Below, in pieces: positions 1 to 64,000 of a stretch of 64,000 nucleotides of DNA (the stretch's first letter is position 1; each line of letters starts with the position of its first letter). A program made the translations under genes and the position numbers. The DNA lies in contig JARGXX010000010.1 of NCBI GenBank assembly GCA_030374765.1, positions 806,001 through 870,000 on the forward strand. The letters run 5' to 3'. This DNA comes from Agarophyton chilense (Eukaryota > Rhodophyta > Florideophyceae > Gracilariales > Gracilariaceae). The notes beneath the pieces are model-generated. The model saw only the letters and a list, made by a program, of their open reading frames with translations. It had not been told where the DNA came from and did not search any database.

Positions 1-68
1 GGAAGAAAAAAAAAATAAAAATAACTACAGGAGGTGAAATTTTGAAGGTTTTCGGTTTAATGGTGTAA

Positions 69-1490
69 ATGACTCGCTTTGAGATTTCAAATAGAATATC
101 ACTTTGGTCTAAAGACACTTTATCTAAATATATTGAATCTCCGCAGCTCGGAAAGATCATGTCACGCAATCGGTTTGAACAAATATGGCAATTTATCGTT
201 TTCATTGGCTCTGAAAACGATCAAAATTCAGAAGAATGCAGGTTGTCATGCGTTCCTGAGTTTTTGAAAGCTATAAATGACCATCGGAAAGCTTTCGTAA
301 CTCCGTTACACACTTCGTGAGTGGTGTTGGTATAGACTGGGAGGGAACTGGATTGAAACTGAACTTCCACACTACACTGCTCTTGATAGAAAGGCTGAAA
401 ACGGCTGTGAATTAAAAAAAGTGTATTGTGGAAGGAGTAGAGCTATTCTAAAAATATAAATCACGATGAGAGCTACGCAACCAGATGTATAGCCTTTTAA
501 AGCGGAACATGCGCATGGAACAGCATTTTTCATGAGATTTGTTGAAAATTGGTTCGCAACTGATCGAATCGTTTGTGCCGATTCATAGTTTGCATCTGTT
601 GAAACAGCCGAAGATATTTTAAAGAGGGGAATGCCTTTTATTGGGGTTGTAAGAACAGCCACCAGAAGGTTTCCTATGAAACATCTTTCCGGACTTACGA
701 TGACGGCACGAGGCCAGCACAGGTCAATGGTCGCGAAACTGCCAGAATTGGATCGAAAGATGATATCTGTGCTGTAGGTGGACCGTGAGAGGAGATATTT
801 CATCAGCACTTGTAGCAGTACCCAGTCAGGAACTTCCATTTCTCGTGAAAGATTGAGGACAACTGATGGAATAACGAAGAACATTCAGCTTTCTATTGTA
901 ATTCCAGAGATTTACAAAGAGAGTACTATTCTTGCTGTTCAAGAATTGATAGGCATAGTAGGTCACATCAAGATTATTTGAATATGGAAAAGAAGATTGA
1001 AGGGAAGGAATGGTCTTTTAGATTGAATTCTTCTGTGCTTGCAATGTGCGTGGTTGATGCTTGGAATATTTAAAAGGGTGAATACGGAAACACATTGAAT
1101 CTTACACCGCATAATTTCTATTGTAATCTCGCAGACTGATAAATAGATATCAACTGGCATGCTATTCGAACTATGAAAAGAAAATGAAAGAAGGAAGACG
1201 ATTTAGAAAACCCATATATGGATGGGACCGGCATTCATTTAATAGAGACAAATCGAAAACGAAGGAAATTGGATGGTTCTTTGACGTATCAAACATATCA
1301 AGGACGATGCAAAGTCTGCGAATCTACTTACAAATAAAAATTTGTTTGTTCAGAATGCAAAAAGTACAATGATATAGGATGTTTGTATATGTCAGTGTGG
1401 AACCGGTCGTGATTGTTTTATAGATCATCTGCGTGACATTCATCAAATTTTGAGCAACATTTAGTCAACAACATTGATGGTCGTGTGTCA
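69..1490 (+). pseudogene. piggyBac-type transposase, decayed
   Basis: Remains of a piggyBac-family (DDE_Tnp_1_7) transposase, which would cut and paste a TIR element at TTAA sites. The first block (69-320) reads MSRNRFEQIWQF, the family's N-terminal core. A second block near 531-760 holds FVENWF..VCADS*FASVETAEDIL..GVVRTATRRFPMKHLS, the segment around a catalytic aspartate, broken by a stop. Near 1040 the translation reads LAMCVVDAWNI*, and near 1290-1370 a cysteine-rich tail (GRCKVCEST.., FVCSECKKY) matches the family's C-terminal zinc-binding domain. Stops and frame changes occur between all blocks, so it cannot make a full protein. The 5' end may continue beyond the window. No TIRs were found. 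Confidence 0.8.
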
Positions 1491-2985
1491 ACATGCGTTT
1501 TTAAGGCTTTGTAGAGACTTTTATCAAAAGAATAAAACAAAACTTCAAATTTTCTTAAGCTCCCTTCTTCATCAATCCGCGTTATTCAACTTGTTAGATA
1601 TATTTTGTTCTCTTACAAAACTATCCCTTTAGCAGAAGTCACCTTATTTTGTCTGCTGTTCAAGAGGACGCAAATGGGTTCTTTGACCATAATACTTTTT
1701 AGAATTAGTCGAGCTCCCGTTGGGGTTTTCGAGCTACACTAAAGTCAGCGAGGTCTGAACCCTGTGTTTATCAGTCCCCGAGCGGTCGTGAAACCACTGA
1801 GTTGCTGTTACTGAAGACATCTGTCTAAAAAATGTACTTAAAAGCAGAAGGAACATGGTTAGAGAATTAGTTACTTACTTAGAAAATAGAATAGGCCGCT
1901 GCAGAGTGCAAACCAGCGATTTTTACTAAGTTTTTGGAAAATAGAACTGGCCTCATATAAGGCCATGCTGGCCTCATGTGAGCCCAATCCGCCGGGCGTG
2001 TAGACACTAGAGAACCATGTGTATGTGATAAGCTATTCTGGTCAATAGGATCTCGTGGGACGTGGTAGTTTTTCTGGAGCCAGAATATTTCCCTCCTGAT
2101 TGCTTTGGAGCACGTATAGAAAAAGAGCGGCCATTTTCGGCCTTTCGATGACTTTTTCCGGCCGTATTAAAGCCTGTGGGCTGGAGAAGGCGAAAGGAAT
2201 AATGGTGGGAGGGCAACAGCCGTGTATTGGGTATAATACGTACTTGTCGAGCAAGTGGCCAGAAGGGAGTGATCAGGCGATTAAGAACATGTATTCGTGG
2301 ATGTAAACAATGCAATTGCTATACAAGCCCCGTGACAATCTGCAGAACCCAAAGAAATGAGAGCTGTTTATCATGCAATGATCTGAAATGCGGGTTTCAC
2401 GAAAAGCAGAGGGCGATGGTGGCTTGGAAGGTAGTGGTGGGGAGGGAAGAAGAGGCAAGATTATAGCAGGTCCCACGACTGAAGATTTCTTTGCTCTTGT
2501 GTACTTTTCAAGGATGGCAAGGGAACTAAAACAGCCTGAGTTTTTTGTGCTAGAAGGGTTTGGAACAAATGGAGGAACTGTGGAGAAGCTGGAAAGATGA
2601 GCTAAATGAAGGATGGGTATTTTCGTGCGGGAATAATGGAGTTACAGCATCTCTTCCGCATTAAATCTATCCGGGATTTTCACGCCGCGGGGCTAAAATG
2701 CACCTCTATCGCGGGAAAAGAAATAAAACCTTTTCATTTATCTTTTCTTTAGATGTCAAATTTCCTGTATTCAACCCCCCAATAGAGGCAGAAGTGTATC
2801 TTATGGAAGTAATAGAGACGCCATCATGGCTCTAGTGATTGGAGATTCAAGTAAAGTTTTGGCGTCAACTGCCCAATTCCCAACCCAAACACCCTTGCAC
2901 CTTCTGCTCCACAAACACAAACACCATCGCACCTTTCTCTCTTCCTTACCACCTACGCTCCTTTCCCGCCCAGCCATATTCTCAC
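1491..2985. other. No supportable gene
   Basis: Only short overlapping ORFs on both strands (for example 2007-2600) with no recognisable motif. The stretch lies between the piggyBac relic and the Harbinger Myb-like gene and may hold the left end of the Harbinger element, but no convincing TIR was found. Confidence 0.4.
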
Positions 2986-2989
2986 CTTC

Positions 2990-3898
2990 ATGGGCCGTCG
3001 GAAGAGCTGGGACGTGATGGAGAACGAAACGCTCGTAAAGGCGTGGGTTGGGGGCATCAGAAGACCCCATCGCTGGAGTTGATCAAACGATAAAGGTTTT
3101 CATGGAGAGCGTTAAACAGCGCTCTATAGAGATAGGTTCGTAGCCCTTGCGGAAGTCGGAAGGCTAGTAAGGATGTCGAACAACAAACACTATTGCGCAA
3201 CACTTCGCAGATATGTCGGCAGATGTTCAGAAGTTTCGGGTAGCAATGTGCAGAGTTCATGCATCAAAACCGACCGGAGTATTAGACATAAACGTCGCTT
3301 CAATGGCAGTGGCCATCTATCTGGGAAAGACAAACACTATGTTCTACTATTTCAAAGACTTCGACGCCAAAAAGTGGCTGACTTTGACGCCTAGAAAGTC
3401 CTACGTCAGCACCCCAAGTGATGCGCCCCGCCATTCACTGAGTCCTCTAACAGCCGTTAGGATGTCCACGATGACGACGATAGCTCTTCCGAGACTGTCG
3501 AACGTACTACTCCCATAAAAAGGCTTAAAAGTAAAGAAGAAGAACGATTTAACAAAGGCAATCGTAGCGCGACGGTGGTCAAACAGGAAGAGATACGAGC
3601 GCAAGCTATCCGATATTTGGAATCGTTTGCAAAGAGCAAGTCAGAAATAATGGAAGAGAAAAACGGGATAGCCATCTGCTCTATCCCCAAATCCCGAGGC
3701 ACGCCGGCAACGGTAGCGTTCTTCGACGCGCTACGCGAAATCTATCTTTCAAACGCTCTAAAGCGGGCTCAGATTGCCAAAAGCGAGGTCACCAGCGCAA
3801 CGCAAGCCTCTATTGTAGAGAGGGTGGGTGGAACGGCGGCTACAAGCGCTGTGAAGGAGTCAGTCGCACCCCCAAAGGACCCTTCAGAGGCGAAGTGA
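2990..3898 (+). pseudogene. Myb/SANT-like (trihelix) protein of a PIF/Harbinger transposon, frameshifted
   Basis: The second gene typical of PIF/Harbinger transposons, whose Myb-like product binds DNA and helps bring the transposase to the element ends. The reading starts near 2990 with RKSWDVMENETLVKAWVG, then SEDPIAGVDQTIKVF and TIAQHFADMSADVQKF in other frames, giving a tryptophan-spaced trihelix domain. The tail from 3461 is open (acidic DDDDSSSETVERTTP, basic KRLKSKEEER, then a helical segment RYLESFAKSKSEIMEE and LREIYLSNALKRAQ) and stops at 3898. At least two frame changes and a stop interrupt the domain. It converges on the transposase gene, which ends at 4047 on the other strand. Family assignment is by sequence pattern; partner role is inferred from the family. 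Confidence 0.7.
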
Positions 3899-4046
3899 GG
3901 AGCTTTGATAAGGCAGAACGGCCCTATTGTGAACGAAATTTCCTTCGAGGGCATAAGTCCGGGGGAGAGCCCCGGGTTTCCCTTCTTTCTGGGCGCTTCG
4001 TGCCGTTTTTGCATGAGTAAAGGGTTGTTTATTGGAAAGAAGACGA

Positions 4047-4386
4047 CTAGAATACTTTAGTTTCCATTCCGAGGCCATCTTCTCCCTGCGACCGCCCCCA
4101 AATGTGGTGAATGAGGTCGTGCTTCAGGGAGAAGTGATCAACTGTACTGACGATTCTCGAACAACGTGAGGCTACCATCGAATACCATGTCTGAGAAGCA
4201 AAGCTGTCGCCTAGTAGTTCTAGAGTAACTTTGTAGGACTCCTATTTGAACCTCTGGCTCTTATTGAACATCGATACGGCCTCTTCGGAATGAATTTGAC
4301 CGTTCATGCTGCTTTCGTACGGGTACCTCTTGTCCTCCACAACCATGTTATCAAGTACAATGCACGCTTCCATAACATAAGCCATG
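4047..4386 (-). pseudogene. PIF/Harbinger transposase, C-terminal part (separated by Gypsy-A)
   Basis: Minus-strand translation from 4386 reads MAYVMEACIVLDNMVVEDKR, the conserved helix after the catalytic glutamate in Harbinger transposases (family form: ACIILHNMIVEDER). It ends with HFSLKHDLIHHIWGRSQGE and a stop at 4047-4049; one stop interrupts it. The upstream part of the same gene resumes at 7989. Joining the flanks across Gypsy-A at the CCATG duplication makes the frame run through, so this was one gene before the retrotransposon inserted. Confidence 0.8.
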
Positions 4387-4663
4387 TGTAACATAACGCT
4401 ACAAGCTTGTGAGCTATGTCACAGCTACAAAATTATTCCAACATAACGTGACCAGCGTCCAAGCCGTGTCACAGCTACAAGCTTAGTTATACGTACTTTA
4501 GCAATACTTAGTCTTATCCAAGTTACTTCAAGCCCTTTTCACTACCTTCAAGCTAGACTTTGGCACACCATAAAGCTCTGAGAGCTCTGCTCTATTCTGA
4601 CGAGGGGAGAAAGAGACCGGGAAGAGAAAACCCTTTTTCACAACTTTGATCTTTCGTATAACA
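4387..4663 (+). repeat. Gypsy-A 5' LTR
   Basis: Begins TGTAACATAACG after the CCATG target duplication and ends CGTATAACA, two bases before a primer-binding site. It contains an internal repeat of GTCACAGCTACAA (about 4420 and 4470). The boundary rests on the TSD, the TG..CA ends and the PBS, because no full 3' LTR survives for comparison. Confidence 0.65.
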
Positions 4664-4665
4664 TT

Positions 4666-4676
4666 TGGTAGCATCT
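4666..4676 (+). other. Gypsy-A primer-binding site
   Basis: TGGTAGCATC two bases inside the 5' LTR resembles the complement of the initiator methionine tRNA 3' end, the usual minus-strand primer for Ty3/gypsy elements. The same start occurs in Gypsy-B at 14802. Confidence 0.55.
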
Positions 4677-4721
4677 ATTTTCGTTCCTCGCCGCTGGAAC
4701 AACCATCTCTTTTCATCAATC

Positions 4722-5990
4722 ATGCCGCTAGCCTATCAATCAAGACTTGGTCGGCGGGTTGGTTCGTTGTCGCATTTGTCGAACGCCAGATCTGAGCGTG
4801 TCAACTCCAATCCGGTACTCACGCCAGACCCTAAAAAGATCTCTCACGCCATAGATCCTTCTCTTCTATTTGTCGCCCACAACACAACCAATTTAGTTCA
4901 CCCACCACCTGCCACCGCTGTTGTCAGCGCGGTTAAATCCTTGACTTCGGCAGAAGACCACCTGAAGCCTGCTTCACTCATTCAGATGATCAAGGAACAG
5001 CAAAATACAATGGCGCTGCTCGTTTCGCAAGTTGTAGCGATTTAAAACGAGATGGTTGCACAGCCTGCAACTCAATCTCCTTCATCCATTCCTGTAGAAC
5101 CAACCACAGGTACGCTTTCACCACCTACTCCAACGCATTTCACGAGCTCCGCTCCTTCTCCGTTGAGTATCTTTAAATCGTCGAACTTCTCTCCATACCA
5201 TGGCTGCGACAGCGAGAGAACATCAGTCAAAGTTCGATTGTTTATTTCAGGAATTCGGAAAGTCACTATCCTCTGTCCTAGTATCATAGCCACTCAGGGG
5301 TCCATATTGCTGCTTGTCTGTTAAAGAACAACGCGGATATGTGGATTCAAAGGGTCACTCGTGACGGAGTTTCATTCGGCACTCTCGAAGCGCTCCAATA
5401 TGCCATGGTGAAAGAATTCGTCCCCGTCAATGAGAGGGCTATGGCCAGACTCAATCTGATTAAGCTACATATCGGTGATGGTGCTCTAAAGACCCACATC
5501 ACAAAGTTTCGAGAGCTGGTAGAAATTTGTAGCACGCCAGTATGAGAGGTTTTTACCTTCTTCCAGTTAAGCCTCCCTACGCTTTTCAAGAAGAAGTTGT
5601 CCGAACGTTTTCCTGATGGCCAGCCCCCCACAATTTCTGAAGTGTACAACTACGTCTGTACTGTATATATTTTGGAAAAGTGGATTAACTCTTCTCAGAA
5701 CTCTCCTTCCAATCCAAAACAATCGAAATGAAAACAACGCAGTCAACGTAGACAGAAGAACACATCGGACAAGCCCTCAGACCCCACGCGGATGGGAAAG
5801 AACGCTGCATCAGAACGTTGGGTACCAGCCAAAAATTGGAACTCTTTGGAAAATAGCTTCTATCGCTCCAATGACCGCTGCATGAAGTGCGGGAAGAAGC
5901 CATTGAGCGATCTGCGTCATCCTTGCCGAAACGATTTCGCCGGTACTTCGACGCAGAGGCTCGTGAAGAACACAAAAAACTAGGAGCGCC
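4722..5990 (+). pseudogene. Gypsy-A gag (nucleocapsid at the end), frameshifted
   Basis: Structural Gag of a Ty3/gypsy element. It opens MPLAYQSRLGRRVG and runs to a stop at 5042, then continues in pieces: a retrotransposon-gag core at 5339-5545 (WIQRVTRDG, ALQYAMVKEFVP, ARLNLIKLHIGDG, FRELVEIC), and a degenerate knuckle near 5876 (CMKCGKKPLSDLRHPC, with H and C positions not matching CX2CX4HX4C exactly). At least three stops or frame changes separate these blocks, so it is not functional. Confidence 0.65.
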
Positions 5991-6039
5991 GCACGCATGT
6001 ACGGCTCCGCAGAGCGTTTCTAGGGCACCACAGCTCTCC

Positions 6040-7988
6040 ACCATCGACGCTCACCCTACAGGAGAGAATATTTACACAGGCTCCATGAATGGTCAGGACG
6101 TCGCGTTTCATTTGGACCCTGGCGCTTCACACGCCTTCATCTCCCTTAGCTCAGCTCGAATTTGCGATCTCTCTCTTCAGACTCCGCAGTATCCTTTAAC
6201 ATAACTGGGCCATTACATCACAGTCCCAATTCTCCTCGAAGCGCAGACAACCTTCTCCTTGGGTCAGTCATCCGTCCCAATCTCAGTCTACGTTATTGAA
6301 ATGAATGACGAGAACAATGGACTCTCTCTGATTACTGTTGGACGAGAGTGGCTCCGCGCCGCTCGCCCGCAGATAGACTGAGAATCATACAATCTAACCG
6401 TCAAGCGCGCAGACGGTTCGATGTTACAAGTCCTCCCATGTCAGCTTTCCCCGTCTCAATCGTGCCCGAAGAAGCCCGTCGTGGCCACGGTTTCTTACAA
6501 GCGCCTACGGCGTTTAGTGAAGCAAAAGGGTACAGAGCTGTACTCTCTACGTCTTAAGCCTTCCTCGTCCGTTGAATGCCACCCCGAGCTGGCAAACATA
6601 GTCGACGATTTCTCGGACGTCTTCAAGGAAGAACTCCCTTATCAATTACCTTCACAGCGAGAATATGATTCCGAAATCAACTAACTACGGGACCAACCAC
6701 CGCCTGTTCATCCTGTCATCCGGCTGCCTCCACTGTCTGACAATTCAATGGAAAATGTCTTGTACTGCATATTGATGACATCCTCATCTGCACCCTGTCG
6801 TTAGAAGAACACAAGAAGCACCTTCGAGAAGTTCTTTCTGCTCTCCGTAAGCATCAACTATACGCCAAGCTCAGCAAATGCGCCTTTGGAGCTTGCGAAG
6901 TGGACTTTCTAGGCTTCAAGGTATCCCATCAAGGTGTCTCTACTCAGGATCGTCTTATTTCCTCCATTCAGGACTGGCCTACTCCTACAACGTTAAAGCA
7001 CGGCCAACAGTTTGTTGGATTGGCTCACTTCTACTGCCGCTTCGTGAAAGATTACGCTGCTATACTTCAACCCCTTACCGATCTGCTTCGAGCCCATCGC
7101 TTTGAGTGGAATACACTCCATGAATCTGCGTTTGATAAGATCAGGCATGAGCTCACTACCACACCCGTTCTGGCCCACGAAGATCCGAACAAGTGCTTTA
7201 TTCTGGCAACTGATGCTTCTAAGCACGCAGTCGGCGCTACATTATCTCAGGACGGACATCCATTGCGTTTATGTCCCACCTGCTTTCCCCTGCAGAGTCT
7301 AACTACGACACAGGCGATCAAGTATTGCTTGCTGTCAGGATATAGCCCCGCATCTGGAGCTCATATCTTCGTGGACGTCAGTTTACTCTATTCACTGACC
7401 ATGATCCCATCCGAGTTTTGCAGTCTGAGCCTAAGCTGACAGGAAAACAGTGTCGTTGGCTCGACGAGATCCAAGAGCATACGTTCGACGTGGAGCCCAT
7501 CTCTGGGAAACGCAACATTGTGCCTGATGCGCTCAGCCAACGGCTGGACCATACCACGCCGCAGCTCTTGTCAATCACGGCTCAGATTCCAGGCTTACAA
7601 GATCGCGTACAACCCTTGTACGCCCAAGATCAGCTTGCATCCGATGCTAGTGCTTCCACCACAGACAGTGCTGACACAACTGTGTCGCGGAACCGGTTGA
7701 CCTCGCTTTTCAAGCTTGTCAATAACGTCAAATTCTAGACTAAAACAGGATCTTTCCGCCTCTACATACCTACTTGCAGCCTCCGTGACTAACTTGTTGT
7801 ACACTTCCACTGCCCGGGTCATGTCGGAGCCGAAAAGACATATTATACCGCGTCTTGGGGTATATATTGACGCATATGTACCAGAGCATCCTCAAGTTTG
7901 TGCGCAACTGTCGCACCTGCCAGATGAACAAGGTACCACACACTCATCCGCAAAGACTCCTTCAGCCTTTTTGATCTCACGTATTACA
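6040..7988 (+). pseudogene. Gypsy-A pol: protease, partial RT, RNase H, integrase zinc finger
   Basis: Protease at 6061-6204 contains LDPGASHAFISL; the family's D-S/T-G is DPG here. The pre-RT linker reads DFSDVFKEELPYQLP (6605-6650). RT then jumps from PPLSDNSM to LHIDDILICTLSLEEHKKHL (about 6760), so RT motifs 1-4 are deleted while the catalytic DD pair remains. Connection and RNase H follow (VDFLGFKVSHQGVS, HFYCRFVKDYA, FILATDASKHAVGATLSQ, then KQCRWLDEIQEHTFDVE and VPDALSQR in another frame). The integrase begins with GHVGAEKTYYTASW (about 7810) and breaks off. Several frame changes. Confidence 0.75.
7968..7988 (+). repeat. Gypsy-A 3' LTR stub
   Basis: About 20 bases matching the last bases of the 5' LTR, immediately followed by the CCATG duplication. 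It marks the true right end of the element after an internal deletion. Confidence 0.5.
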
Positions 7989-9006
7989 CCATGTTTGTTC
8001 GGTACCACGTTCTTCAGGGTCTCCGCAGAATGTTAAAACGAGCTACAAAGACCCCGAAAGCGCGCTCTTTATCCTTTCTAAAGGCCTCTTGCGCTTTCGA
8101 GTACGCACTTTCCTTTGGTCTGATTGCATCTTTGATTGTTTTTGAAAAGATGGCCTAACTTGAGTAGATTCTGTCTCCCAGATAGTAAAGCATAGTTTGT
8201 GTGGTTCCATTTACCGTGTACGGTAGAGACGGTGGAAACTTATCCTCACGGATTTTCTGCATGGTTGCCGATGTGTCCAACACATTCAGGTCGTTAGAAG
8301 AGCCAGGACTGCCAAAATGGGCGTGCCATATCCTTAGTTCGGCATCACAAATCAGCTCTAGAGCGACTCTAGGTTTCTTCTCTTTGCCCTTCTACTGTCC
8401 AGTCCACGCCATTGGACAGTTTTTCCATTCCCAGTGCCGGCAGTCTATGCTCTCAATGCAGCCTGGGGAACCGCGTGCTGTAATGATCTTCATGATGCGA
8501 CTCAAGTCTTATTCTGTAGGTTCGCGCATAAACTCGGCGCCAAACTCTTGGACAACCACTCGGCAGAACGCCTTTACTGTAAGTAGTACAGAGTCTTCCG
8601 AAATTTGGAGTTACTCATCTAAAGCATCTTCAGAGAATCCATACGCAAGCATTCGCACTGCAGCTACGATGCGATACAACGGATGAATCCCTCTTTTACC
8701 AAGCCCATCTACTCTTTGAACGAATATTCCTTTTCCATCCAGTTTCTGGAGCACGTGCTCGAAGACTTTGCGTGACATTCTGAACTGCCGGGCCAATTTG
8801 CTTTCTCTATACTTTTGTACTGAGCCGAAGTAGTCGATCAAGAGGCGAATCATCGCAGCATCGAAGTTGCGGGTGACGTTTGCGCGCTTTCCAGGAAGAG
8901 ACCCAGTGAGACGGGGCAAGCGTAAGTGCACGAGTTCTGGAAGGATACCAGTACTGGAAAGGTAGGACAGAGGGTCGTCCTCGCTCGACTCGTCGGGGTC
9001 CACCAT
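7989..9006 (-). pseudogene. PIF/Harbinger transposase, N-terminal and catalytic part
   Basis: DDE transposase of the PIF/Harbinger superfamily, which excises and reinserts elements at 3-bp TWA targets. From 9006 on the minus strand: an acidic leader, then LIDYFGSVQKYRESKLARQ, FRMSRKVFEHVL, and KRGIHPLYRIVAAVRMLAYG. After a stop the same frame gives CIESIDCRHWEWKNCPMAW (first Asp), WHAHFGSPGSSNDLNVLD (second Asp) and DKERAFGVFVARF (Glu). At least four in-frame stops are present. The C-terminal part lies at 4047-4386 beyond Gypsy-A. The catalytic residues survive but the gene is dead. Confidence 0.85.
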
Positions 9007-11179
9007 GGCGCGCTCGCTCCGTTTACATTGCGGAACGCTGTAGGGCGGAAATAATTGGCATGATTAAGAGCGGGTTTCCATTTAACTCTATTGGATAGAG
9101 CGCCTAATCAGGAGGCTCGAAAAATGCGAATTGATTCTATGTTTAGATGCGTGGTAGAGATGCTCTTATTTGACATCAGTTTCAGGAGGAAGGTGATACT
9201 TTTCCCCTATGCTTCTATGAGCTGACGTTCTCAGAGACAGAAACGTGACCACTACTTGACGGGTATTGTTTTTGATGGAGTGGGATCGCATGAATAGAAG
9301 GTCAATGGTAGAGTGGTTGCAGAGTATATTGGTATTTTATAAACGGAATTCGAATAGCTTTTCAATTTCATTGAACGAGGTGCAAACTAGCACTTTACTA
9401 CTCATTCCTTGCAACGCCTGTTCATATTTTTTAGAAAATTATACCTCAAAGGTCGACCCAGTATTCCCTATTCTTCATCAATAGCGCCTTTGAGTGATTG
9501 TACATCAATAAATTGACTTGCATTTACGTAGTCTGCACGAGATAAATCCTAGATACATTCTCGCTAGGGTTTAATTCAGGACTGCGTACAGGGCACTCCA
9601 TTTCTTCAATATTTTTAGATCCGCACCACTCTTTCCTATATTTAGAACTACGTATAGCGTCATTTTAGTTCTGAAAATCTTGCTTCTACTTTAGATCTTA
9701 CACGATAATAGAAGCAAGAAGTTTCCCAATGCATTGCAAAAGATTTCAGAATCTTGATTTTCAACCAAAAGATTCAGCTTACTGCATCCGTCTTCGCAAA
9801 ATGCACCGCAAATAATAACTCTTTCTTTTTTTGTCCAGCCCTTCCCGGCTCCCATCTTGGACAAAAACAGAAGGAAAGGTATGTAGCTTTTTTTCGTTGT
9901 TAAAATGTACTAATAAGAAGAAAACAATGTTATAAAAACTGTTTGAAGTATGGAGAACAAGAGTAAGTGCTCTTTGTGACGGTCGTTTTTCCATTGCCTT
10001 TGTTCGATTCTTTTTGGCAATAAACAGGTAACATAAGGGTAATGGTGAGTTTTTTTCAAAGAGAGAGACATCCGAGGTAGCAGTTGGGGCCAGTTTTTCT
10101 GCAAACACTATTTGTTACCTTTGATTGAAATATGAGAAAGTGTAGTCCAAATCGGCTGTTTTTAGACTGAGGTACAGTTTCTTCCAAAACAAAGTCCATT
10201 CCAATTTTTTGGAATTGAGTTGGATCCAATTGTTGCGGCGAAAACACGGCCCTGCAATTTCAAAAAATAAAATGGAACGAAAAATTGGACCCCTGGTGGC
10301 CATGCTTTTCTATTCTAATTTCTTGGTCGGAGTAACCGATTCTCATTTATTTATGTAAAAAACGACTCGCTTGGTTTCATTTTGATCCCAATTATTTGTG
10401 GTACGAATATTGAATATTAGAAATTAGTTGCGGCCGAGGAGATGGCCGATAAGAATACGTTTATACGTGCTGGGTTTCATGAAAGAACGTGAGCATAAGA
10501 AACACTAAACACAGAGTAGTGTTACAACAGGTAAATGTTACCACGGAAGGGACAGATATCCGGGAAAGACGGGACAAAAACACACGTACGGAAAAGAGAT
10601 ACTTTCAATTTAGAAAGACAATTCGGCAGAGTAAACACAAGAACCCGATACAAAGAGTAGAGATACCACTTTAAAGAGCGGAAAATACACCACGAAGTCT
10701 ACTGAAGTTAGAAGGGACTTCATAGATTACTCGGAAAGAGAGAAGGAAAGAGAAAGTTTCTTCCGACACTGCCGACTGTATTTGCAACGATTCGATTAAT
10801 CCCTTTATCATCACCGATAATCATTATTTCCTTTGGAGTACCTTATTTTATACCCTAATAGACTCTTAGAGATGGCTCAGAGTTTCAACCAGACTACAAC
10901 AGTATAGTAGTGTGGGGCTATATCCCTAATGCCGACAATTAAGGATTCTGACTGACAGTTTTCTGTACATCATATGGGTGTAGAAGACACACACACGATG
11001 TATGTAGACAAATAATTCTACTGGAAGTTGGTAAATGTTATTCTCTATGCAGTATCAACAACGACACGTGAAACCCCTCTTACACATCGTACTCAGCCGT
11101 CGTCAAACGTTCCCCTCTTACTCCTTACCTCTCGATTTCTACCAACTCTCAGCTGAACATAAACGCTTACATCACTATC
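9007..11179. other. No supportable gene
   Basis: AT-rich sequence with short ORFs (9266-9484, 9779-10303 minus, 10489-10674) that carry no recognisable motif and overlap in several frames. The first part presumably holds the right end of the Harbinger element; a small hairpin (CTCTATTGGATAGAG near 9088) lies there, but no matching left TIR was found. Confidence 0.4.
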
Positions 11180-12046
11180 ATGCGAATTCGCGATGCTACT
11201 ATCGCCAAGAAAAGACATCTCGCAGTTAAATCCATGGTCTACATCACCCGTTCCCGTAACGCCGAATGCAGTACTGCGACTGTACCTTTCCTCTTGCACA
11301 AAGCCCGACAAACTCTCGAAGAAAAAGTGCTCGCCCTTGAAAGAAAAGCAAACATCACGTTGCATTCGTTTGTCCTAAAGCACTTAGACGACGGGCAATG
11401 CTTGATAAGCTTTTGCTTCTTAAAACAAGACATGAAACGAATCGTGAACTTGCTGCAATGGCCGGAAAATAAGAACGTCACGACTCGTAGACGGTACCGC
11501 ACAACAGGAGCTTTTTCGTTCTGTGTTGCTGGACGTTGTCCCACAACGTGCTGCAGATGGAACCATCTAGAGCTGGAGTTCTACAGATATTCTGCGACGT
11601 TGAACGAGGTATTCTATGAAGGCCTGAAGTACTTTTACGACCGCTTCAAATCACTGCTATTGGTGTTTCAGGACGACTTGTTGCGGCATCCAGCACACAT
11701 GTATGCCCAAGCCATTTCCAAGAAAAGAGCATTTCTACCGCACTGCGTGGGATTCATTGATTGAACAAATCTATACATCGCCCGTACCAAAGACAGTGCT
11801 CAACGGGCGACATAAAATGGTCAAAAAAGCATAAATTGCTTGAATTTTCAGGCACTCAGTCTCCCTGATGGACTGGTTCTCCACCTTTTCGGACCCACAG
11901 AGAGACATAGCCACGATATGACTCTTTTCTTCGTTGGTCAAATGTTTCGGTTGATCTTGCACGAGTTCTCTTACTTTAGTCGCAGAGTGCTCAAGAGCAG
12001 TTTTATATATACGGTGACCCCGCGTATGTACTTTGACCATAATTAA
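11180..12046 (+). pseudogene. DDE-superfamily (DDE_Tnp_4-like) transposase, frameshifted
   Basis: The first ORF (11180-11764, 194 aa) ends in AFLPHCVGFID, the family's first catalytic Asp motif (GFIDGT). After a stop the reading continues as NLYIARTKDSAQRATYNGQKK, then in the next frame QALSLPDGLVLHLFGPTERHSHDMTLF, with the second Asp (RHDM/SHDM). Near 12010 YTVTPRMYFD resembles the YGDPAY block. The zone holding the third acidic residue is not recognisable. Two frame changes show it is dead. Most like the DDE endonucleases related to Harbinger; no TIRs seen. Confidence 0.6.
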
Positions 12047-12164
12047 AAAATGTAATAAAGAGTGATGCCCTGACTATGGAACAGAAGCATTTTAATAAGC
12101 GGCTATCAGCTTGTCGCATCGCAGTGGAGTCGTGTTTTAAAGATATAAAGAAATACTTCACATA

Positions 12165-13459
12165 AAGTCTGTTTCAAAAACATATCCCTTGCACAAATAT
12201 TTCGTCAAATGCCTTTTCGACTACAGTACACTCAGTGAAAACAACACATGAAAAATATCAAGTCAAAATACTGTTTCAAAAACATATCCTTTCGTCAGTC
12301 ATATTCTCTACAGCGCGCTTTTAGTAGTTTGCTTTCGCCTCTTTAATCCTACTGAAACTGACAGAGAGTGTTATCATTTATTCAATAAAAAATTGAATTA
12401 AATTAAACGTTTTTTTGTCATAGTAATTTGTGATACAAACTTTCGAATAAAAAACTGTACTGAACTGTCTAATTTGCACATAAATCATCTGATCTTGCAC
12501 TCCATTGTTGTTTTCAGTAAAGTGTACATCGAAAATCCGTCATGAAAGATCCGTATCAGTCATATTTAAACCATTCATGTACTGTTTCTAAACATTTGAC
12601 TGTTTTACAAGCGCACTATCCTGCTAAAAATCATAATTTAATTCATAAGTAAAGTAGGAATAAAGTAGCATATACCTTTCTAACAATTTATCATAGCGTT
12701 TTTAAGCCATTTAAGCTTTTAAAATCGCTATTTTAATTGGTGTTACTTTATATATGCCATTTAAAACCATCTCAGATGTATAACCAAAGAACTTTCTTAC
12801 AAACTAAAATTTGATTTGCAATTATCATGCTAATAGAATTTGTAGAAACATGGTTCGTCCATATTCACAGTTTTCGAACAAAAAATTTTCTTTTTTTTCA
12901 TACTTTTTGATAATGAGGCTTTTTTGAAGAACTCAACGCACGTTTGCATTTATGGTGCGTTTTCAAAAGAAGGTTTTTTTGTTGTTGTATAGTTTAAGCA
13001 GTTTTGAATTTTATTTTTGCGTCATATTTAAGGACATTTTACATTCAAACACTGTTTTGTTTCAATTGGTTTTGCACGATGACGTATCACAGAACAGATA
13101 AAGCTTACTTCCATGCGTTTTTGTGTTAGAAAGAATGCGGTATGGCTCAAACATCGCCTGAATTCATAACGAACAGAGTTTTCTGTAATAATTGTTTGTT
13201 CTTGGGATTTTTATTTGTTTTTGCGCTATAAAAGTTAGGATCATGCCTGTGTGGTCCAATCTAATAATTTTTATATAGTTTTGGCAAGATAAAGGCGGTA
13301 CAGAAGTCATAATGGAGCTCTTTATTGTATAAAGGACATGTTTAAGAAATAAGTTTTTTTACTTGAAAAGGTTTTATTCGGTGAGAAATTGGCTCTACAG
13401 TACAGAAAACGCCATTTTTGCCCCGGTTTTAGGAAGGGATATGTTTATGAAAGGCACTG
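12165..13459. mobile_element. Probable Tc1/mariner-like relic or MITE
   Basis: The right edge reads, on the minus strand, CAGTGCCTTTCATAAACATA followed inward by TCCC, and is flanked by TA (13460-13461). CAGTG at a TA target is typical of Tc1/mariner ends. The left edge after TA (12163-12164) reads AAGTCTGTTTCAAAAACATA then TCCC, matching about 19 of 24 positions in inverted orientation. The 1.3-kb length is usual for the family, but no transposase reading survives. A third copy of the inner motif (TTTCAAAAACATATCC) lies near 12272. Confidence 0.4.
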
Positions 13460-13759
13460 TATGTTGACATTCCTAGCAATCTATGCTTAACAATCACCCC
13501 CGGAGCACTATGGTACTCCTTTGCAACTATAATTTTGAATTCTCAAGCGTGCTGTCATGGTTCATAGAGTTCTATATTTTTTGTTTGCGCTCCACCAAGT
13601 TTTGAAGAATATATAAGCCATGGTTTAGAAGAAAAAAGCAAACCATAAAGAAAATGAAGACTCCTCTCATCCCTGAACGTCTTGCACGACAAAAAATTCA
13701 TTTTAATTCTAGAGGTTGATAAGCATCACCAACATCTTGCTTTGGATTTAAAGCTAAAA

Positions 13760-14333
13760 ATTGCGCTCTACAGCCTCTTCTTTTACAATCTTGCTTTCTG
13801 TACATCACTTCTGTTCTTCTAAATCTAAACGACACCGATTCAATTCCGATCTTTTCCCTGCCGACTTTTCCTCCAACACTATGCGGCTTTGTTCCAAAAG
13901 ATGTAATTTTCCATCGCGTTTTTTGTACTGCAACGCCAGATCTATTCGTTTCTTCTCGGCAGATTCTATGGCGACCAAAGCCCGATCCATACCCTCCTCT
14001 AATCCCCTTCTGATAATCTTTTTCGGGGAGGGCTCCTGCTCCGTGAATGAAAGTGATGCCGCTCCTCGAAATTACCCCTGGCTCATCGTATTTGCTCAGA
14101 TGAATTCTTCGGCAGCCACTAAGCGATTGTCCTACTTCTGTGTCTCTTTTTTCGCGGCCTCCTCTTTTGCCTGCACGTCATCCATTTCTGTCCGGATGTA
14201 TTCCAGTGATAGTTCATGTTCCCCGAATTCTGCACAACCCTTTGATTTTGACGCTCGATTTAGATTGACCCGCCTGCACCTCACTACAAATAATCAAAAC
14301 AGATCTCGAAAATGTGTACCAACCGTTACCTAG
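13760..14333 (-). pseudogene. Degenerate coiled-coil ORF, unrecognised
   Basis: The minus strand gives a charged helical reading: LSLEYIRTEMDDVQAKEEAA, a stop, then MDRALVAIESAEKKRIDLAL and LHLLEQSRIVLEEKSAGKR down to about 13800, with two stops. The heptad-like pattern suggests a coiled coil such as those in transposon accessory proteins. The plus-strand ORF over the same bases (190 aa, Ser/Phe/Cys-rich) looks like its shadow. No family was recognised. Confidence 0.3.
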
Positions 14334-14400
14334 AGAAACAAGTTGGTGGAATTGAGATTAGATGCCACCTCCATAGCTTTTGCGATGATTTAACCATGTC

Positions 14401-14800
14401 TGCAAAAAGTTTTCATTGGTCAAAGGTCTGCACTGAGTACGATTCAACACGGTGCACGTAAGTACAGATTAATGCTAATTGTCAGCACTCAGAATCTTCG
14501 ATTCTGCTCTGAATCGATAGGTTACGGTTTAAAGGTCCTTTTAGGCAGAGAAATATAGACAGAATTGCACTCACTTTGCAAGACAGAAACTTCGCTTCTG
14601 GCCTGCATTTGAATGGGTTGTCTCGATTCAAGGTTCCCGGCAATTGTAGAAGAGACAGTTCCGACAGGGCCCGAGAGTTTAATTCTAATTCTAGTTGTAA
14701 GTTAAGAGAAGACTGACGGGACCTCTATAAAAAGGGTCATTGACGTCGGTTCGCAAAAGAGGATTTCCTCATCGACCCTCAGAGACTAAAGTATGTTTCA
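14401..14800 (+). repeat. Gypsy-B 5' LTR
   Basis: Starts TGCAAAAAGTTTTC and ends GTTTCA; about 96% identical to the copy at 29775-30174. It carries a TATA box in its last quarter, where retroelement transcription would begin. Confidence 0.95.
14726..14733 (+). promoter_or_regulatory. Gypsy-B LTR TATA box
   Basis: TATAAAAA inside the LTR, about 75 bases before its end and conserved in the 3' LTR near 30100. The position fits the U3/R boundary of an LTR promoter. Confidence 0.6.
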
Positions 14801-14801
14801 C

Positions 14802-14815
14802 TGGTAGCATCGCCG
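14802..14815 (+). other. Gypsy-B primer-binding site
   Basis: TGGTAGCATCGCCGG one base after the 5' LTR resembles the complement of an initiator-Met tRNA 3' end. Confidence 0.65.
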
Positions 14816-14861
14816 GTTTTAATACCACAACCTGGCTTGCGTTTAAATCGTCTGTTGCAAA

Positions 14862-14924
14862 ATGGCCGCCGCGGGAGGCGTTGGGTCGATCCATCTCAAG
14901 CCGAACAAGCCAGACTCGTTCGAA
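14862..14924 (+). pseudogene. Gypsy-B gag, first 21 codons (cut by the DNA transposon)
   Basis: The ATG at 14862 lies in a good context (AAAATGGCC) and opens MAAAGGVGSIHLKPNKPDSFE. This matches the start of chromoviral Gag (..KPxxFxG). The frame is interrupted after GAA (14922-14924) by the DNA transposon and resumes with GTRDFLVVNTW at 25378. Joining the two gives one open gag. Confidence 0.75.
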
Positions 14925-14947
14925 CGTCAGTGTTCTCGGAATGCTAG
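14925..14947 (+). repeat. DNA transposon left TIR
   Basis: Begins CGTCAGTGTTCTCGGAATGC and matches the reverse complement of 25353-25375 at all but about two of the first 21 positions. Confidence 0.8.
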
Positions 14948-15121
14948 TTCAGTGGTCAAAAAAGGACGAATTGAAATGACCGAAAAACCCGTGAATTTAT
15001 CCAAATTTGGAGGTGTTAATTTCCGAAAATATTTTCATTCGTTCATTAGTGCTAGTTTGTATGGGAAGGAAAACTAGCACATATCTGCAGTTTTTCTAGT
15101 TTTGATGGAGGTAAAACTAGC
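14943..15121. repeat. Left subterminal repeats (AAACTAGC / GCTAGTTT)
   Basis: Four copies, at 14943 (GCTAGTT), 15051 (GCTAGTTT), 15071 and 15114 (AAACTAGC). The right end has AACTAGC at 25281 and AAACTAGC at 25329. Clustered short subterminal repeats in both orientations are the transposase-binding pattern of CACTA-type elements; binding here is inferred. Confidence 0.55.
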
Positions 15122-15206
15122 GTGAATCTTTCTGTCGCCGCAGTTCAAAGGTAAAAGTAGAGAAGTGGTGCAGGAGCAGATTCAATCTTTGTGCGCTCTA
15201 GATTGA

Positions 15207-18061
15207 CAGATTAGTACAAACAACCGAAAGGCTGACGAACTCATCACTCTCCTTAATGATCCTCACTTCTCCGAATCAACATTCCGGAACTCAGTCTCCT
15301 CCGCAAAGCAATGACTCGAGCTCCAGGCAGACCTCTTCCACCAGAGAATCAGGTCCATTGGTTTCGCCCCCTCCACCATCTTCGATCCCCACAAACGCTT
15401 CCCCGCAACCCTCTTCCAGAAAGAGGAAATCCATGTCCTCAAACAACAGCTCGCCCTCGCACACTTCAAGAACACCTTTTTCCACCCCATCTCCCAAACA
15501 TCCGCCTCCGGCTCCCCCGCCTTCGCACACCCCATGGCAGCCACCCTCGGCTCCAAAGTCGTCCCTGCACTCAAGACCGCCATCATGCAGTCCACAAAAG
15601 ATAACATCGTCTGGCATCTCCCTCACTCCACCGGTATCGACTCCTTCATCGTCCTCGTCCAACTCTACTCCGACAAGTCCTCTACCTCTCTTAAATCTTC
15701 TTCCATCACCTCCTACCCCCTCCACATCACCCTTCTCAACTTCTCCGACTCCTTTCGCCGCAAATGCATCTCCGACAATCTCACACTCCTCGGCTATCTT
15801 CCCACCTCCTTCACCCCAATCACTCCTTCTCCAGATGCAGATATCATCACTCATTCCTCCTCCATCCCCCGCCAAACAAAAATGGAACTCATACAGCAGA
15901 CCATCTCCTCCCTCCTTCAACCTCTCTTCTCTTCCGCCTCCCCGGTTTCCCCTTCCGCGACGCAGACGGCGTTCTTCGTCAATGCCACCCCATCATCACC
16001 AGCCACTGCGCAGACATTCCCGAGGAAAAGGATATTCTCGCCATCTCCCACGGCACCCGCCCCCAGCACCCCTGCCACAGATGCTCTGTCCCTCGCTCAC
16101 AACTCCACCAACAATCTCACGCCCATCCCCCTCGATCTCTTCCTCTCACCCTTGCAGCCCGCAACAAACACTTCTCCCTCCTCAAGGACTCCGAAGGAGC
16201 TCTCCTCGCCCGCAAGCCAAGAGTCTCGCGCAACTTCAAGGAACAAGCTCTCCAAGCACTCCACTCCCTTTCCCTCGCAAAATACCCCTCCCTCTTCGAG
16301 TCTTACCCCCTTTTCAACATCACCCCCCTCCTCACCCCATACAACATCTTCCCCTTCGAACCCCTCCACAACTTCCACCTCGGCGTTTCCAAACTCATCA
16401 AGCTCGCCGCCATCGAACGTCTCAGATCAGAACACCTCTTCACCACCATCAGCTCCACAAACTCCCGCCGTTCCTTCCACTACGTCCGCACCTCCATCCT
16501 CAAGCACTCCAACTTCATCCTCACCGCCATCGAAGATCATTCCCCAGCTACCGGGCTCCACATCGGCTTCTCTACTTCCGAAAGCGGGCAGTCCCTCAAC
16601 GGCTTCTTCACAACTGACGGCGTCCGGTGCATGCTGGAAGCAAAAGACTACCGCGCCCTCGACATGGTCTTCCCCTTCATCGGCGCCTTCTTCGACCGCT
16701 GCTGTGACGAAGCCAATTCCGCTCCCATCACAACCGTCTTCTCCAAGTACACAGACCTCCTCCTCACCTCCATGTGCTACAACTCCGTCCCCGAATGGAC
16801 CACTTCTCGTCTAGCCAAACTCGTCTCCCAAATCCATTCCTTCAAGCACAGAGCTGTCGATGTTCTCGGTCCATACCATACCTCCAACCTTGGCACCCTC
16901 AAATTCAACCTCCTCGATCACATCGTAGACGACATTCGACGCTTTGGGGGTCTCCACTTCAACGATTCAGGCATCTTCGAACAAGCCCATACCCTCTTCA
17001 AAGCACATTACTCCCGAACCTCCAAGCGCAGACCCACCGCGCACAACGAAACCATCCGTGCCATCGAACGCCCCGATGCCGTCAACAATTGGATTTCTCT
17101 CTCCGCTGATCCTTCCGTCACCTCATCCTCCCATGCCCCTCCTCCTCCCTTCCAAGCCCGCAAACCAAGTTTCGTCCGTGATGGCAAGCACACCTCCTTT
17201 TCCGATCTCATCACCGCTCACAAATTCCTTCGAGCAAACCCCCACTCAACAATCTCTTCCCTTCAGGACCTCTTCTCCCCAGACACTATCGCCATCATCT
17301 CACAGATTGGAACCCTCGCACTCCCCTCCTTCGTCACACTCACACTCGAAACACTAGCTCTCAACCAGGACTCCCCCACTCTCCGCCAAACCCGTCTCAC
17401 ATTCGTCAATTACGCACACGTCGTCGGCGGCTTCACCCCGACCCTAGACGACTACATCGCCGATCGAAACGAGCTCGCCGTCAAAGATCCCCCTCTCCCA
17501 CTCATTCAACGTATCTTCGCTGCTCCCTCCTTCGGTCCCTCTAAAACCCCAAAGTTCTCCCGCATCCTCGTTGCCGGTTCCAGCTTCTCCAACCCCACTC
17601 CCACCGCCTGGGTCTGCAAGCTCAACTCTCTTCTTCGCTTCACCACCCCTTCTTCTCCTTCCACTCATAACGAGTTCGCCTTCGTTCAGTTCCTCGAACT
17701 CGTTCCACCCCAGGATCAAGTCGATGTCTCTCTCAATTGCATCTGCCTCCGATGGGCAACAGACGACGAACAAAACCACACCGCCCACCCCCTTCCTATC
17801 TCAAACACTTCCAACTCCGACAACGTCTCCCCCTGGTTCGGCCTCGTACCATCCTCTTCCATTCTCGGCCCCATTCATGTACTTCGCCAAAACTACCCCG
17901 CACCCCCCTTCACCCCTCGATTGCACTGGCGCTTCCATCGATTTTACCTCAACAGATTCTACCGAGACCCAACTGCCAAGCCCTACTTCTCCAACACCAC
18001 CACTGGTGGCACAACACCACCACTGGGTGGCACCCATAATAATACCTCCCAAGGCACATGA
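15207..18061 (+). pseudogene. Plavaka/CACTA-like transposase, disrupted by a stop and a frameshift
   Basis: Would move the surrounding element. Reading begins upstream of 15231 with ADELITLLNDPHFSESTFRN, meets a TGA at 15312, and continues in the same frame with ELQADLFHQRIRSIGFAPST. It then gives the Plavaka-type core VLVQLYSDKSSTSLKS..YPLHITLLNFSDSFRRKC..LTLLGYLPTSF. Between about 15890 and 15950 the frame drops by one base and continues FPFRDADGVLRQCHPIITSH, a CHRC pair, FEPLHNFHLGVSKL, LLDHIVDDIRRFGGLHF and a long C-terminus ending at 18061. The uninterrupted downstream part is about 720 codons. Similarity to Plavaka/Tnp2-like transposases is by motif order only; I could not place all three catalytic acids. 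Confidence 0.7.
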
Positions 18062-18148
18062 TCCAATAAAATAGTCACCACTGCTTTTCTTCCATAGCCG
18101 ACCCCCATCTTGCTCCACCTCCTTACCCCCTTATCCCCCCGTACCTTA

Positions 18149-19972
18149 TCACTCTCCCACTCCTTGCCTACTCCCCAACTCTAAGCGCTTGAACCGTGGT
18201 TTTTCTGGTCCACATGACGCTATATAGCAATCTAACACCGCTCCAAGTCTTCTCGTGAGATTCTCCATGAAAAACTCCTCCCTTATCGCCAGATAGATTT
18301 TCTCTCTCGACGGTATCCATAGCCCAACCGTCGCGATTCTCTCCTTATTCCCACTCACATCTCTACGATTCCCTCCACAGAATCCATCATTCTCAAACTC
18401 CTCAGCATACTCATCCTTCACCATGTTCCAGGCAACCCTCAATATGTCTTCAACAGCCAGTGGCAGAAACCTCCCAAACAGCGTCGAGAACAAAAGTTGC
18501 CTTTGCCCTCCCCGCCCAACGTCTCTATCCATCGTGGTCACCACACATCCAATCCATGCATCAAGTCGCGCAAGATGCATCACCGTCCCATCCACATACT
18601 GCCTTTCTCCATATCTGTGACTCTCTACCGCGTAGCCCATAAACTCCTCCAACACTTTCAACGACACCTGATTTCGAAAATACATATCTGCCTCACCAAA
18701 GTCCTCCAAGTTCTCAGACACCTTCGATCCAGAATAAGTAATATCTTCAATCGCCCTCGTTCTCCACGCACACAGCTTACCTCTCCCATCTTCCCCCGAC
18801 CCCATCAACCTCTCCTGCACCTCCTCACTCTGCTTCTTCAACTCCGCCCAAAGCTCCGTCCCTTCAGTCACCTTAGCTCGTTTCGCGATCAAATCATATC
18901 CAAGCATGGGAAACAGCTTATCACGCGCTGCTCGCTTCCGCACCCCAACCACATCGCTCAATGTCTGCTTCATCCTCTGTCTCAAGTACCTATCCGCACT
19001 TACATTTTCCACGCACTCCTCTCTCCTCCCCGCTTCCCTTATCGACTCCCATTTCTCTCCCATTAACTCAGTCTCTACCACGTGCTTCAACAACAAATGG
19101 CTCCCGCCCTCTGTCGACGGCGTATACGGTTTCATCTCATATGCAACCTCAATTGGACATCTCGGAACCATTTCCTTCTCTCCCACCACAAACATAATTT
19201 CCTCCCTACTCTCCCCAACCGCCTCACTTCTATTCTTCCAGCTTCGACCCACATTCTCGGTGTCGAAACAAAGTTCCGATGCCTCCAGTTTTCCATAATG
19301 AAGAATCCTATCATACACATGACGTGCAAATCCATAAAAGCATTCCTGCACTCCAATGTCATACTTTCGTCGCGGCGTCACGCCTCCCTCCCCCCTCCCT
19401 TCCCCAGCGATTCTACCTTTCAACGCCTCCCTCAAACTCTCAATCAGCACATTCTGCTGCTTCATTTCCTCCCTCGCCCGATCCAGCTCCGTTTGGGTCA
19501 TTTTCAAAATCACCATCACACTGTAGCTGTCTTTCTTCATACGTCCCATTTGTCCAATCAACACATTCATCTTCTCAATTAGCATCGACCGCGGCAACAA
19601 ACCTATGTCATCATCATTTGCTTCATCTTCCACTATACGGACGGCGTTCTCCACGACATTTAAATTCGCATTCTCCCCGTTATCATTATTCCTTGTGAAT
19701 ACAATGTTTCTCCTTACTCGCATACCTTCCGGCGTCCTTCGCCTTGCGTTCACCTCAACCCCTTCAACTCCCAAACCCACCCCTCTCCTCGGTGGCAAAC
19801 GCTCGAAATCTTCTCCCTGATGAGAAAGAACTGCTGCTCTTCCATCGCCTTCCTCTCCTGAACCACGTGTTCTCCCTCCAGCAAACCCCCTTCTCCCCCC
19901 CTCAATCACATGCACTTCTCTGCTTTCCCTTTCGTCTATCGCTCTTCTTCCTGTAACTCGAACACTCCCCAT
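18149..19972 (-). CDS. Transposon-encoded 607-aa protein with central coiled coil, unknown function
   Basis: Open from ATG at 19972 to 18149, ending 88 bases from the transposase stop in convergent orientation. The first ~110 residues are basic and Gly/Arg-rich (RRGFAGGRTRGSG). Residues ~125-190 form a probable coiled coil (LIEKMNVLIGQMGRMKK, LKMTQTELDRAREEMKQQN, LIESLREALKG). The C-terminal two thirds look globular (QECFYGFARHVYDRILHYG, FGEADMYFRNQVSLKVLEEF, LFGRFLPLAVEDILRVAW). No family recognised. It is in the same frame as the basic ORF upstream (20042-20803), with only stops at 20042 and 19976 between them, so the two may once have formed one gene. A TnpA-like DNA-binding role is speculation. 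Confidence 0.65.
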   Translation of the reverse strand: MGSVRVTGRRAIDERESREVHVIEGGRRGFAGGRTRGSGEEGDGRAAVLSHQGEDFERLPPRRGVGLGVEGVEVNARRRTPEGMRVRRNIVFTRNNDNGENANLNVVENAVRIVEDEANDDDIGLLPRSMLIEKMNVLIGQMGRMKKDSYSVMVILKMTQTELDRAREEMKQQNVLIESLREALKGRIAGEGRGEGGVTPRRKYDIGVQECFYGFARHVYDRILHYGKLEASELCFDTENVGRSWKNRSEAVGESREEIMFVVGEKEMVPRCPIEVAYEMKPYTPSTEGGSHLLLKHVVETELMGEKWESIREAGRREECVENVSADRYLRQRMKQTLSDVVGVRKRAARDKLFPMLGYDLIAKRAKVTEGTELWAELKKQSEEVQERLMGSGEDGRGKLCAWRTRAIEDITYSGSKVSENLEDFGEADMYFRNQVSLKVLEEFMGYAVESHRYGERQYVDGTVMHLARLDAWIGCVVTTMDRDVGRGGQRQLLFSTLFGRFLPLAVEDILRVAWNMVKDEYAEEFENDGFCGGNRRDVSGNKERIATVGLWIPSREKIYLAIREEFFMENLTRRLGAVLDCYIASCGPEKPRFKRLELGSRQGVGE

Positions 19973-20041
19973 TCTTTACCTTGCACGCTCTCTCCTTTCT
20001 TCCACGTAATCCAAGTTCGCCCCCTCCCATCTTTCCGCCTG

Positions 20042-20803
20042 TTACCCCGCGGTAACTCCAACACTCTCTCCTTCTGTTCTCTCTCGAACGACTCTTGCGC
20101 CCGCGATTAGACCACTACTGGGTCCACCTATTCTACCCTCCCCACCACGGCTACTCTCTATTCTCCCTTTCTGTATCTCATCATCACCGTCCTCTTCCCT
20201 CATACCCGTAAACGATGCCCCTGCTTCTTCAACGCCTCTGAGGCGGGATCCACGTTCTCCGATCATTCTCTCTCCCTCCTTACGCCCCTTCGTCCTCTCA
20301 TTCGGAATCTCTTCACCTCCTTCAGGTGCAGAGCATGGATTTACCGGCTCCACATCAGCTGAAGACGTGAGTACAGCACTTAGAGTCCGCTCGGATGCAT
20401 CCCCTCTCCTTGTCCTCCCTAGAGCTCTGCTCGCCCTCCCCTGCAATCCACTTCTAGGTACACGCGTGCGGTTGCTTCGCACGCCATCCCGTTTTCCATC
20501 GCCGCTCCGCACCATCTCTCCCGTAGGCGACGTGATTTGCTCCGTACGCGACTTGATTTGCTCTGCACTCTCCTCCGTCACCGTCTCCTTTGCGCGAACA
20601 GCCTTTCCTTTGCCCCCACTCGCCTCTCCTTCCCCACCATCTTGCCTTGATCTACCTCTCAGGCGCACGCCTCCCTTCTCTCCACTCGCGCCCTGGAGCC
20701 TACGCCCCTTGTCCCTTCTGCCCTCCGCATCCCCTCCATGCCGCCGTGATTTTGTACCGCGCCAGCTAGTGTTCTCGCTTCTCGATTTGCGCTTCGGAGC
20801 CAT
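20042..20803 (-). CDS. Transposon-encoded basic low-complexity protein, about 253 aa
   Basis: I chose the ATG at 20803 (MAPKRKSRSENTSWRGTKSR), because the upstream in-frame ATG at 20908 adds an atypical leader; the open frame ends at 20042. The protein is rich in Arg, Gly, Glu and Ser with few hydrophobic residues, has nuclear-localisation-like clusters (APKRKSR, RRHGGDAEGRRDKGRR) and no recognisable domain. It is probably disordered. It lies 69 bases upstream of the 607-aa protein in the same frame and may be its N-terminal part (via an intron or after loss of a sense codon) or a separate gene. Confidence 0.5.
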   Translation of the reverse strand: MAPKRKSRSENTSWRGTKSRRHGGDAEGRRDKGRRLQGASGEKGGVRLRGRSRQDGGEGEASGGKGKAVRAKETVTEESAEQIKSRTEQITSPTGEMVRSGDGKRDGVRSNRTRVPRSGLQGRASRALGRTRRGDASERTLSAVLTSSADVEPVNPCSAPEGGEEIPNERTKGRKEGERMIGERGSRLRGVEEAGASFTGMREEDGDDEIQKGRIESSRGGEGRIGGPSSGLIAGARVVRERTEGESVGVTAG

Positions 20804-21127
20804 GGTTGTAGAGAGAGAGAGCGATCGTGGTATGGTCTTCCACGCGTTGCAATGCGATGGATGGGAGAGAAGCTTCGAAACATTCTGCTTCCAAAAATAT
20901 ACCTCCACCCTTTTCGTGTTCTCAGAAAACCCCCAAACTTTTCAGATATTTTAAATATGCGCTCGAACGCACCAGATATTGGGAAAGTATTCTCCTTTGG
21001 TGTACATGACTTTCCTTTAGCATATGTACTACGTCACGCTTTGACGTTAAATGTAGCGACAAACATAGTAAAAGCCCACAATATCTGGTACACTACAATG
21101 AAGTAAAGTAACAAAAGCGATGCACTT
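20804..21127. other. Spacer between the SET gene and the basic-protein gene
   Basis: AT-richer than its neighbours, with no gene. It would carry the end of the SET transcript and the promoter of the basic-protein gene on the minus strand; no clear element stands out. Confidence 0.4.
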
Positions 21128-21862
21128 TTAATCGATTACTATGACTGGCGTGTTATTCATACTCCAGATATAATCTGTCCCATAATCCGCGAACAGCTCC
21201 TCTCCTATTTCTATATCTCGAATTGCTTGCACAGAAAGCAATCTATAGTCTCTCAACTGAAATGGGGTCCGCCCCGTCCCCGGAGTTCTGATGACCCGAA
21301 CATTTGCAGTTCGGCGTCTCATTAACCCGTCTTCAACCGCATCCCTGTCCCTATCCCCTTCCACATACTTGGGGTCGTTAATTGTTCCCCCCAAGCAAAA
21401 TGGAGCAGGGACAATCCACACCGGAATAAGAGACACCCCACTAATTCTTCCTGGTAGCTTATGAAACACTTCCCCTCGAACGCTTATCTCCATCGCGTAC
21501 TGCCCAAAACGATCAGCAGTCGCTTTCAATAGCCCCCCTCCGTATGCCTTATGAACGTCCTTCCGCTTTGAAAGATTATGGTACACCAAAGTCCCGTAAA
21601 AGTAACAAACAGTCTCACCTTGTATCACCCGGCGTGTTGTGTACACACCAACTCCAGCATTCGGGTGCCTTATCGTCGACTTTGCAATCCGACAACCACA
21701 TACTGTCGCCTCCACTGCCAGAATAGCATTCCAATCCAACAGTGACATCTTTCCTTGAAAACTTCTTGGCCACTCATACAGCGCCTGCCGTCGCCTAATC
21801 TCCGATATATTCTTATCCTGCCACATGGAGGAGAGAAAATCCACGATATGGGGTGGAAACAT
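21128..21862 (-). CDS. SET-domain protein (probable protein-lysine methyltransferase)
   Basis: A 244-aa reading with the main SET landmarks. The AdoMet-binding N-terminal strand AGVGVYTTRRVIQGETVCYF is at about residues 69-88. A degenerate NHxxxPN-type region, LGGTINDPK followed by TANVRV, is at 158-189. The C-terminal ELFADYGTDYIW is at 222-233, matching the catalytic ELxxDY. SET enzymes use AdoMet to methylate lysine, usually on histones; substrate here is unknown. The pseudoknot asparagine block is altered (IND for NHS), so activity is uncertain. The ORF starts 10 codons after the methyltransferase TGA and in the same frame, so it may be its C-terminal half. No pre-SET cysteine cluster is visible. 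Confidence 0.8.
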   Translation of the reverse strand: MFPPHIVDFLSSMWQDKNISEIRRRQALYEWPRSFQGKMSLLDWNAILAVEATVCGCRIAKSTIRHPNAGVGVYTTRRVIQGETVCYFYGTLVYHNLSKRKDVHKAYGGGLLKATADRFGQYAMEISVRGEVFHKLPGRISGVSLIPVWIVPAPFCLGGTINDPKYVEGDRDRDAVEDGLMRRRTANVRVIRTPGTGRTPFQLRDYRLLSVQAIRDIEIGEELFADYGTDYIWSMNNTPVIVID

Positions 21863-21892
21863 CTGATGCTCGGGAAATCCGGTAGGTGTTTT

Positions 21893-24259
21893 TCAGGACT
21901 TCGAACGCTTTATGACGACGTCCGGAAACAAGCATGTCACTCGAGTCACAGCGTTCCGAACATCTTGCGTTATATGAATGTCCGTCTCGTTGTTCCGCAT
22001 GCATGACGCAAATTTCACTGTAGCGGCGTGCTTCGCATGAGCAAAGCACTGCAGATCTGGCTCCCACCCTAGAAACTGACGGTGCTTTTCCAGTTCCATG
22101 CATGCCATGACCGTTGAAAATATTCCGGCGAAGAGGTCCACCACTATGTCTCCCGGCTCAGAAAACCTGCTGATGAGCTCCTTCAGCAAAGCGCGTGACT
22201 TCTGTTCCGCCCGCACTTTCTGATACGTAACTGCTCCTTTGGCATTCTTCCTTCTCCATAGAAGTGTTTCACCATTCGACATGGGAGGCACTTGGCCAAT
22301 AACGCTATGGTAACCCGGATATCGCGATGGTACATAGCTGAAGTTCTCATAGTTCACCATTCCATGTTGTTCGGCGTAAGACAACCCGCTGCGAACTCCA
22401 TGAATGGCGTACACTGTTCCGTGAAACAGGGAGCACGAACTACGTCCGGGATTACGCATCGGATTGCCTTGAGAGCGAATGAAGTGCAGCTGGACCTTGT
22501 CCACGACAAACGACCTGCTCTTCTGTCCATTCTCATCCTTTGCACCAACTCGACCCAACACTTCTTTCCATTCGTTCACCTGCTCAATCGCGCAGAATAT
22601 AACGAAATGCCCTCCCGGACGCAGAAGTTTAGAGATGAGCTTCGCCGTCTTCACCATGTCTTGCCGGTTAAGAACGTCGTACCAGCTGTTTTTCCTGTTC
22701 TTTTTCGCACGTATATTATACGGCGGGTCCGTGAGAACCAACTGCACTTTCCCTATCGGAGAGACCCCATTGCTGCGCAATGTCTCGTCAATCTCCACCA
22801 GGTTCTCGAAAGTACAATTGTACATTCGACAGTGCTTATCCATCTCCGACTCGCACTTTTGGAGAGACATTATATCATTCAGAGAGGTAAGGTCGTGAGG
22901 CGGCAGAATATCCACCGACTCAGATTCGACCGACCTTGGTCCAGCTGTGGAAGAATGCTGACCAACACCCATGTTCTCTTCCTCATTCCCGGTCCCACCC
23001 TCCACTCCCTCTCCACCCTCCACCGCCGGAGCCTCCGAATCTTTCTCAGGGGGTAAAACTTCTATCTCGTCTTCTTCCATAACCATAGTAGGTTCCGCCT
23101 TTGTCGCAGCCACCACTTCTACCTCCACACTCCCTCGCAGCTTTAGTGGCGATATGTATTCTGAGATGGTAGAGATAAGAGAGTTCGAGAAGCAGTCAAA
23201 TCTCTCCGCAAACACTCTAGGCAAAGTGTATGTAAACGGTTTTAGAACGTCCCATCTTTCCGGAGCTGATATAGAGTAAAGCTGCTCATTCACCACCACT
23301 TTGTGCAGGTCAGCGAGAAACTCTTTGGCCAACATACGAAGTGGAGTGTCAACGTACTCCGGCAGGTTCCACGCCCATGGGACGACATCCTCCTCCAATA
23401 AAGTATGGTTTCTACCAGGAAGGAGTCGTTGGGCCATGTCCTTGTGAGAGAACCCATCCCTTCTGTTTCCGATTGCCTGGAACTGCATATCAGAATATCG
23501 TAGATGGATAAAGGGCAAAACCATGAATTCCACGCCAGGGAATCCCAAATACTGGGCGAAGCTGTCCCACGCGTTATTGACGAGCTGCACACCAAAGCCC
23601 ACACGCTGAGCTCCTGGTTTGTCATAAATCGCCACCTTCGAAAATGGCGTATCGTAGGTTCTGTCCCGCTTTCTTCGCTTACGGGAGACTCTTCTCTTCT
23701 CCATAGAGACCGACTGAATACAAATGAGGAACAGCAACCTCTGGAACATTGTCGGGAAGTCGGTCGCGAATGGAGCCCGGCTTTTGCTCGCCTTCTTTCG
23801 GGTTGTATCCAGACCTTTGAAAAACTCTGTCAAAGTGACATTCTTCGGGATGCCCTTGAACTCCACCGCCTCGTACGCGTTCCAAAAGTCCCTCACGCGC
23901 CTATCTGGGTCCCCATCCCTTATATCCAGCAACCTCGCCGAGAAATAATTCTGACAGTTCGAGCCCCTCATTCCTACAACTCGGAGCTCATCTTCTGTGT
24001 AACTGGTGTGGTTGGGACCTAGGAGAGTATAAAAAAACTTCGCGGTTTCCGGTAGGATGTGGCGATTGGCAGTTGCGAAATCGATGAATGCAGTGTGCCC
24101 CACTTTTCGCGGCTCATCTTCCTCCCGCCTCGTTGATGCATAACGATCACGCAAATCCAGACACCCCCTGATAACTTCATCCCCCGTACCAAACAGTTTA
24201 CGCATTTCGAAGGTGTCTGCCACAGGAGATGAAGAAGTTCTCGTGGGTTCTGGAGCCAT
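21893..24259 (-). CDS. Bacterial-type beta-class DNA amino-methyltransferase (N6-adenine or N4-cytosine)
   Basis: A 788-aa protein. Residues 1-380 form an unrecognised domain with a basic cluster, RRVSRKRRKRDR, at 189-200 (possible nuclear signal). Residues 380-450 are an acidic linker. The C-terminal domain matches the N6/N4 DNA methylase family (PF01555 type): catalytic motif IV VLTDPPYNI at 508-516, LLRPGGHFVIF at 545-555, and AdoMet motif I VDLFAGIFST at 707-716 followed by FLGWEPD. Catalytic motif before AdoMet motif is the beta-class order. DPPY favours adenine but does not prove it. The order rules out alpha-class Dam-like enzymes, and the PF01555 fit argues against MT-A70. ATG at 24259 is the first start. 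Expected to modify DNA in the nucleus, perhaps the element itself. Confidence 0.85.
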   Translation of the reverse strand: MAPEPTRTSSSPVADTFEMRKLFGTGDEVIRGCLDLRDRYASTRREEDEPRKVGHTAFIDFATANRHILPETAKFFYTLLGPNHTSYTEDELRVVGMRGSNCQNYFSARLLDIRDGDPDRRVRDFWNAYEAVEFKGIPKNVTLTEFFKGLDTTRKKASKSRAPFATDFPTMFQRLLFLICIQSVSMEKRRVSRKRRKRDRTYDTPFSKVAIYDKPGAQRVGFGVQLVNNAWDSFAQYLGFPGVEFMVLPFIHLRYSDMQFQAIGNRRDGFSHKDMAQRLLPGRNHTLLEEDVVPWAWNLPEYVDTPLRMLAKEFLADLHKVVVNEQLYSISAPERWDVLKPFTYTLPRVFAERFDCFSNSLISTISEYISPLKLRGSVEVEVVAATKAEPTMVMEEDEIEVLPPEKDSEAPAVEGGEGVEGGTGNEEENMGVGQHSSTAGPRSVESESVDILPPHDLTSLNDIMSLQKCESEMDKHCRMYNCTFENLVEIDETLRSNGVSPIGKVQLVLTDPPYNIRAKKNRKNSWYDVLNRQDMVKTAKLISKLLRPGGHFVIFCAIEQVNEWKEVLGRVGAKDENGQKSRSFVVDKVQLHFIRSQGNPMRNPGRSSCSLFHGTVYAIHGVRSGLSYAEQHGMVNYENFSYVPSRYPGYHSVIGQVPPMSNGETLLWRRKNAKGAVTYQKVRAEQKSRALLKELISRFSEPGDIVVDLFAGIFSTVMACMELEKHRQFLGWEPDLQCFAHAKHAATVKFASCMRNNETDIHITQDVRNAVTRVTCLFPDVVIKRSKS

Positions 24260-24432
24260 TTATGTACGTGTTCAAACAACCTCACGGGCGGTCGTCACGA
24301 GAGCCTGAGTGAAAGAGAGCAGCGGGTGCGGGTGGGTGCGGGTGGGTACGGAAAGATTGTGAGTACGGTTGAGGAGCGCGCACGGAAGAACGGTTGTTGC
24401 GGAACGACTTCGCAGCTATCCTGGTTGCATTC

Positions 24433-24861
24433 TGTCGGCCGTCAGAGGAGCGCTTCGACTCCATCGGGGGTCCCGATGAAGTCCCCGCGCACCTCTGTCG
24501 GCCGACAGAATGCACCGTGTACACCTGGGCGTCCTAAAAATTACAAAATTATATGTATTATGTCGGCCGACAGAGGTGCGCGGGGACTTCATCGGGACCC
24601 CCGATGAAGTCGAAGCGCACCTCTGTCGGCCGACAGAGTGCACCGTGTACACCTGGGCGTTCCAAAAATATATGTATTATGTCGACCGACAGGGGTGTGC
24701 TGCGACTTCATCGGTGGACCGATGAAGTCGCAGGGCACCCCTGTCGGCCAACAAATACGCCATAACATCACGCATGATGCGTTTCTGAGATATTGGTCGA
24801 CTGACGGCCGACAGAGGTGCGCTCTGACTTCATCGGGGGTCCCGATGAAGTGACGCCAGGG
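24433..24861. repeat. Tandem array of hairpin-forming repeats upstream of the methyltransferase
   Basis: Three nearly perfect palindromes of about 75 bases (24433-24507, 24561-24635, 24680-24753) and a damaged fourth (24802-24861). Each arm begins TGTCGGCCGACAGAGGTGCG and the centre contains GACTTCATCGG..CCGATGAAGTC. Spacers of about 45-53 bases are themselves repeated (TGCACCGTGTACACCTGGGC, then ATATGTATTAT). Period is about 119-129 bases. The array ends about 175 bases upstream of the methyltransferase start, so it may contain its promoter or be a binding or modification target. Confidence 0.85.
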
Positions 24862-24882
24862 AGACGCGGGGAGCCGGCTGGG

Positions 24883-25122
24883 ATGAAGAAGGGGAGAGAG
24901 GAATGGAAAGGGGGAGGAGTTGGAGAGAGTCGGCTGAAGAAGAGGAGGGTTGGTAAGGATGTGGAGAAGAAGGGTGGGAATGTGTGTGTGGTGGGGCAGC
25001 CGGGTGTGAGGAACTTGAGCAGTGGGGAGGTGGACGAGGTTGAGAATGCGGTGGTGGACTTCTTCAACCTCAATTACCCTCCCGGTGGAACGCTGGAGCC
25101 TAGTAAGCGAAAGGGCCAGTAA
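24883..25122 (+). CDS. Small basic ORF at the right end of the DNA transposon
   Basis: Reads MKKGREEWKGGGVGESRLKK, a basic segment with KKRRVGKDVEKK, then a tidy C-terminus GEVDEVENAVVDFFNLNYPP and GGTLEPSKRKGQ before the stop at 25122. It is divergent from the methyltransferase across the hairpin array. The 79-aa length and basic N-terminus could suit a nucleic-acid-binding peptide or the first exon of a longer gene. Codon composition (G-rich sense strand) matches the element's other cargo genes. Not recognised; it may be non-coding. Confidence 0.35.
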   Translation: MKKGREEWKGGGVGESRLKKRRVGKDVEKKGGNVCVVGQPGVRNLSSGEVDEVENAVVDFFNLNYPPGGTLEPSKRKGQ

Positions 25123-25352
25123 GGAGGTAGAAGGTACTGACGACTGCCTTGGTATGGATCTCCACCTAGAGCGGTCAAAAGTGACCAGTAAACTGCAAAT
25201 GCAGATTAAACTGCATTAAGTGGTCAAAACACTAAGATGCATGGAGTTCTTATTTCCAAAATTTTTTTTTTCAGGTGCCGAACTAGCGCAATCTGCAAAA
25301 TTCTTAGATTTTTTGGCTTTTTATTTACAAACTAGCTATCTAGCACACTTAT

Positions 25353-25375
25353 CGAGCATTCCAAGAACACAGACG
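25353..25375 (-). repeat. DNA transposon right TIR
   Basis: Ends GAGCATTCCAAGAACACAGACG on the plus strand, the inverted match of the left TIR. It is followed directly by the resumed gag frame (GAA GGA ACT). Confidence 0.8.
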
Positions 25376-25377
25376 AA

Positions 25378-26142
25378 GGAACTCGAGACTTCCTTGTCGT
25401 GAACACGTGGGTTTACAAGATCGAACAGTATCTATCCATACTGCAGTTGGCCAATCCGAATGCTCCTATGAGTGATGCAAATCGTATAATGTATGCATCT
25501 ACCTTTCTGACTGGGACTGCCGCAGTATGGTGGTACACTGTAGTGCAAGGTGGTCAAACGCCAATTACTTGGGATGCGTTCAAACAGACTGTCGTTGCTG
25601 AATTTGTGCCTGAAGATCACTTGCGCAGAGCTCGGGATAAACTCCGTAAGCTGACACAGGTTTCGTCAGTGGCGAAATATATCTCCGACTTTCGCAATAT
25701 TGTTCTCACCATCCCGGACATTACAGATGGGGAGAAGTGGGATAAAGTTTGCACAGGATTGAAGACGGAGATTCGTATTGAGGTTATGAAGTCGGCTGCT
25801 GCAACATTCGAAGAGGCCACTAGAATCGCTCTTCGAACTGACAGCGCTCTCTTCGCTGCGGGGCGAATGGGAGGGATCAGAGGTATTGGAGCGAGTCCCA
25901 GTGAGGAAGCTCCAACTGCAATGGAAATTGGAAACACAGAGACCCGTAATAAAAGACGGGGTAGTTTCGAGCCTGCTCAGCGTGAGGAGGACCGCCGCAA
26001 TAGCGCTTGTTTTAGGTGTCACAAACCGGGCTGTCGCCCGTGGAAACATTACGGACGAAAGCCTGTTTCGAACAATGTTGCTGTCGATCAAAGAGATGAG
26101 GCGGATGTCAACTATAAGGCAAGCAATGATGCGAAAAACTAA
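25378..26142 (+). pseudogene. Gypsy-B gag, main part
   Basis: Capsid-type retrotransposon Gag, GTRDFLVVNTWVYKIEQYL onward, with the family's core WWYTVVQGG..TWDAFKQTVVAEFVP (about 25530-25615) and LRKLTQVSSVAKYISDFRNI. Near 26010 lies a knuckle CFRCHKPGCRPWKH. Here the His and last Cys of the usual CX2CX4HX4C are exchanged. Together with the 21 codons at 14862 the protein would be about 275 aa. Stop at 26140-26142, directly after a shift-prone A run. Intact apart from the transposon insertion. Confidence 0.8.
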
Positions 26143-26185
26143 AAGGTCCTTCTGATTACAATAAAATCACTCCAGAAGGACCTTT
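26133..26185 (+). promoter_or_regulatory. Putative -1 frameshift signal at the Gypsy-B gag/pol junction
   Basis: Gag ends GCG AAA AAC TAA. Pol continues in the -1 frame, open through this point. A perfect 13-bp stem (AAAGGTCCTTCTG at 26142-26154 with CAGAAGGACCTTT at 26173-26185, 18-base loop) starts right after the stop region. Slip site plus close hairpin is the classic arrangement; the heptamer G AAA AAC is not an ideal X XXY YYZ. Confidence 0.5.
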
Positions 26186-28355
26186 GCAAAACGAGTGTAC
26201 CCCCCCGCAGTCAACGACAACTTCTCCCAAAGCGAGTGCTTTGAAGGGTAGGATTGATGGCCTTGTACCAGTCCATGACCTCATTGTGTTCGAAGGGGAA
26301 GTGTTAGGGAATACTGTTAGCATCTTAAAAGATGACGGTTGTAACACCAATATCATCTCAAAGAACTTCGTTAGTAGGCACCCCAAACTCTTCGCCGTTC
26401 AAGATGCGCATGTTACTATCACGCATTCTAAGCGTGACTCGATTGAGGACGCCTTAGGCATCATCTTAGACACGGAGGTTACGATTGGAAGTCACCGCTA
26501 CTCTACGAACTGGGCTGTGGCTGACTGTCGTTACGACGTTTTATTAGGCATGCCGTGGCATGTCGAGAACAACCCAGTTGTGTGGACTATTCTTCCGCAT
26601 CCGTCATCGTCGAAGGAATGCCACTGAATATTACGCACGGACACAAATCTACGGACATTCGCGTTTCTAACATTGGGGTGAAGAAATTTCGCAGCATACT
26701 GCGTAAGGGAACCAGAAAGAACGTTGAAATCTTCCAGCTGGTCGCCTCTGACCACTTTTGGAAAACAGAGGGCCGGCAAAACTTGATGAAATGGACGTGA
26801 GAGTTCAGCGCTTGGTAGAGAAGTACGAAACGGTCTTTCGAGATGACTTACCGGAGGGTCTTTCCCCAAAAAGGGAATTTGACCATGCTGTTGCAATAGA
26901 TGAGACAGCGAAACCACCACATCGACCATTGTACCAACTCTCCCCAGCTGAGCTCGTCGCAGTCAAGGAGTATTTGATCCAGCTTCTAAGGAAAGGAAAT
27001 ATCAGGCGCAGTAAGTCTCCATTCGGGGCCTCTCTCTTCTTTGTGAAGAACAAGGATAAATTGAGAGCTGTCGTCGATTATCGTGCACTAAATCGGATCA
27101 CGAAACGAAACAACGCGCCATTACCGCGTACCGATGAGATGTTTGATCGTTTGGGGGAATCCGGATACTTCTCAAAGTTGGACCTTAAGACCGGATTCCA
27201 CCAGATCAGAGTACGACCGGAGGATATCGAAAAGACGGCTTTCAATACAAAATACGGACAATTCGAATACCTCGTAATGCCGATGGGGTTGTGTAACGCT
27301 CCTGCGACATTTCAGACGCTCATGAACAAGGTATTTCACGACTGTATTGACGTCTTTATGGTGGTTTATATGGATGACCGGCTCATATTCAGCAAGACAG
27401 AGGCAGACCATTTGCGGCATTTGGAACACGTTCTGTTACGGTTGAAGGAGGCTGAACTCTACGTGTCCCCAAGGAAGTGCAGTTTCATGCAGCAAGACAC
27501 AAAGTTTCTTGGTTTGTTGGTGGGGGTAGATGGAATTCGGGTCAACCCGGAAAAAGCAGAGATTGTGAGGCAGTGGCCTCGACCAACTACATTGACGGAA
27601 ATACGCGGCTTCGTTGGACTCTTGCAGTTCTTCAGGAGGTTCATTCAAAACTTTTCTGCCATTTCTGCGCCCATGACAGGTCTCACCAAAAAACACAGCG
27701 GCATACACAACTGGGACAAGGCGTGTGAAAATGCGTTTCAAAGATTGAAGAAAGCGATTACGGAGGCTCCGGTATTGGTTGCACCGACATGGACGAAGCC
27801 ATTCAGGTGCCATGTTGACGCGTCCCAAAAAGCCGTCGGCGGGACGTTAACCCAAATCGACGACGAAGGGACTGAGCGAGTTATTGCTTACTTTTCAAAG
27901 AGACTATCTTACACCGAAGAGGACTACACAGCCATCGAGAGAGAGCTCCTCGGCCTCGTTTACTTCCTCAAACGATTTCGTTGCTACCTAGAGGGTACAT
28001 CATTTGAATTGTTCACAGACAACCAGGTTTTACAGCACTTTTTCACTAAGCCTAACATGAGCAGGAAGGAGGCACGATGGTTAGATCTGCTTTCGCAGTT
28101 TAACATCTCGAAGGTTAACTTGAAACCAGGTCGCGTTCATGTCTTAGGGGACGTTCTCTCTAGAGCCCCACACGTGATGAACGAGACGGTCCTGGATGTC
28201 AACAATGCTCAGCTCTCTTCGCCTGTTTTTCGTATGAGCTTTGAAGATCACTACCAGGATGACCAGCTCTTCGGCCCGATATGGAGATCCTTCAAGAAGG
28301 TTTGGCCGAACGAAACGGTGAAAGGGATAGAGTACAGCGGATGCAAAATCTATTT
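26142..28355 (+). pseudogene. Gypsy-B pol: protease, reverse transcriptase, RNase H
   Basis: Protease with LKDDGCNTNIISK (about 26325-26365) opens in the -1 frame relative to gag. Frame changes near 26570-26600 and 26755 lead into RT (26758 onward): VDYRALNRITKRNNAPLPRT, FSKLDLKTGFHQIRV, MPMGLCNAPATFQ and catalytic VYMDDRLIFS, intact. The connection (FLGLLVGVDGIRVNPEK) and RNase H (CHVDASQKAVGGTL, YFSKRLSYTEEDYTAIEREL, LFTDNQVLQHFF) follow in one frame. A further -1 change near 28350 separates it from the integrase. These frame changes make pol non-functional, although its catalytic motifs are conserved. Confidence 0.88.
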
Positions 28356-29734
28356 CGCGTCCAGGATGGAAAACTGTACTACGACAACAAGATTTGCGTT
28401 CCCCGCAAGAAAGTGCGCGACATACTGTGCATGGCGCATGACGCGAAGACAGCTGGACATTTCGGTTTTGCAAAGACGCTCTCTCGCTTGACCTCGTTCC
28501 ACTGGAAGAATAAGAACCGGGATGTTCGACGATACAGTGAAGGATGCCATACTTGCCAGCTGCAGAAGGATTACGGAAAGAAGAAGTTCACTGACCCAAC
28601 CCCACTTGATGTTCCAAGAAGAAGGTGGGGTTCTCTTGGTACTGACTTCATTGTCTCCTTACCCAAGACGCAGAAAGGTCACGACGCCATTACGACCTGG
28701 GTGGACCGTCTCTCTAGAAGGGTGCATTTCATAGCATGCAGGGAGACAGACACGGCCGTCGAGACGGCAGATGCATTTTTCTCTAATGTTTTCAAACTAC
28801 GCGGGCTTCCAGATGGCATCGTTAGTGACAGATATCCGAAGTTTACCTCAAAATTTTGGACTCATCTCATGTCGTTGTGTGGGGTTGTCTGGCAGATGAG
28901 CACAAGCAACCACTCTCAAACAGATGGGGCCTCCGAAGTCATAAATAGAATAGTGGAAAACTATTTGCGCTGCTATTGCTCCCTTCGACAAGATGATTGG
29001 GACATTCTTCTACCAACAGCTGAATTTTCATACAACTCAGCAGTTTCACAGGATTTAGGAGCGTCACCTTTCGAGGTAGATCTGGGATGGAACCCCAAAT
29101 CACCATTGGATCTTTTAGACCAAACAGATTCATCTATTGAGGCTTTGAATGACTTCAAGAACCGCCTGAAATCCGGGCTAGAGGATGCACGATACTCTCA
29201 TCACATTGCGAAAGCCCGACAGGCAGCATACTCGGCGCAGAAGTATCAGCCCTCTTGTTATGAGGTTGGTGAGAAGGTTTGGATTAACCGATCTCTCTTC
29301 CGTGACGCTGTTGCCAAAAGCCAACAGTCCAATAAGCTTAGTGCTCGTCGTTTCGGACCTTTTAAGATCGTTAAGCTGATTGGCAAGAATGCTGTTCGTT
29401 TAGACCTACCTAGTAACATCAAGATTCACCCGGTGGTGCACGTCGCACACACCTCACCGTTTAAGCACCAGCCTACAGATATTGCGTTTCCTGAAACACC
29501 ACGACCCGAGGCAGTCCCAGAGAGTAGGCCTGGACAGCTATTGTATACTGTGGACAAGATTTTAAGGCACTGAAAACCAGGCCGCGGTTATCAGTTTGTG
29601 AATCTCATGAAAAGGGCACCAAGCTATGAGGCTGAGTGGTAGCCTTCTCGAGACTTTATTGATGAAGATGGAACATTGACGGACGCTTTTCACAAATACA
29701 TCCTCGAGCATGGACTTCTTCATCACCTTCACTA
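28356..29734 (+). pseudogene. Gypsy-B integrase with degenerate chromodomain
   Basis: Zinc finger AHDAKTAGHFGF..CHTCQL (about 28430-28560), then the DDE core: LGTDFIVSLPKT (Asp), LPDGIVSDRYPKF (Asp) and QTDGASEVINRI (Glu). The C-terminal GPY-like region (RRFGPFKIVKLIGKNAV, HPVVHVAHTSPF) ends at a TGA at 29571-29573. The same frame continues with YQFVNLMKRAPSYEAEW*PS..DEDGTLTDAFHKYILEH, a chromodomain with another stop. Chromodomains direct integration to marked chromatin. Integrase is open but lies out of frame with RT. Confidence 0.85.
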
Positions 29735-29755
29735 AAGTTGACGTGGACGTCAACA

Positions 29756-29773
29756 GGGAAGGAGGAGGCAATA
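29756..29773 (+). other. Gypsy-B polypurine tract
   Basis: Purine-rich AGGGAAGGAGGAGGCAA just before the 3' LTR, the expected plus-strand primer. Confidence 0.7.
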
Positions 29774-29774
29774 T

Positions 29775-30174
29775 TGCAACAAGTTTTCATTGGTCAAAGG
29801 TCTGCACTGAGTACGATTCAACACGGTGCACGTAAGTACAGATTAATGCTAATTCTCGGCACTCAGAATCTTCGATTCTGCTCTGAATCGATAGGTTACG
29901 GTTTGGAGGTCTTTTTAGGCAAACAAATACAGACAGAATTGCACTCACTTTGAAAAACAGAAACTTCGCTTCTGGCCTGCATTTGAATGGGTTGTCTCGA
30001 TTCAAGGTTCCCGGCAATTGTAGAAGAGACAGTGCCGACAGGGCCCGAGAGTTTAATTCTAATTCTAGTTGTGAGTTAAGAGAAGACTGACGGGACCTCT
30101 ATAAAAAGGGTCATTGAAGTCGGTTCGCAAAAGAGGAATTCCTCATCGACCCTAAGAGACTAAAGTTTGTTTCA
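29775..30174 (+). repeat. Gypsy-B 3' LTR
   Basis: Starts TGCAACAAGTTTTC and ends GTTTCA, followed by the ATGTC duplication. About 17 differences from the 5' LTR by eye. Confidence 0.95.
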
Positions 30175-30179
30175 ATGTC

Positions 30180-31430
30180 ACAGCATATGAGAACCCACTG
30201 CATAAATCTTTCGTAGCAAGCAGAGATCTAGCTTCATCTAAAAATTTTATCGGATAAAAAGGGCTTTGGAAAGAGATTCACTTGGTGTAAAAAAAGATGA
30301 AAGTCGGTTCCTTGTTTCTATTCGTTTAACATCCGAAATCGGATGCTTATGAGACGAGGCGCCTGCACGGATAGAGAGAAAAAGTTCGGTAAAAGATGTT
30401 CTTAGATTGGGGATAGGAAGGTTTGTGGAGGATAGAGCAGCCGTGGCGATGGAGCATTTGCTCGCATCGATAGTTTTTGTTTCACAACAGATATAATAAA
30501 TGGTGGGGGCTGTCGAAGTGTGCGGTTTTATCGGAACTTTTTAGTGGATGGAAAATTAGTAACGCTTTCGATTTCGAAAGATATGGTGGGCTGGTGGGTC
30601 TTTGGAGATCGCGTCCTCTCACCGCGGAAACCTTCGGTAACCTGTGGGGCGGAAGGAAATGTTGGTTAGGTATCAAGTTATGTGATGATTTGGCGCGATT
30701 ACCACGTGTCATTGCGTCTACACGTGGCTTTAGCTCGAATCACTTTTTTGCGTACCGAAATGAGGTTCGGTACGAACGGCTCTAACGTTTTTGCTGAAAA
30801 GTTCCGGTACATATTTTACTTTCTACCGAACCTGTACCGAAAACCTACCCATTTCGCTCAGCCAAAACCCACTACTGTCATGTTGTTTTTATTAGCTGTA
30901 CTTTAGCCCAAAAGCTAAATTAGCGGCACTTTTGTCTCGCAGACTGTTTGTCTTCCTCTCGCAACCTGCCCCCACTCTACTCTGTCCTGGAAAGCTTGGA
31001 ACCGTGCATCCTGCAAGCCCGGTGTAAAGCCCGGTATCTATCTCCTCCACGCTCTTTTCACCACCAGTGGCGACCTGCAGGAAGAATGGGTCTGTTCATG
31101 CTTCTGAAACGAGCATGATCCATTCGTATTGAGAGCTTCTTGGTGGGGATTCTGGAATGCTGTCATTTGTCCTAGCGCAGCTGAGCGAACCGCCACCATC
31201 AAATTCACAAGACGGGGCCAGAAGGAAGTTTTCGAAGCATGGGGCACCATCAGCGTTTCATCAATCGTAATTTGATTCCCTTCTGAGCGGATTAGTGCAC
31301 CACTAGCGTCAACCTCGCGGAGCCCGTACCAATCTCGAAACTAATCATCAGCTACATCGAACGACTTGATTGAAACGCGCTCAAGGGTCAAGTCTATCAT
31401 CACAATCAGTCGTTTAGTTAAAGATTGCAC
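30180..31430. other. No supportable gene
   Basis: Short ORFs only. Around 30754-30840 several copies of a TACCGAA/TTCGGTA motif form a small hairpin (CGTACCGA..TCGGTACG) and a looser inverted repeat, suggesting the edge of a small element. The minus strand at 31038-31330 has a protein-like reading (GLREVDASGALIRSEG, then ETLMVPHASKTSFWPRL) with no recognisable family. Confidence 0.4.
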
Positions 31431-31477
31431 CAACCTAGACTACTCTTATCAACATCAACCTTGTGGACCCCCCAACC

Positions 31478-33935
31478 CTACCCACCACGGCCGCCTCGTC
31501 CGCCCCGCCTAATTTGACCGGCTCGCAGCGCCGGCTCGCTTTGTGCCCCACGCCCGCGACTTCTCCGACCCCGATCTTCACCGATATTGCAGAGCTCCAC
31601 CTCTGGCTCCTCTCTCGTGAATGTATATGAGCACCGTCCAACCATATTGCCCACGACATCCACTACATTCTGCATAACCGGAGTGGGAATTTGATGCTGG
31701 TCGCCGTGCAACTGTTTTATGTCCCGTTGCATCTCGGACAACCGCCTCAGTCCTCTGAGGTAACTTTGCCTCCACTCCTGACTTTTCCCGCGCAAGTCTA
31801 GAACGTTCGATTCCAGCGACGTAGCATACGCTTTACGGCGGCGGCGACTTTTTTCCGCCGACTGCCTGTTTCGCATCGCACGAATACGCTTCTTCTCCTG
31901 TTTTTCTTCAGCCGTCAACTCGTGCTACGTTATCAAGGAAATATGGCGTGGAAAGAAAAGGGGGGTCAGAAATCTAAGCACAAGATGGGGACAGCTTTTC
32001 AAAAAGACGATGAACGCTAGCAACACATACCTTCCTCTTCACGGATCTGCGTCCTGCGGTCGCTGGTGTCATGGGGCTCGCGGCTACGAAATCCGGTTCT
32101 TCCCCTTGGGACGCTTGCTCACCTCTTGAAGATTCATGGCCACGCGTCGTCCTGTTTTCGTTTTTGCTTGAGGGGATGACCGTGCTTGCAGGAGTAGGGA
32201 CTCGTCTCTCTTCGGGGGCAGGTGTCACCGCCCGGGTGTTTGTGTGCTCATGAGGGGGTCGGTGCAACGGGCTTATGAAAGTTTCCATGAGCCTTTCGAG
32301 TTCCGTATGGCTTGCAGAAGACCCCGGCTGCCCCCTTTTCACGAGCATCTGGTGGTCACTTTCCTCCACACCCTGAGGGGGTATCGGGCTTGCTGGAGAG
32401 ACATGATCAGCAGAAGGGGGCTCTGTGGGGTAGAGGGGAGGTCGGGAGGGCTGGACATGCGAGGCGTCGCGCCGCGGTGTCTTGGTCACCCGGACCCGAC
32501 GACCATCTTGCATGACCACCGGCCTGCCATCAGTGGCTGCCGAAATTCCCTGCGCGACCCTCTCGCATGTCTTCCGTTGCCTGTCCCTTGAAGCTTTGCC
32601 CTTCATCGGCAGCGGTCGCATTCCGAGATCTCTTGCAGCACTGGGCGGTGGGGCTACTATGTCATTGGAAGTCGCCCGCTGTTGAATGCGGAAGAGTGCT
32701 GGCGCATGTGGATTCCCGGGCACATGAAGCCTGGCGGTGGCGGCACAGTGATGCGTGACATCCTGTGGTATGCGAACTTGTGGAGTTTACTGGCTTGTTT
32801 GCGGTGCTTCCAGGTTTGGGGGAGACGAGAAAGGTGCTCGGTATCGCTGTGTTGCGCTCGAGGACACAACCACTTTCTGTCCTTGCGAGACTGCGGAAGG
32901 AGTCGCGACCGGCCTCAGAGGTGATGGGATGAAAAAGTCATCAGCCTTGAGTGGCGGCTTTTCTTCGCAGAGACCCTCCGATGGCGCTTGAAGAATATTT
33001 CCGAATGCACCTGGTAAGGCCGCTGTGGCAATCTGCGATGCGTATGGACGAACTTCAGCATTAACATCCGCTAACTTTTTATCCAAAGGAACTGAGAACT
33101 CCGAAAGCGACGCAGAGTTGTTGACCTTGGCAGTCTGCGCTTCGCCAAGTTCTTTTTTGTTTTCCTCTAGTAGTTCTAACTCCCTCTTGGTGGCCGTAGT
33201 TAGCTTACCGTAGAGGTCCACCTGCATTTCCACATTCTTTACGCCTTCATACCTCTGACGGAAATGTGACGGCCTTTGTTGACTCTCCCAGGGAAGCTGG
33301 GGGGTTGCGAGAGCACCCTCGACGCTATCTTTTGCAGTTCCCCGATCGACAGGTTCGGGCTGCGTACTTTGTTCTGCCGCGTCGTTCTTACCCACATCCT
33401 CCCCGGTACTGACCGTGGCCCTATCATATTGACCTTGGCCGGTCGGATGATAACCGGGGGCTCTCCAAAGCTCTTCCTCCGTGGGAAAGGAAGAAGGTTC
33501 ATGGGGCCCATTTCCTTCTTCACCCTCTTCATCATCAGTGGTCGTTTCGCCGTCACATTCGGATTGTCGCTCTTCTTGTGGCATCGCCTCTTTTGCACCG
33601 GTGCAGTCAATACCAGCATCGGTGTTGCCCTCGTCCGCTTCCTCCTCGTTTCCTCCTTCCATGGCCAAATTTTCTTCCTCTCTGCTATCTTCCTCTTCTT
33701 CTGAGCTTTTGCTGCTCGCGAGGGCGTCGTAGTATGCGTCGCCCAGGTGCTCATCTCCAATCTTGAGAGGTTGAGGTTTCTGAAATAACTCTTCTTCCGG
33801 AATGGGCTGATGTGATCCGGAAGGGAATAAATCGCAGTCCTCTTCTCCAATCGTCGGTACCAAGTCCTCATACTCCTCGGTCGTGTTGTTGTAAGGCGAC
33901 CCATTCATCTCTGGTTTGGGTCTCGGGTTATCCAA
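31478..33935 (-). CDS. bZIP transcription factor, three exons, 763 aa
   Basis: A likely host gene. Exon 1 runs 33935-32791 (MDNPRPKPEMNGSPYN, very acidic). A 60-base intron (32790-32731, GTAAAC..CCAG) removes an in-frame TAA. Exon 2 is 32730-32031. A 106-base intron (32030-31925, AAG|GTATGT..CGTAG) leads to exon 3, 31924-31478. Exons total 2292 bases, an exact 764 codons. Residues 620-650 hold a bZIP basic region, RIRAMRNRQSAEKSRRRR, with the N-x7-R signature (N634, R642). A leucine-rich helix follows (SLESNVLDL..LRGLRRLSEMQ), a rather irregular zipper. The tail is Arg/Gly-rich. It should bind DNA as a dimer in the nucleus; targets unknown. Intron 1 is less certain than intron 2. Confidence 0.8.
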
Positions 33936-34045
33936 GGAAACGTGAGAAGTTCTTGGTTCTCGATTTCTTCTCTTGGTTTCTCGTCGCTTACGCTTGTCCG
34001 ACGACCGATATCGAATATCGGTTGTCTGCGGAGCAACTCGGGTCT

Positions 34046-34053
34046 TATATACG
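34046..34053 (-). promoter_or_regulatory. Possible TATA box of the bZIP gene
   Basis: Minus-strand TATATAAG about 115 bases upstream of the bZIP start codon. Position is plausible, but short AT motifs are common. Confidence 0.25.
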
Positions 34054-35081
34054 CTGCGAGGATCCGCATTATGATGTGAAGCTAGTCTGTATAGAAAAGC
34101 TCTCGCTGAAGCTCATACTCTGGAGTTAATGCAATTTTTGGTCTCAAGTCTGTGGGAGAGTTATCCTGTCCAAATCGTCGAAAACATTTCATGTACTGGG
34201 GAAAAGTCATACGAAAGTAGATGTTGTCAGTCATAAAAAGAAAACGCTTTGCGGGAAATATCTAAATCACTCGCAACGAGAGTCTTGACAAGAACGCACA
34301 TCTGAAGGAAATGTTGCCGTGTCTTCGGAATAGGGCAGTGGAAGGCAGATTCGAGGTACATTGGTTAGAATTACGATGGGAGGTCGAGATTGTAAGAGAA
34401 GCCAAGCTGAATCGATTTCAAAGCAATGCAAAAAGCAGAGGAAGAGAGGTGATGTGCAGAACGGTTCATGTTTGATTAGCGACAGGGGAATTCTCGCTAC
34501 TGCTTTTGATATTAGACGTTCTTCGGAAATGGCTTTTATGTAACGGTAGGAAAGAATTTGAAGACGGCGATCTGCACGGGCTTGCACTTGCACTCGGCCG
34601 GGGGCACTCTTGCGTTAGCGTCAGATCAAGTCGTGCACCGAAGTCTTGCCTCCGCTTTGGTTCGCTGTTGTGGCTTCCGGTCCTGGTGTTGCATTTGCGC
34701 CCCTTCATTAAGCGCAAGGCTCACGCGAAACACCAGGCAACCCCCAAGAACAAAGCCGAGAGCCTCTGCACACAGCTAGTACAACATCTACCCTATGTTA
34801 TTTAGGTTCGCGTTGATGCTCAGCACCTAGCGGCTACAAGCTAGCCGTCTACAGCTCTTCACCCTTTCGAAGCGAACCAATCAACCTAATCATTTTAGCG
34901 ATACGCAGTAGTTGAGGGAATCCGACGTGGAGCATAGTCAGAAATAGAACAGACTTCTGTTTGTCCTATGATGCAGCAAGAGTCTAGAACTACGAAGCAC
35001 ATCGTTCTTTAGCAGCTAGCGTCCCCTCTGAAGTGCAGTACGCTATATAAAACGGACGATAACAAACAGCGAAGTCTTAAC
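34054..35081. other. No supportable gene
   Basis: Short overlapping ORFs on both strands (34267-34805) without motifs. It lies between the bZIP promoter region and the foldback element. Confidence 0.4.
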
Positions 35082-35419
35082 TCGTACAGTGCGCGAAATT
35101 TGGATTAGGCCACCACCCTATTCCTCCCTACTGCCATCCACAGTCGGCAGCTGGGCTTTTTATCGTAGTCAGTAGTTGGAACACCATAAAGAAACTAGTT
35201 CCAGAGCTTTCCAGAACCAGACCCAACCCACAGCTTTTTCAACATCTGATGTCAACATCTGATGTGAAAATGGGCTGGGTCTGGTTCTGGAAAGCTCTGG
35301 AACTAGTTTCTTTATGGTGTTCCAACTACTGACTACGATAAAAAGCCCAGCTGCCGACTGTGGATGGCAGTAGGGAGGAATAGGGTGGTGGCCTAATCCA
35401 GATTTCGCGCACTGTACGA
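35082..35419. repeat. Foldback (long inverted repeat) element
   Basis: Two arms of about 148 bases (35082-35229 and 35271-35419) are nearly perfect reverse complements, starting TCGTACAGTGCGCGAAATTT and reaching CAGACCCAACCCA next to the loop. The 41-base loop holds a direct repeat of AACATCTGATGT. It could be a foldback/MITE-type transposon or, if transcribed, a hairpin small-RNA precursor. No clear target duplication. Confidence 0.9.
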
Positions 35420-35724
35420 CGCAGTGAACGGTAAAACATCCGCAGGACTACAGAGTGTCGATCTTTCTTTTGGTTCGCGAACTACGACTGTACAGAGGTA
35501 AAATAAAACGTCGTGCCATTATCGCTCAAATACCAGGGGTCGATGGAGGACCTAATCTTGAACGGAAAGCATTGGTCTGAAAAACATGGAAAGAATACGG
35601 ACTTTGTTTGTGTAAGAAAGAACTTTGGTCAATAAGAGCATGCATTTCCGTAGTGAGTAGTCGATGCAGAAAAACAGATTCCGTGACTGTTCGGGGGCAC
35701 AATAATTGATGCATCATCTATGTC
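35420..35724. other. Gap between foldback and phosphatase gene
   Basis: No gene seen. It contains the region downstream of the phosphatase stop. Confidence 0.4.
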
Positions 35725-36594
35725 CTACTTTTTGAACCCAGTCATGGTGCCCTCCGAAATGAGGAACTCAACTTTCTCGGCGGAAATTCTTCGAACTGTC
35801 CCAGGTGATCGATCTGCTTCTTTTTGTACCTCTAGCGCTCCTTCTTCCGGTGAAATTCCGTAGACATGCGTCATCCACATGGTCATACCTATTGCAGCCC
35901 GGCCTTCCCCTCCTGAACAGTGTATGACGATTGGTTCTTGACTTTTGAGCGCAGCATCTAAAGCAGAAATTATGACATCTCTCGAGTGCGGAGCAAACAC
36001 AGATGTCCTTGTGTACTTCCCCTCACCGAAGGCAGTTGTCATCACCTGGTCAATATCAAACTTAAAGTAGTCTTTTTCGTCGTTTCCCAGAAGGCTTAGT
36101 ACACGCTTTATTCCTCTGCCTTTCATGAAATTGACCCATGGATCCACTCCTCCCAGAGACACTTCTTTGGCAGGGAATCCAGGTCGACTGCATCCAAACG
36201 CCAATTCATCACGTTCTGAAACGCGGGAAAAGTTGAAGTTGTTCTCCGACATTTCTTTTTGATGTCCTCTAGCTACACGTAGTGTTGAATAGTATTGTAC
36301 AACGTCGTTTTCAGATTTGAGAGGTTTTGGATTTTCAAGCTCATTCACGATCTGGCGGAGGAATTGGTGGCTGACGAAATTCGACGATCTCCTTAATACC
36401 GTTGTCCCCAAATCCCAGAATCCGCCGTCGTTGCCTCCTTTGACTCTCGTGCTGCTTGGAAGTAACGAAAATGTTGGGGCGAAAGCGATCATCTTCTCGA
36501 TTGCGATCGAATGCGTCGAGCAAAAGCGTTCGACTGGTATCCTCCAGTAATAATGGCCCAGGCGAGATTGATTCAAAGACGTAACTTTCACCAC
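35725..36594 (-). CDS. Tyrosine/dual-specificity-type protein phosphatase
   Basis: A 289-aa protein with the cysteine-phosphatase signature VIHCSGGEGRAAIGM (H225, C226, R232; HCX5R). The cysteine forms the phospho-enzyme and the arginine binds phosphate. The upstream part of the domain reads SRPGFPAKEVSLGGVDPWVNF and GIKRVLSLLGNDEKDYF (about 136-178), with D180 or D182 as candidate general acid. Residues 1-120 are not conserved-looking and could include an organelle-targeting leader or come from a misplaced start. It appears intact and intronless, so it is probably a host gene. Substrate unknown. Confidence 0.75.
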   Translation of the reverse strand: MVKVTSLNQSRLGHYYWRIPVERFCSTHSIAIEKMIAFAPTFSLLPSSTRVKGGNDGGFWDLGTTVLRRSSNFVSHQFLRQIVNELENPKPLKSENDVVQYYSTLRVARGHQKEMSENNFNFSRVSERDELAFGCSRPGFPAKEVSLGGVDPWVNFMKGRGIKRVLSLLGNDEKDYFKFDIDQVMTTAFGEGKYTRTSVFAPHSRDVIISALDAALKSQEPIVIHCSGGEGRAAIGMTMWMTHVYGISPEEGALEVQKEADRSPGTVRRISAEKVEFLISEGTMTGFKK

Positions 36595-38331
36595 CTAATG
36601 GAGATTCAATTTAAAGGGTATCCTTTGAAAAGAACATCTTGCGAACTGGTGCACCCGTGCTAAGCCGAAAAGATTGGGCAGAAACGTTGGCGGACTAGGT
36701 AGATACTTCATGTGTAGCCCTTCCTTGGAAGCTTTATGATTGGCATGATATCTCTTTCCGCCGAACAGAACGCATAACGACCTGGATGTTCTGAAGCCCG
36801 CATAAGCATTCGGTTTGCTCACCAAATTCCATTGCGGCCCTTTGATGTTTCTTGTCTACCGAATGTTACACACAGCTGCACGGAAGAATAGCAGGTCATG
36901 AGAGCTTCGGCGGTGGACCATCCAAACGCGATAGTTCTGATGTTAACCTCCATCACCCCCATCAAAGGAGTTTTTCAGGATACACTCGTACATTCGTTGG
37001 GGGTGGGGAGAAGGGAGGGTAGGATGATGTTTAAAAAGAATGAAGTTCTGTGTGGTCCTGGTTCCCTTGTCATCATTGATGCTACTATTAGAGCCGTTGA
37101 GGGTCATTAAAAAAAACCCATCCCTGTCGAAAAGTACCCCGACACGTCTCATTGAAAACAAGAACAATATCAATCAATAGCCATGGCGAAGAATTGAATG
37201 CGCGGGAGAAGATTGGCCAATAGATGTGAAACCTCGCTCACATATTTTTAGAAAGTGGTCGGGTAGAATGCTCGCTTTCCTAAATTCGTAGTGTTGAGAG
37301 AACAATTCCTTGACGAAAAATGATACGCCATTATGTTATTGGAATTGAGCTAGCACACTCGTGATGAAGAGAGAGATCTCTATGCCTATCATGCATCAGG
37401 ATTAAAACGCACTTCGACACTCAAGGATTCAGTTAATTCATTTCCAAGCATGCAAAAAGTTCTTTAAACAACATTTAAATCACAATTCGTCTAATCAGGC
37501 CAGCGAACACCGAGTCATGTTGAAAAGACCCCACCGTATGATTGCACCTCTTCTTTCCTCTTTCTCACTTCTGTATTACGAGCGTGTGCTTTTCTATTTC
37601 TTTTTGTGCGAAGGATCTGCTCTTTCTTTCCCTGATGCGGAAAGCTTGTCGTCAATTTGTTTCCTACGCGGTTCATGTGCTCCGGACTAAGAGTGTCAAC
37701 TATCTGCTGGGTTTATAATTGGGGATTGCTGATCATTAAGAATATTGTTATTAAATTTCACTCTCTGTATCAAATCTCCCTTCAGAATGCGGGATTCATA
37801 GCAATCTTACTACATTGGGTCGCTCCTGAATGTCAAATTGCGCGCCCTGCGCACATAGCCAATTGCGATGAGGTTAGCGTACCGCGAAAAAAATGGTCAC
37901 TGATATTCCGGTATCAAAGTGCACACTCAACGTCAGCATCGTCTTGTGACTCACTTTAACGAGTTCAGAATGGACACGATGAGCACCCTACTCTACATGT
38001 TAATTTTAAGGCAGTCTCAGCGTTGAATTCGTTTCCGTGAACGCCTTAACATAGAAATCAAACGCCGTAAAAATATACGGATAACACAATAGCCACCTCA
38101 AATTCCATCTCTTTTCCTGTTTATGTTGGTCTTTCTATCATAGTCAGACCAGTCCATTATCACACTAACTGGAGTGGACCAAATTATCTTCGTTTATCTC
38201 CTCCGAACCTTTGAACCGTTTTACAATCAACACACATCTTATCACTCAAACGATCATGTAAAAAAATGAGCATCAGGCATGGGTCGCTCGCGCTCGATAA
38301 ATGATACGAACACTTAGGTTTTGTTCTTAGG
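36595..38331. other. No supportable gene
   Basis: AT-rich, with only short ORFs (36898-37110, 37657-37959) without motifs. The first part would contain the phosphatase promoter. Confidence 0.4.
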
Positions 38332-38910
38332 TTGTCTAGAATAATAGATGGACTGTGGAAGTTATGTTTGCTCTCCGGTGTTTCAAACAGCGTTTGTGAT
38401 TTGTTTCTGCGATTCGGTGGGCAGTGTTTGCTGCATCTGTTATCAGTAGATGAAAATGCACAGATGACGACGCCGGGCGAGGCAGAAGTCAGATATTTTA
38501 AAGAATCGTTTTTTACGAAGTATCACATACTAAAGGACTTTTATGCAGTATCATATGGCGTTAATGTGCTTCTGCATCAATCAGAAGACTTTATAATACA
38601 GAAAATGTTCTGCAATGGGTGCAAACGCTATCAATCTGTTAGTAATGTCGTCTTTTTTGGTTCAAACGGTACTTTTACAGCCTGTGCGATCAATGCACCA
38701 ACTATAATGCAAAATGAAAAGGGGTCTCAGCGGGAGAATGTCAACAAGAAGCTTGAATAATATGGAGCTACATGTTTCGTGGATAGTGCATTTTGTTGTG
38801 AATTGCATCCATCTCTAAGAAAGAAAGCGCAAGATGAGACGGACGCAAAAAGCTCCGAAGATCTCACTCGATTCCGGCAAGCCACGTCTATGCCAAAAGC
38901 ATCGGAATAG
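38332..38910 (+). pseudogene. DDE-superfamily transposase fragment
   Basis: The ORF 38332-38760 and its continuation past a TAA carry a DDE-endonuclease pattern: FYAVSYGVNVLLHQSED, VVFFGSNGTFTACAINAP (corresponding to the D..NG.....NAPG block), VNKKLE*YGATCFVDSAFC and ELHPSLRKKAQDE (VDSAF is a typical third block of Harbinger-related DDE proteins). The usual Asp before NG is a Ser here. One stop and missing ends show a fragment. Confidence 0.5.
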
Positions 38911-40630
38911 GGAATGAGGCATTTTTTGGAGACCTTTTCGAGAAAGAAGGATAGATTTACTTACTAAGAGAACTGTGAAAAATGCTTTATGTTATTGTGC
39001 ACTGTGCATCTTTAACATGCAAATCAGAAGGGTTAGTGGAAACAAAATACTATCTATGTGTATGCCACACCTTGGCGATGAAACGAAACACTTCCTACAA
39101 GACAAATTCAACCTCCTATCGTTCTTAAACGAAGACTTTGCAATCAACATCAACATCATTTCCATCAATTTCTCGTACCTTTTGTTCTCGTCAAGACAGT
39201 GTGAACGATTATCTCCTCTTTCTTCCCTGTTCCTTTACAAATCTTCTTACCTTTGCTTCTAATCATTGAGCATAGATACTTTTAAAATTGACATGAGGTC
39301 ACTGGCAGTCGTAGGAGCAGGTGATCGTAAACGAGGGCGCACAAACGGGCGAGGTGAAACGGAGAGTTGACAGCTTTCTCTTTCTCTTCTTTCGTGTCGG
39401 TGAGGGAGTCGATAGGTTTCCCATTATCAGTCCCAGAGTCATAGCCACTTTGAAAATGGGAATCCACAGTTTCTTGAACGTGCACTCCTTCACCCATATC
39501 TGCGAGTTCAGTTAATAGTTCTAGAATTGGTTTGGCGTCCTTCACGACACCTTCAATGAACGGGTCTCCGGTAGGCGTGCGGCGGCAGTGCAACGTAGCG
39601 ATATTTCTCTTGAGACTGTCGAAAGTGCGCAGCTCTTCGCGAAAAGTGCATCGTGTTCCTTGAACAGTTCGTGCCATTCTTCGCGACATAACGGTGGATT
39701 CTTTTCTACTAGCTCAAGGAAACAGTTTGTCTCTTGTTGTCTAAAGCCATTACCGCGAGTTGATAGATCGTGCTTTGGTTTGGCTGAATCATGTGTTTTG
39801 TTCAGTTTCTTATTTGTGATCTTTTCATGAGCCGTCGTCTGGATATGTGGTTTAGGCGACAGCCGATGTGGCCTACTGCTTGATTTTGGGTTGTCAGGTA
39901 TAGCTGGCGCTAGTGTTCAAGGGGCTCTTGTGCAGATGCAGATTGTGGGAAGCCAAGCATATGAAGGTGGGAGATGCGGCGCTTTGATCGTTAAGATAAG
40001 GTTTTTGGTCGCTGCCTTGGAACCAAATGCGACTTTTGCGTCCAGGATCGAATGCTCTGACAGGACCGAGCCATAACCACTTTGCGCCAACTGAGTACAC
40101 TCGAATGGTCTGAATCGTGGATTTTGAGAGTAGTCAATTTGCGATTTGTAATTTCAGGAGCGACTCAGTATCTGATTGCATGATTGATAAAAAAATCATG
40201 TTGTTGACCAAATTTCTTGTTTGATGTGGTCGTCACAGGAAATTCTTGGTCGATAATCTTCGACAATTGGAGTAAAAATTTGAACTACACCTATTTTTTA
40301 TTGTACTTTCTTATATACTCACCAAAAAGATCAACTTATAACCTCTGCTCTTGTACCTGGATTCGATTTCAGCAACATCTGCTTTTAATAATCACCGCGA
40401 GAACATACGCGATCCGTCTTTACGTGATGTGCTTGAATTCCATTCTCCTTAGGGAAGCGAAACGGATCTGCGGTTGGGTCTCTTTCGGAGGCCGACGTCT
40501 TTCATGTTACGAGGATGTAAAATGTAAAAAGCAATATATACGAAGAAGGTTACGCATTCTTTGACTTAACTGTAGACACCAAAGATATGGGGATGCAGGC
40601 AGATGAGGTGGTGGAGTTGCGACACATCAA
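38911..40630. other. No supportable gene; one unrecognised ORF
   Basis: Only a 135-aa minus-strand ORF at 39282-39689 (MSRRMARTVQGTRCTFREEL onward, with DAKPILELLTELADMGE) looks protein-like; no family recognised and it could be part of a mobile element. The rest is short ORFs in AT-rich sequence. Confidence 0.35.
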
Positions 40631-41674
40631 ATGACATATGTGTCCGCAGATCTCATTTCAAATAACAATACTTCTCTTGGAATCAAAAGATTGACCATAA
40701 TGGTGATATCTTCAGAGATTCTGCTTCAAATTGAGAATTTGTATGTTCCTCCTCAGCTTAAGGACACCACGTGGTTTTCTTCCTTAACCAGTGGTAAAAA
40801 TAATGTGGCGGATTGCAATACATGTGATTTATGGTGCCTTAGTCGCTTTAGACGCGGCCGGAATGCAACTCGAACAATATTTTGAGGTAACAGACCCCCT
40901 CATACTGAATGTCGACGGAGTTTCTACTCATACGGACTCTGTGCATGGTACATAGAGCGCAATTGATGTTTCTGCGATACCTATCAAGTTTTTTTTTCTG
41001 TGCATGGGAGGCATAGTATGAACACTTCTCTGATCATTGTCCATGTGTAATCACAGTTGCTGTTGGGTCGAAATCTGTTTTAGAATGAGAAAGGAAGAAG
41101 TGGAGCACGCAGAACGCCAACTGAGATTTGTACTCACGAGAAGATGAAAACTATACTGTTGCACATGATAGTACAGATATAGAAAAAGTTGGTGATCACT
41201 ACAAAATCTTACATTCGGCAGTTGTGAAAGCAGTTAAGAATTCAATTCCGTTGGACAAAAGCAGAGGAGAGGAATAATGACGGTGCCAGAATGGCGTAAA
41301 AGATAAATGACTACAGAGCAGATATGTGGAAACGATATTTCAATGATCCCAGTGAAGAAAATAGATTGATGTTGAAAGAAGTCAAAAAGGAAACCAGTAT
41401 GGTAATAATCACCAAGTCGAAGCGGAACACATGGAGAATAATGGTGAGTACTTTGAAACCGTATGAAAAGGATGCAAAATTATGGCACATAAACGAAGCA
41501 ATGGATAATAGTGCTGTACCTACAGGAACAATTTTTCCATTAAATGAAGAAACGTGGTCTCATAAGAAATATGATGCAAGGTCAGCAGACCAAGCGACAC
41601 GAAAACGTTTCTTGTTTCCCCCTTGGGAGGGTTGCACAGAAATGGAGCCTATTCGGGAATGCACGACGATGTAG
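40631..41674 (+). pseudogene. Non-LTR retrotransposon (LINE) fragment: endonuclease to pre-RT region
   Basis: Broken reading. LQIENLYVPPQ and later DCNTCDLWCLSRFRRGRNA resemble the (N)xYxPP and GDFNxHHxxWGS..RG blocks of apurinic-type endonucleases, with catalytic positions altered. After stops, 41324-41674 reads MWKRYFNDPSEENRLMLKEV, KKETSMVIITKSKRNTWRIM and VSTLKPYEKDAKLWHI, the charged helical linker that precedes RT in LINEs. RT itself is absent, so only the middle of an element remains. Assignment is by pattern. Confidence 0.5.
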
Positions 41675-42284
41675 GGGTGTACGTCCGAAAAAAAACCGGC
41701 ACGGCAAGCGAAGAAAATGATATGGAAAGAGTCAGTCAAATAATATTGCTCCAGAGGGGGTAGTCAGCCACGAGAGTAAAAGAAAGGGAAACATGGGTCA
41801 CCCAGTGGGACTAACGGGGAGTAAGCCAAGAACCCAAAGTAAATGAAATAGAAGCAACGCTATACAGAGACAAGAATACGTTAAGTAACAAACAACAAAT
41901 GTCAGCAGCAGTTTAAGTTTTTGTAAAGACTTCCGGTGGGCTAGTACACCGCTGGCAACATCATTTAACCTCCTACTAACCTCCTAAAATATTAGTAGCA
42001 CAAGAAGGCGTTAGAAACTTGGAGCTATAAGAATCCCGGGTAAATAATATTTACTAAGCGACAGGGCAAGATCTTCGAGCCAGTATATAGTGAAGATATC
42101 CAAAGTGAATTTCTTCTCATAAATTAAGACAGATAATATAAATTAACTAACCATCAGTCCTGGGCGCACACCTGTACACCTTGAATGCACGACCAATCTG
42201 TCGGACGATGAAGCTCCCTACTAAGGGCAAGATTCATAACATCCCGCAAGCTGTAAAAATGGCAAATTCATAGGAAAGTACTTC
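41675..42284. other. No supportable gene
   Basis: AT-rich non-coding sequence after the LINE fragment; no motif seen. Confidence 0.4.
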
Positions 42285-42417
42285 CACGAAGGTTGCACTT
42301 CATGTCCCCCGCCTCAGCTGCGAGTAATGCATCTGCGATGGCGGTAAAAGCAGTGGAGATCCCTCGTATAGGATAGTCCGGGTCGTCAATTTCGTCTCTT
42401 GAAGTGCAACCTTCGTG
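42285..42417. repeat. Small TIR element (MITE-like), 133 bp
   Basis: Perfect 18-bp inverted ends (CACGAAGGTTGCACTTCA and its complement, 42285-42302 and 42400-42417) around 97 bases. No coding content; target duplication unclear. Confidence 0.5.
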
Positions 42418-42612
42418 AAGGTGGTTTGCTACGACTAAGGCTTTTTTTACAGCTTGTGCGTTGTTATGAGTCTTGTCTCTATTAGGGAGAATAATTGCCC
42501 GACGGAATGGGCGTGTACAAGAGGTTTACACGTGTCTTCCTAACACTTCTGATACATTTATATATGGTACTTGCATTATTTATATTAAAATATGAAGTTG
42601 ACTGCAGTTGTC

Positions 42613-43529
42613 TGTAGAGCAACGCCCAGTTAGGGGATACTTGAAGATGCAACTCATAGAATGAAGATTGAACCCTCCGAGGGTTATGACTATGATCCCC
42701 TCTAAGGTGTGCTGAGGTGGCACTGTCTTCTGGTTAGAATTCGCCGATGATGTGAAAATTCAGATGGCCCATGGTTGGATTGGCCCCGTGATACACGTGG
42801 CTTAATTTTGGCACCGATTTTTCGGATATTTGTTAGAACGTTGGATTTTTGGGCCCTGACAATGGGATCTCCACGTGTATGGCCCTGAGCAGGTGTGCAC
42901 TACTGTAGAGTTTAGTTAGTGGGCCCTACTTAGGGAGACGAGATCTGACAGTCCGAAGCTCAAAGTAAATGGTAACCAAGGTTGGTCTTCGATACCTTTA
43001 GAGGTTCTTCGTCGCCATCGTTTCGGCCTTACAACCCGGAACGGGCTCTGGTTAGCAGCGCCTGCGTAGGGACACGACTCCACTTGGAGAGTGCCCACGT
43101 TTGGGTTCCGTGCAACCACCCCCTTGGGACCGCTCAGACGACCTGCGTGCACGATACCCCTTGGGGGTTCTGCTTACTTGTTGCGTGCTTTTTGTGTTTC
43201 CTTTCGAGGACAGGTTTTCGCCCCTGTATTGGGTTTCTTTTGTTGTTTCGCCCCTTTTCTGGTTCTTGGGTCCGGTGCCTGTTAGTGCCCGCCCCTCGCC
43301 CCGTTTTTCCTCTTCGCCGGATTTTCCCCCATTCTTTGGGATATCCATACCCATTCCCGACCCAACGGTTTCTACCCCTCACCTCCGTCGGTACTGCCGG
43401 AATCCCCCGTGGGAGTTACACCCCACACTACGGGTGGAACGGAGGGCTCTGTCTCTGAGTCTGCCTCCCCCAGGGAGCAAGGCTTTGAACACCTTGAGAG
43501 CACTTCCCGTCGCCGGGTTTTGCTCCACA
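42613..43529 (+). repeat. Gypsy-C 5' LTR
   Basis: TGTAGAGCAACGCCC to GGTTTTGCTCCACA. Its second half is pyrimidine-rich and yields several long spurious ORFs on both strands that recur in the other LTR. Confidence 0.95.
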
Positions 43530-43530
43530 A

Positions 43531-43546
43531 GTGGTCTCCCGACTTA
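43531..43546 (+). other. Gypsy-C primer-binding site
   Basis: TGGTCTCCCGACTTAG right after the LTR; Gypsy-D has TGGTCCCCTGACTTAG at the same place. It differs from the initiator-Met type of Gypsy-A and -B; the primer tRNA was not identified. Confidence 0.5.
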
Positions 43547-43756
43547 GAATCCGTTCTCGGACTTTTGGGTTGGTCATCCACGTGTTGGAATATCTCTTGG
43601 AAGAGGAAGCACCGTCGTGAAGATTTGTTGTAGTGGTCCCCTTTGGAAAGGGTAGAATTGGTTTTTATTTTTGTTTTGTGTTACGTCATCCGTTCTCCGG
43701 GAATCTCGTGATCGAATTTCATCGTTACCCCGAATCGTCGGTGTCGTGTCTGAAGC

Positions 43757-45787
43757 ATGTCGCCGCCTACCCGTGGTTCCAGGACTGGATCGAACCGTCA
43801 AGCGGATTCAGTGCCCCCGGCCCCGCCTAGGTCGAGGAGCTCAATTCCCGAAGGTCGGAACGATTCCGGTATCGATCCGGACACTCGGAGAGCACCCTCA
43901 GTGGTTTCAGGTCCTCGAGAGGTCGTGGCTGTGGGCCCAGCTCCAGTGGTGGAGACCCCCTCAGCAGCACCCCGAAGTCGGGCCGACCCTGAATTACAGC
44001 GCCTGGAGACTCGAATCGATATCGCCAACGAGGCTCACGTCGAGCTCCTTCAGGAGGTTACTACCCTCCGCTGCAAAGTGGAGGACGTCCAGGAGCGGGG
44101 AGTCGCCGATGACCTTCGTACCCTGAGGAGGGATGTGAACTCCCTTTTGGAAAGCTTTGGTACCCCTCGGGTCTTTGTCCAGGAGTACCGGAGCCTCGTG
44201 GAGGAACACCGCGTGCAAGCGGAACGCTTCCGAGCTCGGCTGGACACCCTCGAGGCCATTATCCGTATGGACGGAGACACAGAAGCCTCGAAGGATAAAC
44301 CCGACGTTTCGGAAGACGAAGAACACCGCTCCGCTAAACGGGACCGCCGCAAGTCCAAGAAGAGGGTTCACCTCCAAGAGGATTTATCGGATTCCGATCC
44401 CAATCGCTCGTCATCGAGTTCGTCCTCCGAATCTTCGGATAGTGAAGATGGACGCCGGTCATCCCGGGCGACTCGGTCGAAGGCTACTTACACCTCTCAA
44501 GGGGCAATCCGTACCCGGAAGAAGGGTAGGAAACACCTTGGATTAAGGGAGCTGAAGCCGACGAATCCTCTCTATCGGAAGCTGCTATCGTACCGCTATT
44601 ACCGGTTGGATAACCCTTCGGGAGATCGAACATCCCGCGGAACGGGTAAGGTCAAGGACTACATCAAAAGGCTGAGCATCACCCTACAGAAGAGGGAGTT
44701 CACAGGAACAGACCCAATTCTGGTGCTCGATTTTCTTGCGAGGTTCGTCCAGGAGGCTGGCATCCTCGGTATGAGTGAAGCGCAAGCGTATCTTGCATTA
44801 CCCTATTTCTTAAAGGGGATGGCTGAAGACCAGTTCAACTCCGTCCGTGCATCATCCCGAGCCTCGGAAGGGGGAGTCACGTGCTGGCCCGAAGCGGTGC
44901 AGTACCTCTTGATGTCGTACGCTACTGGAAATGCGATTCAGGAAGCAATCCTTGCATTAAGGGATACGCGGCAGAAGCCGATGGAAACCGAAACGGTGTA
45001 TTCAACTCGCTTGTATAAAGCGTTTCACCGATGCGGGAATGTATTCCCCGCCTACGAGAGATGCTCCATGTTTGTGGATGGTTTGGACCCCTCGATAAGG
45101 GCATTGGTTGCCCGACATCGGGAAGAGAAGCGCAAGCTGACCTACTTGGAACTGGTTCAGTACGCCCAGGCTGAGGGGGATACTCTCCGTGCCCGGCAGA
45201 ACCGAAAGAGTCGGCCGACACGTGCACTCCTCGCCGATGGAGGTAACTCGTCTTTGTCACTCGCAGGAGACCCTGCCCCTGTGGGGGTCAATGATAACAT
45301 TCACTTCATGGGAAGTAACCCCGAATCTATGGGTACGTCTGAGTTGCCGTCGACATCCGCTCCGACTACGAATGAAGACCCTGCACTCTATACCCAAGGA
45401 CGGAGGGTGCCAGCCGCATCGCTACCTTTTGCGAATACCGCTGCTCAGTTCTCTCGCCCCGGATGGAGGGATACAGCACCACGTCGCGTGGATTCACGTC
45501 CACAACCGAACCCGGCAGAGCTGATTTGCTATTTGTGTTACCTCCGTGGTCACAAAGCACCAGACTGCACATTTCCCCTGCGGGAGGGTTCACGAATTAT
45601 CGCTCAGTACGAGGCTCTGACCCCTGAGGAGAAAGCTCGAGTCCCGAGTAGGTCCTATGAGGAACAAAGGATACTCCGAGCTCACCTTGCTGACAGGGAT
45701 ACAGAACTTGTACCCGCGAACGGGGAACAACCGGTCCCCTTCGAGGCAGCTGCACCGAATTCGGTGGGGTCCGCTTCGAAAAACTAA
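43757..45787 (+). CDS. Gypsy-C Gag, 676 aa
   Basis: Intact Gag. It opens MSPPTRGSRTGSNRQADSVP with a disordered, Ser/Pro-rich leader. A coiled-coil stretch follows (LETRIDIANEAHVELLQEVT, ~75-150), then a Ser/Asp-rich basic region (SDPNRSSSSSSSESSDSEDG). The retrotransposon-gag core spans ~300-440 (FTGTDPILVLDFLARFVQEA, YFLKGMAEDQFNSVRASSRA, WPEAVQYLLMSYATGNAIQE). A CCHC knuckle CYLCYLRGHKAPDC starts at residue 591 and would bind RNA in the particle. It stops at 45785-45787 just after a shift-prone A run. The same core is recognisable in Gypsy-D. Confidence 0.88.
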   Translation: MSPPTRGSRTGSNRQADSVPPAPPRSRSSIPEGRNDSGIDPDTRRAPSVVSGPREVVAVGPAPVVETPSAAPRSRADPELQRLETRIDIANEAHVELLQEVTTLRCKVEDVQERGVADDLRTLRRDVNSLLESFGTPRVFVQEYRSLVEEHRVQAERFRARLDTLEAIIRMDGDTEASKDKPDVSEDEEHRSAKRDRRKSKKRVHLQEDLSDSDPNRSSSSSSSESSDSEDGRRSSRATRSKATYTSQGAIRTRKKGRKHLGLRELKPTNPLYRKLLSYRYYRLDNPSGDRTSRGTGKVKDYIKRLSITLQKREFTGTDPILVLDFLARFVQEAGILGMSEAQAYLALPYFLKGMAEDQFNSVRASSRASEGGVTCWPEAVQYLLMSYATGNAIQEAILALRDTRQKPMETETVYSTRLYKAFHRCGNVFPAYERCSMFVDGLDPSIRALVARHREEKRKLTYLELVQYAQAEGDTLRARQNRKSRPTRALLADGGNSSLSLAGDPAPVGVNDNIHFMGSNPESMGTSELPSTSAPTTNEDPALYTQGRRVPAASLPFANTAAQFSRPGWRDTAPRRVDSRPQPNPAELICYLCYLRGHKAPDCTFPLREGSRIIAQYEALTPEEKARVPSRSYEEQRILRAHLADRDTELVPANGEQPVPFEAAAPNSVGSASKN

Positions 45788-45843
45788 ACTTGGGAGTCTC
45801 CCCTGCGGGAGGGGCGTCTTCTAAGCCGGAGTTGAAGACGCCC
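45778..45843 (+). promoter_or_regulatory. Putative -1 frameshift signal at the Gypsy-C gag/pol junction
   Basis: Gag ends TCG AAA AAC TAA, the same CGAAAAACTAA string as in Gypsy-B, and pol is open in the -1 frame through it. Downstream are a small hairpin (CTCCC/GGGAG, 45798-45811) and a perfect 10-bp stem GGGCGTCTTC/GAAGACGCCC (45812-45821, 45834-45843). Spacing is longer than in Gypsy-B. Confidence 0.45.
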
Positions 45844-48800
45844 GAGGCGCTCCAGCTTCGCTCCCCAGCTGTGACTATCCTTTCAAGGAGAACGGCTGAC
45901 ACCGACGTTAACTCGGGATACTTTAGTGTCCTCCGTCGCCCATGGATACGGTCCCGTAATCTCCGTATTCCGGATCGAGTTATGGTAATGGCCAAGCGGA
46001 ATTATAAAGTATTCGCCGACTTCGGCCTGTCCAACCAGTTTATGGTTCGTCAAATATCTGTCCTGGATACAGGAGCCGCTCCTACCTTAATTCATGTTGA
46101 ATTGTTACCCCCGCTGCTCCGGGTTCAAGTTCGTACCGGTCCACGTTTGGATATCGCCGATGCGAACAACAACCCGCTACGGACACTGGGTACAATTTCC
46201 CTCATGGTGAGGTTAGGCTCCTATCTCGTTCAGCTAGAGTTTATTGTATGCAAGTCACTTGCAGCACCAGTCATACTGGGTTGTGACTTTTGCGACCGCT
46301 TCGTGGAAGCCATCCGTCCTCGGAATAGAACTGTGGAACTCGAAGACGGGTCTACGATCCCAATCGTTCGTAAACCCTTACAGGGAGCAGCGCGAACACG
46401 CGTTCCTCTCCCTGTCGCGCAGGAATCTGTGAAGAAGGACCCGGTGTCTACACGGGTAAAGGTTGCGAAGTCAGTGGCTATCCCGCCAGAAACCCAGGTT
46501 TGAATCACAGTTGTTACCAAGCAAATTGGTGTGCATGTGGTACAACCGAACCCGTCTCTGTATACGCGGCGTCAACTCGCCCTTGCGAATGGGGTTGTCT
46601 CCGTGGAACCAGATAAACCTTTCAAGGTTTTGGTAGCCAACTTTGGGAAGACAACGCAGCATTTGGTCAAACACCAGATCCTGGGTTCTGTTCTTCCACA
46701 CCCGCATGCGGTCGTACCTACAAAGATCTCTATCGCAGAGGTCCTTGGTGTGGCGGACCCTAAGGAGGGGGAGGACACTGCCGAACTCGCGGAAGACGGT
46801 GAGCATACGACTGCAGCTCCACACGCTGAACACTTTAAACCTCAGGAGGTTACGGCCCCTATCACAGGAGCAGACCAGACGGATCCTGTTCAGGAATTGG
46901 AGAAATGGGATCTCAACCATGTACCCGCATCTCATCGGGAGAAGCTGAGGCACATGCTTCGTGAATTTACCCCCATGTGGGATGGTTCCCTTGGAACTAT
47001 TTGGATTACAGAACACCGCATCGACTTGTTACCGAACACTCGGCCTATTGACCAACATCCTTACAGGGCTGGACCGAAAGCTCGGGAAGAGGAGAAATCT
47101 CAGGTGGAGAAGATGCTTAAAGCGGGCGTAATTGAACCTGCCCAGTCCGCTTGGGCCTCACCCGTGGTGTTAGTTCCGAAACCGGATGGATCGTGGCCTT
47201 TCTGCATCGATTACAGACGCCTGAACGAGGTAACCATTAAGGATGTGTACCCGATCCCTCGGATGGACGAATACATCGACTCCCTTGGGAGCGCTACTGT
47301 TTTCTCTACCCTCGACGCCAATTCGGGCTACTGGCAAGTCCCTATTAGGGAGGAAGATCGAGACAAAACGGCTTTCGTGTGTCATCAAGGACTTTTCCGA
47401 TTCCGGAGGATGCCTTTTGGGTTGACAAATGCCCCCGCAACGTTTCAACGGGCGATAGACATTCTGTTGGCTCCCTTCAAGTGGAGGACGTGTCTAGTGT
47501 ATTTAGACCACATTATTGTCTTCTCCAACAACCTGGGTGACCACCTCGAACACGTCAGGGACGTAATGAAGATACTCCGCGACGCGGGAATCACCTTGAA
47601 ACTCAAGAAGTGCGAGTTTTTCACCGATTCGGTTAAGAATCTGGGTCATATCATCCGTCCCGGACAGCTTTCAATCGATGAAGTACGAGTGAAATCCTTG
47701 AAGGAAGCAAAACACCCGAAAACTCAAACGGAGTTGCGATCCTTCTTAGGTCTGTGTAACGTGTATCGCCGATTCGTCCCGAGCTTTGCGGATATTGCCA
47801 CCCCCCTCAACAGGCTCCTGACGAAGGGACAACCAGTTGAACTGGAACCATTTGGCGACGCGGAAGCGTCTGCCTTCACGGCACTGGTGAATGCCGTAAC
47901 ATCCCCGCCAATCTTGGCTCTACCCAATCCTGGGCTCCCTTACGAAGTGGACACCGATGCTAGTGCAAACCAAGTAGGGTGTGCACTGTTCCAATCCTCT
48001 GAGGATGGTGAACGTCACCCTATTGGGTACTGGTCACGTTCCCTGTATGTCCATGAAAGGAACTACTCGGTCTCCGAGAAAGAATGTTTAGCCGTTGTGT
48101 GGGCCTTAGCTACACTTCGCCCCTATCTGATGGGTACTCGTTTCAAAGTCCATACGGACCACGCATGCTTGCGTTGGCTCCTGGAGATCTCCGAACCCTC
48201 GGGCCGCCTTATACGCTGGCGTCTCCGACTGTCGTAATTCGATTTTGAGATCCTGTACAAGAAAGGGAAGCTGAACACTCAGGCTGATGCACTATCCCGC
48301 TTGGGAACCACAGCGGAAACGGAACCCTACGAGGACGATGACATCCCATGTTTTATGGTATCGGACCTCGACGGAGGAGCTCAACCGCTGACGGATGATG
48401 TTTGTGACGATATACTCGTCAACGAGAGTCTGGATTCGCCGACCGGCTCTTTTATACTTATCTCTCCAGAGGAGATGATACGCGAGCAACAGCTCGACCC
48501 ATTCTGTACACGGATTCGGGCTCGCCTCAACGGAGGATTTCAGTTACCTTTCGAGGACGACGATCAGGGTTACCTAATCAGGACCGTTGGACCTCGCCCG
48601 AGGATAGTGGTGCCGCACACCCTACAACAGAGGGTATTACACCTCACTCACTATGTGAAGGTTGGCGCCCACCCCGGGGGAAGAAAACTGTACCTCACGT
48701 TGAGAAGGGACTTTTACTGGCCGGCAATGGCATTCGATTGTTACGCCGTCAGACGGGCCTGCGCCAATTGCGCCAAGAATGACGTCAAACTTCGGAAGCA

Positions 48801-50115
48801 CTCTAAGAAGTTGACGCTGTTCCCGGCACGGGCTCCACTCGAATTCGTGGCCATAGACATCCTAGGGGAGTTTATCAGGACGCCCCGAGGTCATCGGTAT
48901 CTGCTTGTCATTTCTGACAGATTCTCTAAGCTAACGAGAACAGTGTCGCTGAAGCGGATCACCGCCGCTACCGTCGCGCAAGCGTTCGTGACCCATTGGG
49001 TGTTCGTATATGGACCGCCGGTGCAGTTGTTATCCGACAACGGAGGGCAATTCGCATCAAAGTTCTTTCAGGATGTATGTCGAATCCTTGATGTAAGGAA
49101 TTTATTTGTTACTACGTATCACCCTCAGGGGAATGGCCAGGTGGAGAGGTTTAACCGCACGATACTCAACGCTTTGAGATCGTATGTTGCGGATCACCCC
49201 AAAAATTGGGACTTGTACACAGACGCTCTCACGTATGCATACAACACCCAGGTACATCGGGTTACATCGTTATCCCCATTCGAACTGGTACTGTCGAGGA
49301 CACCGCAGCCGGTCGCCATCGAGGCTCAACCGACGCTGTCGACGTACCCGTCACCGGGATTATACCGAGAAGCCTGGAAGGAGTGGCTTACGAAGATGGT
49401 GCCGATAGCCCGGAAAGCAATGGACAAAGCTCAACGCGCCTACAAGAAGGACTTTGACAATCGGGTTCGCAAACCTCTACCTCAGGTGGAGCCCGACGAC
49501 TTCGTCTTCCTTCGAAAAGAATACTACAATCCTGAAAAGGAACGTAGGCACAAGCTTTCGCCAATTGTGGACGGACCCTATCGTGTGGTTTCTGTAGACC
49601 CGGACACGGTGGTATTGGATATCGCTAACCGCCACGAACGGATCTCCAGGGACCGCATCATACGAGCGCCCAACCCAAATGTGGAAGTGGTGTCGGCACC
49701 AACGCCCTCCACAGGGGATGATTCAACGGAAGTTAACCCGTCAATCGGAGATTCGAACACCCGCCCCGTTATACTTCCGCACCCGGAACGTGGCTTAACC
49801 GACCTACCGGAAACTTCGGATACTTCCGAACCTGGGCCCGCTCCCTCAAGGGCCCAGTCAAGGAACTCTTACAGAGTTACTCCCCCACCGGAGGTAATCA
49901 AGCCTCCTGGCTCTCCGCCTAAAGAGGGGGAGGAGGACTTAGTTCCTTCGCAGGACGATGTTTTGGCGTCAGCCAGTCGCCCTAACAGGGAATCTAGTTC
50001 TCACAGTGAGACGGCGAGCCCGACCGAGCCGGCGACAGAAAAGTCACAACCCCATCGTATGGGTAGCGACATCACCGCCGACCCAGCCGAGCACGACGTC
50101 AGAAAAGATGACTAA
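45790..50115 (+). pseudogene. Gypsy-C pol: protease, RT, RNase H, integrase; two nonsense codons and YLDH active site
   Basis: One frame throughout. Protease holds ISVLDTGAAPTLIHV (about 46050). TGA at 46501 (probably from CGA). RT motifs: SAWASPVVLVPKPDGSWPFC, FSTLDANSGYWQVPI, MPFGLTNAPATFQ, then VYLDHIIVFS where the family has YxDD; this loses a catalytic Asp. RNase H: EVDTDASANQVGCALFQ and VHTDHACLRWLLE, then TAA at 48235 (probably from GAA) and LNTQADALSRLG. Integrase: zinc finger HLTHYVKVGAH..CANCAK, DDE core VAIDILGEFI, LLSDNGGQFASKF and GNGQVERFNRTI, intact; then a GPY-type tail and a Pro/Ser-rich end at 50115. Confidence 0.93.
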
Positions 50116-50486
50116 ACCCCGCCTAGGGAGAGTCGTGTGGAGAACTCCGCACCCGGAACGCCTACAGAGCCGACGATCACCCGCCGCCGCGGACGAGACA
50201 CTGAGGTTTCACACACTCAAACCCCGCTTTCTCGGGAACGAGCTGTGTCAGCGGACCCGCACGGGGAAGATCTCGACGACGAGGTTGACCAAATTTGGCT
50301 CTCCGTTATGGAATGGGAATAGGAACTCCTATGGAGACACTGGAACCCTCAGGAATGGGAAAGAAATGAGTGAGACCCGTCGGGGACAGCTCAGGAGAGT
50401 GCTAGCGCGTGTCGAAAGCGCCACCTCACATCCGCTTGCGGAGTGGCAACCGGGGCCCGCGCATTTATGTGGCACAAGTCGAATGG

Positions 50487-50586
50487 CACCGAGCCAATCA
50501 AAAGGCTATGACGACCAACCGTCGCGCAAACCGCCTCACCGAGCCAATCAAAAGGCTCTGACGACCAACCGTCGCACAAACCGCCT
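50487..50586 (+). repeat. Tandem duplication, 2 x 50 bp
   Basis: Units 50487-50536 and 50537-50586 (CACCGAGCCAATCAAAAGGC onward) differ at two positions. In the non-coding stretch between pol and the chromodomain ORF. Confidence 0.85.
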
Positions 50587-50922
50587 CCGTCGCACGGCGC
50601 GTTGCACGAGAGCAACCTTCGTCCCCGTAGCTCGGGTTGACGTTGAAGTCCTACCCCCCTGAGATTGGAGACGCTACCGCGTCGCGGTTTCTCAACCGTC
50701 ACGGAATCTAAGAACATCGTTGTTATTGGGAAGATCTCAGCTTTAAGAAGAACCCAAAACTGGGTTGTTTTGACTCCGTAGACGGAAGTTACAACGTAGC
50801 CCACAGGCCACTCGGCGCCGTTTGGACGAAGTGCTGAGACCCGCTCGCAACACGGAAAAGAACCCACCGGGGGGTGTCTAGACCCTACGTTGACACCCTC
50901 AAGGGAACTAGAGCGTTCAAAG

Positions 50923-51162
50923 ATGGAAGAGAAGCCCGAACAGGGAAAAGTGTACCCGCAGGAATTCGTTATCGATCGCATCGTGCGTCACATCTACACC
51001 CCCGAGGGAGAAGTTCGCTACCAAGTTCGATGGTACGGATTCTCGCCTGATGAGGATACAGTGGAACCCATTGAGCACCTTCCGAGGTCTAAGGTTTTAT
51101 CCTATCACCAACGCGCTCGGGTAACCTTGCCTCCAAATCTGGACCGTGCCCAAGTCGGGTAA
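50923..51162 (+). CDS. Gypsy-C separate chromodomain ORF
   Basis: From ATG 50923 (MEEKPEQGKVYPQEF) a chromodomain reads FVIDRIVRHIYTPEGEVRYQ, VRWYGFSPDEDTVEPIEHLP, with the aromatic W-Y-G and the E-P-I-E-H-L motif. It is in the pol frame but 807 bases beyond the pol stop, with several stops between, so it is either a spliced C-terminal exon of integrase or an independent ORF. The same separation exists in Gypsy-D. Chromodomains bind methylated histone tails and guide integration. Confidence 0.8.
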   Translation: MEEKPEQGKVYPQEFVIDRIVRHIYTPEGEVRYQVRWYGFSPDEDTVEPIEHLPRSKVLSYHQRARVTLPPNLDRAQVG

Positions 51163-51329
51163 GCCACCCAGGGAACTGGTGTGGATGGGACCTCGAAGTG
51201 AGAAAGATGTTGGACCTCTGAAGAGGAATTGAGGAGAGTATCCCGAAGAACACGTAGTGAGAAGGAATGTCTACTGGCCCTCGGCCTAGCGCCGTCAACC
51301 GGGGAACACAGCACCGGTTATCGGGACAG

Positions 51330-51500
51330 TTTATGATGAAAAAGGAAAAGAAGACCCACGAAGTGGAGAAGAAGATTAAGAAGAAGATTGGACCCTAGGA
51401 AGGGAAGAAGATGAAGACGAAGATGAAGAAGATCCTAAGAAGGAATGAAGAAGATGAAGTAGAAGTTAAGATCCTAGGAAGGAAGAAGAAAAGAAGTTAT
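51330..51500 (+). repeat. Purine-rich GAA-type low-complexity tract
   Basis: Repeats of GAAGAAGAT, AAGATGAAGAC and GATCCTAAGAAGG on one strand. It lies between the chromodomain ORF and the end of the antisense ORF. Confidence 0.7.
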
Positions 51501-51563
51501 GCAAATATCAGAAGTTTACTATTGTCGCCAAGCTATGGACTCTACAATTACCCGAAGGCGGAA

Positions 51564-53459
51564 CTACGGAAAGCCCGAGGAGGGACCCGCCCTACCGTTG
51601 GGATTCTGACCCTGATGGTACGCCGAGGCGAAAGCCAACATCTGGCTCACATCCGTCATACCCGGGGGAATCGGAATGCCCGCGTTCACGAGGCCTTGTC
51701 GCACACTATCCGCTTGCGGAGTGGCAACCGGCGCCTGCGCAAGGGTGTTCACACCCCACCCGGGGGGAGCAGATGGACCGCCACCGGATGCATTCGCTGC
51801 CGCAGCTGAGGTCGTTCTCACTGGTTGGAAGGGTGCAGATGGCTCCACAGGGAGTACTCCACTAGGAGCTGGCATGTCGTTATCCAACGCTGGATCGTCC
51901 AGGTCTACTGGAGGCTCGTGCTCGTAATCGTCGGTATAAATGAACCCCGTCGGGTGTCCCACTGGCATCGGTCGAGGCGAGTCAATCAGCGCCCGTGCTT
52001 GCGCCGCGCTGAGGCGAACCCCTTCGCAGGGATTGTAATAGACCCAGTTACCGGAGCCCGGATCGTACCGGCCAGGAGACTTGTCTCGCGCGGATCCTTC
52101 CCCTGCGGGCTGATTTTCCACTGGAACTCGATCCCATTGGGTGTTGTCGATCACGTCCAAGATTGGATACAGGTCCTGCACGCTGCTGGCCGAACCCAAT
52201 GCTGGGACAAGGTCAATCTGACGCATGATGGTCCGTAGCATCGGAGGAATATAGCAGACACGGAAATGGTCATGAGCATCCCAGAGGAGGTGCGCCGCTA
52301 CGCGGGCTGCCCACTCGGCCGCAACGAGGGCCCAGTATCCCGAGTTCGGGTCGTGCATCAAACGAGACCCGATATAGTAGATGCACGGGGGCAGTTCAGC
52401 AAAGCACCCTCGGGGGATCTCGACCTTACTCCACCAAGCTGGAAGGGGCACGAGTCGCCCAACCTTCGCCGTGTTACGGATACGCTCCAGTTTCACGTGA
52501 GGATACGGGATAAGGAACCGGAAACGGGAGCGCGAGCGGCGCTCGAAGCGCACGCGTCGATCGAACACATACTGGGAAAACTGCCGTCGAAGGTACCTGA
52601 ATTCAGCCCGAAGGATGGGACGACTCCATTGGAGCATATCTTCTCGAAGAGGAAAACCCGGTCCGCGGAACTCGGCTTCGGGAAAGGCTGCCAGGTTATC
52701 CCCGTAGGAGACCTCACCGTACGTGCGGTAATAGGCGACATCGAACCTGCACTCCGGGGGAACCAGATGGTCAAAGCGTGACCTCTCCAATCACTGGTAG
52801 GCCAGAGCCGCCATCGCTGCGCGTGCCTTGTCCAGGGACTCCCCGCGACCGCGGTATAGATACTGAGGCTCTATGGCTACCCGCGCCCTCCAATCGGGAG
52901 AACGTATAACCTCGACAGGTAGGCCACCCGGCAATAAGCCGTCCTCCACGTAGGAGTCGATGAGCTCATCGTCGCGAACCGCTGTCGGATGGAACCACGG
53001 AGCGCGGGAATATATCACCGGATCGGTAAGGGGACTCCACCTTCGAAAGGATTCGTTTGAGATCCAACCTCTGCAGTTTGCTACCAAGGGCATCGCATGA
53101 GCGGAGTTCCACGCCACCGCGTTAATGTCCAAATCCTCTTGAGGATGTCGGTTGCTCGCCGAGGCGGAAGGTTCGGTACCTGACGGAGCCGCATCCAAAC
53201 CGGAGAAATATCCACCCTGCTGGGGAGTTTCGTTGTCCGCCGGCGCGGAGGCCGACGGCCCCGAGAGTGGGTTGGTGACGTATGGGTTCATTCCCTTGAG
53301 AGGGTTGGTTGAGACTGCTGTTGCGAGAAGTTGCTTATCGCCGAAAGTCGGAGGAGTAGAAGAAAGTTGTACCGATGTGCCGGTTTTGTGGCGATCCCTA
53401 GAAGTGGTGAAGGACCCCATTGGGAGAGCAGTATATATAGCGACCGGAACGCGAGACAC
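51564..53459 (-). CDS. Gypsy-C antisense ORF, about 631 codons with one internal TGA
   Basis: On the minus strand from ATG 53459 (MSRVPVAIYTALPMGSFTTS) to TGA at 52791, then in the same frame with no gap (LERSRFDHLVPPECRFDVAY) to 51564. N-terminal part: Ser/Pro-rich, then a globular region (DINAVAWNSAHAMPLVANC, WISNESFRRWSPLTDPVIYS). C-terminal part: LRAEFRYLRRQFSQYVFDRR, IYYIGSRLMHDPNSGYWALV, WAARVAAHLLWDAHDHF, ending Pro/Gly-rich. No family recognised. The start is 30 bases inside the polypurine tract. A TATATATA lies at about 53431-53438 on the same strand, so ATG 53423 may be the true start. Antisense ORFs here are known in some plant Ty3/gypsy groups. Confidence 0.6.
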
Positions 53460-53488
53460 CCGCGGCTCGGAATGTTCTTCCTCGTCTT

Positions 53489-53501
53489 AAGGAGGGGGAG
53501 A
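53489..53501 (+). other. Gypsy-C polypurine tract
   Basis: AAGGAGGGGGAGA immediately before the 3' LTR, the plus-strand primer. Confidence 0.8.
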
Positions 53502-54418
53502 TGTAGAGCAACGCCCAGTTAGGGGATACTTGAAGATGCAACTCATAGAATGAGGATTGAACCCTCCGAGGGTTATGACTATGATCCCCTCTAAGGTGTG
53601 CTGAGGTGGCACTGTTTTCTGGTTAGAATTCGCCGATGAAGTGAAAATTCGGATGGCCCATGGTTGGATTGGCCCCGTGATACACGTGGCTTAATTTTGG
53701 CACCGATTTTTCGGATATTTGTTAGAACGTTGGATTTTTGGGCCCTGACAATGGGATCTCCACGTGTATGGCCCTGAGCAGGTGTGCACTACTGTAGAGT
53801 TTAGTTAGTGGGCCCTACTTAGGGAGACGAGATCTGACAGTCCGAAGCTCAAAGTAAATGGTAACCAAGGTTGGTCTTCGATACCTTTAGAGGTTCTTCG
53901 TCGCCATCGTTTCGGCCTTACAACCCGGAACGGGCTCTGGTTAGCAGCGCCTGCGTAGGGACACGACTCCACTTGGAGAGTGCCCACGTTTGGGTTCCGT
54001 GCAACCACCCCCTTGGGACCGCTCAGACGACCTGCGTGCACGATACCCCGTGGGGGTTCTGCTTACTTGTTGCGTGCTTTTTGTGTTTCCTTTCGAGGAC
54101 AGGTTTTCGCCCCTGTATTGGGTTTCTTTTGTTGTTTCGCCCCTTTTCTGGTTCTTGGGTCCGGTGCCTGTTAGTGCCCGCCCCTCGCCCCGTTTTTCCT
54201 CTTCGCCGGATTTTCCCCCATTCTTTGGGATACTTATACCCATTCCCGACCCAGCGATTTCTACCCCTCACCTCCGTCGGTACTGCCGGAATCCCCGGTG
54301 GGAGTTACACCCCACACTACGGGTGGAACAGAGGGCTCCGTCTCTGAGTCTGCCTCCCCCAGGGAGCAAGGCTTCGAACACCTTGAGAGCACTTCCCGTC
54401 GCCGGGTTTTGCTCCACA
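53502..54418 (+). repeat. Gypsy-C 3' LTR
   Basis: Same ends as the 5' LTR; about 14 differences by eye. Followed by the TTGTC duplication. Confidence 0.95.
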
Positions 54419-54423
54419 TTGTC

Positions 54424-55399
54424 TACACAATATAGTGGCTCAACGATCTCGCTTTGCCACTCAGAAAAACTTCCCCAGCCAGATTTTTGTGGTTCTTAGT
54501 ATTTTTTTGCTTTTCCGTGCAACGACTCTCCTCGATGGTTGTGCCGCGTTATCCAAGATAAACATACCCACCCCGCGTCTTCAAGATAACTGCTACTGCC
54601 GATGGCGTCTATTATTAATTACGTAACGTATTGTTGCCCCTGTATAGGAAGGTTCTTATCTGGTTTCCTTTGCCTCCCGTGCCTCACGCTCCGTTTGCTC
54701 CCATTTGGTGACCCTTCTTTCATTTCTGACAATCTCGTGGCTGAGTACCCTCTTTGCAATAATAGCTTTGGACTGACTCTTTCCACCTTACTCTCTTCCC
54801 TTGTCGTGTCTGTTTGCCTCGAGCTTACACCCCGACTTCGTCGTGCCTTGCTGGATAGGCTCCGTTGCTGTGCTATCTCCCAGAGGGAACGATACCAAAC
54901 GTATTCGTGTTTTTAGCATATGTAATGCATATTGAATCGAATGATCGAAAACCAAAGTCGATATACGGCATTCATAGTCTATTCATAGTACTGTACACGG
55001 TGACGGTATATTTTGAAAAGAATACTACAAGGAAAGGTTAGATATTAAGAATAATTTAATAGCACTGTACTACTAAACACTTGTATGATGTGATCCCCAA
55101 ATACTTAATTCGTTTATTCCAGAATATTTAACTTGTGGCACACCACTGGATAGACATCACCGTACAGTAGCTCTTTTGCCTCCCGGCACAATAAAGGCCA
55201 CTTGGCCCCGGGTGAGGAAAGCATAAGCCAACCAACAACCAACTTACCACCATCTTGGTGTTCTTCAGGAATCCTAAAGACGCTACAGACTAAAGAGCAC
55301 CTATACTCTCTGTGCTATTCTCAATGAGCTATAGCTCTTGTTTCAAAGATATCCTCCCCTTTGCGCGGAATATCGCTTCTTTGTTGTTTGTTTGATGTG
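54424..55399. other. No supportable gene
   Basis: Pyrimidine-rich at first (a 104-aa ORF at 54602-54916 with no motif), then AT-rich. It may include part of the left LTR of Gypsy-D, but no boundary could be fixed. Confidence 0.35.
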
Positions 55400-55690
55400 T
55401 TGTTTTTGTTGTTTTGTTGTTCTTTTGTGTGTGCACAAGGGTTTGGGAGCCGATCTCGTGTGTCTCACGTACCGCCGTACCTGTAATATTATCTCGTGTC
55501 TACACGCATATTTTCTCTCCTGAGGCTTCCCTGATCACCGTCTTTCGTGCATTTTCTTTCAAGGACAGTCGCTCGCAAGGCGAAGCCCGTTCCCCCGGTG
55601 TTTTCTGTGGACATCCACTCGCTATCGAGAACACTGCACTCTCTCGTGGAATACCACATTGTTGTTTCGTCTTCAAATCTTTCACCACAA
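55400..55690 (+). repeat. Probable Gypsy-D 5' LTR remnant (start unresolved)
   Basis: Ends CTTTCACCACA directly before TGGTCCCCTGACTTAG, as the Gypsy-C LTR ends CTCCACA before its primer site. The sequence is otherwise too diverged to align by eye, so only the right edge is supported. Confidence 0.4.
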
Positions 55691-55857
55691 AGTGGTCCCC
55701 TGACTTAGAAGAAGTTAAGCCCATCTTTGTTTTTTGGTCCAAAAGGTGGATCTCACACTCGTCTGGCCGTTCTCTTTAAGATTCGTTCCCGATTTTGAGG
55801 ATTGTTAGCCCTTTGTGGAAAACTGTGGTTATCCGGAAAACGGTCGAACTGTCTAAT

Positions 55858-57720
55858 ATGTGCCGATGGCTGTCTGATGCTGACCCCTCCCAAACGCGGA
55901 GCCAATACCTCCCCGACATGACCCTCATCAAATTGTCCGATGTCAGAAGAGATTCGTCACTGTCCTCTCTCCCAAGGTTCACTCTAAACCCGAAGGTGAG
56001 GGCCAGGGCCTTTTGAATATTTTAAATCTACAGACAAGGGCATCGAATGAAGGGCCCTTTAATGGAGAGGAACTTGATCCTGCCGTGAACACGCATGTCC
56101 CCGCAGATTCTGCTACCTCACAGGAAAAAAAATGTCATATTTAAAATGATGTAGACTTGCGAAAGAAGTTCACTGAGGATCAAAAAGTTCATAAAGCTCT
56201 CGTGGAGGAGTTTGAAGTTCAGCGTGTCAGGTTCGATACCTCTTCTGTGAAAGATTTGTTCGAAGACATCTGTCTTTTACGGGCGGACGTCAACACACTG
56301 ATCGAATGGTTCTGTGGTGCTTCCGTTTACGGGAAGAATATTGAAACCCAAATCGATCTTGTCAGTTCCCGTTTGCAGACGTTAGATCAACCCCTCTTGA
56401 TGAATGATAACGTGCCAGCGTAATCACTTTCTGTCTCGCAAAACGCGAGGCCTCAGAAGAATGGAGATAACCGACGAAGGGGAAAGAAGCAAGACAGTTT
56501 TGATTCCGACTTCCCGGATTCCTTTTGATCTTCACGGAACTTTCACCATTGAAATGGGTCGACTTCATAAGATTTTTCATTTGATGACGGTGATCAAAGT
56601 CACTCAACTCGTTGTAAACCGTCGTCGGCCACCCAAGGTGTAGTTCGTACACGTAGTAAGAAAAGAAAGCACATTCGTTTTAAGGAATTGATTTGCACGA
56701 ACCCCCTGTGTAAACAACTTGTTGCAGACCGATGTTATCGGTTGGACGACTCCTCATTGGATCGTACACCATATGGAATGGGTAGGGCGAAAGCCTGCAT
56801 AAAGCGTATGCAACTTTCTCTCTGTAACCATTCCTTTCTGGAGACGACCACATCTTGGTGTTGTTTTTTTTGCACGCTTTTTAGCGGAAGACGACATAGT
56901 TGGTATGAATACGGACCATATTTATATTGCGCTTTTGTACTGTCTCCTTGGCCTTTCTGAGAATCAGTACGACACTGTAAGGAGTTTATCCAGAGCCGCC
57001 GATGCAGTAATGAAGTGCTGGCCCGCAGCCGTACAATACTTACTGAGGCCACATCTCACTAGTCGGCCGATTCAGTCGGCTATTCTCGCCATTCGCGACA
57101 CCCACCAGAAGCCTGGAGAAAAAAAACCAAGTTCGTGGTACGTCTGAACAATAATTCTCACCATTGCAGTAATTCTTACTCTGCTAGAGAGCGTTTCACC
57201 ATGTACACCAATGAATTGGATCTCGCAATCCGTACTCTGGTGGCCCGATATCGACAAGATGGAAAGAGACCCCCGTCTTTGGAGTTAGAACAAATGGCGC
57301 AAGTGTAAGGCAATGCGCTCCGAGCTTTTTTCCCTGGTAAGAAGGTCCATTTCGCAAAGATTTTCATGATGCAAACGAATTCACCATCCTCATTGCTGGT
57401 CGCGAGTGGGCACCCTAAAATGATTACGATAACCTCCACTTCGCTCCCAGCGACATCCTATTTGTTCGGACAACAGAGCTTTCCTCTGTTGGGAGGTCTA
57501 CATAGACTACACCGCCCTGCATCACTACAAGAGCAAGTACTGATAGCTTAATCGTATTAACAGGGTATGGGACCAGTTTCATCGCTGTGGTTGCGGGTTC
57601 AAATCCCGATATGTGATGGAAGACCAAGAGATTTGTACAGGTGTACAAAAGTGGAGAAATGTCTAGGTTAAAGGCAAGACTACTCTATAAGCTTGGGACC
57701 TCGCCTTGAGAAGTGACTAC
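55858..57720 (+). pseudogene. Gypsy-D gag, heavily decayed, related to Gypsy-C
   Basis: Starts at the position equivalent to Gypsy-C gag (MCRWLSDADPSQTRSQYL). A coiled-coil block at 56157-56420 (EDQKVHKALVEEFEVQRVRF) and the gag core near 56930-57110 (YCLLGLSENQYDTVRSLSRA, CWPAAVQYLLRPHLTS, AILAIRDTHQKP) parallel Gypsy-C (FLKGMAEDQFNSVRAS, AILALRDTRQKP). Many stops. A repeat-flanked insertion interrupts it at about 57490-57808. Together with the pol remnant it marks an old member of the same lineage. Confidence 0.75.
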
Positions 57721-57808
57721 AGGTTGAGGGGGTGTATTGGAAGGTCTAAATAGTCTAGACCGCCCTGCATCACTACAGGAGCAAGTACTGATATCTCAAT
57801 CGTTTTAA
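57491..57808. repeat. Pair of 70-bp direct repeats flanking a segment with a tRNA-like B box
   Basis: Copies at 57491-57560 and 57739-57808 share CCGCCCTGCATCACTACA, GAGCAAGTACTGATA and the flanking GGTCTA..AGAC. Between them GCGGGTTCAAATCCCG (B box GGTTCAAATCC, 57596-57606) follows TAGCTTAATCG, which resembles an A box. No full cloverleaf could be folded, so this is at most a tRNA-derived SINE or degraded tRNA insert. Confidence 0.5.
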
Positions 57809-58479
57809 TACCCTCCACTACAAATGTCTCTAATGACACGGCCTGGGAGCAATCCCTGCTTTATGCAGCTTCATCCCTGGTCCAAGGGCCCCGCATTTCT
57901 TATGCGAACTCAATTACTCAACAGAGTCATCGAGGATGTACGGATGACGGTCCTGCAGTGAAATTCATGTATGCTCATTCCGGTTTGTGGCCCCACGCTC
58001 TGGACTCATATAGCACATATGTTATGAACAAAGTCATATTTTCTTGGACTGTATTCTAACATTTAGATAATCCACCCGATTGATCGGTAATCATGCGGCG
58101 TTGACGTCTCGGGAGGCAAAAAAGATCGTCCCCATTGCTTCCTATCTCGGTGCCAAGAAGGACTTCCTACAGAATATTTTGGATACGAACTCGAGGAATG
58201 AGTTGCTCAACACGGAACATCAAAGAACGAACCTCTGTCCTATTCATAAGGACAACGACACTGGCGTTCCCATTCCAATGGTTCATGATTCTCAGGCCCC
58301 GTTCCAGACGATACAGGCCCAGGAAGACTGAATACGTGATCTTCTCTTTTGGAAGAGGCATGTCCAACGGTGAGGCTGCTGTTTACAGCCGAGGCGTCCC
58401 TGCCCCGCTCCTCGGTCGAAATCCTTAGCTGGAAACCGGCCGTCTCAGACGTGGGCTTTGAGAACATTTGTATTCTGCA

Positions 58480-61400
58480 TCCACTGTGGAAACGGAGTAT
58501 GAATACCCGAATCCCAGATACAGTTATGGTGATGGCCGAGCGCAATTATAGGGAGTATGCTGATCTTGGCTTATTTATCCAATTTATGGTGTGAGTTCTC
58601 ACTGTTTTCGGTACAGGTGCTTTTCCGAACTTCATCGTGGATTAGCTCTTGCCTCCACCCATGTAGTATCAGATTCACCTTTGCGTAATACTGGACGTCG
58701 CAGATGCGAATAACAACCCGTTTTCAACATTGAAAATCATCGACCTTGTCGCCCGCTTGGGGTCTTTCATGGTGAAAATTAATTTCATCCTATGCATAGA
58801 ATTTGCTGCATCCGTAATAATTGGATGTGACTAATTTGATATATTCATTGACACCGTAATGCCCCGCGTTATGCGTGTGGAACTGGAAGACAGTTCGTAG
58901 GTTCCAATCTTCCATTGTCAGTTAAATCCAGTCTCAAAGGAGCTCATACCCCAGCCTACGGCGCAGGAAACCCCTGCCGTTTCACGGAAATATACTAAGC
59001 TTTAGATGGCCACGCCGATACGAATCCTACCTGAGACCTATGTTTGGGTACCTGCCAACTTCTGTAAACATAGATTTTGGGTTTTTCAAGCCTTTCCATC
59101 GTTATACGATTAATACCAACTCATCGTAGCGAGTGTTGTTGTTGTGATTGACCCAGGCAATACTTTTGCGGTTCTGGATGCCAATCTGGGAGCCACCTTA
59201 TAATTATTGGTGCTCATCCATGATATTGGGTCGGCCATGCCTCACTCCACCGCAGTGGTCCCTACTGAGTCGACCGCGGCTGATATACTCAGCCTCGTTC
59301 ACTCTGAGGGGGGGGGTGTACGGTCACCGAAACACCCAAAAATCTGGATCGTCAACCTGCTGAAACAGAAATACCCCCGTTCCATCGAGATGTGACCGAA
59401 TAGACCCCGTGAAACAACACGAATAATTTGACCTCGGCCATGTGCTGGAATCGCATCGTGAACGTCTCTGTGACATGTTACGAGAGTTGAAATCAATAAA
59501 AAATGGCTCTGTTGGGGAGATTATTACAACGAAACACCAGATAGACTTTTTGCTGAACACCATATCGGTTGATCAACACCCGTTTAGAGAACGATCTTAT
59601 GCTCGTGAAGAGAAACAGTTCCAAGTGGAAAAAATATTGAGAGCTAAAATGATCGAACGCCCCAGTCGCCGAGGGCATCTCCTGTTTTACTTGCTCCGAA
59701 ACCCAATGGGTCCTGGTGTTTCTTTATAGACTACCGATGCTTGAAAAACGTACCCGGAAAGGTCGTGTATCTGATTCCAAGCATAGATGAGTATATCTAG
59801 TCGCTTGACACTGCTACCTTTTTTTCGGCTCTGGACGCCAATTGCGGATACTGGTAAGTTTCTGTCAGAAACGAGAACCAGGACAAGTCTGATTTTGTTT
59901 GTCATTTGGTAATCTACTGTTCCAAACGGATGAATTTGGGTCTGAACAGCGCCCCAGCTACCTTTCATCGAGCTCTTGATACCCTACAAGCCCGTATTAA
60001 GTAGTTTACCTGCCTCGTCTATCTGGACGATATCATTATTTTCTCAGATAATCTGGATGACCACCTCACTCATGTCAGGGACATTATGATCAGGGTCCGT
60101 GGGACTTAAAAAACGGTTAAGTTAGAAAATTTTAACTTCTCCACAGATACTGTAAAGTATCTTTATCACATTATCCATCATAGACAGGTAATGATCGAAG
60201 AATCTCAAGTGAAATCGCTTCAACTAGAGAACTAAGCTATAACACAAAAGAAACTACGCACCTTTCTAGGATTGATAGAGGTCTACCGACTATTTATACC
60301 GAACTGTTTGGACATCGCCGAGCCCTAAAACGCGCTTTTGCCCATCAAATACTCTCCGATTTTATGGTTCCAAAACCCGGACTACCGGTCGCGGTGGACA
60401 TATACGCTAGCGACTACAAAGTAGGTTGTGCTATATTTCAGACAACTTCTGAATGATAACGGAAAACCATTGGGTATTGATGATGTTCGCTGATTTTCCA
60501 TGAACGCAACTACTCCATGTCGGAGAAAGAAGTTCTCGCAGTTGTTTGGGCCGTTTCTACTTTCCGCCCCTATCTCATGGGTGTGCAATTTAGTGTCCTC
60601 GTAGATCACTTTTCCCTACGGTGTCTCTTAATCATCTCTGAACCTGCAGACCCTTTAATTCGTTGGAGACTCTGCCTAGAGAAATATTGCTTCGAAGTGA
60701 ACTGCAGTAAGGACATGAAAACCATGCAAGCGGACGTTCTATCACGTTTACCAACGAATGGAGAAGCCATGACCGCCGATGACAATATTACGGCTTGCTT
60801 CGTCGTAGGTGATCGAGAATCGGACGAGTTGGATCGAAATCAAGATACAGGGCCTGAAGATTCCGCATCTGATGCGGGATGGTACATATTTCTCGTCGCT
60901 GACGACACTGAAAAGCTCCCACCGGATAACTTCGTACTGATACGTTCGGAAGAGATCGTTGGGGAACAACAAGGCGACCCGTTATATACGAAGATACGCA
61001 GCAGTCTTTACGGTGACTTATATCTTCCCTTGGAGATAAGTGACAATGGACACCTCGTCAGAACGATACTGTCACTCTTAAAAGTAATGGTTCCGCATAC
61101 TCTACAGTCTAGAGAATTGCATCTATCGCATAATGCGAACCTTGAAGATCAAGCCGGTGGATGGAAGCTCTACCTCACTTTGTGAAGGAACTTTTACTGG
61201 ACACACATGGATTTTAGATTGCAACACAACAATGCGCTTTTTCATCGAATGTGCTAGGAATCGCTTGAAACTACACAAATATTCAACGAAGTTGACGATT
61301 CCCTTGCAAGTGATCCTTTCGAGTTGTTCGTAGTGGACATTCTCGGCCCACTCCTTAATACCCGATGTGAAAACAAATTGGTACTAGTTATTACGGATCG

Positions 61401-62428
61401 ATTGTAGAAGTTAGTTCGGACGCTACCCTTAAGAAAGATATCAATTTTCACGGTTGCAAAAGCTCTTATATCCTACTAGGTACTATATTAATCCACAACT
61501 CGCCTGTTCATCTTCTGCCCATTTCATTTAAAAGAAAGCAATTCGCATCGCGATTCTTTGAGCAAATGTGTCAGATTCTTGAAATCGGGAATTTTTTCAA
61601 AACGACGTACTACCCCCATTTTAATGGAAAATCAGAGTGTTTCAACCGAACGCTACATGCTTCCTTCCTTTCATACGTGGCCGATCATCCCAAACGCTGA
61701 CATCTGATTACTGACGCGTTAACGTTCGTATAAAATACGCAGGCACACCGTAAAACGGCTTTGACAGCATTCAAAATGAGTTTGTCCCGCTCTCCCCCCG
61801 CTATCGCGTTGGAACCCCGACTATGCTGGATGAATTCTCTTCTGTGAAAGAGTACGGCCCCAAGTAGAAATATTGGCTGACCAAATTGATTACAGCTGCT
61901 TGCAGTTCAATGGCCCGTGCTCAAGCCGCCTGCAAGCATGATATTGACTCTCACCTACGCGCTACGGCGCCATCGATCCAATCGGGTGACTACGTTTCCA
62001 TTCGTAGGGAGTACTGGAACCCCGATAAGGAGAAGCGCCACACTCCCTCGCCTATCGCGAACGGAAACTTCAAGCTAGTCTCTGTTAGAGAAGATTCCAT
62101 TATGGTGGAATGGTACAAAGCTCAAGAGCCCGTCTCCTGCGACCGCGTTGTTAAAGCCCCAACACAGCCCTTTGGCGTACCTCATTGTTGTGTACAGCCT
62201 TCTACAGTGGAAAGTGTTCCGCGTCACATCTCAATGGCTCAGCCCACTTCAGTGATTGCGAGACCCTCTTTCTTGCCACATAATACTCGGGGATTCTCTG
62301 ATCTACTGCCCTTGTCGGAAACTACCCAGGAGGTTCCATCTCTCACTCCGCTGCGCGGTCTCATGGTTCGTTGGAATTCCTTACCGCTCCCCACGGCGCT
62401 TTATCTGAGAAGGGGGAGGAGGATATAA
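58480..62428 (+). pseudogene. Gypsy-D pol, heavily decayed
   Basis: Parallels Gypsy-C pol across many stops and frame changes. Pre-protease VMVMAERNYREYADLGLFIQ (58520-58590); protease FGTGAFPNFIVD; RT catalytic LVYLDDIIIFSDNLDDHLTH (about 60015-60075), with the DD pair that Gypsy-C has lost. RNase H to linker is open at 60517-61185 (MSEKEVLAVVWAVSTFRPYL, ADVLSRL). Integrase VVDILGPLLNT and LVITDRL near 61330-61405. The C-terminal GPY-type region at 61886-62428 (DYVSIRREYWNPDKEKRHTP) matches Gypsy-C's FLRKEYYNPEKERRHKL. Not functional. Confidence 0.82.
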
Positions 62429-62889
62429 ACGTAAACCCGGGCAATCTCGTTTAAGCCAAATCCGTCAAGAGCATCTGACACACTGAAAGTGGAATTAACT
62501 CGTTGCCAAGTGAAGGATAAATCAGCAAAAGAAGTACCCCGCCGCACCAATGCTGCCAAGTGAGATGCTATCCACCTACCTTCCCAGCACTTGGACTAAA
62601 TCAATACCAAGACTTCGGAAGAAAACGTTGGAAACGATACTGGAACGCCGAAGCGTTTGAACTCACCAACAACGCTACTGCGCGAGCCTTCACGTGAAGA
62701 GGCGGGACACGCCACGGTACGGATCGCTCTCAGTCAGCAGTTGGAACGAGTCAGTGGCAGAACGGCCCCCACCTCGGGATATTCCAATCAGCTCCCAAGG
62801 CTGTCACTTTTTCGATACACGGAGCATACTGGCAAAGCCGCCTTTGTTGTCAACTTCCTCAATGTCACGAAGGATATTAGCTCATAAGC

Positions 62890-63123
62890 TTGTGCAACGC
62901 GACCCCGACCCCCCGTCTTAGAAAGGAGTCTGCGCCAAAAACACAGCCCAGCCGAAAGTTTAACAAGCAGAACTTCTTCATAGACCACATTGTAAAATAT
63001 TCATACCATCCAGATTGTTACGTACAGTATCTGGTCCATTGGTACGGCTATTACCCCGAGGCCAACTTGAATGAACCGATTGAGCATCTCCCACATTCGA
63101 AAGTGGTTTCATATCATTTCTGA
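62890..63123 (+). pseudogene. Gypsy-D chromodomain ORF
   Basis: Reads QNFFIDHIVKYSYHPDCYVQ, LVHWYGYYPEANLNEPIEHL, PHSKVVSYHF, a direct counterpart of the Gypsy-C chromodomain ORF, and again lies well downstream of the integrase with stops between. It is open without a clear ATG, consistent with a former spliced exon or a decayed start. Confidence 0.75.
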
Positions 63124-64000
63124 ACGCGGAAATGGATCCAGGAAACGATCATTAACGCCTAGGTGGGATAGTCGAACCACTGTGGTGGAAGAAAAGTTGG
63201 AAGATAGAAGGATGTTTTGAAAGTGGAAAGAGGAGAAAAGGTATGGCTGAGGGTAAATTATATGTCGCCTTACACCGGTGATGGCTCCCAGCTGGTTCCT
63301 TCGTCTATGCAATAACGATTTGCGGTTGGTTTTCGACTTTCGTCGTGTCTGATCCCCCCTTCTCTTTTTTCGTTACAGAAAGGGGATAGGCTTTTCATCC
63401 ACGTTTCTGGTTTCCAGTTGCTTCTGTGATCCGTAATCATAGTTCTCCCTCATAATTTATGATTTTTAAGGTTTATATCGCGCTTTTAACCATCTATGCT
63501 GCTATGGGTCGCCCACGGGTCGTCGTGGTAGAGCCCTCTTTTAGGATGTGGATTTCATCGACCACTGCTGTGCTAGCACTAATTCTCTTTATTAACTCTC
63601 CCGAGATCTCTCGTTCATGTCTTTTTATCTTCGGGGACGAATTCGGTACCCGGTTGTTCATGATTGTTTTTCTCCGATGTAAAATTGTTGAGCTCTACAG
63701 TACTTTTTTGAAGTTAGTTGCGGAAATTCCGGATCTCGGTGAATCTTTTTCCAATTTGTATGAGACTTTGTCACAGATCATTCTGGTTGCTTATACGCGA
63801 CAAAGTGAACTCAGAAACCAATTATCTTGGTTAAATACAAAGTTATGGCACCATGGAAGTCAGGAATCTATTTTTAGCTTGAACTAGAACGCGTCTTGAT
63901 TTCCCCCTTTATCGGTGATTAATCTCTCCATTCTTGAATTCATTCGAAGGTTTAAGCTTTACATTAGGGAACTTCTAAGACTTATCGGGTTTGTCTCCCG
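63124..64000 (+). other. Downstream of Gypsy-D; one unrecognised ORF
   Basis: After the chromodomain the sequence loses similarity to Gypsy-C and no antisense ORF is seen. A 142-aa ORF (63459-63887) with hydrophobic start (MIFKVYIALLTIYAAMG) and helical end (TRQSELRNQLSWLNTKLW) has no recognised family; it could be a decayed gag leader of another element. Confidence 0.3.

What the first reader, a model, noticed from the sequence alone, without database searches (positions are those of the whole stretch)
14925..25375. A DNA transposon that carries a DNA methyltransferase and a SET-domain protein
A 10.45-kb element with TIRs, subterminal repeats and a Plavaka/CACTA-like transposase also encodes a bacterial-type beta-class DNA amino-methyltransferase (DPPYNI, then VDLFAGIFST), a SET protein (ELFADYG) and two unknown proteins. 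One mobile element would control both DNA and histone methylation, perhaps to mark or protect its own copies or the transposase-binding sites. Cargo origin cannot be host neighbourhood, because the whole block lies inside the gag gene of an LTR element. I do not know of a described family with this gene set.
Basis: partly seen in the sequence, partly recalled or inferred. Interest (0 to 1): 0.92.

Follow-up and report, generated by a model that had tools for sequence, protein, structure and literature searches.

The report
Transposon encoding a DNA-plus-histone methyltransferase fusion
A large family of jumping DNA in an unnamed eukaryote (probably a fungus) carries a gene that joins a bacterial-type DNA methyltransferase to a histone-type methyltransferase in one protein, which suggests, but does not prove, that the jumping DNA writes its own chromatin marks.

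Summary
Confirmed and enlarged. Window 14925-25375 is a TIR-bounded Plavaka-type DNA transposon inserted in the gag gene of an LTR element, with a 2-bp target duplication. It is a deletion derivative (10,451 bp); two full-length copies measure 18,467 and 18,774 bp. The two "unknown proteins" are one 923-aa ORF in copy C2. The genome holds at least 57 copies of the methyltransferase; 12 of 13 examined insertions have matching 2-bp duplications. A 1247-aa protein, lost from the window copy, is encoded head-to-head. A second methyltransferase-SET family (35% identical) sits near contig ends, at the one locus read beside an OrsD/RecQ-like helicase; 16 of 18 other relics also pair methyltransferase with SET. 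The methyltransferase is of the bacterial/phage beta-class adenine kind. No C5-methyltransferase was detected in the host. Best reading: a transposon-borne dual DNA/histone writer, most likely anti-silencing. Activity is untested; SAM motif I is altered (FAGTF) in the transposon family. Ten searches of one open-access library listed no description of it.

The parts
14925..14947 (+). left terminal inverted repeat (CGTCAGTGTTCTCGGAATGCTAG)
   Evidence: same left end in 9 of 10 other copies examined, not found in C12a; 2-bp duplication outside it
25353..25375 (-). right terminal inverted repeat
   Evidence: matches the left TIR with few changes; C2 and C117 end in the same way
14923..14924 (.). 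target-site duplication AA, left copy (right copy 25376-25377)
   Evidence: flanks TTCGAA / AAGGAAC; empty site restores the gag frame
14943..15121 (.). left subterminal repeats (ACTAGC at 14943, 15051, 15073, 15116; GGTCAAAA at 14954)
   Evidence: motif positions
25173..25336 (.). right subterminal repeats (GGTCAAAA at 25173, 25222; ACTAGC at 25282, 25331)
   Evidence: motif positions
15220..15226 (.). 7-bp direct repeat at which the window copy lacks about 640 bp of the transposase gene
   Evidence: in 9 of 10 other copies the matched flanks (window 15226 and 15220-15222) lie 635-636 bp apart; in the tenth, C12a, only the right flank was matched
15315..18061 (+). Plavaka-type transposase gene, broken (deletion plus change of frame; 1137-aa frame in C2 and C117)
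   Evidence: PF18759
18149..20941 (-). ORF2, one reading frame of 923 aa in C2, split in the window copy and in C117; no Pfam family
21128..21892 (-). SET part of the MTase-SET fusion gene
   Evidence: PF00856 E 1.1e-5; continuous with the MTase in C2 and C117
21893..21895 (-). stop codon that splits the fusion in the window copy (a Trp codon stands here in most copies read)
   Evidence: W at this place in 17 of 20 loci, stop in the window copy, joint not found in 2
21896..24259 (-). N-terminal region of unknown fold plus beta-class amino-methyltransferase (DPPYNI; FAGIFST here, FAGTFST in 15 of 20 loci)
   Evidence: PF01555; phrog_67 E 1.6e-27 for the C2 copy; motifs
24413..24851 (.). array of palindromic repeats, variable in length between copies, lying between the divergent MTase-SET and 1247-aa genes in longer copies
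   Evidence: two units fold with z -13.4 and -11.2
24851..24852 (.). junction where about 7.2 kb (1247-aa gene and further sequence) is missing in the window copy
   Evidence: C2 and C117 continue past the array and rejoin window 24850-25375 about 7.2-7.3 kb later

Best explanation
Shown: a family of Plavaka-type (CMC) DNA transposons with 2-bp target duplications, 6.7-18.8 kb between paired ends; members of about 18.5-18.8 kb encode a transposase, an ORF2 of no known family, a 1043-aa fusion of a bacterial-type beta-class DNA amino-methyltransferase with a SET domain, and a head-to-head 1247-aa protein. Inferred: the fusion protein is a trans-acting dual chromatin writer. It would bind element DNA or chromatin (through its own N-terminal region, ORF2 or the 1247-aa protein), place N6-methyladenine in the DNA and methylate neighbouring histones, and so keep element copies in a transcriptionally permissive state in which transposase can be made and bind the subterminal repeats. 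The palindromic array between the two divergent genes would be a shared control region. Deletion derivatives such as the window copy would use the products of longer copies.
For: Many dispersed copies with the same ends and target duplications. Fusion ORF open in C2 and C117, Trp at the joint in 17 of 20 loci. The same fusion, at 35% identity over 1067 aa, is kept in a second family: MTase part 51%, SET domain 43%, N-terminal part 27% identical, 21 of 23 full-length places without a stop. 16 of 18 further MTase relics have a SET relic just downstream. So the pairing is older than either family and was kept. MTase nearest to adenine-specific enzymes: DpnA-type E 3e-14, CcrM E 3e-8 in PDB. 34 of 39 scored copies of the 1247-aa gene lie head-to-head with an MTase. 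Of 18 unicellular eukaryotes profiled in PMC12695648 (abstract and passages), those with robust 6mA carry it between H3K4me3-marked nucleosomes in permissive chromatin, which makes a 6mA plus SET pair a plausible permissive writer. No PF00145 C5-methyltransferase was found in this genome although 10 of 14 prokaryote controls rang, and CpG observed/expected is 0.98 in the element.
Against: No activity, expression or methylome data. Neither of the two full-length copies read has all four frames open: C2 has two stops in the 1247-aa gene, C117 a broken ORF2. The transposon copies have FAGTFST in SAM motif I where the second family has FAGTGST, so the transposon-borne MTase might be impaired. The SET domain lacks the usual NHSC motif (recalled) and reads GGTINDPKY; in the whole C2 protein SET scores 21.3 bits, just under Pfam's 22.4, while the window copy, family B and the C2 SET part alone exceed it. 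Within the family pN/pS is 0.63 for the MTase and 0.92 for SET at very low divergence: weak evidence for selection. The 6mA of PMC12695648 is made by AMT1 (MT-A70), not by a beta-class enzyme, and there H3K4me3 inhibitors did not change 6mA in the one species tested. The histone target, if any, and the direction (permissive or repressive) are guesses.
Confidence: 0.45

Rival explanations
1. Self-silencing or host-serving: the fusion writes repressive chromatin at element copies and chromosome ends, limiting transposition or helping to keep subtelomeres silent, as the rotifer N4CMT/SETDB1 pair does.
For: Rotifer N4CMT, also of bacterial origin, deposits 4mC at transposons and is thought to work with histone H3K9 methyltransferases (PMC8885841, abstract and passages). 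Family B sits near contig ends (8 of the 9 places whose contig length is known are within 12 kb of an end, and 9 of 9 point inward) and is mostly intact and homogeneous.
Against: The gene is carried by the transposon itself in at least 57 copies; no chromodomain or other known reader was found by Pfam.
Confidence: 0.25
2. Transposition control: adenine methylation of the ends or of the palindromic array couples transposase binding to replication, as Dam does for some bacterial transposons (recalled); SET is secondary.
For: Adenine-type beta-class enzyme; compact subterminal repeats and a palindromic array.
Against: The fusion to SET kept in two families and in 16 of 18 relics is not explained; no transposase was recognised among the ORFs looked at beside family B at C25.
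Confidence: 0.12
3. Catalytically dead or passenger cargo: an old captured gene whose MTase lost activity (motif I FAGTF) and which rides along or serves only as a DNA- or SAM-binding scaffold.
For: Motif I change in the transposon family; weak pN/pS signal; many copies with stops.
Against: Frames open in C2 and C117; motif DPPYN present in 20 of 20 loci; SET core and MTase core conserved between the families; FAGTGST intact in the family B copy read.
Confidence: 0.18

Closest known systems
TET-positive Plavaka transposons (PlavakaB) of Agaricus bisporus and Gymnopus confluens (Kojima 2025, PMC12730594; abstract, sections 3.2 and 4.2 and passages read)
   Same: Plavaka-type transposase, 2-bp target duplications, termini of similar kind, carries a DNA-modifying enzyme
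   Different: there the cargo is a TET/JBP dioxygenase; here a DNA amino-methyltransferase fused to SET. PlavakaB termini are CATCA..TGATG, here CGTCA..AGACG. The passages shown for the word methyltransferase concern other things; none names a DNA amino-methyltransferase carried by Plavaka
HarbingerS and MuDR transposons of Phytophthora carrying a SET gene (cited in PMC12730594, passage seen; original Repbase Reports not seen)
   Same: DNA transposon encoding a SET-domain protein
   Different: other transposase superfamilies; no DNA methyltransferase mentioned in the passage
N4CMT of bdelloid rotifers (PMC8885841, abstract and passages)
   Same: bacterial-derived permuted N6_N4 methyltransferase in a eukaryote, linked with histone marks at transposons
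   Different: a host gene fused to a chromodomain, not carried by a transposon, not fused to SET; those authors state that it has no eukaryotic homologs
Bacterial and phage beta-class adenine methyltransferases (DpnA, CcrM, phrog_67)
   Same: catalytic domain and motif order IV then I
   Different: mostly 21-31% identical over most of the domain, higher only in shorter best segments; whether any of those loci has a SET gene was not looked at

Membership tests
Plavaka transposons (CMC/CMCT) | Plavaka transposase domain PF18759 | tested here: met
   E 1.9e-22, 80.4 bits against cut-off 26.3 on copy C2
Plavaka transposons (CMC/CMCT) | 2-bp (PlavakaA) or 2-3-bp (PlavakaB) target duplications | tested here: met
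   12 of 13 insertions
PlavakaA or PlavakaB subgroup | termini TGT..ACA (PlavakaA) or CATCA..TGATG (PlavakaB) | tested here: not met
   termini are CGTCA..AGACG, one base from PlavakaB at the left end and two at the right; so filed as Plavaka-type by transposase only, not as PlavakaA or PlavakaB
TET-positive Plavaka | encodes a TET/JBP dioxygenase | tested here: inconclusive
   no Pfam, PDB, NCBIfam or PHROG support for the 1247-aa protein; PF20515 rang nowhere, controls included; HTD..FHAGAGY..RYH motif seen by eye only
beta-class DNA amino-methyltransferase | PF01555 domain with the DPPY motif ahead of the FxGxG motif | tested here: met
   PF01555 E 2e-16 (window) and 3e-18 (C2); order DPPYN then FAG; but the second glycine is F in the transposon family
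SET domain family | PF00856 above its cut-off | tested here: met
   26.2 bits window, 26.1 family B, 24.4 C2 SET part; but 21.3 in the whole C2 protein, below 22.4
active SET lysine methyltransferase | NHSC motif (recalled) | tested here: not met
   GGTINDPKY at this place in 19 of 20 loci, GGTINGPKY in one
active SET lysine methyltransferase | histone substrate | not testable with these tools
   needs an enzyme assay
rotifer N4CMT | chromodomain fusion | tested here: not met
   no chromodomain in the Pfam scans
telomere-linked RecQ-like helicase elements (neighbour of family B) | helicase with OrsD/C2H2 region near a chromosome end | tested here: inconclusive
   OrsD PF12013 E 2e-7, DEAD E 3e-12, Helicase_C E 3e-10 at the one locus read, C25, 3.4 kb from a contig end; no TTAGGGTTAGGG in the first 9.5 kb

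The most novel reading that the evidence does not exclude
Selfish elements of a eukaryote without detectable cytosine-5 methyltransferase have built their own portable epigenetic system: a 'DNA-write plus histone-write' fusion enzyme, used by a Plavaka transposon and, separately, near chromosome ends beside a telomere-linked helicase, with a divergently encoded partner (ParB-like and dioxygenase-like motifs by eye) as candidate DNA reader and eraser. It would put a non-native 6mA mark on element copies and couple it to histone methylation.
Probability: 0.2. Interest if true: 0.93.

Novelty: new variant of a known kind. Interest (0 to 1): 0.82.

Why it matters
Transposons that carry one epigenetic enzyme (TET/JBP, SET) are known. 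A transposon whose single protein joins a DNA amino-methyltransferase to a SET domain is, as far as ten searches of one open-access library show, undescribed. It offers a direct test of whether mobile DNA can install a bacterial base modification in a eukaryote and couple it to histone marks, and native long reads of one strain would answer it. The second family near contig ends suggests that the same kind of writer serves two different compartments.

Tried and rejected
Structure prediction of parts of the 1247-aa protein: tool switched off, so its ParB-like (DGHHR) and dioxygenase-like (HTD..FHAGAGY..RYH) readings rest on motifs seen by eye and recalled; Pfam, PDB, NCBIfam, PHROG and phage searches gave no support, nor did viral contigs. 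Close relatives of the SET part in viral contigs: none. TET/JBP via PF20515: nothing rang, controls included, so no conclusion; MT-A70 likewise. CpG decay as a sign of cytosine methylation: not seen, C>T is not CpG-biased (0.0040 per site and copy at CG, 0.0045 at CC, 0.0037 at CT, 0.0024 at CA). Host gene capture on the right side of full elements: a 300-aa ORF weakly like ketopantoate reductase (E 0.044, below cut-off) and a hydrophobic frame without family; left open. RNA genes in the window: none found. Selection within the family: too little divergence to be telling, and the 10 other copies were the best MTase matches, hence biased to intact ones. Host identity: not determined; 'fungus' is an inference from the Plavaka transposase and the OrsD-helicase, and Plavaka also occurs outside fungi.
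Full report
Anatomy of the window copy. The element spans 14925-25375 (10,451 bp), begins CGTCAGTGTTCTCGGAATGC, ends GCATTCCAAGAACACAGACG and is flanked by AA on both sides; joining the flanks minus one AA gives an open gag frame through the site. Short repeats ACTAGC and GGTCAAAA cluster within about 200 bp of the ends. The transposase frames match Pfam Plavaka, and the 1137-aa open frame of copy C2 matches with E 1.9e-22.

Family in the genome. The window lies in a 79.8-Mb assembly of 135 contigs. The methyltransferase has 57 scored matches, the window itself and 56 others at 92-98% identity (213 candidates, only the best scored); left and right ends were found 40 times each, the cap of the tool. 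Eighteen pairs of ends span 6.7-18.8 kb; 9 of these 18 contain a methyltransferase from the list and 9 do not, so deleted derivatives are common. Of the 57 methyltransferases, 25 have a listed left end at the expected distance, 21 a listed right end, 9 both; since the end lists were capped these are lower bounds. Target duplications of 2 bp (CT, CA, AA, AT, TA, TG) agree at 12 of 13 insertions: 8 of 10 as printed, one of the 10 read by eye, one of the 10 not matching, plus C2 and C117 and the window copy.

The full-length element. Copies C2 and C117 measure 18,467 and 18,774 bp. Their order is: transposase (+, 1137-aa frame), ORF2 (-, 923 aa in C2; broken into shorter frames in C117), MTase-SET (-, 1043 aa in both), palindromic array, a 1247-aa ORF (+; open in C117, two stops in C2), then about 3.8 kb with weak or no family matches. 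So neither of these two copies has all four frames open; I did not read others in full. The 1247-aa gene has 39 scored copies, 92-97% identical to the query copy; 34 of 39 lie within 2.5 kb head-to-head with an MTase, and 34 of 57 MTases have it. The window copy lacks about 640 bp of the transposase gene between 7-bp repeats and about 7.2 kb on the right side, and has stops in ORF2 and at the MTase/SET joint. The array varies in length between copies, and two single units fold into hairpins with z of -13.4 and -11.2 against shuffles.

The fusion protein. In 17 of 20 loci a tryptophan codon stands where the window copy has a stop; in two of the 20 the joint was not recognised. DPPYN is present in 20 of 20; motif I reads FAGTFST in 15 of 20, FAGSFST in one, FAGIFST in the window, and was not found in three. 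PF01555 matches C2 with E 3.3e-18; SET in the whole C2 protein is just under its cut-off, 21.3 against 22.4 bits, and above it in the window copy, in family B and in the C2 SET part alone. The nearest solved structures are DpnA-type and CcrM adenine methyltransferases. Phage records (48 with a match, 15 listed) give 26-29% identity; viral and prokaryote contigs mostly 21-31% over most of the domain, higher in shorter best segments; plasmids three short matches at 52% over 58 residues. This points to N6-adenine rather than N4-cytosine, but beta-class specificity cannot be told from sequence with certainty.

A second family. A search with PF01555 gave 116 hits, among them 1130-1141-aa frames near contig ends. 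The one read in full (C25) is again MTase-SET, 35% identical over 1067 aa, with FAGTGST intact. One search lists 23 full-length places, 21 without stops, 18 of the 23 at 99-100% identity. For nine places, some of them partial, whose contig length is known, eight lie within 12 kb of a contig end, one 55.6 kb away, and nine of nine point inward. Places on contigs of unknown length were not tested; three (C32, C89, C87) lie near a contig start on the minus strand and would be exceptions unless those contigs are short. Beside the C25 copy lies an ORF with OrsD and RecQ-like helicase domains. No TTAGGGTTAGGG was found in its first 9.5 kb, so 'subtelomeric' rests on contig ends. Eighteen further PF01555 places I assigned to neither family; 16 of the 18 have a SET relic just downstream on the same strand. 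The MTase-SET pairing is therefore older than either family.

Host context. No C5-methyltransferase (PF00145) was detected in the genome while 10 of 14 control genomes rang, all prokaryotes; introns could hide a split gene, though exons should still match. CpG observed/expected is 0.98 in the element and 0.99 in the right half of the window, and C>T changes are not concentrated at CpG. A 5mC eraser would have little to erase here, which speaks against a simple TET-like role of the 1247-aa protein.

Mechanism. Shown: mobility history, gene linkage, fusion, deletion derivatives. Inferred: the fusion writes DNA and histone methylation in trans. I favour a permissive (anti-silencing) outcome because Kojima reads the TET cargo of related elements as escape from silencing (PMC12730594, section 4.2 read) and because, of 18 unicellular eukaryotes in PMC12695648 (abstract and passages), those with robust 6mA have it beside H3K4me3 nucleosomes. 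That 6mA is made by AMT1, a different enzyme, and inhibiting H3K4me3 did not change it in the species tested, so the support is by analogy only. A repressive outcome, as in rotifers (PMC8885841, abstract and passages), remains possible. The altered motif I of the transposon family, the atypical SET motif and the weak pN/pS signal (0.63 MTase, 0.92 SET, 0.68 transposase, 0.91 ORF2, 0.66 for the 1247-aa gene) are real weaknesses.

Novelty. Ten literature searches of one open-access library listed no paper whose title or abstract start describes a transposon with an MTase-SET fusion. I saw sections or passages of five papers (PMC12730594, PMC13297926, PMC8885841, PMC12695648, PMC11244446) and only listings of the rest. 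Most subscription journals and Repbase Reports are not in that library. Work of Iyer and co-workers (2014, 2016) on TET/KDZ transposons and on adenine methylation, recalled as relevant, was not read: the 2016 paper is not held, the 2014 paper was not asked for.

Noticed in passing
L043 (G000:C25:1-9500) 3427-6621 and L148: Second MTase-SET family near contig ends, at C25 beside an OrsD/RecQ-like helicase ORF; 23 full-length places, 21 without stops.
   Followed up: partly
G000, 18 PF01555 places outside both families (for example C21:491047, C73:257595): MTase relics, 16 of 18 with a SET relic directly downstream: other, mostly degenerate lineages of the same fusion.
   Followed up: partly
L040 4464-8000 (1179 of 1247 aa): Divergent cargo protein with DGHHR and HTD..FHAGAGY..RYH motifs by eye; no family match in the libraries tried.
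   Followed up: partly
L042 585-3085, minus strand: Right part of full elements has a 300-aa ORF weakly like ketopantoate reductase (below cut-off) and a hydrophobic frame; possibly captured host genes.
   Followed up: partly
G000: No PF00145 C5-methyltransferase detected in an 80-Mb eukaryote rich in this transposon, with CpG near expectation.
   Followed up: partly
window 43754-50115: Long frames of a second retroelement (gag-like, reverse transcriptase and integrase by eye) downstream of the LTR element that was hit by the transposon.
   Followed up: no
G000:C77:804614-813109: Two MTase copies lie 0.8 kb apart in opposite orientation with identical scores, and left ends lie on either side in mirror order; a palindromic duplication or an assembly artefact.
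   Followed up: no
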